Source: Diaminobutyricimonas aerilata (lineage in GTDB: Bacteria; Actinomycetota; Actinomycetes; Actinomycetales; Microbacteriaceae). From it: DNA of 64,000 nucleotides. This document shows, one piece after another, positions 1 to 64,000 of this stretch (its first letter is position 1; each line of letters opens with the position of its first letter). The DNA lies in contig NZ_PGFF01000001.1 in NCBI RefSeq assembly GCF_002797715.1, positions 2,875,304 through 2,939,303 on the forward strand, written 5' to 3'. The notes under the pieces are model-generated. The model saw only the letters and a list, made by a program, of their open reading frames with translations. It was not told where the DNA came from and searched no databases. The position numbers and the translations under genes were made by a program.

Positions 1-163
1 GCGGGTGCTTGACGCGGTCCTCGACCTCGACGGTGATGGTCTTGTCCATCTTGTCGCTCACCACGTAGCCGCGGCGGGTCTTGCGGTAACCGCGGGCGCC
101 CACATCCTTGACGTCGTGCTCGGCCGACTCGTGGCCGGCGGCAGCCTGCTTGGCCTGCGCCAT
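1..163 (-). CDS. rpsQ: 30S ribosomal protein S17 (partial, C-terminus beyond window)
   Basis: Only the first 54 or so codons are present, starting with the ATG at 163 and running off the left edge. The visible protein begins [10 protein letters not shown] and continues into [20 protein letters not shown] followed by [10 protein letters not shown], which is the conserved start of the S17 OB-fold (the '[11 protein letters not shown]' block). S17 binds 16S rRNA and is a primary assembly protein of the small subunit. The start codon overlaps the stop of rpmC by one base (TAATG), so the two genes are translationally coupled. The short Ala/Gln/His-rich leader before the core is common in actinobacterial S17. 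Identity is secure from the motif and from operon position after rpmC. Confidence 0.95.
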
Positions 164-483
164 TAGTTGGCCTCCTCAGCCTTCTCGGCCGGGGCCTCGG
201 CGGCCTCGGACTTCTTGCTCTTGCGGGTCGTCTTGGCCGGGGCGGCCTCGACGGGGACGGGCGTGGCACGGATGCCCAGCTCGCGCTCGCGGATCACGGT
301 GTAGATCCGGGCGATGTCGCGCTTCACGGCACGCAGTCGGCCGTGGCTCTCGAGCTGACCGGTGGCCGACTGGAAGCGCAGGTTGAACAGCTCCTCCTTG
401 GCCTTCTTCAGCTCGTCGGCGAGACGCTCGTCTTCGAAGGTGTCGAGCTCGGCCGGGGCCAGCTCCTTGGATCCGATCGCCAT
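163..483 (-). CDS. rpmC: 50S ribosomal protein L29, C-terminally extended
   Basis: L29 sits near the peptide exit tunnel of the large subunit. The first 75 or so residues are the usual two-helix core: [20 protein letters not shown] followed by [20 protein letters not shown] and IRERE. The product is 106 residues, compared with about 65-80 for most L29 proteins. The extra tail of roughly 35 residues is rich in Ala, Lys, Pro and Glu and looks disordered. Its stop overlaps the rpsQ start, and its ATG overlaps the rplP stop by one base, so it sits in a tightly coupled S10-operon segment. Core identity is certain; the tail has no recognisable function. Confidence 0.97.
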
Positions 484-902
484 CAGGCGTCGCCCTCCTC
501 GCGCTTGATGATGCGTGCCTTGAGGGGCAGCTTGTGGATGGCACGGGTCATGGCCTCACGAGCGAGCTGCTCGTTGACGCCGGCGACCTCGAAGAGGACG
601 CGACCCGGCTTGACGTTGGCGACCCACCACTCGGGCGAACCCTTACCGGAACCCATGCGGGTCTCGGCGGGCTTCTTCGTGAGCGGACGGTCGGGGTAGA
701 TGTTGATCCACACCTTGCCGCCACGCTTGATGTGACGCGTCATCGCGATACGAGCGGACTCGATCTGACGGTTGGTCACGTAAGCGGGCGTCAGGGCCTG
801 GATACCGAACTCACCGAACGACACCTGGGTGCCACCGGTCGCCTGACCGCTGCGGCCGGGGTGGTGCTGCTTGCGGTGCTTGACTCGACGGGGGATCAAC
901 AT
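483..902 (-). CDS. rplP: 50S ribosomal protein L16
   Basis: L16 helps organise the A-site side of the large subunit and is one of the last proteins to join it. The 139-residue length is standard. The N-terminal [20 protein letters not shown], the central [20 protein letters not shown] and the later [20 protein letters not shown] are hallmark L16 blocks, the last lining the tRNA-facing loop. The gene starts only two bases after the rpsC stop and its own stop overlaps the rpmC start, consistent with one polycistronic S10 transcript. Nothing unusual is seen. Confidence 0.98.
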
Positions 903-904
903 GG

Positions 905-1660
905 TTACGCCTCAACTCCTGCTGCGGCAGGCGCCTCGGCCCGCGGGCCACGGCGGCGGTCGCCGTCACGACGCTCGGGGCGCGACGACTTCTGGTTCGC
1001 CTGCTCGCGAGCGAGTTCCTTATTGGTGATGTCGCCCTTGTAGATCCACACCTTCACGCCGATGCGGCCGAAGGTGGTGCGGGCCTCGTAGAAGCCGTAG
1101 TCGATGTTCGCGCGCAGCGTGTGCAGCGGAACCCGACCCTCGCGGTAGAACTCGGAGCGGCTCATCTCCGCGCCGCCGAGGCGGCCGGAGACCTGGATGC
1201 GGACGCCCTTGGCGCCGGCGCGCTGGGCGCCCTGCAGGCCCTTGCGCATCGCGCGGCGGAAGGCCACGCGGGCGCTGAGCTGCTCGGCGATGCCCTGCGC
1301 GACGAGCTGGGCCTCGGCCTCGGGGTTCTTCACCTCGAGGATGTTGAGCTGGATCTGCTTGCCGGTGAGCTTCTCGAGGTCGGCGCGGATGCGCTCGGCC
1401 TCGGCGCCGCGGCGGCCGATCACGATGCCGGGACGCGCCGTGTGGATGTCCACGCGGACGCGGTCACGGGTGCGCTCGATCTCGATGCGGGCGACGCCCG
1501 CGCGGTCGAGCTGCGTCTTCAGCAGGCTGCGGATCTTGACGTCCTCGGCCACGAAGTCGCGGTAACGCTGACCCGCCTTGGTCGAGTCGGAGAACCACCG
1601 CGAGACGTGGTCGGTCGTGATGCCGAGACGGAAGCCGTACGGGTTGACCTTCTGGCCCAT
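905..1660 (-). CDS. rpsC: 30S ribosomal protein S3
   Basis: S3 forms part of the mRNA entry pore of the small subunit. The 251-residue product opens with [20 protein letters not shown] and has the type II KH domain with the [20 protein letters not shown] loop around residues 80-100. The C-terminal S3 domain follows, with [20 protein letters not shown] and the [20 protein letters not shown] block. The last 40 or so residues are Arg-, Asp- and Ala-rich, as in other actinobacterial S3 tails. The ATG overlaps the rplV stop by one base (TAATG). Length, motifs and operon position all agree. Confidence 0.98.
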
Positions 1661-2070
1661 TACTTGCTCGCCTTCTTGTTAGCGGTGCGCGCGGGTCGCG
1701 ACGACGTGGCGTCGGCGGCCTCCGGCGTCGCGAGGACGACCGTGATGTGGCTGGTGCGCTTGTTGATGCGGAACGCACGACCCTGCGCGCGCGGCTGGAA
1801 ACGCTTGAGCGTCGTTCCCTCGTCGACGAAGGCACGGGCCACGTACAGGTCCTGCTCGTCGAGATACGAGTTCTCGGCATCCGCCTTGACCCGGGCGTTC
1901 GCGATCGCGGAGGCCACGAGCTTGTAGACCGGCTCGCTGGCGCCCTGCGGGGCGAACTTCAGGATCGCGAGGGCCTCGACGGCCTGCTTCCCACGGATGA
2001 GGTCCACGACACGACGGGCCTTCTGAGGCGTCACGCGGATGTGTCGCACGCGGGCGATCGACTCCACCAT
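1660..2070 (-). CDS. rplV: 50S ribosomal protein L22
   Basis: L22 binds 23S rRNA and its long beta-hairpin lines the peptide exit tunnel, where macrolide-resistance changes occur in other bacteria. The start [20 protein letters not shown] is diagnostic, and the hairpin region is seen at [20 protein letters not shown]. The product is 136 residues; the last 20 or so (Ala/Thr/Ser/Arg/Lys-rich) extend the 110-residue core, as is usual in this phylum. A strong ribosome-binding site, GGAGGAG, lies a few bases before the ATG. The gene follows rpsS after a 25-base gap and couples into rpsC. Confidence 0.98.
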
Positions 2071-2095
2071 TTCTTCTCCTCCTCACGTCACCGCG

Positions 2096-2377
2096 TCAGC
2101 GGCGACGGCCCTTCTTGTCGTCCTTCTCGTGTCCACGGAAGGTGCGCGTCGGCGCGAACTCGCCGAGCTTGTGTCCGACCATGGTCTCGGTCACGAACAC
2201 GGGGATGTGCTTGCGACCGTCGTGCACGGCGATCGTGTGACCCAGCATGGCGGGGACGATCATCGAGCGGCGCGACCAGGTCTTGATGACGTTCTTGGTC
2301 TTGGCCTCGTTCTGCGTGACGACCTTGCGAAGCAGGTGGTCGTCGACGAAGGGGCCCTTCTTCAGACTGCGTGGCAT
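2096..2377 (-). CDS. rpsS: 30S ribosomal protein S19
   Basis: S19 sits in the head of the small subunit and contacts S13 and the A-site finger. The 93-residue protein begins [19 protein letters not shown] and contains the family signature [20 protein letters not shown] followed by [20 protein letters not shown] and [12 protein letters not shown]. Length is normal. The gene lies 15 bases downstream of rplB and 25 bases upstream of rplV in the S10 operon. There is no sign of truncation or frameshift. Confidence 0.98.
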
Positions 2378-2392
2378 TCCTCTTGACTCCTA

Positions 2393-3229
<837 letters not shown>

Positions 3230-3246
3230 GATGTTCTCCCTGGCCC

Positions 3247-3546
3247 TTAGCCGACAGCCGTGAAGATGTCGATGGAGCCGGACTTGAGCGTGACGATGGC
3301 GCGCTTGGTGTCCTTGCGCTTACCGGCGCCGAAACGCGTGCGGCGGGTCTTGCCGGTGCGGTTGAGCGTGTTCACCGAGTCGACCTTGACGTCGAAGATC
3401 TTCTCGACGGCCAGCTTGATCTCGGTCTTGTTGGCACGGGGGTCGACGACGAAGGTGTACTTGCCCTCATCGATCAGGCCGTAGCTCTTCTCGCTCACGA
3501 CGGGCGCGATGATGATGTCGCGCGGGTCCTTGTTGCGGCCGCTCAT
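3247..3546 (-). CDS. rplW: 50S ribosomal protein L23
   Basis: L23 lies at the tunnel exit and is the docking site for trigger factor and SRP. The 99-residue product has the family pattern [20 protein letters not shown] followed by [20 protein letters not shown] and the basic loop [20 protein letters not shown] that inserts into rRNA. The ATG overlaps the rplD stop by four bases (ATGA), a classic coupling arrangement. The extra polar residues before the core ([10 protein letters not shown]) are short. Identity is certain. Confidence 0.98.
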
Positions 3547-4196
3547 GCGCTGACCTCTTCCTTGTTCGCGGTCTTCGCCGCCACGAAGCGCTCGAAAGCG
3601 GCCTTGGTGAAGACGATGTCGTCGCTCACGAGCACGTCGTAGGCGTTCAGCTGGTCGGCCGGCAGCACGTGGACGGTCGGGATGTTGCGGACGCTCTTGA
3701 GGCCCACCTCGTCCTCGCGCTCGAGCACGACGAGCACGTGCTTGCTGGTCGCGATGGTGGCGAGCAGGTCGATCGCGGACTTCGCCGAGGGGACCTCGCC
3801 GGCCACGAGCGACTCGATGACGTGCACGCGGTCACCGCGGGCGCGGTCCGAGAGGGCGCCGAGCAGAGCCGCGGCGATCATCTTCTTGGGGGTGCGCTGC
3901 GAGTAGTCGCGGGGCACGGGTCCGTGCACGATGCCACCACCACGGTGCTGCGGCATGCGCACCGAGCCCTGACGGGCGCGGCCGGTGCCCTTCTGCTTGA
4001 ACGGCTTGACGCCGGAGCCGGAGACCTCGCCGCGACCCTTGGTCTTGTGCGTGCCCTGGCGCGCGGCCGCGAGCTGCGCGACGACGACCTGGTGCAGGAG
4101 CGGGACGTTGGTCTGCACGTCGAAGATCTCGGCGGGCAGCTCGACCGTGCCGGACTTCTTGCCTTGCGGGTCGATGACGTCGACGGTGGTAGCCAT
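3543..4196 (-). CDS. rplD: 50S ribosomal protein L4
   Basis: L4 binds 23S rRNA and lines the exit tunnel. In enteric bacteria it also represses the S10 operon, but no matching leader can be recognised here. The 217-residue protein shows the tunnel-loop segment [20 protein letters not shown] then [20 protein letters not shown], followed by [12 protein letters not shown], all characteristic. Its stop overlaps the rplW start by four bases and its ATG lies two bases after the rplC stop. The C-terminal Rossmann-like half continues to a basic, Ala/Lys-rich end. Confidence 0.98.
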
Positions 4197-4198
4197 GG

Positions 4199-4852
4199 TC
4201 AGGCTCCCTTCACGGCGTTGCGGACGAAGACGATGCGGCCGCGGGCGCCGGGAACGGCACCCTTGACCAGCAGCAGGCCCTTCTCGGCGTCGACCGAGTG
4301 GACCTTGAGGTTGAGGACGGTGACGCGCTCGCCACCCATACGTCCGGCCATCCGCATGCCCTTGAAGACGCGGCTCGGCGTCGACGAGGCGCCGATCGAA
4401 CCGGGCTTGCGGTGGTTGCGGTGCGAACCGTGCGACGCGCTCACGCCCTTGAAGTTGTGGCGCTTCATGACACCGGCGAAGCCCTTGCCCTTGCTGGTGC
4501 CGACGACGTCGATCAGCTGGCCGGCCTCGAACGTGTCGACCGTGAGCTCCTGGCCGAGGGTGTACTCGGCGGCGTCGGCGGTGCGCACCTCGGTGAGGTG
4601 GCGGCGTGGCGTGACGCCGGCGGCCTTGAAGTGGCCCGACGCGGGCTTGTTGACCTTGCGCGGGTCGATCTGGCCGGCGGCGATCTGGACGGCGACGTAG
4701 CCGTCCTTCTCCTCCGAGCGGACCTGGGTCACGACGTTCGGAGTGATCTCGATGACCGTGACCGGCACGAGGCGGTTGTTCTCGTCCCAGACCTGCGTCA
4801 TGCCGAGCTTGGTGCCCAGCAGACCCTTGGTCGTAGTGGTGGCGGTAGGCAT
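4199..4852 (-). CDS. rplC: 50S ribosomal protein L3
   Basis: L3 is an early-assembling 23S rRNA binding protein whose central extension reaches the peptidyl transferase centre. The 217-residue protein starts [20 protein letters not shown] and contains the [20 protein letters not shown] then [20 protein letters not shown] region, which includes the glutamine-methylation loop in other bacteria. It ends with the [20 protein letters not shown] beta-barrel block. It starts eight bases after the rpsJ stop and is followed immediately by rplD. Nothing unusual. Confidence 0.98.
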
Positions 4853-4860
4853 GGCGTTCC

Positions 4861-5169
4861 TTAGAGCTTGATCTCGATGTTGACGTCGGCCGGGAGGTCG
4901 AGTCGCATGAGCGAGTCGACCGCCTTCGGCGTCGGGTCCACGATGTCGATCAGCCGCTTGTGGGTGCGCTTCTCGAAGTGCTCGCGGCTGTCCTTGTACT
5001 TGTGGGGAGAACGAATCACGACGACCACGTTCTTCTCGGTCGGAAGGGGCACCGGACCGACCACGGTCGCACCCGCACGGGTGACCGTGTCGACGATCTT
5101 GCGCGCCGAGGTGTCGATGACCTCGTGGTCATACGACTTGAGTCGGATGCGGATCTTCTGTCCCGCCAT
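4861..5169 (-). CDS. rpsJ: 30S ribosomal protein S10 (first gene of the operon)
   Basis: S10 is a small-subunit head protein that also acts as the transcription antitermination factor NusE. The 102-residue product begins [20 protein letters not shown] and contains [20 protein letters not shown] followed by [20 protein letters not shown], diagnostic of the family. The ATG at 5169 is chosen over an in-frame upstream ATG that would add 16 unconserved residues, because S10 proteins start at this point and a purine-rich AGAGAGAG stretch lies just upstream. It is the promoter-proximal gene of the S10 cluster, with a 330-base non-coding region in front. Confidence 0.97.
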
Positions 5170-5499
5170 TGTCTGGCTCTCTCTCTTGAGTACGTACTGC
5201 ATCCCGGAGGATGCCAACGCTGCACAGCACTGAGCTGTCGCACCACTGTTTATCTGTCAATGGCACGGCGATCCGAGGACCCCCGCGCACTCCCTCCGAC
5301 CCGCGCGCAGACGTCAGCCTGCACGGCGCACACGGATGCCCGGTGCACGAAGGGTTCGGATTAAGCTGTGCTCTGCCGCCCGCGGCCTAGGTGCTCAGCC
5401 CTATGCACTGCCTGGCGGTGATCCGCGCGAGCGCGCGGAATGTTGAACTAGACGAGTCTGCCACAGCCCGGCATTTGCTGCAACCCGGGCGTGTCGCGC
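5170..5499 (-). promoter_or_regulatory. S10 operon upstream region / leader
   Basis: This 330-base gap between rpsJ and the DUF1275 gene holds no credible reading frame. It must carry the promoter for the ribosomal operon. On the minus strand a perfect TTGACA (5255-5260) is visible, but no convincing -10 lies 16-18 bases downstream, so the exact promoter is not assigned. A short CAGC/GCTG hairpin (about 5226-5238) follows it. No L4-type attenuator structure could be recognised by eye. Confidence 0.4.
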
Positions 5500-6207
5500 T
5501 CAGTTCCGCGGTTCTCGCGCGGCGAGCACCAGGGTAGCCGTGCCGGCGAGAAACAGCACGAGGGCCGATGCGAGGGCCGTCGGACCGCCCATCCAGCCGA
5601 CCGCGGCGGCGCCGATCGCCGCGCCGACGCCCATCGCGACCACGGCGAGCAGCCGGGGCACCCAGCGTTCGCCGCGTCCGCCGCCGAGCCGGCTGTCGCG
5701 GGCCAGGTTGGCGACGGTGTTGGTGACGACGATCGTGGTGATGTCGCTGTTGCCGATCGGCTTCACGGCGGTGACCTGGCCGCCCATCACCGCGGCGAGC
5801 AGGAAGGTCACGACGAGCAGCGCCGGTTCCGGCAGCTCGCCGAGCACGGCCCACACGACCGTGAGCAGGACGAGCACCGCTCCCCCGCCGATGAGTTGGC
5901 CGGCGGCGCGGCGCGGCAGGCCGGTCGGATGCCCGCGACCGACGATCCGGCCGGACACGATCGATCCGACGACGAACCCGACGAGCGCGACCGCGTTGTT
6001 GAGGAACGGCACGCCGCCGACCCCGACGGCGGCGAACCCGAGGAACAGCACGTTGCCGGTCATGTTGCCCGTGAAGACGCGGTCCAGCGCGAGGTAGCTG
6101 ACCGCATCCACCGCCCCGGTGGCGGCGGTGAGCAGCAGGAGCCCGAGGGTGAAGCGGCGCGCGGCGCTCGTCGCCGCGCCCGCCGGTCCCGTGCTGCTCG
6201 CGCTCAT
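5500..6207 (-). CDS. DUF1275 (YoaK-type) integral membrane protein
   Basis: This protein has six or so hydrophobic segments and the two signatures of the DUF1275/YoaK family. The first is the N-terminal GAVDAVSYLALDRVFTGNMT then GNVLFLG; the second is the later TTIVVTNTVANLARDSR. The family is widespread and its function is unknown; transport has been suggested. The 235-residue length from the ATG at 6207 is usual. An alternative GTG at 6225, with GGGAAG about ten bases upstream, would add six residues; both starts have weak ribosome-binding sites. It is monocistronic by position: 330 bases separate it from rpsJ and a palindrome lies upstream. Confidence 0.85.
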   Translation of the reverse strand: MSASSTGPAGAATSAARRFTLGLLLLTAATGAVDAVSYLALDRVFTGNMTGNVLFLGFAAVGVGGVPFLNNAVALVGFVVGSIVSGRIVGRGHPTGLPRRAAGQLIGGGAVLVLLTVVWAVLGELPEPALLVVTFLLAAVMGGQVTAVKPIGNSDITTIVVTNTVANLARDSRLGGGRGERWVPRLLAVVAMGVGAAIGAAAVGWMGGPTALASALVLFLAGTATLVLAAREPRN

Positions 6208-6270
6208 CCGTTCCACCGTATCCACTCACGCCGCACTTCCCGCGCCGCTCGACCTGCCTCCTTCGTCGAG

Positions 6271-6330
6271 CGTGCCCGTTCCGGACGAATCCGCCGGCGT
6301 TTGGGCCCGCGGGAGTCCGGAACGGGCACG
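6271..6330. repeat. Long palindrome, copy 1 (16-base arms)
   Basis: Perfect 16-base inverted repeats at 6271-6286 (CGTGCCCGTTCCGGAC) and 6315-6330 are separated by 28 bases. The same arm, extended to 21 bases, recurs at 7412-7475. The right arm ends 11 bases beyond the stop of the broken AbiEi-like gene, so it could also act as its terminator. The sharing of arm sequence with a second copy points to a dispersed repeated extragenic palindrome rather than a simple terminator. Confidence 0.8.
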
Positions 6331-6340
6331 GTCGGCGATG

Positions 6341-7282
6341 TCACGGGCGCCGCAGGCGTGGGATGCCCGCCCGCCGGAGCTTCGCGACGAGCCGCTCACC
6401 GTGCCACGCGTCGGACCACTCCCACCTCACGAATCCTCGCGACTGGGCACGCAGTTCGTCCTCTCGCCGCTTCTCCTCCCGCAGCACCTCTTCGAGCGGA
6501 ATCCCCCGCTCCCGGGCGCGCTCCTCGTACTTGCCCCAGCCGTCCGCCTCTCCGATGACGTCGGCTCCCGGCCACTAGAAGTCCACGGCATATCGATGAC
6601 CGTCGAGTCCGCGGTACTCGCGCTGCTGCTCCGGTTGCACGAAGCCGTACTCATGGAACCTGAACCGACTCAAGGTCTCGAGCGGCGAGGCCGAGGCGCT
6701 GGAGGCGAGAGCGAGCACCCGGTCGACCTGCCGGCAGTTGGCGTAAGGGCGCCGCTCGTGATGCAGCGCGGACAGGGCGTCATGAGACACGTCGAGACGG
6801 TTGTCGGGGCGCAGCACATGCTCTGCGGCGATCATGCCGGCGAGCACACCATCGGAAGCGGCGAGGTCGAGCACGGTGAGCGCCGGGCTGGTGACCCAGA
6901 ATCGGTCGATCGCGAACACCTCGTCGGCGAACTCGCCCGCGTGCCGGACGATGCCGTTCCTGCTGCGTCGACCGACCGCAGCGCCAGAGCGCACGTGCAC
7001 GGCATCGCTGATCTCCCCGAGAAGTGGGATGCCGAGCAGGACCGCTGCCGTGCGGTGCGAGAACACGACGTCGTCGCGGGCGCTGTTGCTCACCGCCTCC
7101 GCGAGCGCCCGGTGGCGCGCCGTGGCCGACGCGTCGGCGAACTCGTCCCGGGGCGCGTAGGCACCTCGACGAAGCCTGGTCACCCGACCGCGCGCAGCCG
7201 CTCGTCGAAGAGCACGTCCGGCGGTCGCATCGACACTGCTCGCCGGTACGACTCGGACCGGCGGCGCTTTCGTCGGGCTCAC
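6341..7282 (-). pseudogene. AbiEi/DUF559-like protein gene interrupted by an in-frame TAG
   Basis: Reading from a GTG near 7282, the frame encodes an N-terminal winged-helix-like part (RALRRAAARGRVTRLRRGAY) as in type IV antitoxin AbiEi-like proteins. It then shows VFSHRTAAVLLGIPLLGEIS and a C-terminal DUF559/Vsr-like endonuclease fold. At SPLETLSRFRFHEYGF followed by DGHRYAVDF the frame meets TAG (6575-6577). The same frame continues for 77 more codons as WPGADVIGEADGWGKYEERA through RGIPLEEVLREEKRREDELR to a TGA at 6341. Relatives that I know have a Trp-Trp pair (VDFWWPG) here, so TGG to TAG is the simplest explanation. The full frame would give about 313 residues, normal for this group. 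No good ribosome-binding site is seen at the GTG. Sequencing error is the main alternative. Confidence 0.75.
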
Positions 7283-7411
7283 ACCGCTAAGGATGAGCAA
7301 CGGTGCACTCCCGGCGTCCGTCGGCCTGCGCCGCTGTGGCCGGGGCGTGCACCGTCCCGCTTGTGCGGGAGTGGCGTCGGATCGCGCGACGAGGGGCGAC
7401 TCAGCCGCCCA

Positions 7412-7475
7412 ACGTGCCCGTTCCGGACCGCGCAAAGGGTTTTCGCCGCCTAAGCGGTCCGGAACGGGCACGTTC
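7412..7475. repeat. Long palindrome, copy 2 (21-base arms) in the 408-base gap 7283-7690
   Basis: Perfect 21-base inverted repeats at 7412-7432 and 7455-7475 share the core GTGCCCGTTCCGGAC with copy 1; the 22-base spacer differs. It lies 130 bases upstream of the broken AbiEi-like gene, so the two copies bracket that gene. The rest of the gap holds no gene. It does contain three GAAACG units in close succession (about 7494-7520) before the cohesin gene, whose promoter must lie here, but no clear -35/-10 pair could be assigned. Confidence 0.8.
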
Positions 7476-7690
7476 GGCGAATCCGGGGCGGCGAAACGCG
7501 CGTGAAACGAGGGCGAAACGAGAGGCGGCGTCCGGCTCGGTAGCGTGCGGATCGCCAACCCCACCCCAGCGACTCGATGACGGGGGCGAGGCGAGTCCGA
7601 CGACGGAGGTTCGACCGTGTCGGGCTGAGCGGTCGTCGAACCGCCTGCGCCGCCCGCGGTTCGCACGACCGGAAAGCGGACAGCATCCAC

Positions 7691-8410
7691 ATGACAACTC
7701 CCTCCCGCCGCCGCGGGCTCGCCCCGGCCTTCGCCGCCGGAGCACTCGCCCTCGGCCTCACGCTCACGGGCGCCGCGCCGGCGCTCGCGGCACCGTCGGC
7801 TTCTGCAGTGACCATCACGGCGACTCCGACCGTCGACGTCGGCGGCACCGTCGACGTCGAGGTCGGCCTGACCGGCGCCGTCGACCTGTATGCCGCCCGA
7901 TTCACCGTCACGTTCGACCCGACGCTGCTGAGCTACGTCGACGGAAGCACGACCGGTCCGAGCGGCGGATTCGACTCCGTCACCACCGGTCCCGGCACGG
8001 TCACCGTCGTGCACTCGCGCCTCGGAAGCTCCCCCGCCCTCGCCGGCGACATCCCGTGGTCGCTCGACTTCGTCGCCGTCGCCCCCGGATCCGGCACGGT
8101 CGGCGTGCAGTCCGTGGAACTCGTCGACCCGCAGGGCGCCACGACCGCGGTCGACGGCACCGACGAGGCCCCCGTCACCGTCAACGGCGTCGTGACCGAG
8201 CCCGACCCCGGCACCGGTGGCGGCGGAACCGGCGGGGGCGGCGCCTCCCCCGGAGCCGGCACCGGCACCGGCACTGCGAGCGGCGGCAACGCGGACGACG
8301 CGCTCGCCGGCACCGGTGCCGCCGTGACCGGTGGCCTCGTCGCCGCCGGACTGCTGCTCGCCGCGGGCGTCGTGCTCGTGCTCCGCCGCCGCGCCGCGAG
8401 GGTCTCGTGA
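7691..8410 (+). CDS. Membrane-anchored cohesin-domain protein
   Basis: The 239-residue protein has a signal peptide (basic start, hydrophobic core 11-33, cleavage near ALA-AP at 31-34). A single domain at about 38-168 resembles type I cohesins: VDVGGTVDVEVGLTGAVDLY followed by AARFTVTFDPTLLSYVDG, then a late strand with GSGTVGVQSVELVDPQG. A Gly/Thr linker (174-199) leads to LAGTG (205-209), a hydrophobic helix (213-231) and an RRR tail, a degenerate LAxTG sorting signal. Cohesins bind calcium-dependent dockerin modules, and the next gene encodes a secreted amidase with a dockerin-like module. The inferred role is therefore a one-site surface scaffold for that enzyme. The ATG at 7691 is chosen because it starts directly before the signal peptide; the open frame upstream is not protein-like. 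Fold assignment is by motif reading, not by search. Confidence 0.8.
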   Translation: MTTPSRRRGLAPAFAAGALALGLTLTGAAPALAAPSASAVTITATPTVDVGGTVDVEVGLTGAVDLYAARFTVTFDPTLLSYVDGSTTGPSGGFDSVTTGPGTVTVVHSRLGSSPALAGDIPWSLDFVAVAPGSGTVGVQSVELVDPQGATTAVDGTDEAPVTVNGVVTEPDPGTGGGGTGGGGASPGAGTGTGTASGGNADDALAGTGAAVTGGLVAAGLLLAAGVVLVLRRRAARVS

Positions 8411-8416
8411 CCGCCC

Positions 8417-8434
8417 GCGTCCCGCACGGGACGC
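8417..8434 (+). other. Small intergenic hairpin between cohesin and amidase genes
   Basis: GCGTCCC and GGGACGC pair across a four-base loop, directly after the cohesin stop and 42 bases before the amidase start. It has no T-tract. It may be a processing or attenuation site between two cotranscribed genes. Its significance is weak because short GC hairpins are frequent in this DNA. Confidence 0.3.
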
Positions 8435-8475
8435 AGCACGCAACCACCTCCTCCCGCCTTCCGAGAAAGAGCACG

Positions 8476-10317
8476 ATGACCCTCCCCCGCACCCGCGCGG
8501 TGATCGCCACCGCCTCCGGTACCGTCGCCCTCCTCGCGGTCGGCGGCATCACGGCCCTGCCGGCGAACGCCGCCCCTCCGACGACGATCGGCACCGCCGA
8601 GGCCGGCGCCCTGCTGGCGCCCTACTACACGGACCTCGACCTCACGGGCGACGACTCCGTCACGCAGGACGACCTGGCGCTGGTCGCCGCCCACCTCGGC
8701 GCGACCCCGGCCGACCCGGCCTGGCCGACGGTCGCGACCGCGGATGCCGATGCCGACCAGCTGCTCGAGCTCGTCGATCTCGCCGAGGTGTCGAGCCGCA
8801 TGGTCTACGACGACGGGCCGTTCGAACTCATCGAGTCGTCGGCGATCGACCTTCAGGCCGCGATGAACGCGGGGGTCACGACCTCTGTGGCGATCACGCA
8901 GGAGTACCTCGACCGGATCGCCGCGTACGACCGCACGGTCGTCGACACCTCCGGCACCGGCCGCGCGCTCAACTCCATCATCACCGCGAGCGACGAGGCG
9001 CTGGCCACCGCCGCCGCGGCGGACGCGGAGCGGGCCGCGCACGGGATGACGAGCATCCTGCTCGGGGTGCCGGTCGTCGTGAAGGACAACTACGACACGG
9101 CCGACATGCCGACGACAGGCGGATGCGGCTGTTGGGACGCCAACCAGACCGCCGACGACGCGGCGATGGTGAGCGGTCTGCGCGCGCAGGGCGCCGTCAT
9201 CCTCGCGAAGGCGAGCCTTGACGAGTTCGCGTTCGGCTTCGTCTCCGAGTTCTCCGCCTTCCAGACGGGGGGCACCAGCACCCTCGTCGCGAGCCCGTAC
9301 AGCACGTCGCGCACCGCCGGCGGGTCGAGCGGCGGGACCGGCGCGGCGATCGCCGCCAACCTTGGGGCGATCGGATTCGGCACGGACACGGGCGGATCGA
9401 TCCGCGTGCCGTCGTCGTACAACCAGCTCGTCGGCATCCGACCGACCGTGGGTCTCGCGAGCCGGGACGGGATCATCCCGCTCGCGCTGAGTCAGGACAC
9501 CGGTGGACCGATGGCGCGCAGCGTCGCCGACGCGGCGATCGCGCTCGACGCCGTCGCCGGCGTGGACCCCGCCGATCCGATCACCGCCCAGCAGGAGGGC
9601 CTCGTGCCCGACTCGTACACCGAGTACCTCGACCCGACCGCCCTGCAGGGCGCGCGGATCGGCTACGTCGCGTCGATGATCGGCTCCAACCCGACGACGC
9701 TGCGCCTGTGGACGCAGGCGAAGGCTACGCTCGAGGCGCAGGGTGCGACGGTGGTCGAGGTGACCCCGCCGGCCGGGTTCTCGGCGGTGCTGAGCGAGCC
9801 GAGCGGCAGCACGAACGAGTTCAAGCACGACCTGAACGCGTACATCGCGGCCCACCTCGCCCCGGGGGTGGAGGCTCGCTCGCTGCAGGGCATCCTCGCC
9901 ACCGGCCGGTACGTGCCGTCGCGACAGGGCACCTACCAGTCGCGCGACCAGGTGACCGAGGAGACCTACCAGGCGTGGGCTGGCCCGACGGGCACCCACA
10001 CGACGGCGATCGCGTCGGGCAAGGCACTCGTGACCTCGTGGATGGACGAGCAGGATCTCGACAGCCTCGTCTACCCGTCCGGCAACCCGTACGGCACCCA
10101 GGGCACCAACCTGCGGCTGAGTCCGAACACGGGGATGCCGTCGATCTCGGTGCCGATGGGTCAGGCGACCGCCGAGGAGAGCATCCCGGGCGCCGGCGTG
10201 AACCTCGAGTTCCTCGGACGCCACTACGCGGAGGGCACCCTCATCGGGCTGACCTACGCGTTCGAGCAGGCGACCGGCGCGCGCACGTCGCCGGCGCTGT
10301 ACGGCCCGCTCGGCTGA
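8476..10317 (+). CDS. Secreted amidase (amidase-signature family) with N-terminal dockerin-like module
   Basis: The 613-residue protein has a signal peptide (1-32). It is followed at about 52-112 by two dockerin-type calcium-loop segments: DLDLTGDDSVTQDDLALVAA and, after a linker, ADADADQLLELVDLAEVSSR. Each has alternating Asp residues followed by a hydrophobic helix. Residues 120-613 form an amidase-signature hydrolase with an intact Ser-cisSer-Lys triad: Lys203 in VVVKDNYDTADMP, cis-Ser284 in TAGGSSGGTG and nucleophile Ser308 in FGTDTGGSIRVPSSYNQ. The family cleaves amide bonds of varied small molecules or peptides; the substrate here cannot be told. A dockerin on a secreted amidase is unusual. 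The cohesin protein encoded 65 bases upstream is the obvious partner. A GAGAAAGAG ribosome-binding site precedes the ATG. Confidence 0.88.
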   Translation: MTLPRTRAVIATASGTVALLAVGGITALPANAAPPTTIGTAEAGALLAPYYTDLDLTGDDSVTQDDLALVAAHLGATPADPAWPTVATADADADQLLELVDLAEVSSRMVYDDGPFELIESSAIDLQAAMNAGVTTSVAITQEYLDRIAAYDRTVVDTSGTGRALNSIITASDEALATAAAADAERAAHGMTSILLGVPVVVKDNYDTADMPTTGGCGCWDANQTADDAAMVSGLRAQGAVILAKASLDEFAFGFVSEFSAFQTGGTSTLVASPYSTSRTAGGSSGGTGAAIAANLGAIGFGTDTGGSIRVPSSYNQLVGIRPTVGLASRDGIIPLALSQDTGGPMARSVADAAIALDAVAGVDPADPITAQQEGLVPDSYTEYLDPTALQGARIGYVASMIGSNPTTLRLWTQAKATLEAQGATVVEVTPPAGFSAVLSEPSGSTNEFKHDLNAYIAAHLAPGVEARSLQGILATGRYVPSRQGTYQSRDQVTEETYQAWAGPTGTHTTAIASGKALVTSWMDEQDLDSLVYPSGNPYGTQGTNLRLSPNTGMPSISVPMGQATAEESIPGAGVNLEFLGRHYAEGTLIGLTYAFEQATGARTSPALYGPLG

Positions 10318-10322
10318 ACACC

Positions 10323-10361
10323 CCCGTCCGCCCGGTCCGCACTCGCGGCCGGGCGGGCGGG
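10323..10361. terminator. Bidirectional hairpin terminator between amidase and topoisomerase IB genes
   Basis: A 13-base stem (10323-10335 with 10349-10361, one mismatch) with a 13-base loop fills the 44-base gap between two convergent genes. The stem is entirely GC-rich and has no long T-tract, as usual for actinobacterial terminators. Confidence 0.65.
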
Positions 10362-11327
10362 TCAGCCGAGCAGCTCCCGCAGCTCGGACTCGGCGGCGGT
10401 CACGCGTTCGGCGTCGATCGTGACGCCCTTCTGGTACAGGTCGACGATGCGCGGGTCGACGTAGCTCGAGCGGGCGATCGACGGGGTGTTGTTGAGCTCC
10501 TCAGCCGCGTCGCGCATCGCCTGCGCGAGAGCCCTCGTGCGGGCGGTCTTCGTGTGCTCCGGGCCGTGCTTGGCGAGGCTGATCGCCGCGGCGATCGTGC
10601 CGTGCAGGGTGCGGAAGTCCTTCGCGGTGAAGTCGCCCCCGGTGCGCTCGCGCACGTACGCGTTGATCTCCTCGGCCGAGAGCGGATGCCAGCCGCGCTC
10701 GTCCTTCCAGGCGAGCAGGCGCGCGTTCGGACCGCGCCGCTTCAGCAGGCGCACGACCTTCGCGAGATCGGGGTCGCGGATGTCGGACTCCCACTCCTGG
10801 CCGCTCTTCGCGGGGAACTTGAGTTCCACCGTGTCCCCGTGCACCACGGCGTGCGCGCACAGCAGCGTCGACAACCCGAAGCTGCCGTTCGAGTGGGCGT
10901 ACTGCTCTGACCCCACCCGCAGGGACCCGGTGTCGAGCATCCGGAACGCCGCGGCGAGCGCGCGATCGCGCCCGTAGCCGTCCTCACGCAGGTGCATCGT
11001 CACCTGGCGCCGCGCGGCGGTGAGGGTGGCGGCGAGCTCGAGTGCCCGCTCGTACTTGACGCGGTCCTTCTTCTCCCGCCAGAACGGGTGGTAGATGTAC
11101 TGCCGCCGACCGGCGGCGTCGGTGCCGGTCGCCTGCACGTGCCCGTTCTCGAACGGGCAGATCCAGATGTCCTTCCACGCCGGCGGAATCGCGAGAGCGT
11201 CGAACCGCGCCCGCAGCTCGGGATCGCGCACCGGCTGACCGTTCGGACCGCGGTAGGAGAAGCCGCGTCCCGCGCGCACGCGGGTGTAGCCCGGCCCGTT
11301 CGTGTCGCTGCGGCGGAGGCGGGGCAT
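10362..11327 (-). CDS. DNA topoisomerase IB (poxvirus-like)
   Basis: Type IB topoisomerases relax supercoils through a 3'-phosphotyrosyl intermediate. The 321-residue length fits the bacterial family. The N-terminal domain shows GRGFSYRGPNGQPVRDPELR, IPPAWKDIWICPFENGHVQA and the TGTDAAGRRQYIYHPFWREK block. The catalytic domain has Arg in SLRVGSEQYA, Lys in KFPAKSGQEW, Arg in KDFRTLHGT and the active-site Tyr289 in SIARSSYVDPRIVD. All the expected family motifs are in place. The gene stands alone and is convergent with the amidase gene. The ATG at 11327 begins the usual basic start. Confidence 0.93.
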   Translation of the reverse strand: MPRLRRSDTNGPGYTRVRAGRGFSYRGPNGQPVRDPELRARFDALAIPPAWKDIWICPFENGHVQATGTDAAGRRQYIYHPFWREKKDRVKYERALELAATLTAARRQVTMHLREDGYGRDRALAAAFRMLDTGSLRVGSEQYAHSNGSFGLSTLLCAHAVVHGDTVELKFPAKSGQEWESDIRDPDLAKVVRLLKRRGPNARLLAWKDERGWHPLSAEEINAYVRERTGGDFTAKDFRTLHGTIAAAISLAKHGPEHTKTARTRALAQAMRDAAEELNNTPSIARSSYVDPRIVDLYQKGVTIDAERVTAAESELRELLG

Positions 11328-11410
11328 GTCGCGAGGCTAGCGCCACGGATGCTGTGGGCACGCCCGGAGGGCCGGTCGCTCAGCGATTTCCCGTTCAGCA
11401 CCCGGCGCCG

Positions 11411-11454
11411 GAACGACGGATGCCCGGACCTCGTGGTCCGGGCATCCGTCGTTC
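11411..11454 (-). terminator. Strong hairpin terminator of the 1715-residue surface protein gene
   Basis: A perfect 20-base stem (11411-11430 with 11435-11454) closes a TCGT tetraloop six bases past the stop at 11461. The core GGATGCCCGGAC with its complement recurs in the terminator at 54205-54240, so the two belong to one sequence family. Confidence 0.85.
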
Positions 11455-11460
11455 AGTGCG

Positions 11461-14400
11461 TTACGACCGGCTCTGTTCGCGGCGGCGACGCGCGGCGAGC
11501 AGGAGCAGCACACCACCGGCGATCAGCACGCTCAGCGCGAGCACGATCGAGGAGGCGAGCGTCACACCGGTCGCGGCGAGCGCGTTGCCGACCACGACGA
11601 ACGGGTCGTCGTCGGCGACCGTGACGACCTCGCCGTCGCGGTCGAGCAGCAGCACCGGGGTGCCGTCGGGGTTCACCGACGGGTCGCCGGTCGGCACGCC
11701 GTCGTCGTCCGTGGCGGGCACCACGGCGTCGGCGATCACGTCGACACGGTCCTGGTGCATGCCGGCGCCGGCGATGAGGGTGCCCTCCGCGTAGAACGAC
11801 TGACCGGGGGCGAGGATGCCCGTCCACGGCCCGCTCCTCACGAAGCTGTAGTCGGCGGGACCGCCGACCGGCGAGAGGTCCGCCGTCCAGTCGTCACCGA
11901 TCTTCGCGCCCTGCACCGTGATGTCCGACAGGCGGATGTTGGTGAGGTGCGTGTTGCCGGTGTTGGTGACCACCCAGCGCACCTTCACGGTCGACCCGGG
12001 CTGGGTCGTGACCGCGTGCTGCGCGTCGTTCGCCGTGGTGCCGGCGGGCACGTCGGGCTTCGACGGGATGATCCAGTCGCCGTTGGCGTCCTTCACCCGC
12101 GGGTCCTCGTCGGCCCCGTTGTACTTGATCACCTGGATCGCGGCGGTGACGGCGTTGTAGTCGTCACGGTCGCTGACGGCGATGCCGGAGCCGGCGCCCA
12201 CCGCGTCGACGCGCGCGCGGTCGACGTGCGGCTGCTGCGATCCGGTGACCGTGAGCTGCGCGGTTCCGGTGATCACGGCGTCGGGCGCCCACGTGGCGGT
12301 GCCGGCACCGAAGGTGTCGGCCCACTGCGCGGTCCAGCCGGTCGGGGTCGGCGTGGCGGCCACGGTCTCGCCGGTCGGGAAGGTCCAGACCAGCTCGCGG
12401 ATCTCGCCGCCGGCGAGGTTCTCGTCGGTTAGCGTCACCGCGCGCAGCGGCTCGTCGCCCGTGTTCGTGACGGTGAAGACGATGGTGCGAGTCTCGCCCG
12501 GCGTGTAGAACTCGGCCTCCGGCATGGTGTCGGCGTCGTGCTCGATGGTGGTGCCGTCGCCGTCACCCTTCTCGATGTCGACGAACGGTCCCTCACCCGT
12601 GCGGGCGTTGAACGGGTCGTCGTCGTCGACCGTCACCGGGTCGCCGTTCTCGTCGATCGCGACGATCGGGTCGCCTTCGGGGTCCACGGCCGGCTCACCG
12701 GTCGGGGTGCCGTCGGGGCCGACCTCGGGCTGCACGATCGTGCCCACCACGTCGACGGTGTCGGTGTGGTTGGTCAGCGCCGGCAGCGTGAGGGTGCCTT
12801 CGGCGAAGAACGAGGCACCGGGCGGCAGGATGCCCTGCCACGGGCCGTCCTCGACGAAGCTGTAGTCCGCCGGACCGCCGAACGCGGTCAGGTCGGCCGT
12901 CCAGTCGCCGTCGATCGCCGGGCCCGCGTCGGTCGTGTCGACGAGCGTGATGTCGGTGAGCGACGTCGTGCCCGTGTTGGTCACGACCCAGCGCACCGTG
13001 CGCGGCGTCTGCACCGGGTACTCGACCGCCTCGTCCGCCGTGTTGGCGTCCTGAGCGGCATCGGTCAGCGGCTTGGCCGGGATGACCCACTCGTCGCCGT
13101 CGCGGACGGCCGGGTCGGCCTTCTCACCGTCGTACTTGATGACCTGGATGTCGCCCGTGAAGGCGTTGTAGTCGTCCTCGTCGCTGACGGGGGTGCCCGA
13201 CGCGGCGCCGACCGCGGTCACCGCGGCGGTGTCGACGTGCGGTTCACCGTCGAGCGCGACCGTGAGGGTGGCGGTGCCGGTGACGACCTCGCCCGTCTTC
13301 CACGTGGTGGTGCCGGGTGCGAAGGTCGCCGCCCACGGCGCCTCCCATCCGCCGTCGACCTGGGTCGCGGGGAGGGTCGAACCGTCGGGCAGCGTGAACA
13401 CGAGGTTTTCGACCGTGCCGCCGGAGACGGTGCTGTCGGTGAACGTCACGTTCCGCAGCTCGTCCGCGCCGGTGTTGACCACGCGGAACATGATCGTGCG
13501 GGTCTCGCCCGGCTCGTACACCTCGCCGTCGCTCATCGTGTCGGCGTCGTTCACGATGCTCGTGCCGGTGCCGTCGCCCTTCTCGATGTCGACCGCGGGT
13601 GCGACCGTGGTCGGGTTGTCGAGCTCGATGGCGGTGGTGGTGTCGTCACCGATGGTGAGGGATGCGGTGCCGTCGCCGTTGTCGGTCACTCCGGCGCCCG
13701 ACCACGTCGGGGTGCCGAAGCCGACGCCCGCGGGGGTGCCGGTGGGCACGTCCTCGGAGAGAGTCACGACGGTGCCGTACGGGATGTCATCGGAGGTGAC
13801 GACCGTGCCGTCGGGGCTCACGGTGAGGGTGCCCGGCGTCGCGAGACCCGGATAGGTGTAGCGCACCGTGAAGTCCTGCTCGTCGCCCACGAGCGCCTCA
13901 CCGGGACCGGTGACGTCCTTGAGGATCGAGAAGCGGCCGGGCTCGAAGAGCTCATTCGTCACGACGAAGGCGAAGGGGGCGCCGGGCGTGACCAGCTGGG
14001 CGGTCGACGGCGTCACCGTGACCGACCGGTACTGGTCGCTGTCCTGCTCCGTCACGGTCACCCGGGTGCCGACCGGAACGGTCACCGGCGCGCTCGTCTG
14101 GCCCGCGGTGAGCGTCACCGTCTCGAATTCGCCGAGCGAGATGGGCAGGCCGCGGAAGTCGGTCGCGGCAGGGTCGAGCACGAAGGTCTGGTCCGGCGCC
14201 GGCTCGGCGCCGTCACCCGAGACCCGCTTCTCGATGGTGAACGATCCGCTCGCGATGTAGCCCGCGTCGATCGTGTGGTCGTTCTCGCCGGGCCCGCCGG
14301 TCGTGAAGTCGTACTCGCCGGTCACCGTGTCGGGGTTCGATCCGGTCGTCGAGTCCGTCAGCTCGCGCTGGGTGAGGTCGATCGCGCTCCAGGGCACGAC

Positions 14401-16608
14401 GCCGAACACGTCGGGATCGAGCGGCGCATCGCCGGTCGTCGGGGCGACGAAGCGCACGGTGTAGTCGGTGTTCGTGGTCAGGTCGGGGTCGAAGTACTCC
14501 GAGGTCGGGTCGGACGAGAAGTAGTAGTTGCCGTCCGCATCCGTGGTGCGGGTTCCGACGACGTTGCCGTCGGCGTCGACCAGCTCGACGGTCACGCCGG
14601 CAAGCGGCGGCTCGTCGGCATCCTGAATGCCGTCCTGGTCGGCGTCGAACCACACGCGGTTGCCGATCTCGATCGGCGCCGCCTGCGCGAGCAGGCTGAT
14701 GCCGCCGAGGCCGCCACCCTTCTGGAAGTTGCCGCCTTCACCGCCACCGCCGCCATCGCCGTTGAGCTCGTAGCCCGCGACCGCGGCCCCGTTGTCGACG
14801 TCCATCCACATCAGGCCGGCGAGGCGGATGCCGCCCAGCGGGTCATACACGGTCGTGACGACCTCACGCGAGCCGCGCAGACCGGCGAGGTGCCCGAGGG
14901 CGACCTCGTGGTGGCTGCTGCCGGCGCCGAGGTTCTGCCCGTCGTCGTAGAAGTTGCGTCCGCCCGGGCCCTGGTTGCCGAGAGTCGACGCTCCGGTGCG
15001 GGCACCGGCGACGCCGTTGTCCTCGAGCACGAAGGTGCCGTTCGCGGTCGGAGCCGCGATGAGGATGTCACCGCTCGCGCCGCCCTCGTAGTTGGTGCCG
15101 GGCACGGCCGGGTCGCTCGCGACGCTGCGGTTGCCCGCCTGGAGCTGCGTGCGGTCGGTGAAGCCGAGGCTCAGGTAGCCGTCCTCGTCGAAGTAGAGGT
15201 CGGAGAGGATCGGCTGCGGGTAGATCTGCCAGCCGCCGTTGTTCTCGGCGACCCGGCCGCCGGCCCACGTCCACGTGCCGGTCCAGGTGTTCCAGCGCTG
15301 ACTCTGCGGCGCGAGCGCGTTGTTGTAGACGTCGCCCTTGGTGTAGTCGAGGTCGCCGTCGAAGACGGATGCCCACGCGCCGCTGAGGTTGTTGAGCGGC
15401 CGCTTGATCACGTGCGCCTGCAGACCCGCGGCGGCAGCGGAGACGCCGGGCACGAAGCCCGCATCCGTCTCGCCGCTGTCGACGTAGCCGACGTAGAGCT
15501 CGCCGCGGTAGAGGGTGAGCCCGTAGGGGCGCTCGCCCGTGCCGAGGCCGAGGTCATACGACTGGAAGCCCGTCGGCGGGGTGGTCGGGTCGGAGATGTC
15601 GAGGGAGTACAGCTTCTTGTCGAAGAGGTTGACGAAGTAAAGCGTGCGTCCGTCGGGGCTGATCGCCATGTCGCCGATGCCCACCGTGCCCGCCTTCGCG
15701 AACGCGTCCGTGTCGCGCACCGGCTTCTGGTGACCACCGAGCTCGCGCTCGGCGTTCGTCTGCGCGGCGCCGACGTCGATGCCGATCGCCTCGACGTCGA
15801 GCCAGTTCTCCACGGCGCCCGCGCCGCTGGGCTCGTTGCCGACCATGGCGTCGGTCACGCGGTAGATGCCGCCAAGACCGAGCGGGCCGAGGCCGCTCTG
15901 CCGCTTGTAGACCGCCGCGGTGAAGATGCTGTTACTCGAGGACTGGTAGACGTTGCTCGAGACGGCACCGACCTCGCCGAACGTGGCGAGGGTCACGCGG
16001 TTGGGGAAGCCGGTGGGCTGGCCGCCCTCGGGGCGGGCGTAGCCGTCACCGTAGCTGACGCCGGCGAGCGCCGGCTCGCCGGCCTTCGTGCCGCCGTCGG
16101 CGGGGACGGGCGAACCGGCCCACTGGATCGCCGTCACCAGCGGGGCGTTGCCCTGGCTGTAGTCCTCGGGGGCGTTGACGGCGAAGTCCGCACCGGAGGT
16201 GCCGACGGTGACGAACTGCACCGAGGTGCCGTTGCTGCCGCTGGGTCCGTGCACGGGTCCGGGCTCGTATCCGGCGGGAAGGCCGGTGAACTCGAGGCGC
16301 AACGCGTCGCTGTGTGCGTCGTCGACGAGCAGCGAGTAGCTGCCGTCGGCCTGCGACGCGGCGGTCCACGACTCACCGAGCGCGTCGTACGCGGTCACGA
16401 TGACGCCGGCGAGACCCGCGTCGACGGCTGCGCCGGTGGCGGTGCCGGTCGTGGTGTCGCGGATGCCGTCGCCGTCGAAGTCACGGAAGACGTAGCCGCT
16501 GACGGTGCCGTCGGCGGCGCTCGCCGGCGCGGCGCCGGCGAGGGTGAGGCCGGTGACGGCTACAAGGAAGGCGGTCGCTCCAGCGAGCGATCGGGGGGCG
16601 CGGAACAT
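11461..16608 (-). CDS. Giant cell-surface protein: SdrD-B, propeller-like, DUF5979-like and DUF11-like modules, LAATG anchor
   Basis: The product has 1715 residues. A signal peptide (1-31) is followed by an SdrD-B-like domain (about 35-145, GYVFRDFDGDGIRD). A 470-residue region contains propeller-like phrases (IGDMAISPDGRTLYFVNLFD, RPYGLTLYRGELYVGYVDSG). A second SdrD-B module comes near 646 (NRVWFDADQDGIQDADEPPL), then two DUF5979-like modules (GSFTIEKRVSGDG near 789, FSILKDVTGPGE near 893). A two-fold repeat of about 330 residues follows: VDIEKGDG at 1006 and 1344, IQVIKY at 1156 and 1489. It ends NALAATG, a transmembrane helix and an Arg-rich tail, a class E sortase signal. The inferred role is a wall-anchored adhesin or receptor. 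The ATG at 16608 is set by GAGGAG four bases upstream; the open frame beyond it overlaps the DyP gene and is not protein-like. Confidence 0.88.
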   Translation of the reverse strand: MFRAPRSLAGATAFLVAVTGLTLAGAAPASAADGTVSGYVFRDFDGDGIRDTTTGTATGAAVDAGLAGVIVTAYDALGESWTAASQADGSYSLLVDDAHSDALRLEFTGLPAGYEPGPVHGPSGSNGTSVQFVTVGTSGADFAVNAPEDYSQGNAPLVTAIQWAGSPVPADGGTKAGEPALAGVSYGDGYARPEGGQPTGFPNRVTLATFGEVGAVSSNVYQSSSNSIFTAAVYKRQSGLGPLGLGGIYRVTDAMVGNEPSGAGAVENWLDVEAIGIDVGAAQTNAERELGGHQKPVRDTDAFAKAGTVGIGDMAISPDGRTLYFVNLFDKKLYSLDISDPTTPPTGFQSYDLGLGTGERPYGLTLYRGELYVGYVDSGETDAGFVPGVSAAAAGLQAHVIKRPLNNLSGAWASVFDGDLDYTKGDVYNNALAPQSQRWNTWTGTWTWAGGRVAENNGGWQIYPQPILSDLYFDEDGYLSLGFTDRTQLQAGNRSVASDPAVPGTNYEGGASGDILIAAPTANGTFVLEDNGVAGARTGASTLGNQGPGGRNFYDDGQNLGAGSSHHEVALGHLAGLRGSREVVTTVYDPLGGIRLAGLMWMDVDNGAAVAGYELNGDGGGGGEGGNFQKGGGLGGISLLAQAAPIEIGNRVWFDADQDGIQDADEPPLAGVTVELVDADGNVVGTRTTDADGNYYFSSDPTSEYFDPDLTTNTDYTVRFVAPTTGDAPLDPDVFGVVPWSAIDLTQRELTDSTTGSNPDTVTGEYDFTTGGPGENDHTIDAGYIASGSFTIEKRVSGDGAEPAPDQTFVLDPAATDFRGLPISLGEFETVTLTAGQTSAPVTVPVGTRVTVTEQDSDQYRSVTVTPSTAQLVTPGAPFAFVVTNELFEPGRFSILKDVTGPGEALVGDEQDFTVRYTYPGLATPGTLTVSPDGTVVTSDDIPYGTVVTLSEDVPTGTPAGVGFGTPTWSGAGVTDNGDGTASLTIGDDTTTAIELDNPTTVAPAVDIEKGDGTGTSIVNDADTMSDGEVYEPGETRTIMFRVVNTGADELRNVTFTDSTVSGGTVENLVFTLPDGSTLPATQVDGGWEAPWAATFAPGTTTWKTGEVVTGTATLTVALDGEPHVDTAAVTAVGAASGTPVSDEDDYNAFTGDIQVIKYDGEKADPAVRDGDEWVIPAKPLTDAAQDANTADEAVEYPVQTPRTVRWVVTNTGTTSLTDITLVDTTDAGPAIDGDWTADLTAFGGPADYSFVEDGPWQGILPPGASFFAEGTLTLPALTNHTDTVDVVGTIVQPEVGPDGTPTGEPAVDPEGDPIVAIDENGDPVTVDDDDPFNARTGEGPFVDIEKGDGDGTTIEHDADTMPEAEFYTPGETRTIVFTVTNTGDEPLRAVTLTDENLAGGEIRELVWTFPTGETVAATPTPTGWTAQWADTFGAGTATWAPDAVITGTAQLTVTGSQQPHVDRARVDAVGAGSGIAVSDRDDYNAVTAAIQVIKYNGADEDPRVKDANGDWIIPSKPDVPAGTTANDAQHAVTTQPGSTVKVRWVVTNTGNTHLTNIRLSDITVQGAKIGDDWTADLSPVGGPADYSFVRSGPWTGILAPGQSFYAEGTLIAGAGMHQDRVDVIADAVVPATDDDGVPTGDPSVNPDGTPVLLLDRDGEVVTVADDDPFVVVGNALAATGVTLASSIVLALSVLIAGGVLLLLAARRRREQSRS

Positions 16609-16877
16609 GGTCTCCTCTGGGGGATGGTGCTCGGGCGGAGGCCGCGCGCGGGCGAAGCGTCCAACCATCAGATGGCGTGATGCCGTGGTTATGACGCGTG
16701 TTCGCGGAATCTCCGTGAGGAGGGTTCCGTTCGCCGTCGCGCGGCAACAGGATGCCGTCGCACTCGAGGGGTTATCGGGGGTGACGCCGTCCCAGACCGG
16801 CGCCGCAACCGATAGTAGCGGGAGCGGAGCGCGGACGATGATCTTTTCGCCGCGGAAATCCCGTGCCGGTCGACCGC
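16609..16877 (-). promoter_or_regulatory. Upstream region of the 1715-residue surface gene
   Basis: This 269-base gap separates the DyP stop from the adhesin start. A TACTAT hexamer (minus strand, 16812-16817) is the best -10 candidate; no matching -35 is clear. An imperfect hairpin at 16711-16735 (GGAA-CTCC against GGAG-TTCC) and a C-rich motif on the minus strand at about 16764-16778 lie between it and the start. No separate terminator for the DyP operon could be recognised. Confidence 0.35.
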
Positions 16878-18101
16878 TCAGCCGTGGAGTGCCACGAGCG
16901 CTGCGCCGAGCGGCCGATCGCGGTCGAATCCGGGCAGGATCACGAACGTCGCCGACCCGGTGGGCGTGACGAATTGTGACAGCGCGTCGACCTCGTCGAG
17001 CCGTTGCTGCGTCGCGGTGAAGGTGCGGAGCGAGCGCTGGAAGCACACGAACAGCAGCCCGGTGTCGGCGACCCCGTCGACGTCGCCGTCGTCGAACGTG
17101 TAGCCGCGGCGCAGCATGAGCTCGCTGCCGGTGAACGACGGATGCGCGGCGCGCGCGTGCGCGTTCGCGGGCACGAGGTACTCGCCCTCGGGCGTCTTCG
17201 CCCGCAGGTCGACCTGGTCGCGCGGACCACCGCCGGAGAGGGGTGCACCGTCGCCGGCGCGACGACCGAACACGGCCTCCTGCTCGCCCCGCGAGCGGGC
17301 GTGGAAGGCGTTGACGTCGAGCCGGAGGCGACGGATGACGCACACGGTGCCCTGCGCGAGCGGGCCGTCGGGAATCCACACGTTCTCGTCGAACTCGGCG
17401 TCGCCGCGCGGCACCACGACGCCGTCGAGGAACCCGAGCGGGTTGCGCACGATCGTGCCCTCGCTCGGGGCGCGGAATCCGCGCTGATCCCACCGCTTCG
17501 TCGCGCCGGGCACCGCCGCGGCGACGAGGTCGAGAACGGGCCGCAACGCGGTGGGGTCGGAGCAGTACGCGGCGAGCAGCACGTCGCCGCCGCGGCGGGA
17601 GTCGGGGATGGCCCCGTCGTTCTTGAAGTCGGGCAGCTCCTCCGCGCCGGGCAGCGCCGGGTCGACCGACGCGATTACCCGCGGTCCGAGACCCACCGTG
17701 ATGCTCAGGTCGCCGGCGCCGTCGGGAAGGATCGTCGCGGCATCCGGATGCGAACCGTCGACGATGTCGAGGATGAGGTCGCCGAGCGCGGCGAGCCAGC
17801 CGAGGTCGGTCGAGGGGAGGTCGAGCGCGAGCAGCCGTCCGTGGGATTGCGGGGTGTCGGGGCGGCGGATGCCCGCCTGCTGCCGCCCGGCCGCCTCGAC
17901 GCGGGGCAGCTTCGGGTCTTCGGTGCTGGGCTTCCCGCCCGTGACCGGGGCGGTCGCCCATCCGGTCGCCGCTCCCCAGCCGACGCCTCCGGCGACGGCA
18001 CCGGTGACGAGTCCCCCGAGGCCGAGCAGCACGGAGCGGCGTCGCATGCCGTGCGGCTCGGGCGGTGTCGGCGTCCCGGACGGTGTGGGCGTCTCAGCCA
18101 C
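16878..18101 (-). CDS. Tat-exported DyP-type peroxidase
   Basis: DyP peroxidases are haem enzymes that oxidise bulky substrates; EfeB members also take iron from haem. The 407-residue protein starts with GTG and carries a twin-arginine signal (MRRRSVLLGLGGLVTGAVAG, about residues 19-38). The family GxxDG motif appears as GFLDG near 222-226. The proximal-His region (NAHARAAHPSFTG, about 314) and the RRGYTFDDGDVDGVADTGLL block are present. The GTG overlaps the stop of the lipoprotein gene by eight bases (GGTGGCTGA), so the two are coupled. No efeU or efeO neighbour is present, so a ferrous-uptake role is not supported; cargo of the upstream lipoproteins or general oxidant handling is possible. 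Confidence 0.88.
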   Translation of the reverse strand: MAETPTPSGTPTPPEPHGMRRRSVLLGLGGLVTGAVAGGVGWGAATGWATAPVTGGKPSTEDPKLPRVEAAGRQQAGIRRPDTPQSHGRLLALDLPSTDLGWLAALGDLILDIVDGSHPDAATILPDGAGDLSITVGLGPRVIASVDPALPGAEELPDFKNDGAIPDSRRGGDVLLAAYCSDPTALRPVLDLVAAAVPGATKRWDQRGFRAPSEGTIVRNPLGFLDGVVVPRGDAEFDENVWIPDGPLAQGTVCVIRRLRLDVNAFHARSRGEQEAVFGRRAGDGAPLSGGGPRDQVDLRAKTPEGEYLVPANAHARAAHPSFTGSELMLRRGYTFDDGDVDGVADTGLLFVCFQRSLRTFTATQQRLDEVDALSQFVTPTGSATFVILPGFDRDRPLGAALVALHG

Positions 18102-18834
18102 CGGTGCCCCCGAGCGTCTCCACCGGGGCGAGGTCGACCTCCGCATCGGCACCGAGGTCGAGCACCGACCACTCGTCGGAGCCGCGCTGGCGCAGCTCGA
18201 CGCGCAGCAGACGGCCGCGCTCGTCGATCCAGTACCGCACCGGCGACTCGGTCGGCGCGGCGCTGGCCGACGCGGGCTCGTCCGAGCTCGGTCCCGCGAT
18301 GACGTCGACCTCGGTGCCGTCGAGCTCGTCGTCACGCAGCCAGCGGGCGTCGCTCTGCTGCAGCAGCGTCGGGTTGTCCGGCCGGTCCGCGCCGAGTGAG
18401 AGCGCGACGGTGAACAGGTTCTGCAGGGCGGATGCGGCCGGGTCGAGGGGACCGGTCTGCCAGCCGTCGGCCGGCGGCGGCAGCTCGGCGGCATCGACGG
18501 CGCCGTCGCGCGCCGCGACGAAGTCGCGCGTCCAGGCGAACAGGCCGAACTCGCCCACCGTCTCGTCGGACTCCCCCACGGCGACATAGCCGCGGTGGGC
18601 GGCGAAGTCGACCCATCCGGTGAGATGCACGGGTTGCTGCCCCGGCACCTCGGCGTCGATCTCGCGCACGCCCTCGTCGTAGTTGGTGAAGCGCGCGATC
18701 GCGAGCCGCTGCGCCTCCTCGGTGGTGAGGGCGCGGTCTGTCGGCTCCGGTTCGGCGTTGGCCGCGCATCCGCTCAGGGCGGCGACGGCGAGCAGCACGA
18801 GCGTCGCGAGGGGGCGCCGGATCGCGACGCTCAC
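18094..18834 (-). CDS. Predicted lipoprotein, LppX/LolA-like
   Basis: The 246-residue protein starts at a GTG that overlaps the stop of the beta-helix gene (GTGA). A lipobox, LSGC with Cys23, follows a basic and hydrophobic signal. The rest is soluble and beta-rich. It has a strand pattern (VHLTGWVDFAAHRGYVAVGE, later VRYWIDERGRLLRVELRQRG) that recalls LppX/LprAFG or LolA-like lipid carriers, though this is a resemblance only. It lies between a beta-helix lipoprotein and a DyP peroxidase with overlaps on both sides, so the three are one operon on the outer face of the membrane. Specific function unknown. Confidence 0.75.
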   Translation of the reverse strand: MSVAIRRPLATLVLLAVAALSGCAANAEPEPTDRALTTEEAQRLAIARFTNYDEGVREIDAEVPGQQPVHLTGWVDFAAHRGYVAVGESDETVGEFGLFAWTRDFVAARDGAVDAAELPPPADGWQTGPLDPAASALQNLFTVALSLGADRPDNPTLLQQSDARWLRDDELDGTEVDVIAGPSSDEPASASAAPTESPVRYWIDERGRLLRVELRQRGSDEWSVLDLGADAEVDLAPVETLGGTGG

Positions 18835-20138
18835 GCCCCGGGTCTCCAGTCGCGCGCGGGCGCCAGCACCGAGGCGAGGTCATCCGGGGCACCGACCGTG
18901 TCGGGCAGCGGATCCGGGGTGCTACGCAGGTCGCCCGGCAGCTGCGGTTGCGCGGGCGGCGCCGGCACCTTGAGGAACGACATCCCGGGCGGCGCCTCGG
19001 GACGGGTCAGGGCGTCCGTGGCGACCGCCGCCTGCTCGGCCGCGTCGCAGTCGTCGCGGGCGAACGAGGCCGGCGCGGTCGTGGCGGGATCACCGGCCGC
19101 GAGGCAGTTGCCGGATGCCGCGGCGCGCGACAGCGAGGTGTTGGCGAGGTCGACGCCGTTGTCGGCGAACACGGTGCCCGAGAAACGGTTGCCCTGCGCG
19201 GCGATGTCCTCCGCCCCCGAGACGAGCACCCCGGCGTGCGGGTTGCCCGCGATGGTGTTGCGCTCCAGCACGTTCGACTGCCCGCCGGCGATGCCGAGAC
19301 CCACCCCGAAGCCGCCGTCGGCCTGCGCGGGCGACTGCGACGACACGTTGTCGGCGATGAGGTTGCCGACCACGGTGTTGGCGCGCTGCGGCAGGAACGC
19401 CTCCTGGTAGTTGCTGAGCAGCGTCATGCCGATGCGGTTGCCCGACCAGCGGTTGCCGACGATGTAGACCGAGTCGCTCGCGTTGGCGTTCTCGAACCCG
19501 ACCGCGTTGTTCTCGGCGGTGTTGCCGCGCACGACGATGTCGCACTCCTCGCACTGCCCCACGTAGAAACCGGAGTCGGCGGATCCGGATGCGTACGAGT
19601 CGGTGATCGACCCGTGCCTGCTGTCGAAGGCGTAGATGCCGTAGAGCCCGTTGTTGTACGACGTGACGTGCGAGATCGAGAACCGTTCGATGGGCGGGAA
19701 CTTCTCGGGGTCGAGCGTCTCGTAGCCGTCGAGCCCGTGCGCTTGCGCCTCGCCGCCGTCGTGCATACCGGTGACGAGCACGCCGTTGAACGTGTGCTCC
19801 TTGACGGTGAGGTTCTCCACCCGAACGCCGTCGGCGATCACGACGACGCCCTCGGGCCGCAGGCCCTCACCGTCGATGACGACCTCGTTGCGGTCGAGCC
19901 CGCGCAGAGTCACACCCTCGGTGTCGATGACGACCGTCTCGGTGTAGGTCCCCGGTTCGACGAGCACGAGCCCGCCCTCGGCAACCCGGTCGACCGCCTC
20001 GGTGATCGTCGGCGCATCCGTCGGCACGGTCACGACGGCGGGGGCGTCGCCCTCCGGCTCGCTCGGACCACCCGTCGTGCTGCACGCGCCGAGGGTGAGC
20101 AGCAGGGCGGATGCGGCCAGCAGCAGCACCGATCTCAT
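18831..20138 (-). CDS. Parallel beta-helix (NosD-like) lipoprotein
   Basis: The 435-residue product has a lipobox (LTLGAC, Cys19). After a short acidic linker comes TVPTDAPTITEAVDRVAEGG, the pectate-lyase/NosD type start, then a long right-handed beta-helix with many G-N and N-x-V turns (FSISHVTSYNNGLYGIYAFD, VRGNTAENNAVGFENANASD, NVLERNTIAGNPHAGVLVSG). The C-terminal 80 residues are Pro/Ala-rich. GQCEECDIVV near 192 holds a Cys pair that could bind metal or form a disulfide. GGGGGG lies about six bases before the ATG at 20138. It is first in an operon with a small lipoprotein and DyP peroxidase. Carbohydrate or metal-related work is plausible but unproven. Confidence 0.85.
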   Translation of the reverse strand: MRSVLLLAASALLLTLGACSTTGGPSEPEGDAPAVVTVPTDAPTITEAVDRVAEGGLVLVEPGTYTETVVIDTEGVTLRGLDRNEVVIDGEGLRPEGVVVIADGVRVENLTVKEHTFNGVLVTGMHDGGEAQAHGLDGYETLDPEKFPPIERFSISHVTSYNNGLYGIYAFDSRHGSITDSYASGSADSGFYVGQCEECDIVVRGNTAENNAVGFENANASDSVYIVGNRWSGNRIGMTLLSNYQEAFLPQRANTVVGNLIADNVSSQSPAQADGGFGVGLGIAGGQSNVLERNTIAGNPHAGVLVSGAEDIAAQGNRFSGTVFADNGVDLANTSLSRAAASGNCLAAGDPATTAPASFARDDCDAAEQAAVATDALTRPEAPPGMSFLKVPAPPAQPQLPGDLRSTPDPLPDTVGAPDDLASVLAPARDWRPGA

Positions 20139-20221
20139 CGACACCCCCCGGTGGCGCGATCGTCGACGGTCGAGAAAACGCACCCGGTCACCATAACGCG
20201 CCCCGCGCCGGCACCCTCGCG

Positions 20222-20351
20222 GATCGAGGAGGGCGCCCCGCGCCCGTATCCCTCGCCGATCGAGTAGGGCGCCCCGCGCCCCTATCGAGATCTCCATGAC
20301 GAAGAAGCTCCGTCGTGGGGGTTTCGATACGGGCGCTGGCGCGCCCTACTC
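20222..20351. repeat. Dispersed repeat cluster: two direct copies and one inverted copy
   Basis: Two 29-base units (20222-20250 and 20258-20286) match at 27 of 29 positions around TAGGGCGCCCCGCGCCC. An inverted relative occupies 20326-20351 (GATACGGGCGCTGGCGCGCC and on). A further truncated relative lies at the window end (63978-64000). The inverted copy runs into the stop codon of the 2965-residue gene. The arrangement could form a large hairpin after that gene and so double as its terminator. Confidence 0.7.
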
Positions 20352-23300
20352 AACCGGCGAGCTTGGACGACGAACGGCGGCGACCGAACCAGAACAGCAG
20401 CGCACCGGCGCCGAGGAGTGCGAGCACCCCGCCGGCGATCGGCAGCACGACCGCACCGGTCGCGGCGAGCGGCCGCACGATCTCGAGGGCCGTGTCGCAC
20501 CGCCCGTCGGCGAGGCACCAGCCGCCGATCTCCGAGTCGGGCAGCACCGTGTTGAGCATCCGGTTGTCACCGCCGTTCTCGTTCACGACGAACGAGTAGG
20601 TGATGAGCGAGATGTCGCCGACCGCCAGGGCACCCGACCAGGTGAGCGTCGGCGCCGCGTACGTCGTGCCCGCCGGGGCGTCGCCGGCGTACGTGGCGTC
20701 GTCGAGCACTCGCGAGAAGTCGTCCACGAAGGTGGCCGGCTGCTCGTCCGTGTACTCGACCTGGCCGTTGTTGACGACCGTGACGGTGTAGGTCACCCGG
20801 TCGCCCGGCTTCACGGTGCCCTGCGCATCCGACGTCTTGGTCGCGATGTACGACCGCACGAGGGTGCGCGTGGCGCAGTCGGGGTCCGTCGAGGCGGCCG
20901 AGCAGTTGCTCGGAACCTCGTCGGGCGTCGACACGACGTTGTCGAGGATGCCGTCGCCGGTGACCGGGGCGTTGATCGTCACGGTGTAGGTCACGACCAC
21001 GGCCGCGCCGCGCTCGAGCGGTCCACTCCAGCTCAGCGTGCCGCCGGAGACCGCGGCGCCGTCGACCTCGTCGCCGTCGATCGTGGCACGCACGTCGCCG
21101 TTGTAGACAGCGTCGTCGAGCACGGCCGACAGGCTGTCGGTGAACGACGCCGGACGTTCCTCGGTCCAGTCGAGTCCGCCGTCGTTGGTCATCGTGATCT
21201 CGTACTCGACCGTGTCGCCCGGCAGGGCCACCTCGGTCGACGAGGTCTTCACGACGGCCACCGACGGTCCGCCGGTCGTCACGTCACACGACGGGTCGTC
21301 GCTCGTGTCGGTGCAGTTCGATCCGATCGTGGGCGAGGTGACGCGGTTGTAGAGCACCTTGTCGCCGGGGATGGGGTCGCGCACCGTGACCGTGTAGGTG
21401 TACTCGATCACCTGGTCGACCGCGAGCGGGCCCGTCCAGGCGAGCGTGTCGATGCCGTCCCAGGTCACGCCGCCGGTGGCGTCGTCGTTGTAGACGGCGT
21501 CGTCGAGCACGTCGGTCAGCGGGTCGGTCCACACCACCGGGGTGGCGTCGTCGTAGGCGACCTCGCCGGTGTTGGTGAGCACGATCGTGTACTCGACGAC
21601 CTCGCCCGCCACGACCTCGGTCTTGTCGGCCGACTTCTCGATGCGGAACGAACGCACGAGCGTCTCGGTCGCACAGTCGGGGTCGGTCGAGTCGGCCGCG
21701 CAGTTCGACGGCGTGCCCGGAGGGGTCACGATGCGGTTGTCGAGCCGGTTGTCGCCGAGGTTCGGGTTCGCGATCTGCACCTGGTAGGTGACCGTCGCGG
21801 TCACACCCGCGGCGAGCGGACCCTCCCAGTGGATCGCCCGCAACGTTTCGTCATAAGACGCCTGTCCCGCGGACGAGTCGAGCGCGAGGCTCTCCTCCGT
21901 CACCGGGTCGACGTCGTCGAGGATGCGCGTGAGGCTGTCGTCGAACGATGCCGGCGTGCCGGCCGTGAAGTCGACGGCACCCGTGTTCTCGACCGTGATC
22001 TCGTATTCGATCACGTCGCCCTGCAGGGCCACCTCGTCGGAGACCGTCTTCGTGTAGTGCAGTGAGCGGACGGGCGTGACGGTCTTGCAGTCCGGTACCG
22101 TCGCGGCGGCACAACCGCCCTCGGGAGCGGTCAGCACGGCGTTCTCGAGGATCGCGTCACCGTCACTCGTGCGCGGATCGCTCACGACCACCGAGTACTC
22201 GATGGTCGTCGTGCCACCGATCGGGAGATCCCCCGCCCACGAGATGACTCCGGTCGCCGCGTCGAACGTGGCGCCGGCGCTCAGGCCCAGCGGGCCGGTC
22301 GCGTCATCCAGCACATCCGCCAGGTCATCCGTGAACGTCGCCTGCAGCGGCGCCGCATACGCGACCTGCCCGATGTTCGTGACCGTCACCTCGTAGGTGA
22401 TCGTGTCGCCGGGCTCGGCCTGCGTCTGCGAGACCGTCTTGACGGTGTCGTAGGCACGGATGGGCGTGTTCGTCGCGCAGATCCCGCACTCACCGCCGGG
22501 AGCGGTCGGCTCCACAACGTTCTCGAGCAGGTAGTCGGCACCCGCGGCGAGCGGAGCGTCGACCTGCACCCGGTAGGTGAGGGTCACGACGCCGTCGACG
22601 GGCAACTCACCGGACCAGCGAAGCTCTCCGGCCGCGAAGGTGGGCAGGTTGTCGCTGTCACCCGCGACCGCGAGGTCGGTCGGGTTGCCGGCGACATCGA
22701 GCACGTCGGACAGATCGTCGACGATCGAGGCCGGGTCGGCATCCGTGAAGGCGACCGTTCCCGTGTTCGTGACCGTGATCGTGTATTCGACGATCCCGCC
22801 TGGCAACGTGGAGCCCGGGGTCGCGCTCTTCTCGACGAGGTAACTACGCACCGGCGTGTCCGTGGTGCAGACACCGTCCGCGGCGCAGACGCCGTTCTCA
22901 CTCGTGACGGTGTTGACCAGCCGGTGGTCGCCCACATCCGGGTCATCAACGGTCACGGTGTAGGTGATGGTCACCTCGTCGCCCGCTTCACCGGGCAGGG
23001 CCAGTGGCCCTTCCCAAAGGATCGAGCTGCCCACGACGGTCGCCTCACCGGCACCGGCCGGAGAGATCACGGGGTCGCTGAGCTCACCCGCGTCATCCAG
23101 CACACCCGAGAGGTCATCCGCGATGTCCGCGGGCACGTCATCCGTGTACTCGACGGCACCGGTGTTGCGCACCGTGATCGTGTACGTCAGCTCCTGACCC
23201 TCGGTCGCCGCCTCGGCATCCACCGACTTCTCATACTCGAACGAACGGATCCGCACCTCGGTGTCGCAACTCTCGTCGTCGACACACGACCCGCCGGGCC

Positions 23301-26300
23301 CCGTCGGCGTGACGCCGTTCACGAGAATGCTCTCATCGGCGCCCGTCGCGATCACGGTGTAGCGGATGACGTGCACGCCATCGATCGGCAGCGCGCCGCT
23401 CCACGTCAGTACGCCGTTGGCAACGGTCGCCCCGCCCTGCAGCACCGTGCCGAACGTCGCGTCGTCGAGCACGTCGGACAGGTCATCCGTAAGCGAAGCA
23501 CTCGTGTCCGGCGTGGCACCGTCGTACGCCACATGACCGGTGTTGCGCACCGTCACCGTGTAGACGACCGTGTCGCCGACCTCGACGACCTCCGGGGTCA
23601 CCGTCTTTTCGGTCGTGTACTCACGCACCAACACGAGAGCGTCGCAGTCCTCGTCCGTCGAGAACGGAGTGCAGTTACCACCACGGCCGGGAGGCGTGAC
23701 CACGCGGTTCTCCATGCGGTGGTCACCCGCATCCGGGTCATCGATGTCGACCGTGTACTCGAGCTCGACGGTCTCCTCGACCGCGAGCGGTCCGGTCGCG
23801 GTCAGCACGCCGTCGACCACGTCGACCACCCAGCCGTCGGGCTCCGCCGTGACCTGGAGCCCGCCCGAGTCGCCGAGGATGTCGGTGAGGTCGTCGATGA
23901 TCTGCGCGGCCTCAGCGCCGGTGCCGGTGTAGTCCTCGGCGCCGGTGTTGGTGATCGAGATCGTGTAGGTCACATCCTGTTGACCCGGCTCGACGATCGG
24001 GTCGCTCACCGTCTTGACGACCTCGTAGCTGCGGGTCGGGATCTCGACCTGGCAGCGCGGATCGGCGTCGTCGATGTCGGTTGCCGGGTCGCAGTTGCCG
24101 CCCACGGCGGTCGTCTGCGCGCGGTTGACCATGCGGTCCGGCGGCGTGACGACAGACGTGATCTCGACGCTGTACGTGATGGTCACCGGGGCACCGTCGA
24201 CCGGAAGGTCGCCGACCCAGGTGATGGTGTCGGTCGCGTCGTCGAAATCGGCGGTGCCGGTGCTCGAGGTGACCGTGCCGTCGAAGCTCGCGTTCTGCAG
24301 CACGTCGCCGATTGGGTCGGCGATGCTCGCCTGCGGCTCGCCGGCACCCGCCGGGTAGGGCACGCGACCGGTGTTGCGCACGGTGATCGTGTACTCGACC
24401 GTGTCACCGACCTCCGCAACCTTGGTGTCGGCGGTCTTGATCAGCTCGTACGACTGCACCGGGGTGTTCGTGCCACAGGCGGGGTCGGTCGAGCCGGTGT
24501 CGCAGTTCGCAAGCCCTGGGGGTGTGGTGATCGTGTTGATCAGCTGGTGGTCGCCGCGGTCGGGGTTGTCGACGAGCACGTCGTACTCGATCGTCACCGT
24601 GCCACCCAGTGGCAGCGGGCCCTCCCACGCGAGCACGGAGCCCGAGTAGGTGGCGTCGCCCGCGGTCCACGTGACGGTGCCGGGGATGATGTCACCGTCG
24701 TCGTCGAGACCGACGAGCTGACCGTCGTCGACGATGCCGGCGAAGGAGTCGCGGAAGGAGGCCGGGTAGGCGTCGGTGAAGGGCACCTGCCCGGTGTTGG
24801 TCACCACGATGGTGTAGCTGACGGTGCCGCCCGGGTTGGTGTAGGCGGGGTCGGCCGTCTTCTCCACGCGGAACTGCGCGATCGGGGTGGACGTGTCGCA
24901 CGCGCCCGCCTCGGCGCAGCTGCCACCGGGGCCGGTCGGAGTGACAGTGTTGTTGAGCACCTGGCTCGCAGCGTTCGGGGTCTGCTTCACCGTCACCGTG
25001 TAGGTGAACGTGCGCGACTGACCGACGCCGAGCGATCCCGACCAGGTCAGGTTCGTACCGGTGAGCACGGCACCACCGGTCGCGGTGCCGGTGAAGTCCG
25101 CGTCATCCAGCACATCCGCCAGGTCGTCGGAGAAGGAGGCGACATCCGCACCGACACCGGTGTACGGCACCTGCCCGGTGTTGCGGATCGTCAGCGAGTA
25201 CGACACCACGTCGCCGCGCACGACCGGGGTCTCGGCGGTCGACTTCTCCACCGTGTACGACTGCACCAACACTGTGGCGTCGCACAGCGGGTCGGTCGAG
25301 TCGGCGTCGCAGTTGTTGCCCGGCGTCTCGGAGACGATCCGGTTCACCAAACGGTCATCGCCCGGGTTCGGGTTCTTGATCCGCACCTGGAAGGAGAACG
25401 ACGTCTCGCCGCCGACGGCGAGAGCACCGGTCCAATCGACCGAGTCACCATCGAACGTCGCACCATTGGTCGCACTCCCGGCGACTAAGTCCGCATCGAC
25501 CAGCACATCGGTCAACGGGTCGGACACCGATGCCGGGTAGCCGGGCACCGTGTACGCCACCTGCCCGGTGTTACGCGCGGTGACCGTGTAGGTCACGACG
25601 TCACCCGCGCGAGCCGTGGCCACGTCGGAGGTCTTCTCGAACTGGATGCCCGGGATGAGGTGCTCGGTCGAGCACGGGTCGCACTCGATGCCCGTCGGCG
25701 GCGTCACGACGTTGCGCAGCACGTCGTCGCCGTCGCCGTTCACCTCGACGGTGTAGCTGATCGTGTACGTCTGGCCGGGCGCGATCAGCGGAGCCGTCCA
25801 CGACAGCACCGTGCCGTTCACGCTCGCCGTGCCGAGCGGGGCACCGTCGACGCTCGTCGTGATCACCGGATCGCCGACGAGGTCCGCATCATCCAGCACC
25901 GCGGCGAGGTCGTCGGTGAACGCCGGGTTCCGCCACGGCGCCGGGCTGTCCGCCGGCTCTGTCACCGTGACCGAGTAGGTGATCTCATCGCCCGGGAGCA
26001 CGGCCGAGCCGCTCGCCGGGGTGGAGCTCTTCGCGATCGTGTAGGGCAGCGGCACGACGAATCCGGCGGGGTCGCTCGGGGTGAGCTGCGGTCCCTCCGG
26101 CGGAGTGACGGTCGCGGTCGCGGTGTTGATCGTCGTGCCGAGGCCCGCGGTCATCGAGCACTGGATGACCGACTCCGCACCGCCGGCGAGCGTGGCGACC
26201 GTGGTCGCGCACGACGGGGCGAGCGGGTCGGAGACGACGATGTTGGTCAGTGTTCCGGTGCCCTTGTTGCTCAGCACGAAGCGGAACGGCACCGTCGCGC

Positions 26301-29247
26301 CCTCCGCGTACTGTGGGAACTCGGCGACCGCGTTCGCGTCGACGTAGTCGGCGGGGTTCTGCGGGTCACCGCCGGCGGTGAGCACATACTTCTTCAGATC
26401 GAGCGCGTAGCAGTCGCCGATCGTGGTGGTGGCGGAGGCGCGCATCGGCAGGCGCGTGTGACCGGCATAGGAGTTGCCGGAGTTCACGAGCACCTGCCCC
26501 GGCTTGTTGTCACCGGCGGCCGGAGCCGCGCAGTTCGTGCCGGCCGGGGTGGTGAAGTTGATCTTGATGGTCTGGCGCGCTCCTGGGGCGAGTGCCGGAC
26601 CGATCACGCGGATGGCCGTCGGGTTGACGACCGTCGGACGCACGGTCGTCCAGCCGACGGTGTTTCCGGTGACGCTTCCCGGGGTGCCGCCGTTGCTCGC
26701 GCTGCGCGGGTCGTCGCTCAGGCTGCCGAACGGCGCGATCGAGTAGTACACGGTCGCACCGGCCGGTGCTGTCACGCCGGTCACCGTATAGCCGCCATCG
26801 GCGTTCGTGCCGCGGCCGTCGGAGGGCGACGGGAGGATGTCGATCGTGTCGGTGTAGGGGTTCGACACCGGGTCTTGCGAGTCGACGTTGAGCGTCCACG
26901 CGGAGCTGTCGCCGTAGAACGAGAGCACGTTGTCGTCCGCCGACTTGCCGAACGACGTCGACGCGGAGTTCGGCACGACCACTGTCGCGCTCGCGGTGCG
27001 TGCGCCGGGCAGGCTCTGGTCACCCGGCACGTTGACGACGGCCGAGTTGGTGAGACTCGCGCCCGGCGCGGGCGGTGCGGCGGCGTCGATCTCACCCTGA
27101 TAGGTGATGGTGCGCTCGACGTTCGGCTGCGCGTTCGGGAAGTTCCACGTCAGCGTGCGGCGGTCAGCCGACACGCTCGTGGGCGCCGGGGTCGCCGAAC
27201 CAGCGACGTAGACGAGCCCGGCGGGAAGGGTGTCCACCACCGAGAAGGTGACGGGCGGGGGATTCACGATGGCGTTCCGCGCCTGCGCCTTGACCGTGTA
27301 GGTGATCGGCTGCCCGGCGGTCGCGGTGGTGGTCGATGCGACCTTCGAGATGACGCCGTTCGGGCCCTGCAATCGGTAGGCGTCACGGGCACCGTTCATG
27401 TTGGGCCCGTACGTGCTGCCCGGCAGGTTCGTTCCGCCCGGTCCCGTGCTGACGTTGTGCCAGCCGTTGAGGGCGGGATAGGTGGGCCAGCTGCCCTGGG
27501 ACTCGGGCTTCGCGGTGAAGGCACCCGTGACCCAGCCTTCACCGGAGGTCGGCGCGGTGGGGCTGATGTATCCGAAGCCGCGCAAGAACTCGAGGCCGTT
27601 CGGCGGGGTGCGGTCGATGCCCGGGTTCCAGGTCATCTTGATCGCGGTGACTCCCGCCGGCAGCCCGGTGATGACGGAGGCGTTCGCGAGGGTCGGGTGG
27701 GTGAGCGTGGACCCGGCCGGGCGCTGCACCTCCACCCACATGGCGCTCGGCGCGGCCTGACCGCATGTCTCGGTCTTGGTGTTGACCGGCGCCGTCGTGT
27801 AGTAGTAGCGCGCCGAGGCGTAATCGTCGTACGACCCGGGAACGTCGCCCCAGCCGCCGCCGTCGAAGCCCGTGAGCACGAAAGCGGGGTTCTGGTTCAT
27901 GAGACATAGACCGCCCAGCTGCGCTCCGCCGGCCCCGGAGTAGCCGCTCCATAGGGAGGAGTTGGTCTGGAAGTAGAGCGGCAGGGGCGCAGCCGCGACG
28001 CCGCTGCGGAGGTTCGCGACTTGATCTTGCGACGTGCCGGGGCTCACCCACAGGTTGGTGTCCCACGGGCCGCGCGACGCCGCCGGTTGACCCGCCCAGA
28101 AGACGGAGTAGCCACCGGGCGGACGCAACGTCGCTGTCGTGACGTTGTTCGTCTTCGGCGCCTCCGCACGCACCGTACCGTCGACGAAGGTCACGTTGCC
28201 GGCGTTCGTCGCGTTGAAGGAGTACTCGGTGATGACGGTCACCGGGTTGGGGATGCTGAAGCGCACGGTGCCCGAGGCGATGTAGGCGCCGGTACCGCCG
28301 AGCGGCTGGCCGAAGCTGTCGTTCACGGGCACCCGGGTCAGCGTGTAGTCGAGGCCGCTGAGGTTGACGGTGTAGTTGGCGCCGGTCCCCGCGACCGTGC
28401 AGCCTGGAAAGTTCGCGCGATCCGCCTTGGCCGGGTCGGAGAACGGGTGCCCGGTGACGCGTGTCGCATCGCCGGTGGGCACGCATCCTTCGAACTGGAA
28501 TCCGGTCATGCCGCCTGCGACGTTGCTGGCCACGGTCACCGGGAAGCTGTAGTTGACCGGACCCGGTCGGCTGCCGCCGGCGAGGATGATCGAGAAGTTC
28601 ATGTCCACGAACGTGCGATTGCCGCCCGTGCGGCTAGGAAGGACGACGCCCTGCGCCGAACCGGCGCCGAGCGCCAGGTCGAGCCCATAGGTGTAGGTGA
28701 TCGGCAGGGGGGTGGGAGCCGCCGGAGCTGAAGCGGCGGCGGCGCTGTCGGAGATGACCGTGCCGCTCACGGTGACGTTCCCCCCGTTGCTGCCCGTGAC
28801 TCGCATCGGCGTCTGGAAGATGTTCGCGCTGCCGCTCGTGAGGGTGCCGAGGTTGCACAGGAGGGTGGCGCCGTCGGCCGAGATCGACGACACGGGGGTC
28901 ACGCCGCTGGTCTTACAGACCGCGGGGATGCTCGTGAAGCGCGCATTCCCCGCCGTGAGCGTCGCCCGCACGTTGTCGACGGGTTCCTTCGAGAAGGGGT
29001 CGCTCGCGTCGTTCGTGTTGATGTGCCACTCCGCCGTCACGGTCGACGCGAAGGGCGCCGACGTCGGCACCGGAGCTCCGGTCGTGTTGCCGATCCAGTT
29101 GACCGTGATCTCGTGGTTCGCCACGATGGCGGCGCTCGCGCTGAGCGGAGCGCCGGTGGCGACGAGACCGACGGCGACGACCGTCGCGACTGACGCTTTC
29201 CATCCTCGGCCGACACGACGGATGGATCGACGAATGCTACGCAACAA
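20350..29247 (-). CDS. Giant DUF7507/DUF11-repeat surface adhesin A (2965 residues), TTG start
   Basis: The start is taken as TTG at 29247. AGGGGA lies five bases upstream, no ATG or GTG fits, and the site aligns with the start of the paralogue (LLRSIRRSIRRVGRGWK against VLRTFRRSIRRVHRGWR). A signal peptide ends near 41 (PLSASAA). Residues 42-630 are an N-terminal non-repeat head. Two DUF11/isopeptide-like modules follow (ISKVASTTTATAGQPITYTV near 632). From about 1069 to 2925 there are 14 tandem domains of about 133 residues with the pattern Y-x-x-x-K-T...GD-V-x-YTITVRNTG...DDLSDVLDDA...W-x-G-x-L. Nearly every one ends with a Cys pair. The C-terminus is LAATG, a transmembrane helix and RRRSSS. 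The inferred role is a long wall-anchored stalk presenting the N-terminal head. DUF7507 and related modules are known from bacterial surface proteins; ligand unknown. Confidence 0.88.
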   Translation of the reverse strand: MLRSIRRSIRRVGRGWKASVATVVAVGLVATGAPLSASAAIVANHEITVNWIGNTTGAPVPTSAPFASTVTAEWHINTNDASDPFSKEPVDNVRATLTAGNARFTSIPAVCKTSGVTPVSSISADGATLLCNLGTLTSGSANIFQTPMRVTGSNGGNVTVSGTVISDSAAAASAPAAPTPLPITYTYGLDLALGAGSAQGVVLPSRTGGNRTFVDMNFSIILAGGSRPGPVNYSFPVTVASNVAGGMTGFQFEGCVPTGDATRVTGHPFSDPAKADRANFPGCTVAGTGANYTVNLSGLDYTLTRVPVNDSFGQPLGGTGAYIASGTVRFSIPNPVTVITEYSFNATNAGNVTFVDGTVRAEAPKTNNVTTATLRPPGGYSVFWAGQPAASRGPWDTNLWVSPGTSQDQVANLRSGVAAAPLPLYFQTNSSLWSGYSGAGGAQLGGLCLMNQNPAFVLTGFDGGGWGDVPGSYDDYASARYYYTTAPVNTKTETCGQAAPSAMWVEVQRPAGSTLTHPTLANASVITGLPAGVTAIKMTWNPGIDRTPPNGLEFLRGFGYISPTAPTSGEGWVTGAFTAKPESQGSWPTYPALNGWHNVSTGPGGTNLPGSTYGPNMNGARDAYRLQGPNGVISKVASTTTATAGQPITYTVKAQARNAIVNPPPVTFSVVDTLPAGLVYVAGSATPAPTSVSADRRTLTWNFPNAQPNVERTITYQGEIDAAAPPAPGASLTNSAVVNVPGDQSLPGARTASATVVVPNSASTSFGKSADDNVLSFYGDSSAWTLNVDSQDPVSNPYTDTIDILPSPSDGRGTNADGGYTVTGVTAPAGATVYYSIAPFGSLSDDPRSASNGGTPGSVTGNTVGWTTVRPTVVNPTAIRVIGPALAPGARQTIKINFTTPAGTNCAAPAAGDNKPGQVLVNSGNSYAGHTRLPMRASATTTIGDCYALDLKKYVLTAGGDPQNPADYVDANAVAEFPQYAEGATVPFRFVLSNKGTGTLTNIVVSDPLAPSCATTVATLAGGAESVIQCSMTAGLGTTINTATATVTPPEGPQLTPSDPAGFVVPLPYTIAKSSTPASGSAVLPGDEITYSVTVTEPADSPAPWRNPAFTDDLAAVLDDADLVGDPVITTSVDGAPLGTASVNGTVLSWTAPLIAPGQTYTISYTVEVNGDGDDVLRNVVTPPTGIECDPCSTEHLIPGIQFEKTSDVATARAGDVVTYTVTARNTGQVAYTVPGYPASVSDPLTDVLVDADLVAGSATNGATFDGDSVDWTGALAVGGETSFSFQVRIKNPNPGDDRLVNRIVSETPGNNCDADSTDPLCDATVLVQSYTVEKSTAETPVVRGDVVSYSLTIRNTGQVPYTGVGADVASFSDDLADVLDDADFTGTATGGAVLTGTNLTWSGSLGVGQSRTFTYTVTVKQTPNAASQVLNNTVTPTGPGGSCAEAGACDTSTPIAQFRVEKTADPAYTNPGGTVSYTIVVTNTGQVPFTDAYPASFRDSFAGIVDDGQLVGLDDDGDIIPGTVTWTAGDATYSGSVLAWEGPLPLGGTVTIEYDVLVDNPDRGDHQLINTITTPPGLANCDTGSTDPACGTNTPVQSYELIKTADTKVAEVGDTVEYTITVRNTGRVPYPAGAGEPQASIADPIGDVLQNASFDGTVTSSTGTADFDDATDTITWVGDLPVDGAPVTITYSVEITSVVTPPDRMVNRAQTTAVGGNCDPATDIDDADPRCQVEIPTRSYEVVKTVSDPIVEPGQQDVTYTISITNTGAEDYTGTGAEAAQIIDDLTDILGDSGGLQVTAEPDGWVVDVVDGVLTATGPLAVEETVELEYTVDIDDPDAGDHRMENRVVTPPGRGGNCTPFSTDEDCDALVLVREYTTEKTVTPEVVEVGDTVVYTVTVRNTGHVAYDGATPDTSASLTDDLSDVLDDATFGTVLQGGATVANGVLTWSGALPIDGVHVIRYTVIATGADESILVNGVTPTGPGGSCVDDESCDTEVRIRSFEYEKSVDAEAATEGQELTYTITVRNTGAVEYTDDVPADIADDLSGVLDDAGELSDPVISPAGAGEATVVGSSILWEGPLALPGEAGDEVTITYTVTVDDPDVGDHRLVNTVTSENGVCAADGVCTTDTPVRSYLVEKSATPGSTLPGGIVEYTITVTNTGTVAFTDADPASIVDDLSDVLDVAGNPTDLAVAGDSDNLPTFAAGELRWSGELPVDGVVTLTYRVQVDAPLAAGADYLLENVVEPTAPGGECGICATNTPIRAYDTVKTVSQTQAEPGDTITYEVTVTNIGQVAYAAPLQATFTDDLADVLDDATGPLGLSAGATFDAATGVISWAGDLPIGGTTTIEYSVVVSDPRTSDGDAILENAVLTAPEGGCAAATVPDCKTVTPVRSLHYTKTVSDEVALQGDVIEYEITVENTGAVDFTAGTPASFDDSLTRILDDVDPVTEESLALDSSAGQASYDETLRAIHWEGPLAAGVTATVTYQVQIANPNLGDNRLDNRIVTPPGTPSNCAADSTDPDCATETLVRSFRIEKSADKTEVVAGEVVEYTIVLTNTGEVAYDDATPVVWTDPLTDVLDDAVYNDDATGGVTWDGIDTLAWTGPLAVDQVIEYTYTVTVRDPIPGDKVLYNRVTSPTIGSNCTDTSDDPSCDVTTGGPSVAVVKTSSTEVALPGDTVEYEITMTNDGGLDWTEERPASFTDSLSAVLDDAVYNGDVRATIDGDEVDGAAVSGGTLSWSGPLERGAAVVVTYTVTINAPVTGDGILDNVVSTPDEVPSNCSAASTDPDCATRTLVRSYIATKTSDAQGTVKPGDRVTYTVTVVNNGQVEYTDEQPATFVDDFSRVLDDATYAGDAPAGTTYAAPTLTWSGALAVGDISLITYSFVVNENGGDNRMLNTVLPDSEIGGWCLADGRCDTALEIVRPLAATGAVVLPIAGGVLALLGAGALLFWFGRRRSSSKLAG

Positions 29248-29401
29248 CGCGTTCCCCTTGCTGTACGCCGGCTTCACCCAGAAATCCGGACCCCCCGGAA
29301 ACGGCGTGACCTCAGTCTGCGTGACCGAAGACGCTTCGGAAACCCCGAAGCTGACAACGAGCCGATAACGATGCACCCCAGAAACGGGGGTCGCGAGCCC
29401 G
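29248..29401 (-). promoter_or_regulatory. Upstream region of adhesin A: leader hairpin and C/G dyad
   Basis: The gap between the 188-residue gene and adhesin A holds a perfect 7-base hairpin (29333-29339 with 29345-29351). It also holds the dyad CCCC-N6-GGGGG at 29376-29390, centred 136 bases upstream of the start. The proximal 60 bases, including TTCCGGGGGGTCCGG on the minus strand, match the region before adhesin B, so the leader was copied with the gene. No other terminator for the upstream operon is visible. Confidence 0.5.
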
Positions 29402-29968
29402 TCAGCGCGTGGTCGCCCGGCGGCGAGCTCCATGCCAGAAGAAGACGGCCGCTCCGACACCGACGATGACCGCGGCGCCGCCAAGGATAAGAGGGACCGG
29501 CGAGCCGGCCATCGTCCCCGACGTCTCGGTGAGGCCGCGAACAGAGGGGGGCGCATCCATGCCGGCTATGGCATCGGCGTCGACGGCGCGGACGAGCGTC
29601 GTGCCGGGCGAGGTCGTAGCCGCCACAGACGCCGTAGTGACCACCTGGTAGTCCTTCTCGGCGGGCTCCCCCACGGTGGCCGAGATCGAGAACTGACGGC
29701 TCTCGCCACCGGCGAGTTCGACCGGCCACGACGCCTCCCCGTCGAGGGAGACGTAGGGAGGGGCGGTCACCGTCACGGTCACCGCGGCGGGGGCACCGCC
29801 TTCGTTGCGCACGGTCGCGACGTAGTCGAGCACGTCACCGTCGCGGGCCTCGTCGACCCCGTCGCTCAGCTCGACCGAGACGACGGGGGCCTCGGCGGCT
29901 CCCGCCGGTGCTGCGAGGAGCAGCACCGGCAGGAGCGCGACCGTGGCGCCCGTGAGGCTCCGGATCAC
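29402..29968 (-). CDS. Small secreted membrane-anchored protein coupled to adhesin B
   Basis: The GTG start overlaps the stop of adhesin B (GTGA), which makes the 188-residue protein its translationally coupled partner. It has a signal peptide (VIRSLTGATVALLPVLLLAA, cleavage near GAA-EAP). One DUF11/NEW3-like domain (DGDVLDYVATVRNEGGAPAA, then a strand-rich region to about 125) follows, then a hydrophobic helix near 155-178 and an ARRRATTR tail. No LAxTG-like motif precedes the helix, so it should remain a simple membrane protein. The paralogue adhesin A has no such partner. Possible roles are an assembly or anchoring factor for the giant protein, or a minor subunit; neither is shown. Confidence 0.75.
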   Translation of the reverse strand: MIRSLTGATVALLPVLLLAAPAGAAEAPVVSVELSDGVDEARDGDVLDYVATVRNEGGAPAAVTVTVTAPPYVSLDGEASWPVELAGGESRQFSISATVGEPAEKDYQVVTTASVAATTSPGTTLVRAVDADAIAGMDAPPSVRGLTETSGTMAGSPVPLILGGAAVIVGVGAAVFFWHGARRRATTR

Positions 29969-32900
29969 GCCTGGTTCTCGAGGCGGCGCCGGCGTCCGAT
30001 CCAGAACAGCAACCCGCCGGCCCCGATCAGCGCGAGCACTCCCCCGACGATCGGCAGCACGAATGCACCGGTCGCGGCGAGCGGGCGCACGATCTCGATC
30101 GTCGTCGTGCAGCCGGTCTCGGTCGCACATCCGCCGCCGATCTCCGAGTCGGCGAGCACCGCGTTGATCATCCGGTTGTCGCCGCCGTTCTCGTTCACGA
30201 CGAACGAGTAGGTGACGATCGTGATGTCACCGACCGCGAGAGCGCCGTTCCAGGTGAGCGTCGGAGCCACGTAGGTGGTTCCGGCGGGCGCGTCACCGGC
30301 ATAGGTCGCGTCGTCGAGCACCTGGCTGAAGTCGTCCACGAACGACGCCGGCTGCTCGTCGGTGTAGTCGACCTGGCCGTTGTTGACCACGGTGATCGTG
30401 TAGGTGATGCGGTCGCCCGGCTTCACCTTGCCCGCCGCATCCGACGTCTTGGTCGTGACGTACGACTTGACGAGTGTGCGCGTCGCGCAGTCCGGGTCGC
30501 TCGAGGAGGTCGGGTCGCCCGCGGCTGCCCCGCCGATCTCACCCTCACCCTCGCCCGGCGACGGCTCGCTCGGCATCGCCGTGCAGTTGCTCGGCACCTC
30601 CTCGGGCGTCGTCACGACGTTGTCGAGGATGCCGTCGCCACTCACAGGGGCGTTGATCGTCACCGAGTAGGTCACGATCACCGACTCCCCGCGAGCGAGC
30701 GGTCCCTGCCAGTGCAGGATCGTCCCGCTCACCTCGGCGCCGGGCACCACGTCTCCGTCGAGGGTCGCCTCGACGTCGCCGTTGTAGGTGGCGTCGTCGA
30801 GCACAGCCGCGAGGTTGTCGTCGAACATCGCGGGGCGCGCATCCGTCCAGTCGATGCCGCCGTCGTTGGTGATGGTGACCGCGTACTCCACCACGTCACC
30901 CGGGAAGGCCGTCTCCTTCGAGGAGGTCTTCACCGTGCGCACCGACGGGCCGCCGAGGTCCACCTCGCAGAGCGGGTCGGCACTCGTCTCCGCACAGTTG
31001 CTGCCCTCGGTGGGCGACACGACACGGTTGTAGAGCACCTTGTCACCCGGGATCGGGTTGCGCACCGTGACCGAGTAGGTGAACTCCATCACCTGACCGA
31101 CCGCGAGCGGGCCGGTCCAGCTGAGGGTCTCCGTGCCGTTCCAGGTCACGCCGCCCGTCGCGTCGTCGTTGTAGACGGCGTCGTCGAGCACCTCGGTGAG
31201 GTCATCCGTCCACACCACCGGTCCGGCGTCGTCGTACGCGACCTCGCCGGTGTTGGTGAGGCGGATCGTGTACGTCACCCGGTCGCCGGGGAAGAACTCC
31301 GTCTTGTCGGCCGTCTTCTCGACGCGGAACGACTTGACGAGCGTCTCCGTGGCGCAGTCGGGGTCGACCGACTCGGCCGCGCAGTTCGACGGCACCCCGG
31401 GGGGCGACACGACCTTGTTCGCGAGTCGGTTGTCTCCGCGGTTCGGGTTGGCGATCTGCACCTGGTAGGTCACCGTCGCCGTCGCGCCCGGGGCGAGCGG
31501 ACCCTCCCAGTGGATCGACCGCAGTGTCTCGTCGTACGACGCCGTGCCCGCCGACGCCTCGAGCGCGAGGGACTCCTCCGTCACCGGGGTGACGTCGTCG
31601 AGGATGCGCGTGAGGGCGTCGTCGAACTGCGCCGGGTCGGCGTCGGTGAAGGCGACCGCGCCGGTGTTCCGCACGGCGATGGTGTACTCGACCACGTCGC
31701 CCGGAAGCGCGACGCCCGTCGACACGGTCTTCGCGTAGTGGAGCGACCGGATGGGGGTGATCGTCTTGCAGTCGGGCGCCGTGGACTCGGCGCAGCCACC
31801 CTCGGGCGGGGTCAGCACGGCGTTCTCGAGGATTCCGTCCCCACCGGTCACAGCCGGGTCGCCGACGACCACCGAGTAGGTGACCGTCGTCGTCGCGCCG
31901 ATCGGCAGGTCGCCGGCCCACGTGAGCACGCCGGTCGCCGGGTCGAAGGTCGCGCCGGCGCCGAGGCCCTGCGGGCCCGTCGCGTCGTCGAGCACGTCGG
32001 TCAGGTCGTCGGTGAACGTCGCCTGCAGCGGCGCCGCGTAGGCGACCTGACCGGTGTTCGTCACCGTCACCGTGTAGGTGACCACGTCGCCGATGCGGGC
32101 CTCGCGTCGGTCCGTCTTCTTCACCGTGCTGTACGCGCGGATCGGAGTCACCGTCGAGCAGATGCCGCACTCGCCGCCGGTCGCCGTGGGCTCCACGACG
32201 TTCTCGAGCAGGTAGTCCGCGTCGGCCGCGAGGGTCGCGTCGACCTGCACCCGGTACGTCAGCGTCACCACGCCGCCCACGGGCAGCTCACCGGCCCAGC
32301 GCAACTCTCCGTCCGCGAAGGTCGGCAGGTTGTCGCTGTCCCCCGCGACCGCGAGGTCGGTCGGGTCTCCGGCGACATCGAGCACGTCGGACAGGTCGTC
32401 GACGAGCGACGCCGGGTCGGCGTCCGTGTAGGCGACGGCACCGGTGTTGGTCACGGTGATCGTGTATTCCACGATTCCGCCCGGCAGCGTGGTCGCCGGC
32501 GTCGACACCTTCTCGACGAGGTAGCTGCGCACCGGGGTGGTGGTCGTACAGCCCCCGGCTTCGGCGCACACGCCGTTCTCGCTCGTGACCGCGTTGACCA
32601 GCAGGTGGTCGCCCGTGTCGGGGTCGTCCACGGTCACCGTGTAGGTGATGGTGACCTCGTCGCCGGCCTGGCCGGGCAGGGCGAGCGGGCCCTCCCAGAG
32701 GATGGAGCTGCCGACGATCGTGGCCTCGCCGGCACCGGCCGGGCTGATCACGGGGTCGCTCAGCTCCCCCGCGTCATCCAGTACACCCGAGAGGTCGTCC
32801 GCGATGTCGGCGGGCGCCTCATCCGTGTAGGCCACGGCACCGGTGTTGCGCACGGTGATCGTGTACGTGAGCGTCTGCCCTTCGACTGCCGCCTCGGCAT

Positions 32901-35900
32901 CCACCGACTTCTCGTACTCGAACGAGCGGATGCGCACCTCGGTGTCACAGCTGCCGGCGTCCACGCAGCGCCCGGTGGGGCCGGGCTCCACGCCGTTGAT
33001 CAGCACGTGCTCGTCTGCCCCCGTGGCGATCACGGTGTAGCGGATGAGGTGCGTGCCGCCGATCGGCAGCGGTCCCGACCAGGTGAGCGTCTCGCTCGCC
33101 GCGTCGAAGGTCGCCCCGCCTTGAAGCACGGCGCCGAAGGTCGCGTCGTCGAGCACGTCGGCGAGGTCGTCGGTGAGCGACGCGCTCGTGTCGGGGGTGA
33201 GCCCGTCGTACGCGACCTGGCCCGTGTTCACGACCTCGATCGTGTAGACGACGGTGTCGCCCACCTCGACGACCTCGGGGGTCACCGTCTTCTCGGTCGT
33301 GTACTCACGCACGAGCACCGTCGCGTCGCAGTCTCCGTCTGTCGAGAACGGCGTGCAGTTGCCGCCGCGGCCGGGGGGCGTCTCCACCCGGTTCTCGAGG
33401 CGGTGGTCGCCCTCATCCGGCTCGTCGATGTCGACCGTGTAGACGAAGGTCACCGTCTCGTCGACCGCAAGCGGCCCCGCCGCGGTCAGCACGCCACCCG
33501 TGAACTCGACGTCCCAGCCGGCCGGCTGCGAGACGAGCACCGGGTTCCCCGAGTCGCCGAGGATGTCGTTGAGGTCGTCGCGGATCTCCGCGGCGTCCTC
33601 GTCGCCGATCTCCGTGCCGAGGTAGGCCTCGGCACCGGTGTTGGTCACCGTGATCGTGTAGGTCAGGTTCTGCTGACCGGGCTCCACGATCGGGTCGCTG
33701 ACCGTCTTCACCGTCTTGTAGCTGCGCGTCGGCACCTCGACCTGGCAGCGCGGGTCGGCGAGATCGACATCGGTCGTCGGGTCGCAGTTGCCGCCGATCG
33801 TGGTGGTCTGCGCTCGGTTCACGATCCGGTCCGGCGGCACCGCGGCGGTGTGGATGGTCACGGCGTAGGTGATCGTCACCGGCGCGCCGTCGACCGGCAG
33901 GTCACCGACCCAGCGGATGGTCTCGGCGGCCGCATCCCACGTCGCCGTGCCGGCGGTCGCGTTCACGATGCCGTCGAAGTCGGCGTTGAGCAGCACGTCG
34001 TCGATCGGGTCGGCGATGCTCGCCTGCGGCTCGCCCGGGCCGGCCGGGTAGGGCACGCGACCGGTGTTGCGCACGGTGATCGTGTAGTTCACCGTGTCGC
34101 CCACCTCGACGACCTTCTTGTCCGCGGCCTTGACCAGCTCGTACGACTGCACGGGCGTCTCGGTACCGCAGTCCGGGTCGGTCGAACCGGTGTCGCAGTT
34201 CGCGATACCCGGAGGCGTGGTGATGGTGTTCTTCAGCAGGTGGTCGCCCCGGTCGGGGTTGTCGACGAGCACGTCGTACTCGATCGTCACCGTGCCGTCC
34301 ACCGGCAGCGGGCCGACCCAGGCGAGCGTCGCACCCGAGTAGGTCACATCGCCGGCCGTCCACGTGATGGTGCCGGGGATGATGTCACCGTCGTCGTCGA
34401 TCCCGACGAGCTCGCCGTCGTCGAGGACGTCGGAGAACGAGTCGCGGAACGATGCCGGGAACGCGTCGGTGAAGTCGACCGCCCCGGTGTTCTCGACGAC
34501 GATCGTGTAGTGCACGGTGCCGCCCGGGTTCGTGTAGGCGGGGTCGGCCGACTTCGCCACGTGGAACTGGGCGATCGGCGTCGACGTGTCACACGCTCCG
34601 GCGGCGGCGCAGCTGCCGCCCGGTCCGGTCGGGGTGACCGTGTTGTTCAGCACGAGGCTGTCGGGATTCGGCGTCTGCTTCACCGTCACCGTGTAGGTGA
34701 ACGTGCGCGTCTCGCCGACCGCGAGCGGGCCGGCCCACGTGAGGCGCCCGTCGGCGAACACAGCGCCACCGGTCGGGGTGCCCGTGAAGTCGGCGTCGTC
34801 GAGCACGTCTGCCAGGTCGTCGGAGAACGACGCGACGTCGGCACCGGTCCCGGTGTAGGGCACCTCGCCCGTGTTGCGCACGGTCAGCGAGTAGGTGACG
34901 ACGTTCCCGCGCACGACGGGCGTCTCGGCCGTCGACTTCTGCACGGTGTACGACTGCACGCGCACGGTGGCGTCGCAGTCCGGGTCGGTCGAATCCTCGG
35001 TGCAGTTGTTGCCCGGGGTCGTGGACACGACCCGGTTCTCGAGGCGGTTGTCGCCGGGGTTCGGATTCTTGATCCGCACCTGGAACGTGAAGGAGGTCTC
35101 CGCTCCGACCGCGAGCGCGCCGGTCCAGTCGACGGAGTCGCCGTCGAAGATCGCACCGTTCGTGGCGCTGCCCTCGACGAAGTCGGCGTCCTTGAGCACA
35201 TCCGTGAGCGGGTCGCTCACCGACGCCGGGTAGTCGGGCGTCGTGTATGGCACCTGGCCGGTGTTGCGCGCCGTCACCGTGTAGGTGACGACATCACCGG
35301 GGTGCGTGACCGCGACATCCGCCGTCTTGGTGAATCGGATGCCCGGGATGGGGTTCTCGGTCGTGCAGGTGTCGCACTCGATGCCGGTCTCGGGCGTCAC
35401 GACGTTGCGCAGGCGGTGGTTGCCCGTCACCGGGTCGTCCACCTTCACCTGGTAGGTGAGGGTGATCGTCTCGCCGGGCCAGATGCGGCTCGAACCCCAG
35501 GAGATGGTCTCGCCGTCGCGGGTCGCCGTTCCGGGGTCGCCGTCGGTCGCGTCATCCCCGTCCTCGTCGAGCGAGGAGGTCGTGGTGAGGCTGCCCTCGA
35601 CGAAGTCCGCGTCGTCGAGCACGTCGGTGAGGGTGTCGACCGTCGACGGGTTGAGGTACGCCGCGGGGCTGTCGGCCGGCTCGGTGATCGTCACCGTGTA
35701 GGTGACGGTCGCACCCGGCTCGACGCGGCTGCCCGAGGGCGGGTTCACCGATTTGGTGACTCGCGGCGGCAGCGGCACGACGATGCCGGCCGGGTCGCTG
35801 CCCGTGAGCACGGCGCCGATCGGGGGCTGCACGCGCACGGACGCCTCGTTGATCGTCGTGCCGAGCGCCGCGTTCGGCACCGAGCACTCACGGGTGTCCG

Positions 35901-38900
35901 ACGCCCCGGCCGCGAGCGTCGGGATCGTGTAGTCGCACTGCGGGAACCGCGGGTCGGTCACGGCGATGTTCGTCAGCGTGCCGGTGCCCTGGTTGGTGAC
36001 GACGAAGCGGTAGGGGACGGTATCGCCGGGGCCGTACTGCGGGTAGTCGGCGCGGTCCTGCGCGTCGTGCCAGGCGTCGGCGTCCGCCGAGTCGCCGCCC
36101 TTCTCGAGCACGTACTTCTTGATCTGGATCTGGTTGCAATCCGCGATCAGCGTCGTGGCCGACGAACGCATCGGCAGCGCGGTGTGCGCCGCGTAGCTCG
36201 TCGCCGCGTTGACGATCCGCTGGCCGGGCTTGTTGTCGGTCTCGCCGGGAGCCGAGCAGACCTGGCTCGTCGGGGCGGTCGTCGAGAAGTTGATGGTGAA
36301 GAACTGCTGCGCGCCCGGGTTGAGCGCGGGTCCGATCACGCGGATGGCGGTCGTGCCGGCCGGAATGGTCGCCGTCGTGCCGGTGAGAGGCACGGCGGTC
36401 CAGCCGACGGTGTTACCGGTGATGGCGCCCGGCGCGGTGCCGTTCGAGCGGGTGCGCGGGTCGTCGCTGAGCGTCGTCGCAGCGGCAGAGGTAGCGAAGA
36501 CGCGCCATCCTGTCGCCGCAGGCACCGTCACGGTGTTGACGCGGTAACCGCCGTCGATGTTCGTGCCGTTCTCGTCGCCCTTGTACGGCAGCACGTCGAT
36601 CGTGTCGGTGAACGTGTTCGCCGACGGATCGAGCGAGTTGAGCGTCATCCGCCACGACGAGCTGCCGCCGGCGTACGGCACGTAGGTGTCGGCGGCCGAT
36701 TTCGCGAACGTCGTCGTGCCGTTCGCGGGCACGACGATCGACGCGGACGCCTGCCGCAGTTCGAGTTCCCGGTTGTCACCCGGCACGCGCACCTCGGCGG
36801 TGTTGGTGAGCGTCGTGCCCGGTGCGACGGTCGAGGTCGCGGGCAGGAGCGCCTGGTAGGTGATGACGCGCTGCGTGTTCGCGGGCGAGTTGGTGATCGA
36901 GAAGGTGAGCTGCGTTCGACCGGTGACCGTCGTCGACGCGGGCGTGATGGGCTGCCCGTCGAGGCGCGCCGAGCCTGCGACGTACTGCATGCCCGGGGGC
37001 AGCAGGTCCAGCACCGAGAGGTTGCTGTTCGTCGGCGGGGTCGTCGTGCTGTTCGTCGCAGCGCGCACGGTATACGTCACGGCCTGGCCCGGTCCGGCGG
37101 TCGTCGGGTTCGCGGTCTTGCGGATCGTTCCGGTGTTGCCGACGATCCGGAAAACGTCACGGTAGCCGTTCGTGCCGCCGGCCGCGCCGGTGTAGTCGCT
37201 CCAAGGGGTGGCCGTGGAGTTCGCAGCGATGTTGCTGTTGTTGTACCAGACGCCTGTGGGCAGGTTGAAGGAGCCGACCGTCCACCCCTCACCGGCGAGG
37301 GCGTTGCTCGGAACGGCGTTCGCCTTGATCTGGCCGAATCCGCGCACGACGACGCTCACGGGCTTGTCAATGGCGGGATTCCAGGTGACCTTGAGGCCGG
37401 TGACGTTGGCCGGCAGTGCCATCACGTTCGAGTTGGAGATGCGCGGGTCGTTGAACTGGGACCCGGCTCGCGGCGTGACGCGGGTCCAGGTGCCCTGGTC
37501 GCACGTGAACGTCTTGGTATTGATGTTCGCCGTGGTGTACCAGTACTGGATTGAGCGCATCTGCTCATAGCCACCGGCCCCGTATCCGCCGCCGTCGAAG
37601 TAGCGGTACTGGAAGTTGTTGTTCTCGGGCGCGGGCAGACTCGTGGCGGTCTGGTTCATCGTGCACACGCCGGCGAGGTTGGTGCCACCCGCGCCCACGT
37701 AGTCGTTCCACACCTGGCTCGTCGCTTGCGAATACAGCGGCAGCGGTCCTGCGATGGTCGTGCCCGCGCCGGGGAGGGTGATGTTCGATCCGGTGCCGGC
37801 GGCGACGAAGAGCTGGTCGTCCCACCGCGAACGCGACGACGCCGGGGTCCCGAGCCAGCCATTGCTGAATCCGCCCGGAGCGTAGAGCGTGATGGCGTCG
37901 GCGTTGTTGGCAACCGGGTCGACCGTCGACGCCGTGGTGCCGGGGTAGGTCCAGTTCGGAGCGGTCACCCGGACGTCGACGTTCGTCGTGACGTTGACGG
38001 GGTACGGGTTGCTGAAGACGAGCGCACCCGACGCGATGTAATTGCGGCCGACGGGCAGGTTCGCGCCCTTCGAGTCCTTCAGCGGCACCCGCGCGAGGCT
38101 GTAGTCGATGTTCGTGAGGTTCACGCGGTACTGGGTCGCCGACAGGCGCGTGATGGTGCAGCCGGGGAAGTTCGCACGGTCGGGCCGGTTCGTCGCCGAG
38201 AACGGGATGCCGGCGGCGATCTCACCGTTGACGGGACGGCACTCCTCGTGGGTGATGCCGGTGAGCACGGCGCCCGGAGTGGTCGACGAGAGATTGATGG
38301 TGAACGCGTAGTTCGCCGGCCCCGGACGGCTGCCGACGTTGGCGGCGATCGCCCAGTCCACGATCAGGCGCTGCCGGTCTTGCGTGCCCTCCTCGTAGGC
38401 ACTGCCCTGGCTACCCTCGGCGGGGTTGCTGCTCGGGGTGCTGATGACGAGGTCCATGCCGTTGTTGTAGGTGATCGGCTTGGGGGCGAGCGATGCGGGG
38501 CCCGCCGGAGCGGTAGCGGTGTCGGAGGTGACCGAGCCGTTGGCGGAGAGGGCGGCACCGGTGGTGCTGGTCGGGCGGATTCCGGCCTGGAGTACCGTCG
38601 CGGTGCCAGCCTTCACGGTGCCGAGGTTGCAGACGAGCGTGACACCGTCGGCGGAGATCGACGACGCGGGGGTCGCGCCGGTCGTCTTACAGACCGTCGG
38701 CAGGGCGCCCCACTTGCCGTTGACCGCTGTCAGCGTCGCAGTGACGTTCGCGACGTCCGCGTTCGACTCGGGTTGCGACGCGTCGTTCGTGCTGATGTGC
38801 CACTCCGAGACGACGATGCCGCCGTACGGCACGCTCGCCGGTGCGGGGGCGGCCCAATTCGCGGTGATCTCGTGCACCGAGACGATGGCCGCGCTCGCGC

Positions 38901-39006
38901 TCATCGGCGCACCCGTCACGATCAACAGGAACGACAGCGTTCCGACGAGGGCGACCCGCCACCCCCGGTGGACACGACGAATGGAACGACGGAACGTACG
39001 CAGCAC
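29965..39006 (-). CDS. Giant DUF7507/DUF11-repeat surface adhesin B (3013 residues)
   Basis: This is a tandem paralogue of adhesin A. The start is given as GTG at 39006, seven bases after AGGGGA; an ATG two codons earlier (39012) abuts that site and is less likely. A signal peptide ends at SASAA. The head (about 40-680) resembles that of A (VHEITANW, EWHISTNDAS, SISADGVTLVCNLGT). Fourteen repeats run from about 1080 to 2975, each matching the same-numbered repeat of A. Repeat 13 carries an extra 23 residues (PSPGEGEGE-rich) between its two cysteines. The end is PLAATG, a transmembrane helix and RRRRLENQA. The 188-residue gene overlaps its stop. The inferred role is a wall-anchored stalk; ligand unknown. 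Confidence 0.88.
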   Translation of the reverse strand: MLRTFRRSIRRVHRGWRVALVGTLSFLLIVTGAPMSASAAIVSVHEITANWAAPAPASVPYGGIVVSEWHISTNDASQPESNADVANVTATLTAVNGKWGALPTVCKTTGATPASSISADGVTLVCNLGTVKAGTATVLQAGIRPTSTTGAALSANGSVTSDTATAPAGPASLAPKPITYNNGMDLVISTPSSNPAEGSQGSAYEEGTQDRQRLIVDWAIAANVGSRPGPANYAFTINLSSTTPGAVLTGITHEECRPVNGEIAAGIPFSATNRPDRANFPGCTITRLSATQYRVNLTNIDYSLARVPLKDSKGANLPVGRNYIASGALVFSNPYPVNVTTNVDVRVTAPNWTYPGTTASTVDPVANNADAITLYAPGGFSNGWLGTPASSRSRWDDQLFVAAGTGSNITLPGAGTTIAGPLPLYSQATSQVWNDYVGAGGTNLAGVCTMNQTATSLPAPENNNFQYRYFDGGGYGAGGYEQMRSIQYWYTTANINTKTFTCDQGTWTRVTPRAGSQFNDPRISNSNVMALPANVTGLKVTWNPAIDKPVSVVVRGFGQIKANAVPSNALAGEGWTVGSFNLPTGVWYNNSNIAANSTATPWSDYTGAAGGTNGYRDVFRIVGNTGTIRKTANPTTAGPGQAVTYTVRAATNSTTTPPTNSNLSVLDLLPPGMQYVAGSARLDGQPITPASTTVTGRTQLTFSITNSPANTQRVITYQALLPATSTVAPGTTLTNTAEVRVPGDNRELELRQASASIVVPANGTTTFAKSAADTYVPYAGGSSSWRMTLNSLDPSANTFTDTIDVLPYKGDENGTNIDGGYRVNTVTVPAATGWRVFATSAAATTLSDDPRTRSNGTAPGAITGNTVGWTAVPLTGTTATIPAGTTAIRVIGPALNPGAQQFFTINFSTTAPTSQVCSAPGETDNKPGQRIVNAATSYAAHTALPMRSSATTLIADCNQIQIKKYVLEKGGDSADADAWHDAQDRADYPQYGPGDTVPYRFVVTNQGTGTLTNIAVTDPRFPQCDYTIPTLAAGASDTRECSVPNAALGTTINEASVRVQPPIGAVLTGSDPAGIVVPLPPRVTKSVNPPSGSRVEPGATVTYTVTITEPADSPAAYLNPSTVDTLTDVLDDADFVEGSLTTTSSLDEDGDDATDGDPGTATRDGETISWGSSRIWPGETITLTYQVKVDDPVTGNHRLRNVVTPETGIECDTCTTENPIPGIRFTKTADVAVTHPGDVVTYTVTARNTGQVPYTTPDYPASVSDPLTDVLKDADFVEGSATNGAIFDGDSVDWTGALAVGAETSFTFQVRIKNPNPGDNRLENRVVSTTPGNNCTEDSTDPDCDATVRVQSYTVQKSTAETPVVRGNVVTYSLTVRNTGEVPYTGTGADVASFSDDLADVLDDADFTGTPTGGAVFADGRLTWAGPLAVGETRTFTYTVTVKQTPNPDSLVLNNTVTPTGPGGSCAAAGACDTSTPIAQFHVAKSADPAYTNPGGTVHYTIVVENTGAVDFTDAFPASFRDSFSDVLDDGELVGIDDDGDIIPGTITWTAGDVTYSGATLAWVGPLPVDGTVTIEYDVLVDNPDRGDHLLKNTITTPPGIANCDTGSTDPDCGTETPVQSYELVKAADKKVVEVGDTVNYTITVRNTGRVPYPAGPGEPQASIADPIDDVLLNADFDGIVNATAGTATWDAAAETIRWVGDLPVDGAPVTITYAVTIHTAAVPPDRIVNRAQTTTIGGNCDPTTDVDLADPRCQVEVPTRSYKTVKTVSDPIVEPGQQNLTYTITVTNTGAEAYLGTEIGDEDAAEIRDDLNDILGDSGNPVLVSQPAGWDVEFTGGVLTAAGPLAVDETVTFVYTVDIDEPDEGDHRLENRVETPPGRGGNCTPFSTDGDCDATVLVREYTTEKTVTPEVVEVGDTVVYTIEVVNTGQVAYDGLTPDTSASLTDDLADVLDDATFGAVLQGGATFDAASETLTWSGPLPIGGTHLIRYTVIATGADEHVLINGVEPGPTGRCVDAGSCDTEVRIRSFEYEKSVDAEAAVEGQTLTYTITVRNTGAVAYTDEAPADIADDLSGVLDDAGELSDPVISPAGAGEATIVGSSILWEGPLALPGQAGDEVTITYTVTVDDPDTGDHLLVNAVTSENGVCAEAGGCTTTTPVRSYLVEKVSTPATTLPGGIVEYTITVTNTGAVAYTDADPASLVDDLSDVLDVAGDPTDLAVAGDSDNLPTFADGELRWAGELPVGGVVTLTYRVQVDATLAADADYLLENVVEPTATGGECGICSTVTPIRAYSTVKKTDRREARIGDVVTYTVTVTNTGQVAYAAPLQATFTDDLTDVLDDATGPQGLGAGATFDPATGVLTWAGDLPIGATTTVTYSVVVGDPAVTGGDGILENAVLTPPEGGCAESTAPDCKTITPIRSLHYAKTVSTGVALPGDVVEYTIAVRNTGAVAFTDADPAQFDDALTRILDDVTPVTEESLALEASAGTASYDETLRSIHWEGPLAPGATATVTYQVQIANPNRGDNRLANKVVSPPGVPSNCAAESVDPDCATETLVKSFRVEKTADKTEFFPGDRVTYTIRLTNTGEVAYDDAGPVVWTDDLTEVLDDAVYNDDATGGVTWNGTETLSWTGPLAVGQVMEFTYSVTVRNPIPGDKVLYNRVVSPTEGSNCAETSADPLCEVDLGGPSVRTVKTSSKETAFPGDVVEYAVTITNDGGIDWTDARPAMFDDNLAAVLDDATYNGDVEATLDGDVVPGAEVSGTILHWQGPLARGESVIVTYSVTINAPVSGDGILDNVVTTPEEVPSNCTAMPSEPSPGEGEGEIGGAAAGDPTSSSDPDCATRTLVKSYVTTKTSDAAGKVKPGDRITYTITVVNNGQVDYTDEQPASFVDDFSQVLDDATYAGDAPAGTTYVAPTLTWNGALAVGDITIVTYSFVVNENGGDNRMINAVLADSEIGGGCATETGCTTTIEIVRPLAATGAFVLPIVGGVLALIGAGGLLFWIGRRRRLENQA

Positions 39007-39175
39007 GCGCATCTCCCCTGCTGTTCGTCGGCTTCTCCCCAGAACCCCGGACCCCCCGGAACCGACTTGCCCCCATTCTGTCGGATTGAAGGACCCTCGA
39101 AAAACGAATTCCTGGCAAACGGCTGGGCGCGCCTACCCCCATTTCGGGGGGCTGGGTCTGTCGGCGGAGACACGA
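39007..39175 (-). promoter_or_regulatory. Upstream region of adhesin B with C/G dyad
   Basis: Between the terminator of the SdrD-type gene and the adhesin B start lies CCCCC-ATTTC-GGGGGG (39136-39151), centred 137 bases before the start. This is almost the same distance as the dyad before adhesin A. The proximal 60 bases are near-identical to the adhesin A leader. A CAGAAT hexamer on the minus strand (about 39075-39080) may be a -10; this is a guess. Confidence 0.4.
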
Positions 39176-39214
39176 CGAAGGGCCGCACCCCTCGCGGGAT
39201 GCGGCCCTCTCGTT
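39176..39214 (-). terminator. Hairpin terminator of the SdrD-repeat surface protein gene
   Basis: A stem built on AGGGCCGCACCCC paired with the complementary GGG-ATGCGGCCCT lies 9-47 bases past the stop at 39223, with a bulged base near the foot. The same stem sequence occurs at 46281-46315 and 63940-63975, so it belongs to a recurring terminator family. Confidence 0.8.
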
Positions 39215-39222
39215 CGTACGGA

Positions 39223-42200
39223 CTACTCGGTGGTGGTCACCGACTCGTCCTCGCGGCGGCGGCTCCGCGCCCGCCAGACGAGCAGCAGCACACCGGCGCC
39301 GAGCAGCACGAGCACGGCGACGAGGATCATCGGCCACGCGACCGACAGTCCCGTGACGGCGATGCCGTCACCGTCGCCGGGGGTCGGCATGGGCACGTTC
39401 GGCTCGAGCACCTGCAGGAACACGATCGTGTCGGCGGCCACCGCCGTCTCGACGGCCGCTCCGTCCACATCCGTGCCGTCGGGCCCGCTCAGCAGGGCCT
39501 CGACCGGGAAGGCGTAGTTGCCGGCCGTCGGCGTCCAGGTGGTGGTGCACTCGATCGTTGCGCCGACCTCGAGCACCGTGACGCCGCCGCAGTCCACGAC
39601 GCCGAGAGCGTCGCTGCCGACCGAGTCGAGCGTCAGCGGCACGTTGCCGGTGTTGCGGATCACGAGGTCGATCGTCACCGCGGTGCCGTTCGCGAACACC
39701 GGACCGGGCGAGGCGAGCGTGTCCTGCCCGTTCGCGGTGGCCTCGATTGTCGCGCTCGGCTCCATGCCGAAGTAGTGGCTGACATCGGATGCGGTGAGCT
39801 CGGTGATCGCGCGGATGCCCGGGCCGCCGGAACGCGGCACGACGTTCGCCGTGACGGTGCCGGTGTTCTCGTACTGGCCCGCCTCGGCGGTGCCGTCGGC
39901 GACGCAGTCGAGCGTCGCTCCCGGCAGCACCTCGGTGGCGGGGCAGTCGATCGCGCCGAGCACGTCATCGGTCACGGTGATGCCGTTGAGCGACGTGTCG
40001 CCGTTGTTGACCACACGGTAGGTCCAGCGCACCGGGTCGCCGACCTTGACGTACGGGCCGGTCTCGACCTGCGCATCCTGGGTCTGCGTCGACACGATGA
40101 GCTGCAGCTCGGCCGCACGCTCGCCGAAGCCGTAGCCGGTCGCATCCGTGCCGGGCGTGATGACGATGTCGCTCACGCTGTTGAACGCCGCCGTGCCACC
40201 CGCGGTGCCCACGAGCGTCGCGCCGTCCGACCAGTTGTCGAGGTCGGCCTCGGTGAGCGTGTAGGTGCCCGCCTCGAGTCCGGCGAACGTGAACGAGCCG
40301 TCGGCACCGGTCGTGGTGACTCGGTCGTCTGCACCGCTCAGCGTGATCTCGACGCCCGCGATGGGCGCTTCGTCCGCGTCCTTCACGCCGTCGTCATCCG
40401 CGTCGTTCCAGACGAAGCCGCGGATGGCCGACAGCGGCAATTCCGCGAAGAGGTAGCCCGACGCCGCGCCATTCAGCACGATGCCGTCGATCCGGTTGGT
40501 GGTCGCGGTGCCACCGGCCGTACCGACGACGCTGAGGCCGTCGGCGTAGCCGGCGAGGGGCTGTCCCTCCTCGACGACCGAGTAGGTGCCGGGGGCGAGC
40601 GACGGGAAGCTCCACGCGCCCGACGCGTCGGTGTCGGTGGTCGCGACGATCGCGTCCGCTGCGTTCCGCAGCGTGATGGTCACACCGTCGACGCCGTCTT
40701 CGCCCGCGTCACGTACGCCGTCGCCGTCGAGGTCGTCGAAGACCGCGCCGCTCAGACCGACAGGAGCACGCTCACCGAAGAGGTACCCGGTCGCCTGCGT
40801 CGCCGAGGCGAGCACGATGCCCGACACGACGTCGGCGCCGACCGTTCCGCCGGCCGAGCCTGCCGCGTCCTTGCCGTCGAAGTAGCCGGTCGGCTGCGTC
40901 TCGGCCACCGAATAGGTGCCGGGCAGCAGCCCGTCGAACGTATAGGCGCCGTCCGCCGCGGTCGTGCGCGTGAGGTTCACGGCCGTGCCGAAGAGGGTTG
41001 TGCCGGTGAGCGTGACGGTGGTGGTCGGGATGCCCGCCTCCCCCGCGTCGCGCACGCCGTCGTCGTCCGCGTCCGCGAACACGGCGCCCGTGATCGACGC
41101 CGACTGCACGTCGCCGAAGAGGTAGCCGGTGGCCGCCTGCCCGACGCCGAGGTCGATGCCGGTGATGTCGTCGGAGGTGGCGCTTGCGTTGTCGACGTCG
41201 CCGCCTGCGGTACCAGCGGTCTCGAATCCGTCGACGTAACCGTCGACCTCGGTCGCGGTCACGGCGTAGGTACCGGGACGCAGCGAGGAGAAGAGGTACG
41301 ACCCGTCGGCGCCGGTGGTGATCGGACCCGCCGCCGAGGTGCCCGAGAGCGTCACTGCCGCTCCCTCGATGCCGGGCTCGCCCGCATCCTGCACGCCGTT
41401 GGCGTTCAGGTCGTGGTAGACGACACCGGCGATGCTCGCCGGAGCCAGCTCGCCGAACGTGTAGCCATCGGTGTCGCTGGTCGAGCCGACCACGATCTCG
41501 CTGATGACGTCGCCGTCCACGGATCCCACGGACCCGTTGAGGGCGGTCTCCCCATTCAGGTATCCGGTGGGCTGCGTCTCGGTGAGCGTGTACTCACCGG
41601 GGGCGAGGCCCGCGAAGGCGAAGGTGCCGTCGGCGAGCGTCGTCGTGGTCAGGTCGGCGTCACCGCTGAGTGTCATCGTCACGCCGGCGATGCCGGGCTC
41701 GCCCGCATCCTGCGTGCCGTCGCCGTCGAGGTCGGAGAAGACGACCCCGCCGATGAGCCGCGGTTCGAGCATGGCGAACAGGTAGCCGACGCCGTTCTCA
41801 CCCGGAGCGAGCGGCACCGCCGCGATGATGTTCGATCCGGCGGGACCGCCGGTGCCACCGGCCGAGCCGGCCACGTTGGTGCCGCCCAGGAGGCCGGCCG
41901 GCGGGGTCACGAGCACCTGGTAGGTGCCGGGGCGCAGACCGTCGAAGGTCCAGGCTCCCGACGCGCTGCTCGTGACGGTGCGCGAGACGGGAGCACCGAG
42001 GTCGTCGGAACCGATGAGGGTCACGGTCACGCCGCCGATGCCCTCTTCAGTGGCGTCGATGGCTCCGTCGTTGTCGTCGTCGCCGAACACCGTGCCCGCG
42101 AGCGACTGCGTGCCGAAGCCGAAGTTGCGCGCGGTCACGTCGGTGCCGAGCGGCAGTGTCACCTCGAAGGAACCATCGGCCGAGCCCGCACCGTCCGGGT

Positions 42201-45200
42201 CCGCCGTGAGGGCGTACGCGGGGTTGAGGGCGCGGGCGCTCGCCTGGTCGACGGTCACCGTGTAGGTGCCGGCGGGCAGACCCGGGAAGGAGTAGGTGCC
42301 GTCAGCGGCGGTGGTCACGGTGCGATCGACCGTGGCGCCGCTCGTGGTGGCCGTGCCCAGGATGCGTACCGCGACGCCTGCGAGGCGGCCGGTTTCCGCG
42401 GCGTCGATCACGCCGTCGGCATTCATATCGGCCCACACGGTGCCCGCAACACTCGAGGCGTCGAAGAGGATCGCGTCGCCGGAGATGTCGACGGGCGTCG
42501 TCACGCTGACGACTCGGGCGACGGCGTCGTTCGTCATGAGGTCGCCGTCCTCAGCACCCTCGGTCGCGAAGCCGAGGCGCACGACCTCCTGCTCCTGCGT
42601 CGCCAGTTGTCCCGAGATGATGCGTACCGCAGTCACGGCCGGGAGGTTGGCAGGGCACCCGGCAGCGCCGATCTGCGCGAGCGTGCACCAGACGGTGGAA
42701 CCGCCCTGCAGGTTGCTCGCGGCGTACGGGTCGCGCTCGATCTGCGCCGGAGCGCGTCCGGTCACATAGAACGTGGTGCCGGTGCGAGCGGGCTGAATGG
42801 TCGCGGAGACCGGCAGCGCGTTGGGAACCGCCGAAGGCGCATCCGTCGTGGTGATGCTCTTGAGGTCCACGGTGCCCGAGAAGTCGGACTCGGGGCTGCG
42901 CCCGTCGCCCGGGTAGGGCAGCACGTCGACGATGTCGACACCGGGGAAGGTGTTGCTCGTCTTGTTGGCGTAGGTGAGGTTCCACCCGACCTCGGCGCCG
43001 GCGACGCCGTCATCGGCACCCGACTCGACCTGTGAGTCGAACGCGGTCTTCAGCGCCGCGAGCGAGAGGAAGGCGTTTCCGATCGTGATCGGCTGCCAGT
43101 CCATGCGACGGTTGCGGAGCTGGCCGAAGCAGCCGGTGTAATCCGCGGCGGGCGGGATCTGCGAGACCGACTGCACGGGCACGTTGCTCGTCGGGGGAAT
43201 GGTGACCTCGAGCATGGCGCCGCAAGCGACGATCGGCAGATCCTGGTCGATCTGCACCCCTGTCGGGCTCACCGACTCCGCGACCGCGGTGCTGTGGTTG
43301 ATGCTCGGAGTCGGCGCGAGCGGGTCTGCCTCGGCGGTGAACGTGAAGTCGGGTGTGGTGGTCACACCGTTCGTCGTGCCCGTGATGTCGCCGAGATCCC
43401 ACACGATGATGGTTGCGCCGTCGCTCTGCGGCAGCACGTGTGCGGGAGTTATGGAAGCCGACCCGGTGACGTACCGCATGCCGGCCGGAAGCCGGTGCAG
43501 CACTCGCAGTGGCTGCGTGGTCGCGACGTTCTCGCCGAAGGCGACGGCGGCGCGGAGGGTGAAGGTCGTGCGGTTGTCGCCGGGAGCGCCCGCCTGCACG
43601 GACGTCTTGGAGGTATTCACGATGTCGACGCTGGTGTCGACGTTGATCCGCCCGGCGACCGTGGGACCCGTGTAGGCCGTGGGGGTCCATGGCGCGATCG
43701 TGATCTGCGGGTAGTCGTACACGGCGACGTCGCCGATGCGCGTCGTCGCGAAGATGGTCTGCCCGGCCTGCGTCGTCGCCGCGCGGTAGGTCTCGCGGGT
43801 GGTCGTGTGCAGCTTCATGGCGACACTGACACCCGGCTCGATGTCCTCCAGGAACGTGATGCGCACTCGGTTGACGACATCCAGCGGGTCCGAGAGCCCG
43901 AGCGACTGCGCGTAGGCGGTGATCGCCGGATCGGACGGGCTCGTGTGCCATCCGGTCGCGGTGTCGGCGTCGCCACAGGTCACGCCGGTGAAGGCGGTGT
44001 CGGGCAGCGGCGCCGTGGTCGGGGTCGTGCCGCCGAGCTCACCCGCGGCGTACTCGACCACATATGAAGACGGAGCGACGGCCCAGTTGCCCGCGGCGGT
44101 CGCCACCGGGTTGTACGAGCCGGCCGGCTCATACGGCGGGGCGAGGATCGGGTCGCTCGTGGGACCCGTCGTCGTAGCGACCACGTAGGTGTTCGCGGGA
44201 ACGCTTGCGCTCGTGGCGAACGGGGTGATCCGCTGCGTGGTGACGTCGATGACGTCGCACAGCTGCACGGGATTCTGCACGACGGTTCCCGTGTTCTCGA
44301 ATCTCACCTGCGACACGAAGGAGCCGTTCCGAGTCGTCTGGTTGGGCGACAGCTGAGCGGGGAATGCGCTGTTGCCCGTGTAGGGGCCGACCGCCGCGTC
44401 GCTGATCGGGCGCTTCTCCACCAGACGGTTGTCGGCGTTCACGATCTGCCCGAACGATCCTGCGTTGGATACGGCGGTAGCGGGCTCTGTGTCGCTCAAG
44501 TAGTTGCTGACGCCGTTCACGTCGTTCGGGTCGAACGCCGTGATGGTGATCGTCGGTGCAGGGGTCGTACCCGCCGGTACGGCGTCGAGCGGCACCCAGA
44601 GCAGCAGCCAGGCCGCCGCCCAGACGCCGCCGGACGCGGCAGGCGGGTTCTGCCAGGTCACCTGCACGGGCGACCCGGGCCCTCCAGCCTGCGCGCAATC
44701 GAAGAGGCCGCCGGCGATCGGGCTGTATTGGTTCGAGATGTTCAGCGCGGTGCCGGTGTAACCGGCGTTGCCCGGCGTTGCCGCCGTACCCTCGGCAGCG
44801 CAGCCGTCGCCGTAGTTGCCCCAGTTCAGCAAGCGGTACGACGAGACGTCGATGGCTGCCGAGGTCATCGTCTCGGTCCACGTGACGGGTCCGGCGAGCG
44901 GGGAGAATCCGCCGACCTTCGCGGGAGCGATGTACGTCGACGTCGGGATTGCGAAGCCCGGCTCGCCGGTCGCCGACCGGTAGAAGAACGGCGCCGGCAG
45001 ATTGTTGGCCAGAACGTTCCTCCGCGCGTCGTACATCGGCGCGCTCGACGACGTGTACGTCGCTGTGCTCACCGCCGCGACGGCGGCACTCGTCTCCGAC
45101 GAGATCTGCGCCGGCACCGTGAAGGTGTAGCCGTCGAACGCCAGGGGCTCCAGGAAGAGCGTGGCAGTCACGGACCCGTCGCCAGGGCCCTGGGGGTTGG

Positions 45201-45633
45201 CGATCAGACAATTCAGGGTGCGGTTGTTATCGGTCCGAGTGGAACCGGCGGCACAGGCGGCCGGAATGCCCGTCCACGTGGCTGCACTGCCACCGTTCGC
45301 TTCCGGCAGGGTCGAGCGCAGCACGACGCCGGTGTCGGCGCCACTGAAGGCGAAATCGAAGCGCACCTGGGCGGTGTCGCCGGTGCGGAGGATCTGGTCG
45401 GTAGCGGCGAGGGTCACGTCCATGCCGGCGCAGTGCGCGGCGGCGGTCGAACCCTGCGTCGCGCACGTGGAGGCCGCGTCTGCGGCGACGGTGCCCGAGT
45501 TCACGCGCGTCGCGCTCAGTGTGTAGGTCGCCGCAGAGGCGGGTACCGCCCCCACGAACACCGATCCGATCACCGCGAGCGTCGCAACGCCCGCCGTCAG
45601 TGCCCGCCAATAGCGCGTCGTCGTCCGGCGCAT
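39223..45633 (-). CDS. Giant surface protein with seven SdrD-B-like domains and IAVTG anchor
   Basis: The 2136-residue product has a signal peptide (to about SAAT, residue 35) and a 1000-residue N-terminal head with scattered Cys. DUF11-like parts follow (VGWNLTYANKTSNTFPGVDI). Seven consecutive SdrD-B/prealbumin-like domains run from about 1064 to 1828, each opening like VFDDLDGDGVRDAGE. These Asp-rich loops bind calcium in staphylococcal Sdr proteins and stiffen the stalk. Two DUF7507-like domains with Cys pairs follow. The end is GIAVTG, a transmembrane helix and RARSRRREDE; the motif differs from LAATG but keeps the A-x-T-G core. The ATG at 45633 has GGGGGA just upstream. Role: wall-anchored adhesin by architecture; ligand not inferable. 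Confidence 0.87.
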   Translation of the reverse strand: MRRTTTRYWRALTAGVATLAVIGSVFVGAVPASAATYTLSATRVNSGTVAADAASTCATQGSTAAAHCAGMDVTLAATDQILRTGDTAQVRFDFAFSGADTGVVLRSTLPEANGGSAATWTGIPAACAAGSTRTDNNRTLNCLIANPQGPGDGSVTATLFLEPLAFDGYTFTVPAQISSETSAAVAAVSTATYTSSSAPMYDARRNVLANNLPAPFFYRSATGEPGFAIPTSTYIAPAKVGGFSPLAGPVTWTETMTSAAIDVSSYRLLNWGNYGDGCAAEGTAATPGNAGYTGTALNISNQYSPIAGGLFDCAQAGGPGSPVQVTWQNPPAASGGVWAAAWLLLWVPLDAVPAGTTPAPTITITAFDPNDVNGVSNYLSDTEPATAVSNAGSFGQIVNADNRLVEKRPISDAAVGPYTGNSAFPAQLSPNQTTRNGSFVSQVRFENTGTVVQNPVQLCDVIDVTTQRITPFATSASVPANTYVVATTTGPTSDPILAPPYEPAGSYNPVATAAGNWAVAPSSYVVEYAAGELGGTTPTTAPLPDTAFTGVTCGDADTATGWHTSPSDPAITAYAQSLGLSDPLDVVNRVRITFLEDIEPGVSVAMKLHTTTRETYRAATTQAGQTIFATTRIGDVAVYDYPQITIAPWTPTAYTGPTVAGRINVDTSVDIVNTSKTSVQAGAPGDNRTTFTLRAAVAFGENVATTQPLRVLHRLPAGMRYVTGSASITPAHVLPQSDGATIIVWDLGDITGTTNGVTTTPDFTFTAEADPLAPTPSINHSTAVAESVSPTGVQIDQDLPIVACGAMLEVTIPPTSNVPVQSVSQIPPAADYTGCFGQLRNRRMDWQPITIGNAFLSLAALKTAFDSQVESGADDGVAGAEVGWNLTYANKTSNTFPGVDIVDVLPYPGDGRSPESDFSGTVDLKSITTTDAPSAVPNALPVSATIQPARTGTTFYVTGRAPAQIERDPYAASNLQGGSTVWCTLAQIGAAGCPANLPAVTAVRIISGQLATQEQEVVRLGFATEGAEDGDLMTNDAVARVVSVTTPVDISGDAILFDASSVAGTVWADMNADGVIDAAETGRLAGVAVRILGTATTSGATVDRTVTTAADGTYSFPGLPAGTYTVTVDQASARALNPAYALTADPDGAGSADGSFEVTLPLGTDVTARNFGFGTQSLAGTVFGDDDNDGAIDATEEGIGGVTVTLIGSDDLGAPVSRTVTSSASGAWTFDGLRPGTYQVLVTPPAGLLGGTNVAGSAGGTGGPAGSNIIAAVPLAPGENGVGYLFAMLEPRLIGGVVFSDLDGDGTQDAGEPGIAGVTMTLSGDADLTTTTLADGTFAFAGLAPGEYTLTETQPTGYLNGETALNGSVGSVDGDVISEIVVGSTSDTDGYTFGELAPASIAGVVYHDLNANGVQDAGEPGIEGAAVTLSGTSAAGPITTGADGSYLFSSLRPGTYAVTATEVDGYVDGFETAGTAGGDVDNASATSDDITGIDLGVGQAATGYLFGDVQSASITGAVFADADDDGVRDAGEAGIPTTTVTLTGTTLFGTAVNLTRTTAADGAYTFDGLLPGTYSVAETQPTGYFDGKDAAGSAGGTVGADVVSGIVLASATQATGYLFGERAPVGLSGAVFDDLDGDGVRDAGEDGVDGVTITLRNAADAIVATTDTDASGAWSFPSLAPGTYSVVEEGQPLAGYADGLSVVGTAGGTATTNRIDGIVLNGAASGYLFAELPLSAIRGFVWNDADDDGVKDADEAPIAGVEITLSGADDRVTTTGADGSFTFAGLEAGTYTLTEADLDNWSDGATLVGTAGGTAAFNSVSDIVITPGTDATGYGFGERAAELQLIVSTQTQDAQVETGPYVKVGDPVRWTYRVVNNGDTSLNGITVTDDVLGAIDCPATEVLPGATLDCVADGTAEAGQYENTGTVTANVVPRSGGPGIRAITELTASDVSHYFGMEPSATIEATANGQDTLASPGPVFANGTAVTIDLVIRNTGNVPLTLDSVGSDALGVVDCGGVTVLEVGATIECTTTWTPTAGNYAFPVEALLSGPDGTDVDGAAVETAVAADTIVFLQVLEPNVPMPTPGDGDGIAVTGLSVAWPMILVAVLVLLGAGVLLLVWRARSRRREDESVTTTE

Positions 45634-45887
45634 CGTTCCCCCGTTTGCTTCGTTGCCACCCGCGGCCGTACCGCGGGAATCCACCCATGGCGACGCGACG
45701 GACGCTGAACGCGTCCCCCCCCTCGGCGCATCCCCTCAGCCCCAGATATCGTGCACGCACGAAAGAGGGGAGGCGCCCTCGAAGCATAACCCGCCTTGAC
45801 ATTGGCTGGGAAGCATCGAGTGACGATCCGGTAACGGACCGACGTGGGTGCCGCCCCCGACGGATGCGGCCCCTCGACAGTGTCCGA
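45634..45887 (-). promoter_or_regulatory. Upstream region of the SdrD-repeat gene
   Basis: This 254-base gap downstream of lsr2 contains a minus-strand TATGCT (45783-45788), the best -10 candidate, with no good -35. It would give a leader of about 145 bases. A TCTGGGG half-site (minus strand, about 45739-45747) resembles one arm of the dyads before adhesins A and B. No clear terminator for lsr2 was recognised. Confidence 0.35.
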
Positions 45888-46217
45888 TCAGTGGGCGGCT
45901 TCGTACGCCTCGATGACGGCGGTGGGGATGCGGCCGCGCTGGTTGACCTCGTGGCCGTTGTCGGCGGCCCAGGCCCGCACGGCGGCGAGGTTGAGAGGAA
46001 CACCGCGTCGAGGCCGGGACGACGCGCTGTCGCCGCGCGAACCGCCCGCGGGCCGGGCGGCGTCGATGAACGGCTGCAGAGCAGACTCGAGCTTCGCCCG
46101 GTTGGCCTCCGACAGGTCGATCTCGTAGCGCTTGCCGTCGAAGCCGAACGTCACCGTCTCGGCGTCCTCCGACCCGTCGAGGTCATCCGTGATGGTCACA
46201 ATCGTGCGCTTCGCCAT
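45888..46217 (-). CDS. lsr2: Lsr2 nucleoid-associated protein (xenogeneic silencer)
   Basis: Lsr2 is the actinobacterial counterpart of H-NS: it oligomerises, bridges DNA and silences AT-rich or foreign genes. The 109-residue length fits. The N-terminal dimerisation part starts MAKRTIVTITDDLDGSEDAE and includes TVTFGFDGKRYEIDLSEANR. The C-terminal DNA-binding domain has NLAAVRAWAADNGHEVNQRG followed by RIPTAVIEAYEAAH, with the AT-hook-like R-G-R loop. The ATG at 46217 is chosen because Lsr2 proteins begin at this MAKR. Its position inside a cluster of giant surface genes is notable, but Lsr2 acts genome-wide, so local control is only a possibility. Confidence 0.95.
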   Translation of the reverse strand: MAKRTIVTITDDLDGSEDAETVTFGFDGKRYEIDLSEANRAKLESALQPFIDAARPAGGSRGDSASSRPRRGVPLNLAAVRAWAADNGHEVNQRGRIPTAVIEAYEAAH

Positions 46218-46224
46218 GCGAGCG

Positions 46225-46230
46225 ACCTTA
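46225..46230 (-). promoter_or_regulatory. Candidate -10 of lsr2 suggesting a leaderless transcript
   Basis: On the minus strand TAAGGT lies exactly seven bases before the lsr2 ATG, the spacing expected when transcription starts at the A of ATG. No -35 is clear. The AAGG could instead serve as a weak ribosome-binding site, so the two readings compete. Confidence 0.4.
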
Positions 46231-46280
46231 CCGCGGAGCGGCACGACGACGGCGGATGCTGCCCCGCGGGGCGGGAACGG

Positions 46281-46315
46281 CGAAGGGCCGCACCCCATCG
46301 GGGTACGGCCCTTCG
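46281..46315 (-). terminator. Hairpin terminator of the 2571-residue surface gene
   Basis: A 16-base stem (CGAAGGGCCGCACCCC with its complement, one wobble) around an ATC loop lies 13 bases past the stop at 46328 and separates that gene from lsr2. It belongs to the family also seen at 39176-39214 and 63940-63975. Confidence 0.85.
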
Positions 46316-46327
46316 TGTCCGTTCGGG

Positions 46328-49300
46328 TTACTCGGCGCCGAGTCGGCGGCGACGCTGGATGTACAGCACCGTCAGCAGACCCAGCAGCAACAACGCGATG
46401 CCGACCAGCACGGTCGTGGTGATCACGGCACCGGTCGCGGCGAGGGCGTTGACGACCGTGTTGGTGGTGGAGGTCCGCGGTGCGGGCACCCCGTCCACCG
46501 TCAGCGACACCAGCGACCCGTCGACCGCGGCCACGTTGACCAGGTCGGCACCGTCCGCGGCGTTGGCGCGCACGTTCACCGCGTAGGTGATCGTCGCCAC
46601 ATCGCCGGAGTCGAGTGCGCCCGACCAGGTCAGCGTCGTGCCATCCATCACGACTTCACCGGTGTCCGAGGTCGGCACACCCGCGAGGGTCGCGTCATCC
46701 AGTACATCGGAGAGGTCATCCGTCATCGCCGCGGGGTCATCCGCCGGCAGGTCCACGGCTCCGGTGTTCGTCACCACGATCGTGTACTGCACGCTGCCAC
46801 CCTGCGCGACACTCGACCCACTCGCCGTCTTCTCCACCGACAACGCCGGCAGAGCGGATGCGGTCACGGCACACACGGTGCTCGTCTCGCAATCCTCGAC
46901 GACGGGCGTCTCGGGCTCCACGTCCAGTGGCTGAGCTTGGAACGCGACGTTCCGCAACAGCGCGTTTCCGCCACCCGTCACCTCGACCGTGTAGCTGACC
47001 GTGACGGTCTCGCCCGCCAGGAGCGCGCCCGTCCAGTCGAACCGGTCGCCGTGCGAGGTGATCGTGCCGACCTCGGGGGTCGCCGTCGGAGCGGCCACCA
47101 GCTCGGTCTCGTCGAGAACGTCCGTCAGGTCGTCCCACACCACGGCCGGGTAGAGGGCGGTGTAGTCGCCATCACCGGTGTTCTCGATCGTGATCTCGTA
47201 CACCGCCTCATCGCCGATGCGCAGCACCGGATCCTCGGTGGTCACCGCCTTGGTCACCACGAGCTCGGGCACCTCGACGTCGGCAGTGGAGACCGCGTCG
47301 GTCGTGAGGACACCGTCGACACCGGAGACGACGGTGGCGGTGTTACCCCAACCACCCGGCTCGGTGCCCTGGTCCTCCGGAAGCACAGCCCGCACCGTCA
47401 CATCGAACACGTGGAGGGTACTCGGCGCGAGCGGAGTGCCGTCAGCCACGAGCTGCAGCTGAGTCTGGCCATCCCAATCCGCTTCCACCGCCGGACCACC
47501 CGCACGCGACGCCGCGGACACGATCGTCACCTCGGCGTCCGCCGGGAAGTCCAACTCATCCCTCAGACCATAGGAGAGGCCCACCGTCGACGGGTTGGAT
47601 ACCGTCATCGTGTACGACAGCAACCACGACCGATCCGGCTGCTGCGTCGGCACACCGTTCAGCTCCTTCGTCACACCCGGATCCCACGCGGTCGCGCACG
47701 CGGAGCTGTCGACGGTTGCGATCCCCGTGCTGAGCGACGCGGTGTTGAGGAAGCCGGTGCCGGTCTCGCCGGCGTCGACCGTGCAGTCGCCCGCCGGGTC
47801 GTTCCCGGTCACGGATCCCGAGTCGATGATCGCGCGCACCGTGTAGGTGTGCGACCCCGCAGCCGGCAGAAGGATGTCCTCCGAGATCGTGGTCGCGTCA
47901 GCACCGTTCCAATCCGGCTCCGCCGTCACACCCGCCGGGAGCGCGACGACCTGCGGCGCCTCGTCGAGCACGATCCCCTCACCCAGGGCGAACTCGTCAT
48001 CCAACGTGTAGGTGCTCGCCGAGGTCGCGGAGGGGTTCGCCACCGTGACGCGGTACAGCACCTCCCACGTGCCATCGGCCTGCTGATCCTGGGAGAGCAC
48101 CGACTTCGTCAGCCCCGGCACCGGCACGTCTGGCACATCCGCACACGCCACCGCACCGGACACCCGAGCACCCACGCGGATCTCGGCCTCATTGCGCAGC
48201 CCGCCTCCGCCCTGGGCCGGGTCGCACCGGGCGGCATCCAGCGTGCCCGACGGCACGTCGAACCGCACCGTCACCCGGTAGGTGTGGGTCGTCGGCGTGT
48301 TCGCGTCGATCGCCTGACCGATGGACCCGCTCGCGAGTTCGAGGGAGTCGACTCCGTCGAAATCGGGGTTGATCGAGGCTCCTGCGGGACCGCTCACCGC
48401 CACGTCGACGATGGCGACCTCCTCCGGGAAGCCGAGGGTGTCGGTCAGCTCGTAGGGGATCGAACCCGTCGTCGTGGTCGAGCGGTTCCGCACCGTGATG
48501 TCGTACCGCATGGTCCAGGTCCCGGTCGACGCATCCTGCGTGGGAGCACCGACCGTCGTCTTGACCACGCTCGGGTCGTTGATCGGCTCGCAGGCATCAG
48601 CCGTTCGCGTGACATCGCCGGAGGTGAGCGTCGCGAGGTTGCGATATCCGGTCCCCGACTCTCCCCCGTCGATCCGGCAGTCCGCCGCCGCGCTCTCGAC
48701 GTCGAAATCGCCCGGGTCGGCCGTGACCGTGGCCGTGTAGCGGTGGGTCGTCCCCGCCGCCAGCAGGTGATCCGTCGTCACGACGGTCGTCGACCGGCCG
48801 TCCCACTCGCTCGTGGGCCCGTCCGACGAGGTCATCACCGCGTCGAGCACCGTCACGCCCTCGGCGAAGCCGAGCTCATCCTCGAGGCTGTACCGCGTGG
48901 AGTGGGTCGGGCTCGGGTTGGAGACGTCGATCGTGTAGACGAGCGTCCAGTCGCCGGCTCCGGAGATCGACGACGAGGCCACGCTCTTGCGGATGTCGGG
49001 CACCGGCTGGGTGAGCGCGGTCGCGCACGCCGACGCGGTGTCGATCACCGTGTCACTCGAGCCGGAGAGCAGTGTCACCCGGTTCGCATAGCCGCCGTCA
49101 CCCGCGGGCGGGCACGCGAGCCCGGACGCGGGGGCGGCGCCGGCGCGGGCGTCGAACACGACGGTGACGGAGAACACCCGGATCGCGGGATCAGCGACCG
49201 TTCCGGCCGGGATCCGGTCCGGCGCCGTGAGGAGCGCCGTGTCGCCGGTTCCGAAGGCGGGGTTGAGCGCCGCATCCGCGGGCCCCGCGGTGTGGACCGA

Positions 49301-52300
49301 CTCGACGGCGATGCCGGTCGGCACGGTCAACAGGTCGTCGAGGGTGTAGGCGAGAGTCGCCGGCGCCGGGTTCGTGTTCGATACGGTGACCGTGTAGGTC
49401 ACCTGCCAGGAGCCGTCGGGCAACTGCGAGACCGCACCGGCCGTCTTGTCGACGGCCGGGGCCGCCGGCGCGGCGCACGCCTCTTCGTGGAAGCTGCGAC
49501 CGTCGGCGAGCGACAGCGTCGCACGATTCGCGAAGCCGGAGGTGACCCCCGCGACGCAGGTGGCGGCCGCTGTGCCGAGGGTGGCCCCGGCGTCGGCGAT
49601 CACGGTCACCTGGTACGTGTGCTGGCCATCGGCGGGGAGGGTGACCGCCTGAGCGACGGCTCCGGATCCCGCCCACGCGGGCGACGTCAGGACGACCCCC
49701 TCGGGCGCGGAGGTCACGGACGCGTCGAGCACCTCGATGCCCGCACCGAAGGCGAGCGCGTCGGCCAGGCTGTACGTCGTCGGTGCCGTCGGGTCGAGGT
49801 TCGTCACCACGAGGTCGTACACGGTGGTCCACGTGCCGTCGTCGTTCTGCGTCAGCGACGCCACCCGCTTGAGCAGTGTCGGCGCGAACGTCGCTGTCAC
49901 GCTCGCGCACGAGTCGCCGTCGTCATCCACGCCGTCGGTGCACACGGATGCGGAGTCGCCGACGAAGACGGTGTTCGTCAGGACGCGGTCGCCGCCGGTG
50001 GCGTCGCCGACGTTCACCCGGTAGGTCAGCACGAGCTGCGAGCCCACGTCGAGCGCGCCCGTCCACCGCAGCAGACCCCCGGCATCCGGATCGGCGACGG
50101 TTCGCGGGGAGCCGCCGTCGATCCGAATCTCGGCGGAATCGGTCGCGAATGCGGCATCGTCGAGAACCTCGCCGAGGTCATCGACGAGGGCCGCCTCGTC
50201 GGTCGCATAGTCCACCGTGCCGTCGTTGGTGAGCGTCACCGTGTACGCCACCGCATCGCCCTGACGCACACCGGCGGGGGCCGCGTCGCTCGACTTGGTG
50301 ACCGTGAGCCGCTGCAACTCGTCGACGTCGGCGGCCTCGTCGCGGACGGTGGCACTCGAGTCCGCGGGATCCGTCGCGGTCACTGCGGCGGTGTTCTCGA
50401 CCTGGCCGCGTGCGTCCGCCGCGATGGTCACCGTCACGGCACGCACAGCGGAACTGCCCGGAGCTGCGGAGCCACCGGTTCCACCGGAGTTCGGCGTCGC
50501 CGCAGCGGCGAGGTCGAGTGCCGGCCAGGTGACGGTGCCTCCCGTCCCGTCCGGAGCCGCGCCGGTGTGCACTCCGCCGTCCGTCGCGCTGACGAAGACG
50601 ACATCATCCGGCAGGGTGTCGGTGAGGACGGCCCCGGCGACCGTCTCGCCGACGAGGCCGTTCGTCGCCGTGATCTCGTAGGTCACCGTGTCACCGGGAG
50701 TGACGACGTCCCGGCCGTCGGTCTTGCTCAGTTCGAGTGCCGAGTCGAACGGCACGACGGCGAGGCATCCCTCGCTGGTGTTGTTGGCCGGACGCGGGTC
50801 GTACATCGCGCCGGCGACCTCACCGGGGACGCACACGGGCCCGTCGGCCGACAGCGGCTTCACGGCGAGGGCGAGAGTGCGCGACGCCCCGATGGCCAAG
50901 GTGGTGGTCGTGCCGTCCGGCGCGACGGGTACACAGCTGACGCGCACGGGTCCGTCGAGGGGGAGGCTGCCGCTCGGCGACGCCGTGCACGCCCATCCCT
51001 GCGGCGACAGCGAGCGCACCTGGATGCCCGCCGGGATGTCGAGCACCGCGGTGGCCGGCGCGTTCTGCGAACCGCCGTGGTTGATCACGGTGTACGGGAG
51101 GACGCCATTGCGGCCCTCCTGCAGCGGCAGTCGATCGGGGACCTGGATCTCGAGATCGGCCTCCGCCGTCACCGCACAGACGGCGGGCGGCTCGGACGGC
51201 AGGGTCTGCGCGGTGTCGATCGCGACGGAGTTGCACGCGCGGGCGTCGGCGCTCGAACCGGGGTTGACGGTCGCCGTGTACTCGAAGCGCACCGAAGCGC
51301 CCGGTGCCAGGTTGCCCGCGTACTGCGCACGGATCGCTCGCATGCCCGACGCCGTGCTCCCCCACGAGCCGGTCGTGCTGCCGCTGAACACCTCGGGCCT
51401 GGGCGGGCTGGTCGACGACGAGTAGCTGAGCGTCAGGCCGCTCGAGATGTTCGAGGCGGAAGCGAGCGTCTCGGCGAAGGTCGACCCGCGCGGCGTCGAC
51501 GAGGTCGCATCGGAGGTGCCGACGTCGCCGACGTACGGGAGCACGTCGTAGGCCACGACGCCGTTGAGCTGCGTGTTGCCCCCGTTGAGGATCGTGACGC
51601 GATAGCGGATGTCGGTGGCCGTCGTCGAGACCGGCACCGGTTTCGAACTGTCACCGACCCAGTTGCATCCGCCCGCCCCATCCGGCAGGCAGATCTCCTT
51701 CAGCACCGTGGCCGCCGACGACGAGCCGACGGAGACGGCCTGGGTCGCCGAGGCGAACCACTCGCTGGTCGAACCGTCCTGGTCGACGTCCGGCGCATCC
51801 TGAACGCCGCCGTTGAACGTGCCCGTCGTGGAGTCGAAGCTGTGCCGGGAGTCGCCCATCCAGGCGGTCGCCTGGCTACTCGTACCTGCGGTCACGGCGA
51901 AGGTCGGGCGAGCGGTCACGCTGAGATCGGGCCAGACGGCGTTCTCGCCGAACACGGTGGTGTCGGGCCAGGTCACGACGACCGCCTCGCGCTGCGCTCC
52001 GCCGATGGTGACGGCGCGCGGCGGGGAGATCTGGTATCCCGGACTGACGGTCTGGGTGCCGAAGGTGGCGCTGCCCGGAACGATCGTCCAGCCGACCGGG
52101 GCGATGAAGACGTACTGCGGCGTGATGTCCTGATCGTTCGCGATGTTCGCGGTCGATCCGCGGACGGTGAAGGTGACGTCGCGGCCCGGTACCGCCGTGC
52201 CGCCGCCCGCGACGACCGCCGCGACGGGGAACGCCGCGGCGAACGTCGGCCTCGCGGCCGCCACCTTCGGGTACTCGCGCAGCTGCACGTTGCGCGAGAC

Positions 52301-54043
52301 CGTCTGGGACGGGGTCACGATCGACGTGTCGGGGTAGGAGATCGACACCGTCGCGGTGTTGGTGCGCACCCCGAGCGGCGCACCGGTCGTCACGCTGTAG
52401 TCGAACACCACCTGCCAGGCCGTGCCGGTCGCGGTGTCGGCGGGTCGAAGGTTCCCTCCCGCCACGGACCCGCTGGTGACCGTCGCCGCGGTGTAACGGC
52501 ATCCGCTCGACCGCTGCCCAGCGGTCAGGGAGACCGTGGTCGCCGTCGTCGTCCCGCTCACCGGGGCGGATGACCCGCACCGATAGGTCCAGTCGATCGT
52601 CGGAACCGGGGTGGTCGCGCTCGCCCGGATCGCGTGCACGGGAGCTCCGGGCAGGTCGAGAGTCGAGTCGGCGATGGTGATGTTGCCGGGCGCGTTCCCG
52701 GCGTTGTATCCGGTGACGACCCAGCTCTTCGCGTTGTCGGCGAACGCCGCCAGCGGCTGGCCGGGCGTGCACACCCGGTTCCAGTCGTCGCGCCCGCTCG
52801 ACGGACAGGTCTCGCCCGAGACGTCGGGCGGCACGTTGACCAGACGTGTGGTGCGGTCGGCGGCCGTCGCGTCCGCGGTGCTGTCCTTGCCCGCGTTCAG
52901 TCGTCCGAACGGTTCGTAGCAGGTCACCGGGTACGCGGCCGAGGCGTCCGCGGTTTTCGTGGTGCGGAGCGCATCGAGGTAGGTCGCGGTCACCGCGACG
53001 GACGGCGTCACCGTCTCGTCGAAGTTGCAGCCGCTGGGGTCGCTCGTGAAGGCACTGGCCGGGTAGTTCAGCACGACGTTGCGCGGGGTGTAGCAGGGGG
53101 CGTTCTGGTTCCAGTTGTTCTGCGGGGCGGCCGTCGCGCCCCACCCGCCGGCGGCGCAGTAGGTCGGCGCGTCGACGGTGCCCTCGCTCCAGGTGACGGT
53201 CCTCGCTACCGGATCCCACACACCACCGCGGTCGGCGGAGACGAACGTGGCCTCCTCCGGGACCTGCATGGTCACGGTGTAGTTGCCTGCCGCGAAGACG
53301 TTCGACCGTCCCACGATGTTGCCCCCGGTGCGCACGAACGAGCCGGTGCTCATCCTCACCTGGTGGCTGATGTTGACGTCGGGCTTGATGGGGCCGGGGT
53401 TCGTGATGACGATCGAGGGGGCGGGAACGGTCGAGATCCGCCAGGTGACCGGCGCGGCGTCGGCCTGCGCCGGAGCGACCGCCGTCGATGAGCTGATCGT
53501 GACGCCGTTCGCGATCTGGAACCCGTCCGGGAAGATCTGCCCGGGCGCCGCGTTGGCGTTCCTCGCCGGCGTGGTGCTGTACGAGATCGAGAAGGATCCG
53601 GATGTGCCCGCCGGCAGCGTGCCGAGGTTGACCGTGCGACCGTTCGCGTCGTCACCCGTCACCGTGCCGCCCGTGGGCGGCGCCGTCCACGTCGAGAAGG
53701 TGAGCAGTCTGAGGGGCACAGTCGACGTGATGCCCCACGGGTTCACCTGCGCCGGGTTGAACTGCACCACGGTGTTCTCGCACGCCGCGACGGAGCACAC
53801 GAAGTTCACGCGGTAGCCGACGTTGGGCTGGTTCCAGGACGCCTCGGTGATCGGTTGCCCCGTGACGTAGTCGATCGGCTCGATCGACACCGACAGCACC
53901 CCGTCACCGGCCGCGGCGGCCGGCGACGCGGGCAGCACCCCGATCGCCAGCGCCAGCGCGAGCGCCGGTGGCAGCAGTCGGCGCGCGGCCGTGCCCATTC
54001 TTCGTGCCGCTGCGGAGCGTCGCCCCACCGATCGTCGCTGCAT
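46328..54043 (-). CDS. Giant DUF11-repeat surface protein (2571 residues), LAATG anchor
   Basis: The ATG at 54043 follows GGGGG by seven bases. A signal peptide ends near ASPAAAAG. The first 1100 residues form a head homologous to that of the neighbouring 1852-residue protein: ISEPID/IEITPVN start, NLGTLPAGTS, CPSSGRDDWNRVCTPGQPLA against CPESGRDDWGTTCTPGGAVA, and ISPQYVFIAPVGW-type text. Two DUF11-like units (LELSKTDGRDVVTPGDTVTY near 1104, VTKSSDAAPAGVRQG near 1248) follow. Six longer units with D-G-x-W-x-x-x-Y-x-I-x-V-x-N cores (LLKRVAS, VDKTAGA, IRKSVAS, VVKTTVGA, LTKSVLS, VTKELNG; about 1390-2255) come next. Two units close to those of adhesins A and B finish the stalk. The end is NALAATG, a transmembrane helix and QRRRRLGAE. 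Role: wall-anchored adhesin by architecture. Confidence 0.87.
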   Translation of the reverse strand: MQRRSVGRRSAAARRMGTAARRLLPPALALALAIGVLPASPAAAAGDGVLSVSIEPIDYVTGQPITEASWNQPNVGYRVNFVCSVAACENTVVQFNPAQVNPWGITSTVPLRLLTFSTWTAPPTGGTVTGDDANGRTVNLGTLPAGTSGSFSISYSTTPARNANAAPGQIFPDGFQIANGVTISSSTAVAPAQADAAPVTWRISTVPAPSIVITNPGPIKPDVNISHQVRMSTGSFVRTGGNIVGRSNVFAAGNYTVTMQVPEEATFVSADRGGVWDPVARTVTWSEGTVDAPTYCAAGGWGATAAPQNNWNQNAPCYTPRNVVLNYPASAFTSDPSGCNFDETVTPSVAVTATYLDALRTTKTADASAAYPVTCYEPFGRLNAGKDSTADATAADRTTRLVNVPPDVSGETCPSSGRDDWNRVCTPGQPLAAFADNAKSWVVTGYNAGNAPGNITIADSTLDLPGAPVHAIRASATTPVPTIDWTYRCGSSAPVSGTTTATTVSLTAGQRSSGCRYTAATVTSGSVAGGNLRPADTATGTAWQVVFDYSVTTGAPLGVRTNTATVSISYPDTSIVTPSQTVSRNVQLREYPKVAAARPTFAAAFPVAAVVAGGGTAVPGRDVTFTVRGSTANIANDQDITPQYVFIAPVGWTIVPGSATFGTQTVSPGYQISPPRAVTIGGAQREAVVVTWPDTTVFGENAVWPDLSVTARPTFAVTAGTSSQATAWMGDSRHSFDSTTGTFNGGVQDAPDVDQDGSTSEWFASATQAVSVGSSSAATVLKEICLPDGAGGCNWVGDSSKPVPVSTTATDIRYRVTILNGGNTQLNGVVAYDVLPYVGDVGTSDATSSTPRGSTFAETLASASNISSGLTLSYSSSTSPPRPEVFSGSTTGSWGSTASGMRAIRAQYAGNLAPGASVRFEYTATVNPGSSADARACNSVAIDTAQTLPSEPPAVCAVTAEADLEIQVPDRLPLQEGRNGVLPYTVINHGGSQNAPATAVLDIPAGIQVRSLSPQGWACTASPSGSLPLDGPVRVSCVPVAPDGTTTTLAIGASRTLALAVKPLSADGPVCVPGEVAGAMYDPRPANNTSEGCLAVVPFDSALELSKTDGRDVVTPGDTVTYEITATNGLVGETVAGAVLTDTLPDDVVFVSATDGGVHTGAAPDGTGGTVTWPALDLAAAATPNSGGTGGSAAPGSSAVRAVTVTIAADARGQVENTAAVTATDPADSSATVRDEAADVDELQRLTVTKSSDAAPAGVRQGDAVAYTVTLTNDGTVDYATDEAALVDDLGEVLDDAAFATDSAEIRIDGGSPRTVADPDAGGLLRWTGALDVGSQLVLTYRVNVGDATGGDRVLTNTVFVGDSASVCTDGVDDDGDSCASVTATFAPTLLKRVASLTQNDDGTWTTVYDLVVTNLDPTAPTTYSLADALAFGAGIEVLDASVTSAPEGVVLTSPAWAGSGAVAQAVTLPADGQHTYQVTVIADAGATLGTAAATCVAGVTSGFANRATLSLADGRSFHEEACAAPAAPAVDKTAGAVSQLPDGSWQVTYTVTVSNTNPAPATLAYTLDDLLTVPTGIAVESVHTAGPADAALNPAFGTGDTALLTAPDRIPAGTVADPAIRVFSVTVVFDARAGAAPASGLACPPAGDGGYANRVTLLSGSSDTVIDTASACATALTQPVPDIRKSVASSSISGAGDWTLVYTIDVSNPSPTHSTRYSLEDELGFAEGVTVLDAVMTSSDGPTSEWDGRSTTVVTTDHLLAAGTTHRYTATVTADPGDFDVESAAADCRIDGGESGTGYRNLATLTSGDVTRTADACEPINDPSVVKTTVGAPTQDASTGTWTMRYDITVRNRSTTTTGSIPYELTDTLGFPEEVAIVDVAVSGPAGASINPDFDGVDSLELASGSIGQAIDANTPTTHTYRVTVRFDVPSGTLDAARCDPAQGGGGLRNEAEIRVGARVSGAVACADVPDVPVPGLTKSVLSQDQQADGTWEVLYRVTVANPSATSASTYTLDDEFALGEGIVLDEAPQVVALPAGVTAEPDWNGADATTISEDILLPAAGSHTYTVRAIIDSGSVTGNDPAGDCTVDAGETGTGFLNTASLSTGIATVDSSACATAWDPGVTKELNGVPTQQPDRSWLLSYTMTVSNPSTVGLSYGLRDELDFPADAEVTIVSAASRAGGPAVEADWDGQTQLQLVADGTPLAPSTLHVFDVTVRAVLPEDQGTEPGGWGNTATVVSGVDGVLTTDAVSTADVEVPELVVTKAVTTEDPVLRIGDEAVYEITIENTGDGDYTALYPAVVWDDLTDVLDETELVAAPTATPEVGTITSHGDRFDWTGALLAGETVTVSYTVEVTGGGNALLRNVAFQAQPLDVEPETPVVEDCETSTVCAVTASALPALSVEKTASGSSVAQGGSVQYTIVVTNTGAVDLPADDPAAMTDDLSDVLDDATLAGVPTSDTGEVVMDGTTLTWSGALDSGDVATITYAVNVRANAADGADLVNVAAVDGSLVSLTVDGVPAPRTSTTNTVVNALAATGAVITTTVLVGIALLLLGLLTVLYIQRRRRLGAE

Positions 54044-54204
54044 GACGAGAACCCCCGGTCGCCTCATTGCTCGATTGCGACGACCGGCTCCCCAGTTGCG
54101 GTCGTCGCGAGATCAACGTAGCGAACGCGCGGGTCGCGGAAACGCCTTGCCCCCCGAACTGGGGTCGCGCGCGTTCGCCGACGGGCCGCTCGGTCCCGGG
54201 AGCG
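54044..54204 (-). promoter_or_regulatory. Upstream region of the 2571-residue gene: leader hairpin, -10 candidate and operator-like dyads
   Basis: A perfect 10-base stem (54077-54086 with 54099-54108) with a 12-base loop lies in the presumed leader. Its loop reads CAACTGGGGAGC on the coding strand. TACGTT (54115-54120) is a -10 candidate. CCCCCC-GAACT-GGGG (54150-54164) is centred 114 bases before the start and resembles the dyads before adhesins A and B. CCCCAGTT at 54090-54097 and its complement AACTGGGG at 54157-54164 form an inverted pair flanking the -10 candidate. Confidence 0.4.
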
Positions 54205-54240
54205 GACGGATGCCCGGACTCGCGAGCCCGGGCATCCGTC
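54205..54240 (-). terminator. Hairpin terminator of the 1852-residue surface gene
   Basis: A 13-base perfect stem (54205-54217 with 54228-54240), with a further CTCG/CGAG pairing inside, starts 15 bases past the stop. It shares GGATGCCCGG with the terminator at 11411-11454. Confidence 0.8.
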
Positions 54241-54255
54241 GATCACATCGTGCGA

Positions 54256-57200
54256 TCAGGCCTGTCGCGTCCGACGCCGCTGTGCGACGTACAGGCCGAT
54301 ACCGGCGAGCAGGGCCAGGAGCCCCAGCAGCAGGGTCAGTCGCACCTCGACGCCCGTCGAGACGAGCCCGCCGGTGCCGGGGCCCGCTGCGGCCGGCGGA
54401 ACGGTGACGACCTCGACCACGGCCTCCGCCTCGGCGGCCGCGACCTCGACATTGCCGACGCCGACCGCGAAGGCCGAGGCGACATTCAGCACCTGACCGG
54501 CGGCGGCCTGCTGGGCGGTGATCTGGTACTCCTCCACCGCCGCGCAGTCCACCGAGTCGCCCGGGGCGAGCACGGTCGCGTCGCACACGATCTCGCCGGC
54601 CATCGGGTCCACCACCGTCACGTCGCTCAGCGTCGCGGCGGAGGGGTTGGTCACCGTGAAGCTCCACTGGATGCGGTCCGCCGCTGTGGTGCGGCCGTCT
54701 CCGTCGACATCGACCGGCGTGCCGGCCTTCGTCAGGGTCAGCGCGAGCTCACCCGTGAACGGCAGCACGAGCTCTGACAGCTCCGACTCGATCGGGTCGG
54801 CCGACCCCGGCGCGACACCGGTCGCGGTCGCGCTGTTGGTCAGCTCACCCGCATCCACGTCGGCCTGGGTCACCTCGTAGTCGGCGGTGCAGTCCACGAA
54901 CTGACCCGGCAGCAGCGAACCGGTCGCGCAATCCACGGCGGAGAGGTCACCGGTGCCGGAGAAGTCCTGCTCGATCACCTCCGCATCCGCGAGCGACACG
55001 TTGCCGGTGTTGGTCACCCGGAACCGGTACTCGACCGCATCCCCCGCCGCGGCGTACCCGTCGACGTCCGCCGACTTCACCACCGAGACACCCGGCTCCT
55101 GCACGAACGGCAACTGCACACTCGACGGCTCCGACGTGAGCGGACCGCCGGGCGCGACGGCGGTCGCCGTCGCTGTGTTCGACAGCGTGCCCGCATCCAC
55201 ATCGGCCTGCGTGATCGTGTACGTCGCCGAGCAGATCACCTGGTCACCGGGGTCGAGCGCGCCCGCGCCGGCGGCACACACCACATCCGACAGCGCGCCG
55301 GAACCGGTGAACTCGACCTCGTCGATCGCGACGTCGTCCAGCGTCACGTTGCCGGTGTTGGTCACGACGAAGGAGTAGGTGACCTCCTGATCGACCACGA
55401 GGTCCGTCGGCGTCGCCGACTTCACCACCGACAGCGCTGGCGCCGCACCGATCACGAGGGACGCGCTCGAGGCCTCGCTCGACACCGGCGCATCCGTCGG
55501 CGTCGTCGCGACGGCGACGGCCGTGTTGTCGATCCGTCCCGCGTTGACGTCGGGCTGCGTCACCTCGTACGACGCGGTGCAGATCACGGACGCGCCGGGT
55601 GCGAGTACCCCGTCGGCGCATTCGGCCACCACGTCAGCACCGGTACCGGTGAACGCCGTCTCGTCGATCGCGACATCCGACAGCGTGACGTTGCCGGTGT
55701 TGGTCACGAGGAACAAGTACGACACCGTGTCACCAGCCGAGTCGATCACCGCGTCGCCCGCCGACTTCACGAGCGTGAGCGCCGGAAGCGCCTGCGCCGT
55801 GACCGTCGCGGTCGAAGCGTTCGACACGGGCCCTTCGACACCGGCGGGAGCGGTAGCGGCGGCGGTCGCGGTGTTCGTCACGATTCCTGCGTCGAGGTCC
55901 GCCTGCGTCACCGTGTAGGTCGCCGTGCACGTCACGCTCGCAGCGGGCGCGAGCGTGGCCGCCTCGCTCGGACAGGTGACCGCCGGAGCGATGCCTGTGC
56001 CCGTGAATGCCGTCTCGGTGACGCCGACCGCGCTGAGGGTCACGTCGCCCGAGTTCGTCGCGAGGAAGGAGTACGTGATCACGTCCCCGACCGAGTCGAC
56101 CGTAACCGGGTCCGCCGTCTTCACGAGCGTGAGACCAGCGGTGCGGATCAGCTCGTCCACGTCGTCGTCGGTCGCCGTGAGGACGACTTCGGGAAGGGCC
56201 GGGTCGATCGTCGTCACCGTCGCCGTGTTGGCGATCTCGCCGACGGCTTCCGCCGCCTGTACGACGCGCACCGTCACGGTCAGCTGCTGCGTGGAGCCGG
56301 CGGCCCCCGCGGCGACGTCACCGTCGGCATCCGGCTGACCGGAGGCGGCGAGCGAAGCGAGGTTCCAGGTGACCGTGCCACCGGCGCGGAGGCCATCGGC
56401 ATCCGCATCACCCTGACCCTCGATGGAGCCTCCGGCACTGGCGGAGACGAACGCGAGGGTCGGCGGCAGCTCGTCGGTGATGACGATGTCGCTGAGCCCT
56501 TCGCCGACGAGCAGGTTCGCCACGTCGATCGTGTAGGTGAACTCCTCACCCATCGCGACGCTGCCGAGTCCGTCATCCTTCGTGAGCCCGACGAGCGTGT
56601 CACCCTGCACCACGTCGAAGCATGCCTCGGCGGTGTCGTTCTCCTCGACCGGGTCGGACATGAGACCCGACACGGCGGCTGCGAAGCACGCGCCCTCGCC
56701 GACGAGCTCGTCGCTCGGGATCACCGCGGGCAGGTCGAGCGCGTTGGGCTCGTCGATCGCGAGCATGCGCGCCGTGCCCTCCGCCGTCACCGGCTCGCAC
56801 GAGAGCGTCACCGGCCCGAGCACCGAGCCGTCAGGCTCGACCTCATCAGCGGCGCAGACCCAACCGTCGGGGTCGAGGCTCGTGATGCGGATGCCCGCGG
56901 GAACGTCGATCTCGACGGTGGCGGGCGCGTTCGCCGACGGCCCGAGATTGGCCACCGTGAACGGCACCACACCTGGGCGCTCGGCCTGCAGGGGCAGGCG
57001 GCTCGGCACCGTGACCGCGAGGTCGGCCTCCTGTGTGGTGGCGCAGACCGGCCGCGGCTCGGCCGGGAGCGTGCTCGCACTGTCGCTCGCGACCGAGTTG
57101 CACGCCACGGCGTCCGCCGCCGCGCCCGGCACGACACTGGCGGTGAAGGTGAAGCTCGCCGAAGCACCGGGGGCGAGCGTGCCGGTGAGAGCAGCGCGGA

Positions 57201-59814
57201 TGGAACGCGCGCCATCCGCCGAACCGGTCCAGCCCGTCTCACATCCCGGGTTGGTCGACAGGACCTCCGGACGGCAGGGGTTCGTCGACGCGGAGTAGCT
57301 GAGCTCCAGGTTCGGCGACACCGAGGTAACCTCGTTCAGCGTCTCGCCGAAGGTGCTCCCGCGCGGGTCCCCCACGTAGGGCAGCACGTCGTAGCCGACC
57401 ACGTTCGACAGCGTCTGGTTGCTGCCGTTGCTGAACGTGATGCGGTAGGTGATGTCGGTCGCGTCGGGGTCGACGCCCGCGACGATGTCGGGGTTCGAGA
57501 CCCACTCGCAGGCACCGTCCTCATCGAGGACGCAGATCTCCTTGACGGTGTCGAGCCGCGAGGTCCCGCTCACGAGGACGGCAGCACTGTTGCCCGCGGC
57601 GAACGCCTCGGTCGAGTTGCCGTCGCCGTCGACGTCGGTCGTGTCGACGACCTTGACGTTCCAGGTGGTGGTGTCCGGTTCGTAGGCGTTGCGCGAGTCC
57701 CCCGCCCATGCCGTGGCGACGCTGTTGGTGCCAGCGGCCACTGCGGACGTCGGGCTGGCCACGACGTTCATCGTCGGCCAGGTGACGTTCTTGCCGAATG
57801 TCGTGCCCGTCGGCCACGAGGCGATGACGGCTTGGCGGGTGACGCCGGCGATCGTCACGTCCTTATAGGTGTAGGCGACACCGGGCGGCACGGAGCCGGC
57901 CGGGAACGACGCCGAGTTGGGCACGACCGCCCACCCCACGGGGGCGATGAAGACGTACTGCGGCGAGACGTCGCGGTCGGCCGGGATGTTCGCCGTCCCG
58001 CCGCGCACCCCGAACGTCACACGACCACCGGGCACGACCTGGCCACCGCCCTCGACCACTGGAGCGCTGGCGAAGCCGGCACCGAAGGTGGGAGGCGTCA
58101 CCGGCACCGTCACCGTGGGCCAGTCGCGGAAGTTGGCCGTGGCGGTCGCTTCCATCGGTATGTCGGCGATCTCCGGGTACTCCGGGTAGCTCATGGTCGC
58201 CGTCGCCGTGTTCGTCCACGCGACGTCTGTCGGAGCCCCCACAGGGACCTCGTACCGGTAGAGCGTGCGGAACAGCGTTCCCGCGTTCTGGCTGGGAAGG
58301 AGGTTCGGGCCGGCGATCGGCCCGGATGTCACCGTGGCGGCGATGATGCGCAGGCCGGCCGGTGCCACGTACTGGGTACCCGTCGCCCTCGCAGGGGTGC
58401 CGTCCGAGAGGGTCACGGCGATCGTGGCGGCGGCGCTGGTGTTGATCTGGTAGACGCGGAGTGCCGAGTCGCCGAGGTCGTCGTCGGTGATGACCGCCAC
58501 ACCGGGAACGTTGCCGCGGTTGTAGGTGTCGACCTGCCAGTACTCGAGCTGGGTCGGGTAGGTCGCCACCGCTCCCCCCGGCGTGCAGGTGGTACCCCAG
58601 TCGTCGCGACCGGATTCGGGGCACACCAGGCCCGTCGTGTCGGGCGGCACGTTGACGAAACGCTGACCACCGATGATCTGGTCGCTCGTGGTGTCCTTCG
58701 TCTGGTTTGCTCGCCCGAACGGAGCGGCGCGGATGACCTGGTTCTCCGACGACGCCGTAACCGTCTTCGTGGTCTGGGCGTCATCGAGGTAGGTGACGGT
58801 CGCTTCGATGTCGTTCGTCACCGGGGCGATGAAGTCGGCTCCACCGGCGGCCTCGGGGAAGGCGTCGGCGGGGAAACGCACGGTGACGAAGCGGTTGGCG
58901 TAGCCGTTGCCCGTCGACCAGCCGGTGTAGAGCGCGACGCCCCAGCCGCCGGCGGCACGGGGACCGGAACCCGTCCACGTGACCGTGTGCGTCTCAGGAT
59001 CGTAGACGCCGCCCCCGGTCGCGGAGACGAACTCCGCCTGGTCGGGCAGGGTGTCGACGACGGTGAAGTTCTCGGCGCAGAGATAGGGACCTGTAGCGAG
59101 CCAGCGCGCAGCGCCCTGGTTGACGAAGCACCCGTCCGACATCGCGATCCGGTAGGTGTAGTCGGTGTCGGGCCGCGTCGTGGCCGTGAGACCCACCTTG
59201 CCGATGGCCGGCGTGGGGATCTGGATGTTCCAGGTCACGGGCGACGCTACGGCCGTCGCATCCGCGGTCGCGTTGGGCGACGAGATGGTGGCGGACCGCT
59301 CGATCTGATACCCGGGCGGGAAGTACGCCGCCTCCAGCGGGTTCGGGGCGCTTCCACCGGTGTACCGGATGTACTGCACCTGGAATGTTGCCGACGTGCC
59401 CGCGGGCAGAGTGCCGAGGTTCACGGTGATGCCAGCGGTCTCGCTGTTGGTGATGGTCGCGCCACCACCGGCCGGCGGCGTCCACGTCTCGTAGTGGTGC
59501 AGGCGGAACTGACCGTAGGTGGGGTCGGTCGCAACCGCGGGCAGCGTGACGACGGCGTCGGTGCACTCGGCGACGGAACACGAATATCCGATGCGGTAGG
59601 CGAGCCGGTCGTTGTGCTGGTTGAACGCCGTCTCGGTGATGACCTCGCCTGTGGTCGGGTTGACCGGCGTGATCTCGATCGACAACTCAGCGGGACCGAC
59701 CGCTTGCGCGGGAAGACCCCCGGCCAGAGTGAGTGCAGCGGTGGCGATGACCGTCGCGATCGCCAATCCCATTCGACCGCGTCGTCGCGTTCCTGTTCGT
59801 GCTGTGTGTCCCAT
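54256..59814 (-). CDS. Giant DUF7507-repeat surface protein (1852 residues), LVSTG-type anchor
   Basis: The ATG at 59814 follows GAGGGGAAA and precedes a signal peptide (RRRGRMGLAIATVIATAALT, cleavage near AQAV). The head to about 1070 is homologous to that of the 2571-residue neighbour. A DUF11-like unit near 1075 (VGLTKDDGLGSVAMGEEFTY) is followed by five DUF7507 units of about 115 residues (1231, 1348, 1461, 1576, 1691), each like LTLVKTADPVTVDSVGDVIT with a VTQADLDAG turn and two Cys. The end is GLVSTG, a transmembrane helix and AQRRRTRQA. The anchor motif is further from LAxTG than in its neighbours. Role: wall-anchored adhesin by architecture; ligand unknown. Confidence 0.87.
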   Translation of the reverse strand: MGHTARTGTRRRGRMGLAIATVIATAALTLAGGLPAQAVGPAELSIEITPVNPTTGEVITETAFNQHNDRLAYRIGYSCSVAECTDAVVTLPAVATDPTYGQFRLHHYETWTPPAGGGATITNSETAGITVNLGTLPAGTSATFQVQYIRYTGGSAPNPLEAAYFPPGYQIERSATISSPNATADATAVASPVTWNIQIPTPAIGKVGLTATTRPDTDYTYRIAMSDGCFVNQGAARWLATGPYLCAENFTVVDTLPDQAEFVSATGGGVYDPETHTVTWTGSGPRAAGGWGVALYTGWSTGNGYANRFVTVRFPADAFPEAAGGADFIAPVTNDIEATVTYLDDAQTTKTVTASSENQVIRAAPFGRANQTKDTTSDQIIGGQRFVNVPPDTTGLVCPESGRDDWGTTCTPGGAVATYPTQLEYWQVDTYNRGNVPGVAVITDDDLGDSALRVYQINTSAAATIAVTLSDGTPARATGTQYVAPAGLRIIAATVTSGPIAGPNLLPSQNAGTLFRTLYRYEVPVGAPTDVAWTNTATATMSYPEYPEIADIPMEATATANFRDWPTVTVPVTPPTFGAGFASAPVVEGGGQVVPGGRVTFGVRGGTANIPADRDVSPQYVFIAPVGWAVVPNSASFPAGSVPPGVAYTYKDVTIAGVTRQAVIASWPTGTTFGKNVTWPTMNVVASPTSAVAAGTNSVATAWAGDSRNAYEPDTTTWNVKVVDTTDVDGDGNSTEAFAAGNSAAVLVSGTSRLDTVKEICVLDEDGACEWVSNPDIVAGVDPDATDITYRITFSNGSNQTLSNVVGYDVLPYVGDPRGSTFGETLNEVTSVSPNLELSYSASTNPCRPEVLSTNPGCETGWTGSADGARSIRAALTGTLAPGASASFTFTASVVPGAAADAVACNSVASDSASTLPAEPRPVCATTQEADLAVTVPSRLPLQAERPGVVPFTVANLGPSANAPATVEIDVPAGIRITSLDPDGWVCAADEVEPDGSVLGPVTLSCEPVTAEGTARMLAIDEPNALDLPAVIPSDELVGEGACFAAAVSGLMSDPVEENDTAEACFDVVQGDTLVGLTKDDGLGSVAMGEEFTYTIDVANLLVGEGLSDIVITDELPPTLAFVSASAGGSIEGQGDADADGLRAGGTVTWNLASLAASGQPDADGDVAAGAAGSTQQLTVTVRVVQAAEAVGEIANTATVTTIDPALPEVVLTATDDDVDELIRTAGLTLVKTADPVTVDSVGDVITYSFLATNSGDVTLSAVGVTETAFTGTGIAPAVTCPSEAATLAPAASVTCTATYTVTQADLDAGIVTNTATAAATAPAGVEGPVSNASTATVTAQALPALTLVKSAGDAVIDSAGDTVSYLFLVTNTGNVTLSDVAIDETAFTGTGADVVAECADGVLAPGASVICTASYEVTQPDVNAGRIDNTAVAVATTPTDAPVSSEASSASLVIGAAPALSVVKSATPTDLVVDQEVTYSFVVTNTGNVTLDDVAIDEVEFTGSGALSDVVCAAGAGALDPGDQVICSATYTITQADVDAGTLSNTATATAVAPGGPLTSEPSSVQLPFVQEPGVSVVKSADVDGYAAAGDAVEYRFRVTNTGNVSLADAEVIEQDFSGTGDLSAVDCATGSLLPGQFVDCTADYEVTQADVDAGELTNSATATGVAPGSADPIESELSELVLPFTGELALTLTKAGTPVDVDGDGRTTAADRIQWSFTVTNPSAATLSDVTVVDPMAGEIVCDATVLAPGDSVDCAAVEEYQITAQQAAAGQVLNVASAFAVGVGNVEVAAAEAEAVVEVVTVPPAAAGPGTGGLVSTGVEVRLTLLLGLLALLAGIGLYVAQRRRTRQA

Positions 59815-60006
59815 GGCGATGTTTCCCCTCGTGCCTCGACATGGGGCTCGAGCCGGTGGCCGGACGCGACCCCTCGCGACCCGGCATACATCCGGCTTTC
59901 CCCCCCGGCGTCGGTCGAGCTGCACTCGCGACGCGCTTTCACTCTCAGGTGTGCCGACCGCCCCGTCGGATGAGGGTCCCGGATTTCACCCTGTGTTTCA
60001 CCCGGT
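59815..60006 (-). promoter_or_regulatory. Upstream region of the 1852-residue surface gene
   Basis: This 192-base gap follows the MFS gene. It holds a C-tract (about 59899-59906) and GC-rich sequence but no gene. No convincing -35/-10 pair, terminator or dyad of the kind seen before adhesins A and B could be assigned. Confidence 0.3.
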
Positions 60007-61263
60007 TCACCCGATCGACCGCACGCGCCAAGCGAGCGCCGCAGACAGGAGTGCGGCGAGGATCGCGGATGCGAACAGCGCCTGATATCCGCCGCTCACC
60101 ACGACGATTCCACCCGCCGCGAGCGGCGCGAGCGCTTGTGCGCCGTTGATGGCGGTGTTGGCCAGCCCCAGGTCGCGCCCGGGTCGACGGTCGCCGCCGG
60201 GAAGCACTTCGCTGATCAAGGCACCGGCGACAGCCAGGTGCATTCCGAGTGCAACACCCTGCAGGAACGCATACGCGAACATGACGGGCAGCACCGGAGC
60301 GACGATCGGCAGCAGGAGGGCCGCGGCGAAGATCACGCTGCTGACGACGAGCAGCACCCGGCGCCGCCCGCTTCGGTCACTCCACCATCCGGAGATCGCG
60401 GCTGTGACGATGAGCCCGACGAGGCCGGTGGCCGTGAGCGCGCCGACGTACAGCGGCGCCTCCCCCTCCGGCACCCGCACATGGTCGTCGAGGATGTAGA
60501 GCAGATAGGTGCTCACTGCCTGTTGTCCGAAGGTGAACGCGAAACGGGCCCCGAGGGCCCACGCGAAGTCGCCGCCCGGCGATCGACGCACGCCGCGGCC
60601 ACCAGCCTCGCGGCCACCTCGAGAGTCGCTGTCGACCGACTCGACGGGACGCCGGAGGGTACCCCGTCGTGGCGCCGATCGAGCCGGTCTCCGCACGCCA
60701 ACGAAGGCCACGGCACCGACGAGCGCGATCGCGGCGACCAGCGCGAAACCGAGCTCGACCCTGCTCGCGAGCGATCCCGCGATGACGGCTCCGATCGCCG
60801 TGCCGACCGCGACGCTTGCCGCGAGCGCACCGCTCGGCCGGCCGCGGCGACCGCGCGGGAACTCGTCGACGACCGCAGCGGAAGCTGTGATGTCGACACC
60901 ATTGAGTGCGAACTGCGCCGCGGCCCACACCACGCACACGGCGACGATCGTGCCCGTCCATCCCATGAGGGCGACGGCTACCGACCCCACGAGCGCGCTT
61001 GCGAGCATCCACCCCGCGCGACTGCCGAGCCGACGGCGGGCACGGTCGCTTGCCGCCCCGAGCAGAGGCTGCGAGAACAGGGTCACGGCGAAGGCGATGG
61101 AGGTGGCGGCGCTGAGCGCGGCGACCTTCCCCTGCGGGTCGATGCGTTCGATCTGGGCAGGCAACAGCACCGCCACAACCCCGCCGATCGCCACATAGAG
61201 CGAGGTCATCACCATCGCGAGCCGCGGCATGACGGCCCTGCCGGGTGTCGGCTCCGTCATCAT
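60007..61263 (-). CDS. Major facilitator superfamily transporter
   Basis: The 418-residue protein has about twelve hydrophobic segments in two halves. MFS motif A is seen in the first half as LLGAASDRARRRLGSRAGW and again in the second as GWWSDRSGRRRVLL. The central cytoplasmic loop (about 205-235) is Arg- and Gly-rich. The N-terminus has tandem ATGs (61263 and 61260) directly after AAGGGG, so the second may be the true start. Substrate is unknown; an exporter is as likely as a sugar-type carrier. It is divergent from the LuxR-family gene with only 67 bases between them, which suggests shared control. Confidence 0.85.
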   Translation of the reverse strand: MMTEPTPGRAVMPRLAMVMTSLYVAIGGVVAVLLPAQIERIDPQGKVAALSAATSIAFAVTLFSQPLLGAASDRARRRLGSRAGWMLASALVGSVAVALMGWTGTIVAVCVVWAAAQFALNGVDITASAAVVDEFPRGRRGRPSGALAASVAVGTAIGAVIAGSLASRVELGFALVAAIALVGAVAFVGVRRPARSAPRRGTLRRPVESVDSDSRGGREAGGRGVRRSPGGDFAWALGARFAFTFGQQAVSTYLLYILDDHVRVPEGEAPLYVGALTATGLVGLIVTAAISGWWSDRSGRRRVLLVVSSVIFAAALLLPIVAPVLPVMFAYAFLQGVALGMHLAVAGALISEVLPGGDRRPGRDLGLANTAINGAQALAPLAAGGIVVVSGGYQALFASAILAALLSAALAWRVRSIG

Positions 61264-61330
61264 CCCCCTTGCACGGTCCGGCTACCGAGTCACGCTCTCG
61301 CCGGAAGCCGTTCGATAGAGTCGCCTGACA

Positions 61331-63928
61331 ATGATGGGGGATGTGCAAGGGCGGATTCGATTCGCACCTCGCGTGGCCGGATGGCAGCTCTCTCGCCGGC
61401 GCCTCGTCGATCGCATCGAGGAGGGCGTCCGCGACGGGCTGGTGATCGTGCGCGGACCGGCGGGCTGCGGCAAGACGCTCGCCGTGGCGGATTGGGCCGC
61501 ACACGCCGATCGCGCCGGCGTGTGGGTCTCCCTCCGCGACGACACCGCCTCTCGGTTCGCGCTGTGGGAGCACGTCATCCGATCCGTCGGCGGCGTTCGC
61601 GCGGCAGATGCGCTCGCGGCGATCGACGGGCGCAGTGAGCTCCATCTGCATTCGGCGCTCGCGGAGCTCTTCGAGCCGGAACCGCAGACGATCGTGCTCG
61701 ACGACGGCCAGTTCATCGCCGATTCCGGCGTGTACGACGACATCGCCTGGCTCGTGCGGAGCACGCGGTCGTCCGTCGTGCTGCTCAGTCGCGCGGTCGC
61801 TCCGCTCGAATCCGGCGGAGCGGCCGTTCGAATCGGGCCCATGCTCATCGGCGCAGACGAACTGGCGTTCACCCGTGATGAAAGCGCAGCGCTCCTGTCT
61901 GCCCGGATCCGCATGCCGGCCGAGTTGCGGGACGCCGTGTACGAGCACCTCGAAGGATGGCCGCTCGCGACGCGTGCCGTCGAGCTGGAGTTCGCCAGGC
62001 GCGGCCCGGAGACATCCCTCGAGGATGCCGTCGGTCGTGTGGCAGAGACGGTCATGGCGGAACAGCCGGCCATGCCTGCCTCACTCGCCGACCTGACACT
62101 TCTGGCTTTCGCCACGCGCGTCGTCGTGGCGGAGTGGCTGACGCTCGATCTCGCCCAGGCGCTCGCTCCGGATGCCGACGCCACAACGCTGCTGCGGGAG
62201 CTGGAGCGCGAAGGTCTCGGATCGTGGAGCGAGAGCTCCTCGGGCGCGGTGTTCCGTTTCCAGCCGTTCGTGCGCACGGCACTCCTGACCCGATCCGAGT
62301 CGCACGACCCCGCCGAGCAACGGGCCCTGCGTCGCGCCTACGCCCGCTGGGCCGACGTCGCCGGCCATCCGGTGCTCGCCGGCCGCCAGGCGGTCGCTCT
62401 CACCGACTGGGCGTTCCTGGCGCACCTCTCCCAGCGCCATTTCCGGCGGATCATGGTGCTGCACCGCTCGGAGTGGTCCGAGCTCATGGGCGCCGTTCCG
62501 TTCGACCAACTGCTGCGACACCCGGTGCTCGGGGCGGTTCTCATCCAACTGCTGAATGCCGACAGCGGGGCGACCGACCGGATGCGCGGGATCGCAACCG
62601 TTCTGCTGACCGGTCTGGCACCCCTGCGCGAGCACGGTTCGACGCCGGACCGCATCTGGCGCAACGCCTCCGCCCTGGCAGCCGAGCGGATCTCCGGACG
62701 CTATTCCGCCGCCGCGACGACCGCGCAGCGGCTCGCCACCCTCGTCGAGGCGCTCACCCCGCTCGAGATGGACGCAGTCGAGGGTTTCCTTCCGATCCTG
62801 CACGTGCATCTCGGCACGACGCGACTCTACGCCGGCGACCTCGTGGGCGCCGTGTCGCACCTCGACGAGGCACTCCGTCTCGAGAACGACTCGCAGTGGG
62901 CGCATCTGCATGCGCGGAGCCTGCTGGCGCTCATCGCCGCTCTGCGCGGAGAGCTGCCGCTCGCAGCTCGACATGCGGACGAGGTTGAAGCGCTCATCCG
63001 GATCCCCGGGTGGCGGGGCACGTACTCCGCCGCGGGATTCCACCTCGCGCGCGCGCTCATCCACATCGAGGCTTTCGACGGTACGGCCGCCCGGGCGGAA
63101 CTCGCCCAACTCGAACGCCACTACCACACGATCGAACATTGGCCGCTGATGACAGCGGTCGACGCCCTGACGTCCCTCGTCGACGGCGGTGCAGCGGCTG
63201 CTGCCGCGGCGCTTCCCGCCCGCATCCGGAAGCGGTCGCGGCGGTCTCAGACGAGCGCGGTGATGCGCGATCTGCTCGCCGCCACACAGGCGGATCTGCT
63301 GCTGGCGGGTGGCGAGTCCGGCGCAGCGGAACGGGCTCTCGGGCACGCCGACCACCGCGACGGCGTCACGGTGGTGCTGGCGGCCGCCCGAACCGCACTC
63401 GCGCGCGGCGACGATGCCCGCGCCATCAGCCTCACCGAGCGGCTCGTCGGAGCGGATGGCGCCAGTCCCCGAACGCTCGCGAGCCTGCTGCTCGTGCGCG
63501 CGGTCGCTCGCGAGCGGTCGGGACGTGCCGGCGAGGCACTCCTCGCCCTCGAGCAGGCGCTCGACGTGCTCGAGACCCACGACCTGCGGGTGCCGCTTGC
63601 GCTCGTGCCCCGCGCGCGCCTCAAGTCGCTCGCCGTCTCCCTGCCGACCGGCCCGAGCAGGCGGCTCCGCGCGCTGCTGGAGGAGACTCCTGCCCTGATC
63701 CCCCTCGCATCCGTGTCGACGTCGGCGGCTCGCCTGACGCCCCGTGAGATCGCGGTACTCGAGCAGCTCACCGGCGATGCGAGCGTTCGCCAGATCGCCG
63801 ACACCCTCTTCGTCTCCCCCAACACCGTGAAATCCCAGCTCCGCAGCCTCTACCGCAAGCTCGGAGTGTCCACCCGGGAGGAGGCCGTCTCCGTCGCCTC
63901 CGCTTCCGGACTCCTCCGCGAGGACTGA
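61331..63928 (+). CDS. Large LuxR-family transcriptional regulator (LAL/MalT-type)
   Basis: The 865-residue protein has a Walker A motif GPAGCGKT (42-49), a Walker B-like QTIVLDDGQF, a long helical/TPR-like middle and a C-terminal LuxR helix-turn-helix (about 803-860: LTPREIAVLEQLTGDASVRQ followed by IADTLFVSPNTVKSQLRSLY). This is the architecture of MalT and other LAL regulators, which bind ATP and an inducer before activating transcription. Two ATGs (61331, 61334) are possible; neither has a strong ribosome-binding site. TAGAGT about 17 bases upstream could be a -10. It is divergent from an MFS gene, its most likely target; control of the nearby surface genes is a further possibility. Confidence 0.9.
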   Translation: MMGDVQGRIRFAPRVAGWQLSRRRLVDRIEEGVRDGLVIVRGPAGCGKTLAVADWAAHADRAGVWVSLRDDTASRFALWEHVIRSVGGVRAADALAAIDGRSELHLHSALAELFEPEPQTIVLDDGQFIADSGVYDDIAWLVRSTRSSVVLLSRAVAPLESGGAAVRIGPMLIGADELAFTRDESAALLSARIRMPAELRDAVYEHLEGWPLATRAVELEFARRGPETSLEDAVGRVAETVMAEQPAMPASLADLTLLAFATRVVVAEWLTLDLAQALAPDADATTLLRELEREGLGSWSESSSGAVFRFQPFVRTALLTRSESHDPAEQRALRRAYARWADVAGHPVLAGRQAVALTDWAFLAHLSQRHFRRIMVLHRSEWSELMGAVPFDQLLRHPVLGAVLIQLLNADSGATDRMRGIATVLLTGLAPLREHGSTPDRIWRNASALAAERISGRYSAAATTAQRLATLVEALTPLEMDAVEGFLPILHVHLGTTRLYAGDLVGAVSHLDEALRLENDSQWAHLHARSLLALIAALRGELPLAARHADEVEALIRIPGWRGTYSAAGFHLARALIHIEAFDGTAARAELAQLERHYHTIEHWPLMTAVDALTSLVDGGAAAAAAALPARIRKRSRRSQTSAVMRDLLAATQADLLLAGGESGAAERALGHADHRDGVTVVLAAARTALARGDDARAISLTERLVGADGASPRTLASLLLVRAVARERSGRAGEALLALEQALDVLETHDLRVPLALVPRARLKSLAVSLPTGPSRRLRALLEETPALIPLASVSTSAARLTPREIAVLEQLTGDASVRQIADTLFVSPNTVKSQLRSLYRKLGVSTREEAVSVASASGLLRED

Positions 63929-63939
63929 CTGCACGACGA

Positions 63940-63975
63940 CGAAGGGCCGCACCCCTCTCGGGATGCGGCCCTTCG
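63940..63975 (+). terminator. Hairpin terminator of the LuxR-family gene
   Basis: CGAAGGGCCGCA pairs with TGCGGCCCTTCG, with three further G-C pairs after one mismatch and a short loop, 11 bases past the stop. It is the third member of the terminator family at 39176-39214 and 46281-46315. Confidence 0.85.
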
Positions 63976-63977
63976 TT

Positions 63978-64000
63978 GATCTCGATACGGCGCTGGGCGC
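63978..64000. repeat. Truncated copy of the dispersed GATACGG-CGCTG repeat at the window edge
   Basis: CTCGATACGGCGCTGGGCGC resembles the inverted copy at 20326-20351 (CGATACGGGCGCTGGCGCGC). It is cut by the window end, so its full extent and any partner arm cannot be seen. Confidence 0.5.

Follow-up and report, generated by a model that had tools for sequence, protein, structure and literature searches.

Cohesin-dockerin joints have been described chiefly in polysaccharide breakdown. Cohesin and type I-like dockerin modules of the kind found in the clostridial cellulosome also occur in two neighbouring genes (gene A and gene B) of Diaminobutyricimonas aerilata, within the window analysed here, a 64,000-nucleotide stretch of its genome. 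Among scaffoldins, anchor proteins that carry a sorting signal form one class, according to the available text of a genome survey (PMC11557425). The non-cellulosomal pairs of Clostridium perfringens (NagJ cohesin/NagH dockerin, PDB 2ozn; cohesins 2jh2, 2w1n and 2vo8) have single cohesins outside a scaffoldin, and these pairs are the closest structural matches for both modules of the window's type. Gene A and gene B probably form a 1:1, sortase-anchored, non-cellulosomal cohesin-dockerin enzyme module (Table 1).

The protein of gene A starts with an N-terminal signal (recognised by eye), followed by a single cohesin, a Gly/Thr linker, a LAGTG motif, a hydrophobic stretch and an Arg-rich tail; the original prediction had read the signal, cohesin, linker and LAGTG-plus-transmembrane anchor from the letters of the DNA. 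Residues 40-115 match Pfam Cohesin (PF00963) confidently, at 36.3 bits against a curated cut-off of 24.1, the sole such match in a Pfam search of the window's genome (3.49 Mb, one contig). The sorting motif LAGTG differs from LPXTG, and the tail scores 15.3 bits against the NCBIfam LAVTG model, under its cut-off of 27. Motif, hydrophobic stretch and basic tail are all present, and the genome has one sortase match; to judge from these features, sortase most likely attaches the gene A protein to the cell wall at LAGTG. A nucleotide-pattern search of genome contigs found no relatives of gene A. To model the cohesin fold, part of a naturally fused protein of Microbacterium sp. 2FI (locus L094, 67 alignment rows) was used as a stand-in for the window protein. 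The cohesin part of this predicted structure has pLDDT 91-98 and is closest to the C. perfringens cohesins (2w1n and 2jh2_B, Z 17.4; 2vo8, Z 17.3), with cellulosome cohesins ranking next (Z 15.7 and below); Foldseek gave 2jh2_A (E 6.8e-10), and the NagJ cohesin matches the cohesin sequence profile at about 1e-7.

Elsewhere in the window, a long frame at 11461-17961 (-) has a terminal LAATG followed by a hydrophobic segment and Arg-rich residues; with repeats that by eye resemble those of SdrD-type surface proteins, it is a second wall-anchor candidate beside gene A and gene B. An opposite-strand gene lies between two related inverted repeats (7411-7474 and 6269-6332), whose arms are about 20 bases long; the former folds far better than shuffles (z -7.3), and the arms have just two further copies in the genome at up to 2 mismatches. 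At 20350-29556 (-) there is a frame of 3,068 aa that scores strongly as coding.

Table 1. Features of gene A and gene B in the window (residue numbers of gene B count from ATG 8476).
Feature	Position	Strand	Basis
Gene A, single-cohesin secreted protein ending in a sorting-type anchor, 239 aa	7691..8410	+	Translation; Pfam Cohesin 36.3 bits
Cohesin domain of gene A, residues 38-166	7802..8188	+	Pfam match at residues 40-115; family alignment A2
LAGTG sorting-type motif of gene A	8303..8317	+	Motif position; similar tail in 69 of 73 cohesin loci including the window
Hydrophobic stretch of gene A, then Arg-rich tail	8315..8383	+	Sequence
GTGA start/stop overlap of gene A and gene B	8407..8410	+	Sequence; window row of locus comparison
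Gene B from probable GTG start, secreted dockerin-amidase, 636 aa	8407..10317	+	GTG in frame, offset -1 from gene A stop; the same offset in 63 of the 80 named loci
Gene B from downstream ATG, 613 aa	8476..10317	+	Reading frame; residue numbering of gene B throughout
Dockerin module of gene B, residues 46-114	8611..8817	+	Alignment A4; model pLDDT 91.6; structure matches
First calcium-type loop, gene B residues 55-66	8638..8673	+	D7/T9/D11/D18 of A1 invariant or nearly so
Second calcium-type loop, gene B residues 90-101	8743..8778	+	D42/D46/D53 of A1 invariant or nearly so
Amidase-signature catalytic domain of gene B, about residues 115-608	8818..10299	+	Pfam Amidase 265.5 bits; peptide amidase 5ac3, E 1.2e-71
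Lys203 codon, putatively catalytic	9082..9084	+	Motif position; role as in known amidase-signature enzymes
cis-Ser284 codon	9325..9327	+	Motif position; role as in known amidase-signature enzymes
Ser308 codon, putative nucleophile	9397..9399	+	Motif position; role as in known amidase-signature enzymes

A scan with the dockerin and the start of the enzyme, the cohesin being excluded, found 116 relatives, the best 80 of which are referred to as the named loci. They span Microbacterium, Curtobacterium, Leifsonia, Herbiconiux, Cellulomonas, Cellulosimicrobium, Georgenia, Demequina, Nocardioides and other genera. Gene B had been placed 65 bases after gene A, a distance that is correct for the ATG at 8476 (the 613-aa form), but an in-frame GTG at 8407 overlaps the stop codon of gene A. 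Because 63 of the 80 named loci have the same -1 overlap, gene B probably starts at this GTG, which would overlap gene A by 4 bases and lengthen the protein to 636 aa. In the 80 named loci and the window together, the enzyme start overlaps the cohesin stop by one offset in 64, abuts it at +2 in four, and is missing there in L075; three others are one-frame fusions, one (L103) has the reverse order, and eight lack upstream DNA. Overlap or abutment is thus found in 68 of 69 separate cohesin-enzyme pairs with the order of gene A and gene B, the window included. No other neighbour family occurs in more than 9 of 67 loci.

The cohesin is present in 72 of the 80 named loci; the other eight, cut by contig ends, have 458 bases or fewer ahead of the match. 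Counting the window, 69 of 73 cohesin loci have a tail consisting of motif, hydrophobic stretch and basic residues, which makes display the rule. The four anchorless loci all keep the cohesin: L100 and L114 (both Nocardioides) encode one chain with the order dockerin-amidase-cohesin, L094 encodes one chain with the order cohesin-dockerin-amidase, and L103 (Isoptericola) has the cohesin as a separate gene without a sorting tail. A further single frame, L033 (genome G339), has the order cohesin-anchor-dockerin-amidase. In an enzyme tree made by a quick method, with a long-branch warning, L094 groups with three unfused relatives under full support and lies well away from the Nocardioides pair, which indicates that fusion arose at least twice. 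Also in the tree, L105, on a contig named Stenotrophomonas maltophilia, sits among Microbacterium sequences and is probably contamination. The cohesin of Demequina sediminis (L061, 5012-5842) is split over two frames by a frameshift or a sequencing error.

Since the cohesin loci without an anchor include three in which the cohesin is fused to the enzyme, the cohesin may be a subunit of the enzyme and not a tether alone, and surface display, as originally proposed, may be too narrow a description of the pair. From the anchorless forms, the joint would seem useful in itself; where everything is in one chain, the dockerin could bind the cohesin of that same chain or connect one chain to the next, head to tail. 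A tentative alternative is that the cohesin is an obligate subunit required for folding, stability or activity, with the dockerin as a clamp for the partner domain and anchoring as a secondary matter. The retention of the cohesin in fused and tail-less forms alike, and its presence at every locus with enough DNA, are in keeping with such a role, whereas the near-universal anchor-type tail argues against it. If it were true, the cohesin-dockerin pair would shift from a scaffolding joint to an enzyme-assembly joint.

A sortase-anchored pair is favoured here, and the partnership of the two genes is strongly supported by their distribution. In a Pfam Cohesin search of 398 genomes of the same family, 20 matches were found, 19 of them over the cut-off, and 16 kb was taken around 19 relatives. 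A gene B homologue lies beside the cohesin in 18 of the 19; in the other (G154), 15 bases separate the cohesin from the contig end, and the enzyme lies on a different contig. By family profile, the full dockerin-amidase is present in 29 of the 398 genomes (E 3.9e-38 or better; the next matches, at E 1.7e-13 and worse, covered the amidase part alone and were left out). The cohesin is present in 28 (E 4.2e-20 or better, leaving out two weak matches with in-frame stops: G075, E 4e-4, and G366, E 5e-4), all within the 29. In the genome with an enzyme in which no cohesin was found (G056), the enzyme lies 166 bases from the contig start. Among 193 genomes of the same order, the cohesin and enzyme profiles mark the same eight. 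Fisher values for co-occurrence are 4e-42 (family) and 2e-14 (order), which ignore shared ancestry and so are not to be taken literally. The profiles depend partly on adjacency, A1 having been built from loci found via the cohesin and A2 from loci found via both; the whole-genome searches with A1 and A2 ignore neighbours, and score the candidates of a first look up to a set number. Chance adjacency of gene A and gene B is ruled out by co-occurrence across the 398 family and 193 order genomes. The anticipated co-conservation was borne out wherever there is enough DNA (28/29 in the family, 8/8 in the order, 72/80 named loci).

Across 376 genomes of the phylum, besides the window's own genome, the cohesin profile gave three weaker matches (L131, L132 and L133). 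All three are cohesin-like matches in frames of over 2,000 aa, in genomes of one genus that belongs to another family of the phylum.

The two dockerin-like loops foreseen near the N-terminus of gene B are present at residues 55-66 and 90-101, but the window's own module is under the Pfam cut-off: a 110-aa piece scores 15.6 bits against Dockerin type I (PF00404; cut-off 22.9), the whole gene B protein gives no row for this model, and a PF00404 search of the window's own genome gave no match. The Dockerin_1 assignment is better in the relatives. Matches were obtained for 19 of 19 family members at E 1 or better (best 1.2e-10), and among the 29 same-family genomes with the enzyme, a Pfam dockerin was found at E 0.001 in 24 and above the cut-off in 23. 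The window dockerin belongs to a family whose other members reach the Pfam cut-off. Its model (pLDDT 91.6, pTM 0.79) has a helix after each calcium-type loop. Foldseek gave no match to this model at E 0.001 or better, and the first nine rows are dockerins (E 0.04 to 0.4). In a second structure comparison, dockerin-bearing chains account for 26 of the 27 structure rows among the matches listed, the best being 2ozn_B (Z 7.8, rmsd 2.5 over 57 residues), which is the NagH dockerin from a solved cohesin-dockerin complex. With 2jh2, 2w1n and 2vo8 as the best cohesin matches, the closest folds for the two modules are therefore C. perfringens-type cohesins and a dockerin solved in complex with one.

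The same loops could have another function. If they were EF-hand-like elements that stabilise the N-terminus of the enzyme, and the cohesin-fold protein bound something else, the two modules would not bind each other at all. EF-hand profiles match 10 of the 19 relatives, and when the sequence profile of the dockerin and amidase start was compared with solved chains, calmodulins came first and no dockerin was among the best 60 of 238. Docking was also not predicted in the cohesin-linker-dockerin model of the L094 fusion (pTM 0.63), where the dockerin part is at low confidence because the alignment had cohesin rows only. Such an arrangement is nevertheless unlikely, given the Dockerin_1 matches in all 19 family members, the predominance of dockerin-bearing chains in the structure comparison, the complete co-occurrence, the gene overlap, and the fusion of just these two genes.

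The genome search that the original prediction had called for gave one cohesin and one clear dockerin of gene B's family in the window's genome. A reduced cellulosome, in which the cohesin takes several dockerin enzymes, is accordingly a very improbable reading, although 2 of the 29 same-family genomes with the enzyme (G320 and G359) each encode a further protein with a dockerin match, about 1,250 aa long. The remaining 27 have no second Pfam dockerin match at E 0.001, the family search found one cohesin match per genome and no two-cohesin gene, and no PF00404-bearing glycoside hydrolases accompany the single Cohesin match of the window's genome. The cellulosome reading was rejected on the one cohesin of this genome and the 27 genomes without a second dockerin.

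The second dockerin-bearing proteins are L137 (1833-5609, +) and L138 (469-4191, -); Pfam finds a dockerin alone in them, which in L137 is below the cut-off.

Past the dockerin, gene B matches Pfam Amidase (PF01425) at 265.5 bits (cut-off 27) and has the complete Ser-cisSer-Lys triad that had been predicted, with motifs at residues 203, 284 and 308; we take the roles of Lys203, Ser284 and Ser308 to be those of known amidase-signature enzymes. All 98 complete relatives retain these motifs (the strict motif in 93 of 99 sequences, five more that keep the Lys in a varied context, and one cut by a contig end). NCBIfam names gene B an amidase, with no model above its own cut-off among the matches listed. 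The nearest solved chain is peptide amidase 5ac3 (E 1.2e-71, residues 114-606), the enzyme of Stenotrophomonas maltophilia. The peptide amidase of that organism (PDB 1m21, 1m22 and 5ac3) shares the amidase-signature fold and triad with gene B, the match starting at residue 114, past the dockerin. By sequence comparison, the gene B hydrolase appears closest to peptide amidases; its substrate, as a guess from the nearest solved enzyme, might be a peptide amide used as food, or an amide located in the wall or close to it.

These findings confirm the observation of a cohesin gene next to a dockerin-amidase gene and support its interpretation as a cohesin-dockerin pair. Coupled translation would produce the two proteins together, and both would be exported. 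The single sortase of the genome would presumably link gene A to the wall at LAGTG, with its one cohesin facing outward; the N-terminal dockerin of gene B may then load calcium and dock on this cohesin, which would hold the amidase-signature hydrolase at the cell surface.

Each of the modules is already known, as is the enzyme class, and their one-to-one pairing with an amidase is apparently undescribed so far: a search of open-access titles and abstracts found no description of a cohesin-dockerin amidase. The genome survey, as far as its available text goes, required at least two cohesins together with a dockerin-bearing glycosidase and so would miss the window's system (PMC11557425). The available texts of two other studies report no cohesin or dockerin modules in Cellulosimicrobium cellulans F16 (PMC4562250) or in the Cellulomonas genomes analysed (PMC3544764); the pair is present in strains or species of Cellulosimicrobium and Cellulomonas other than those. 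Several actinobacterial families thus have a cohesin-dockerin joint tied to a single amidase, most of the genomes having one receptor and one ligand, and a one-to-one pair of this kind would be a compact, naturally orthogonal coupling for enzyme display on high-GC Gram-positive cells.

The domain matches and the near-constant co-occurrence make the pair resemble a small, one-receptor, one-enzyme relative of the machines of cellulose degraders. No dockerin-bearing glycoside hydrolase or multi-cohesin scaffoldin was seen in the window's genome; in contrast to the clostridial cellulosome, the pair has one cohesin and one enzyme. Whereas the modules of C. perfringens, in the accessible descriptions, sit on glycoside hydrolases, those of the window are divided between a plain cohesin anchor and an amidase with an N-terminal dockerin.
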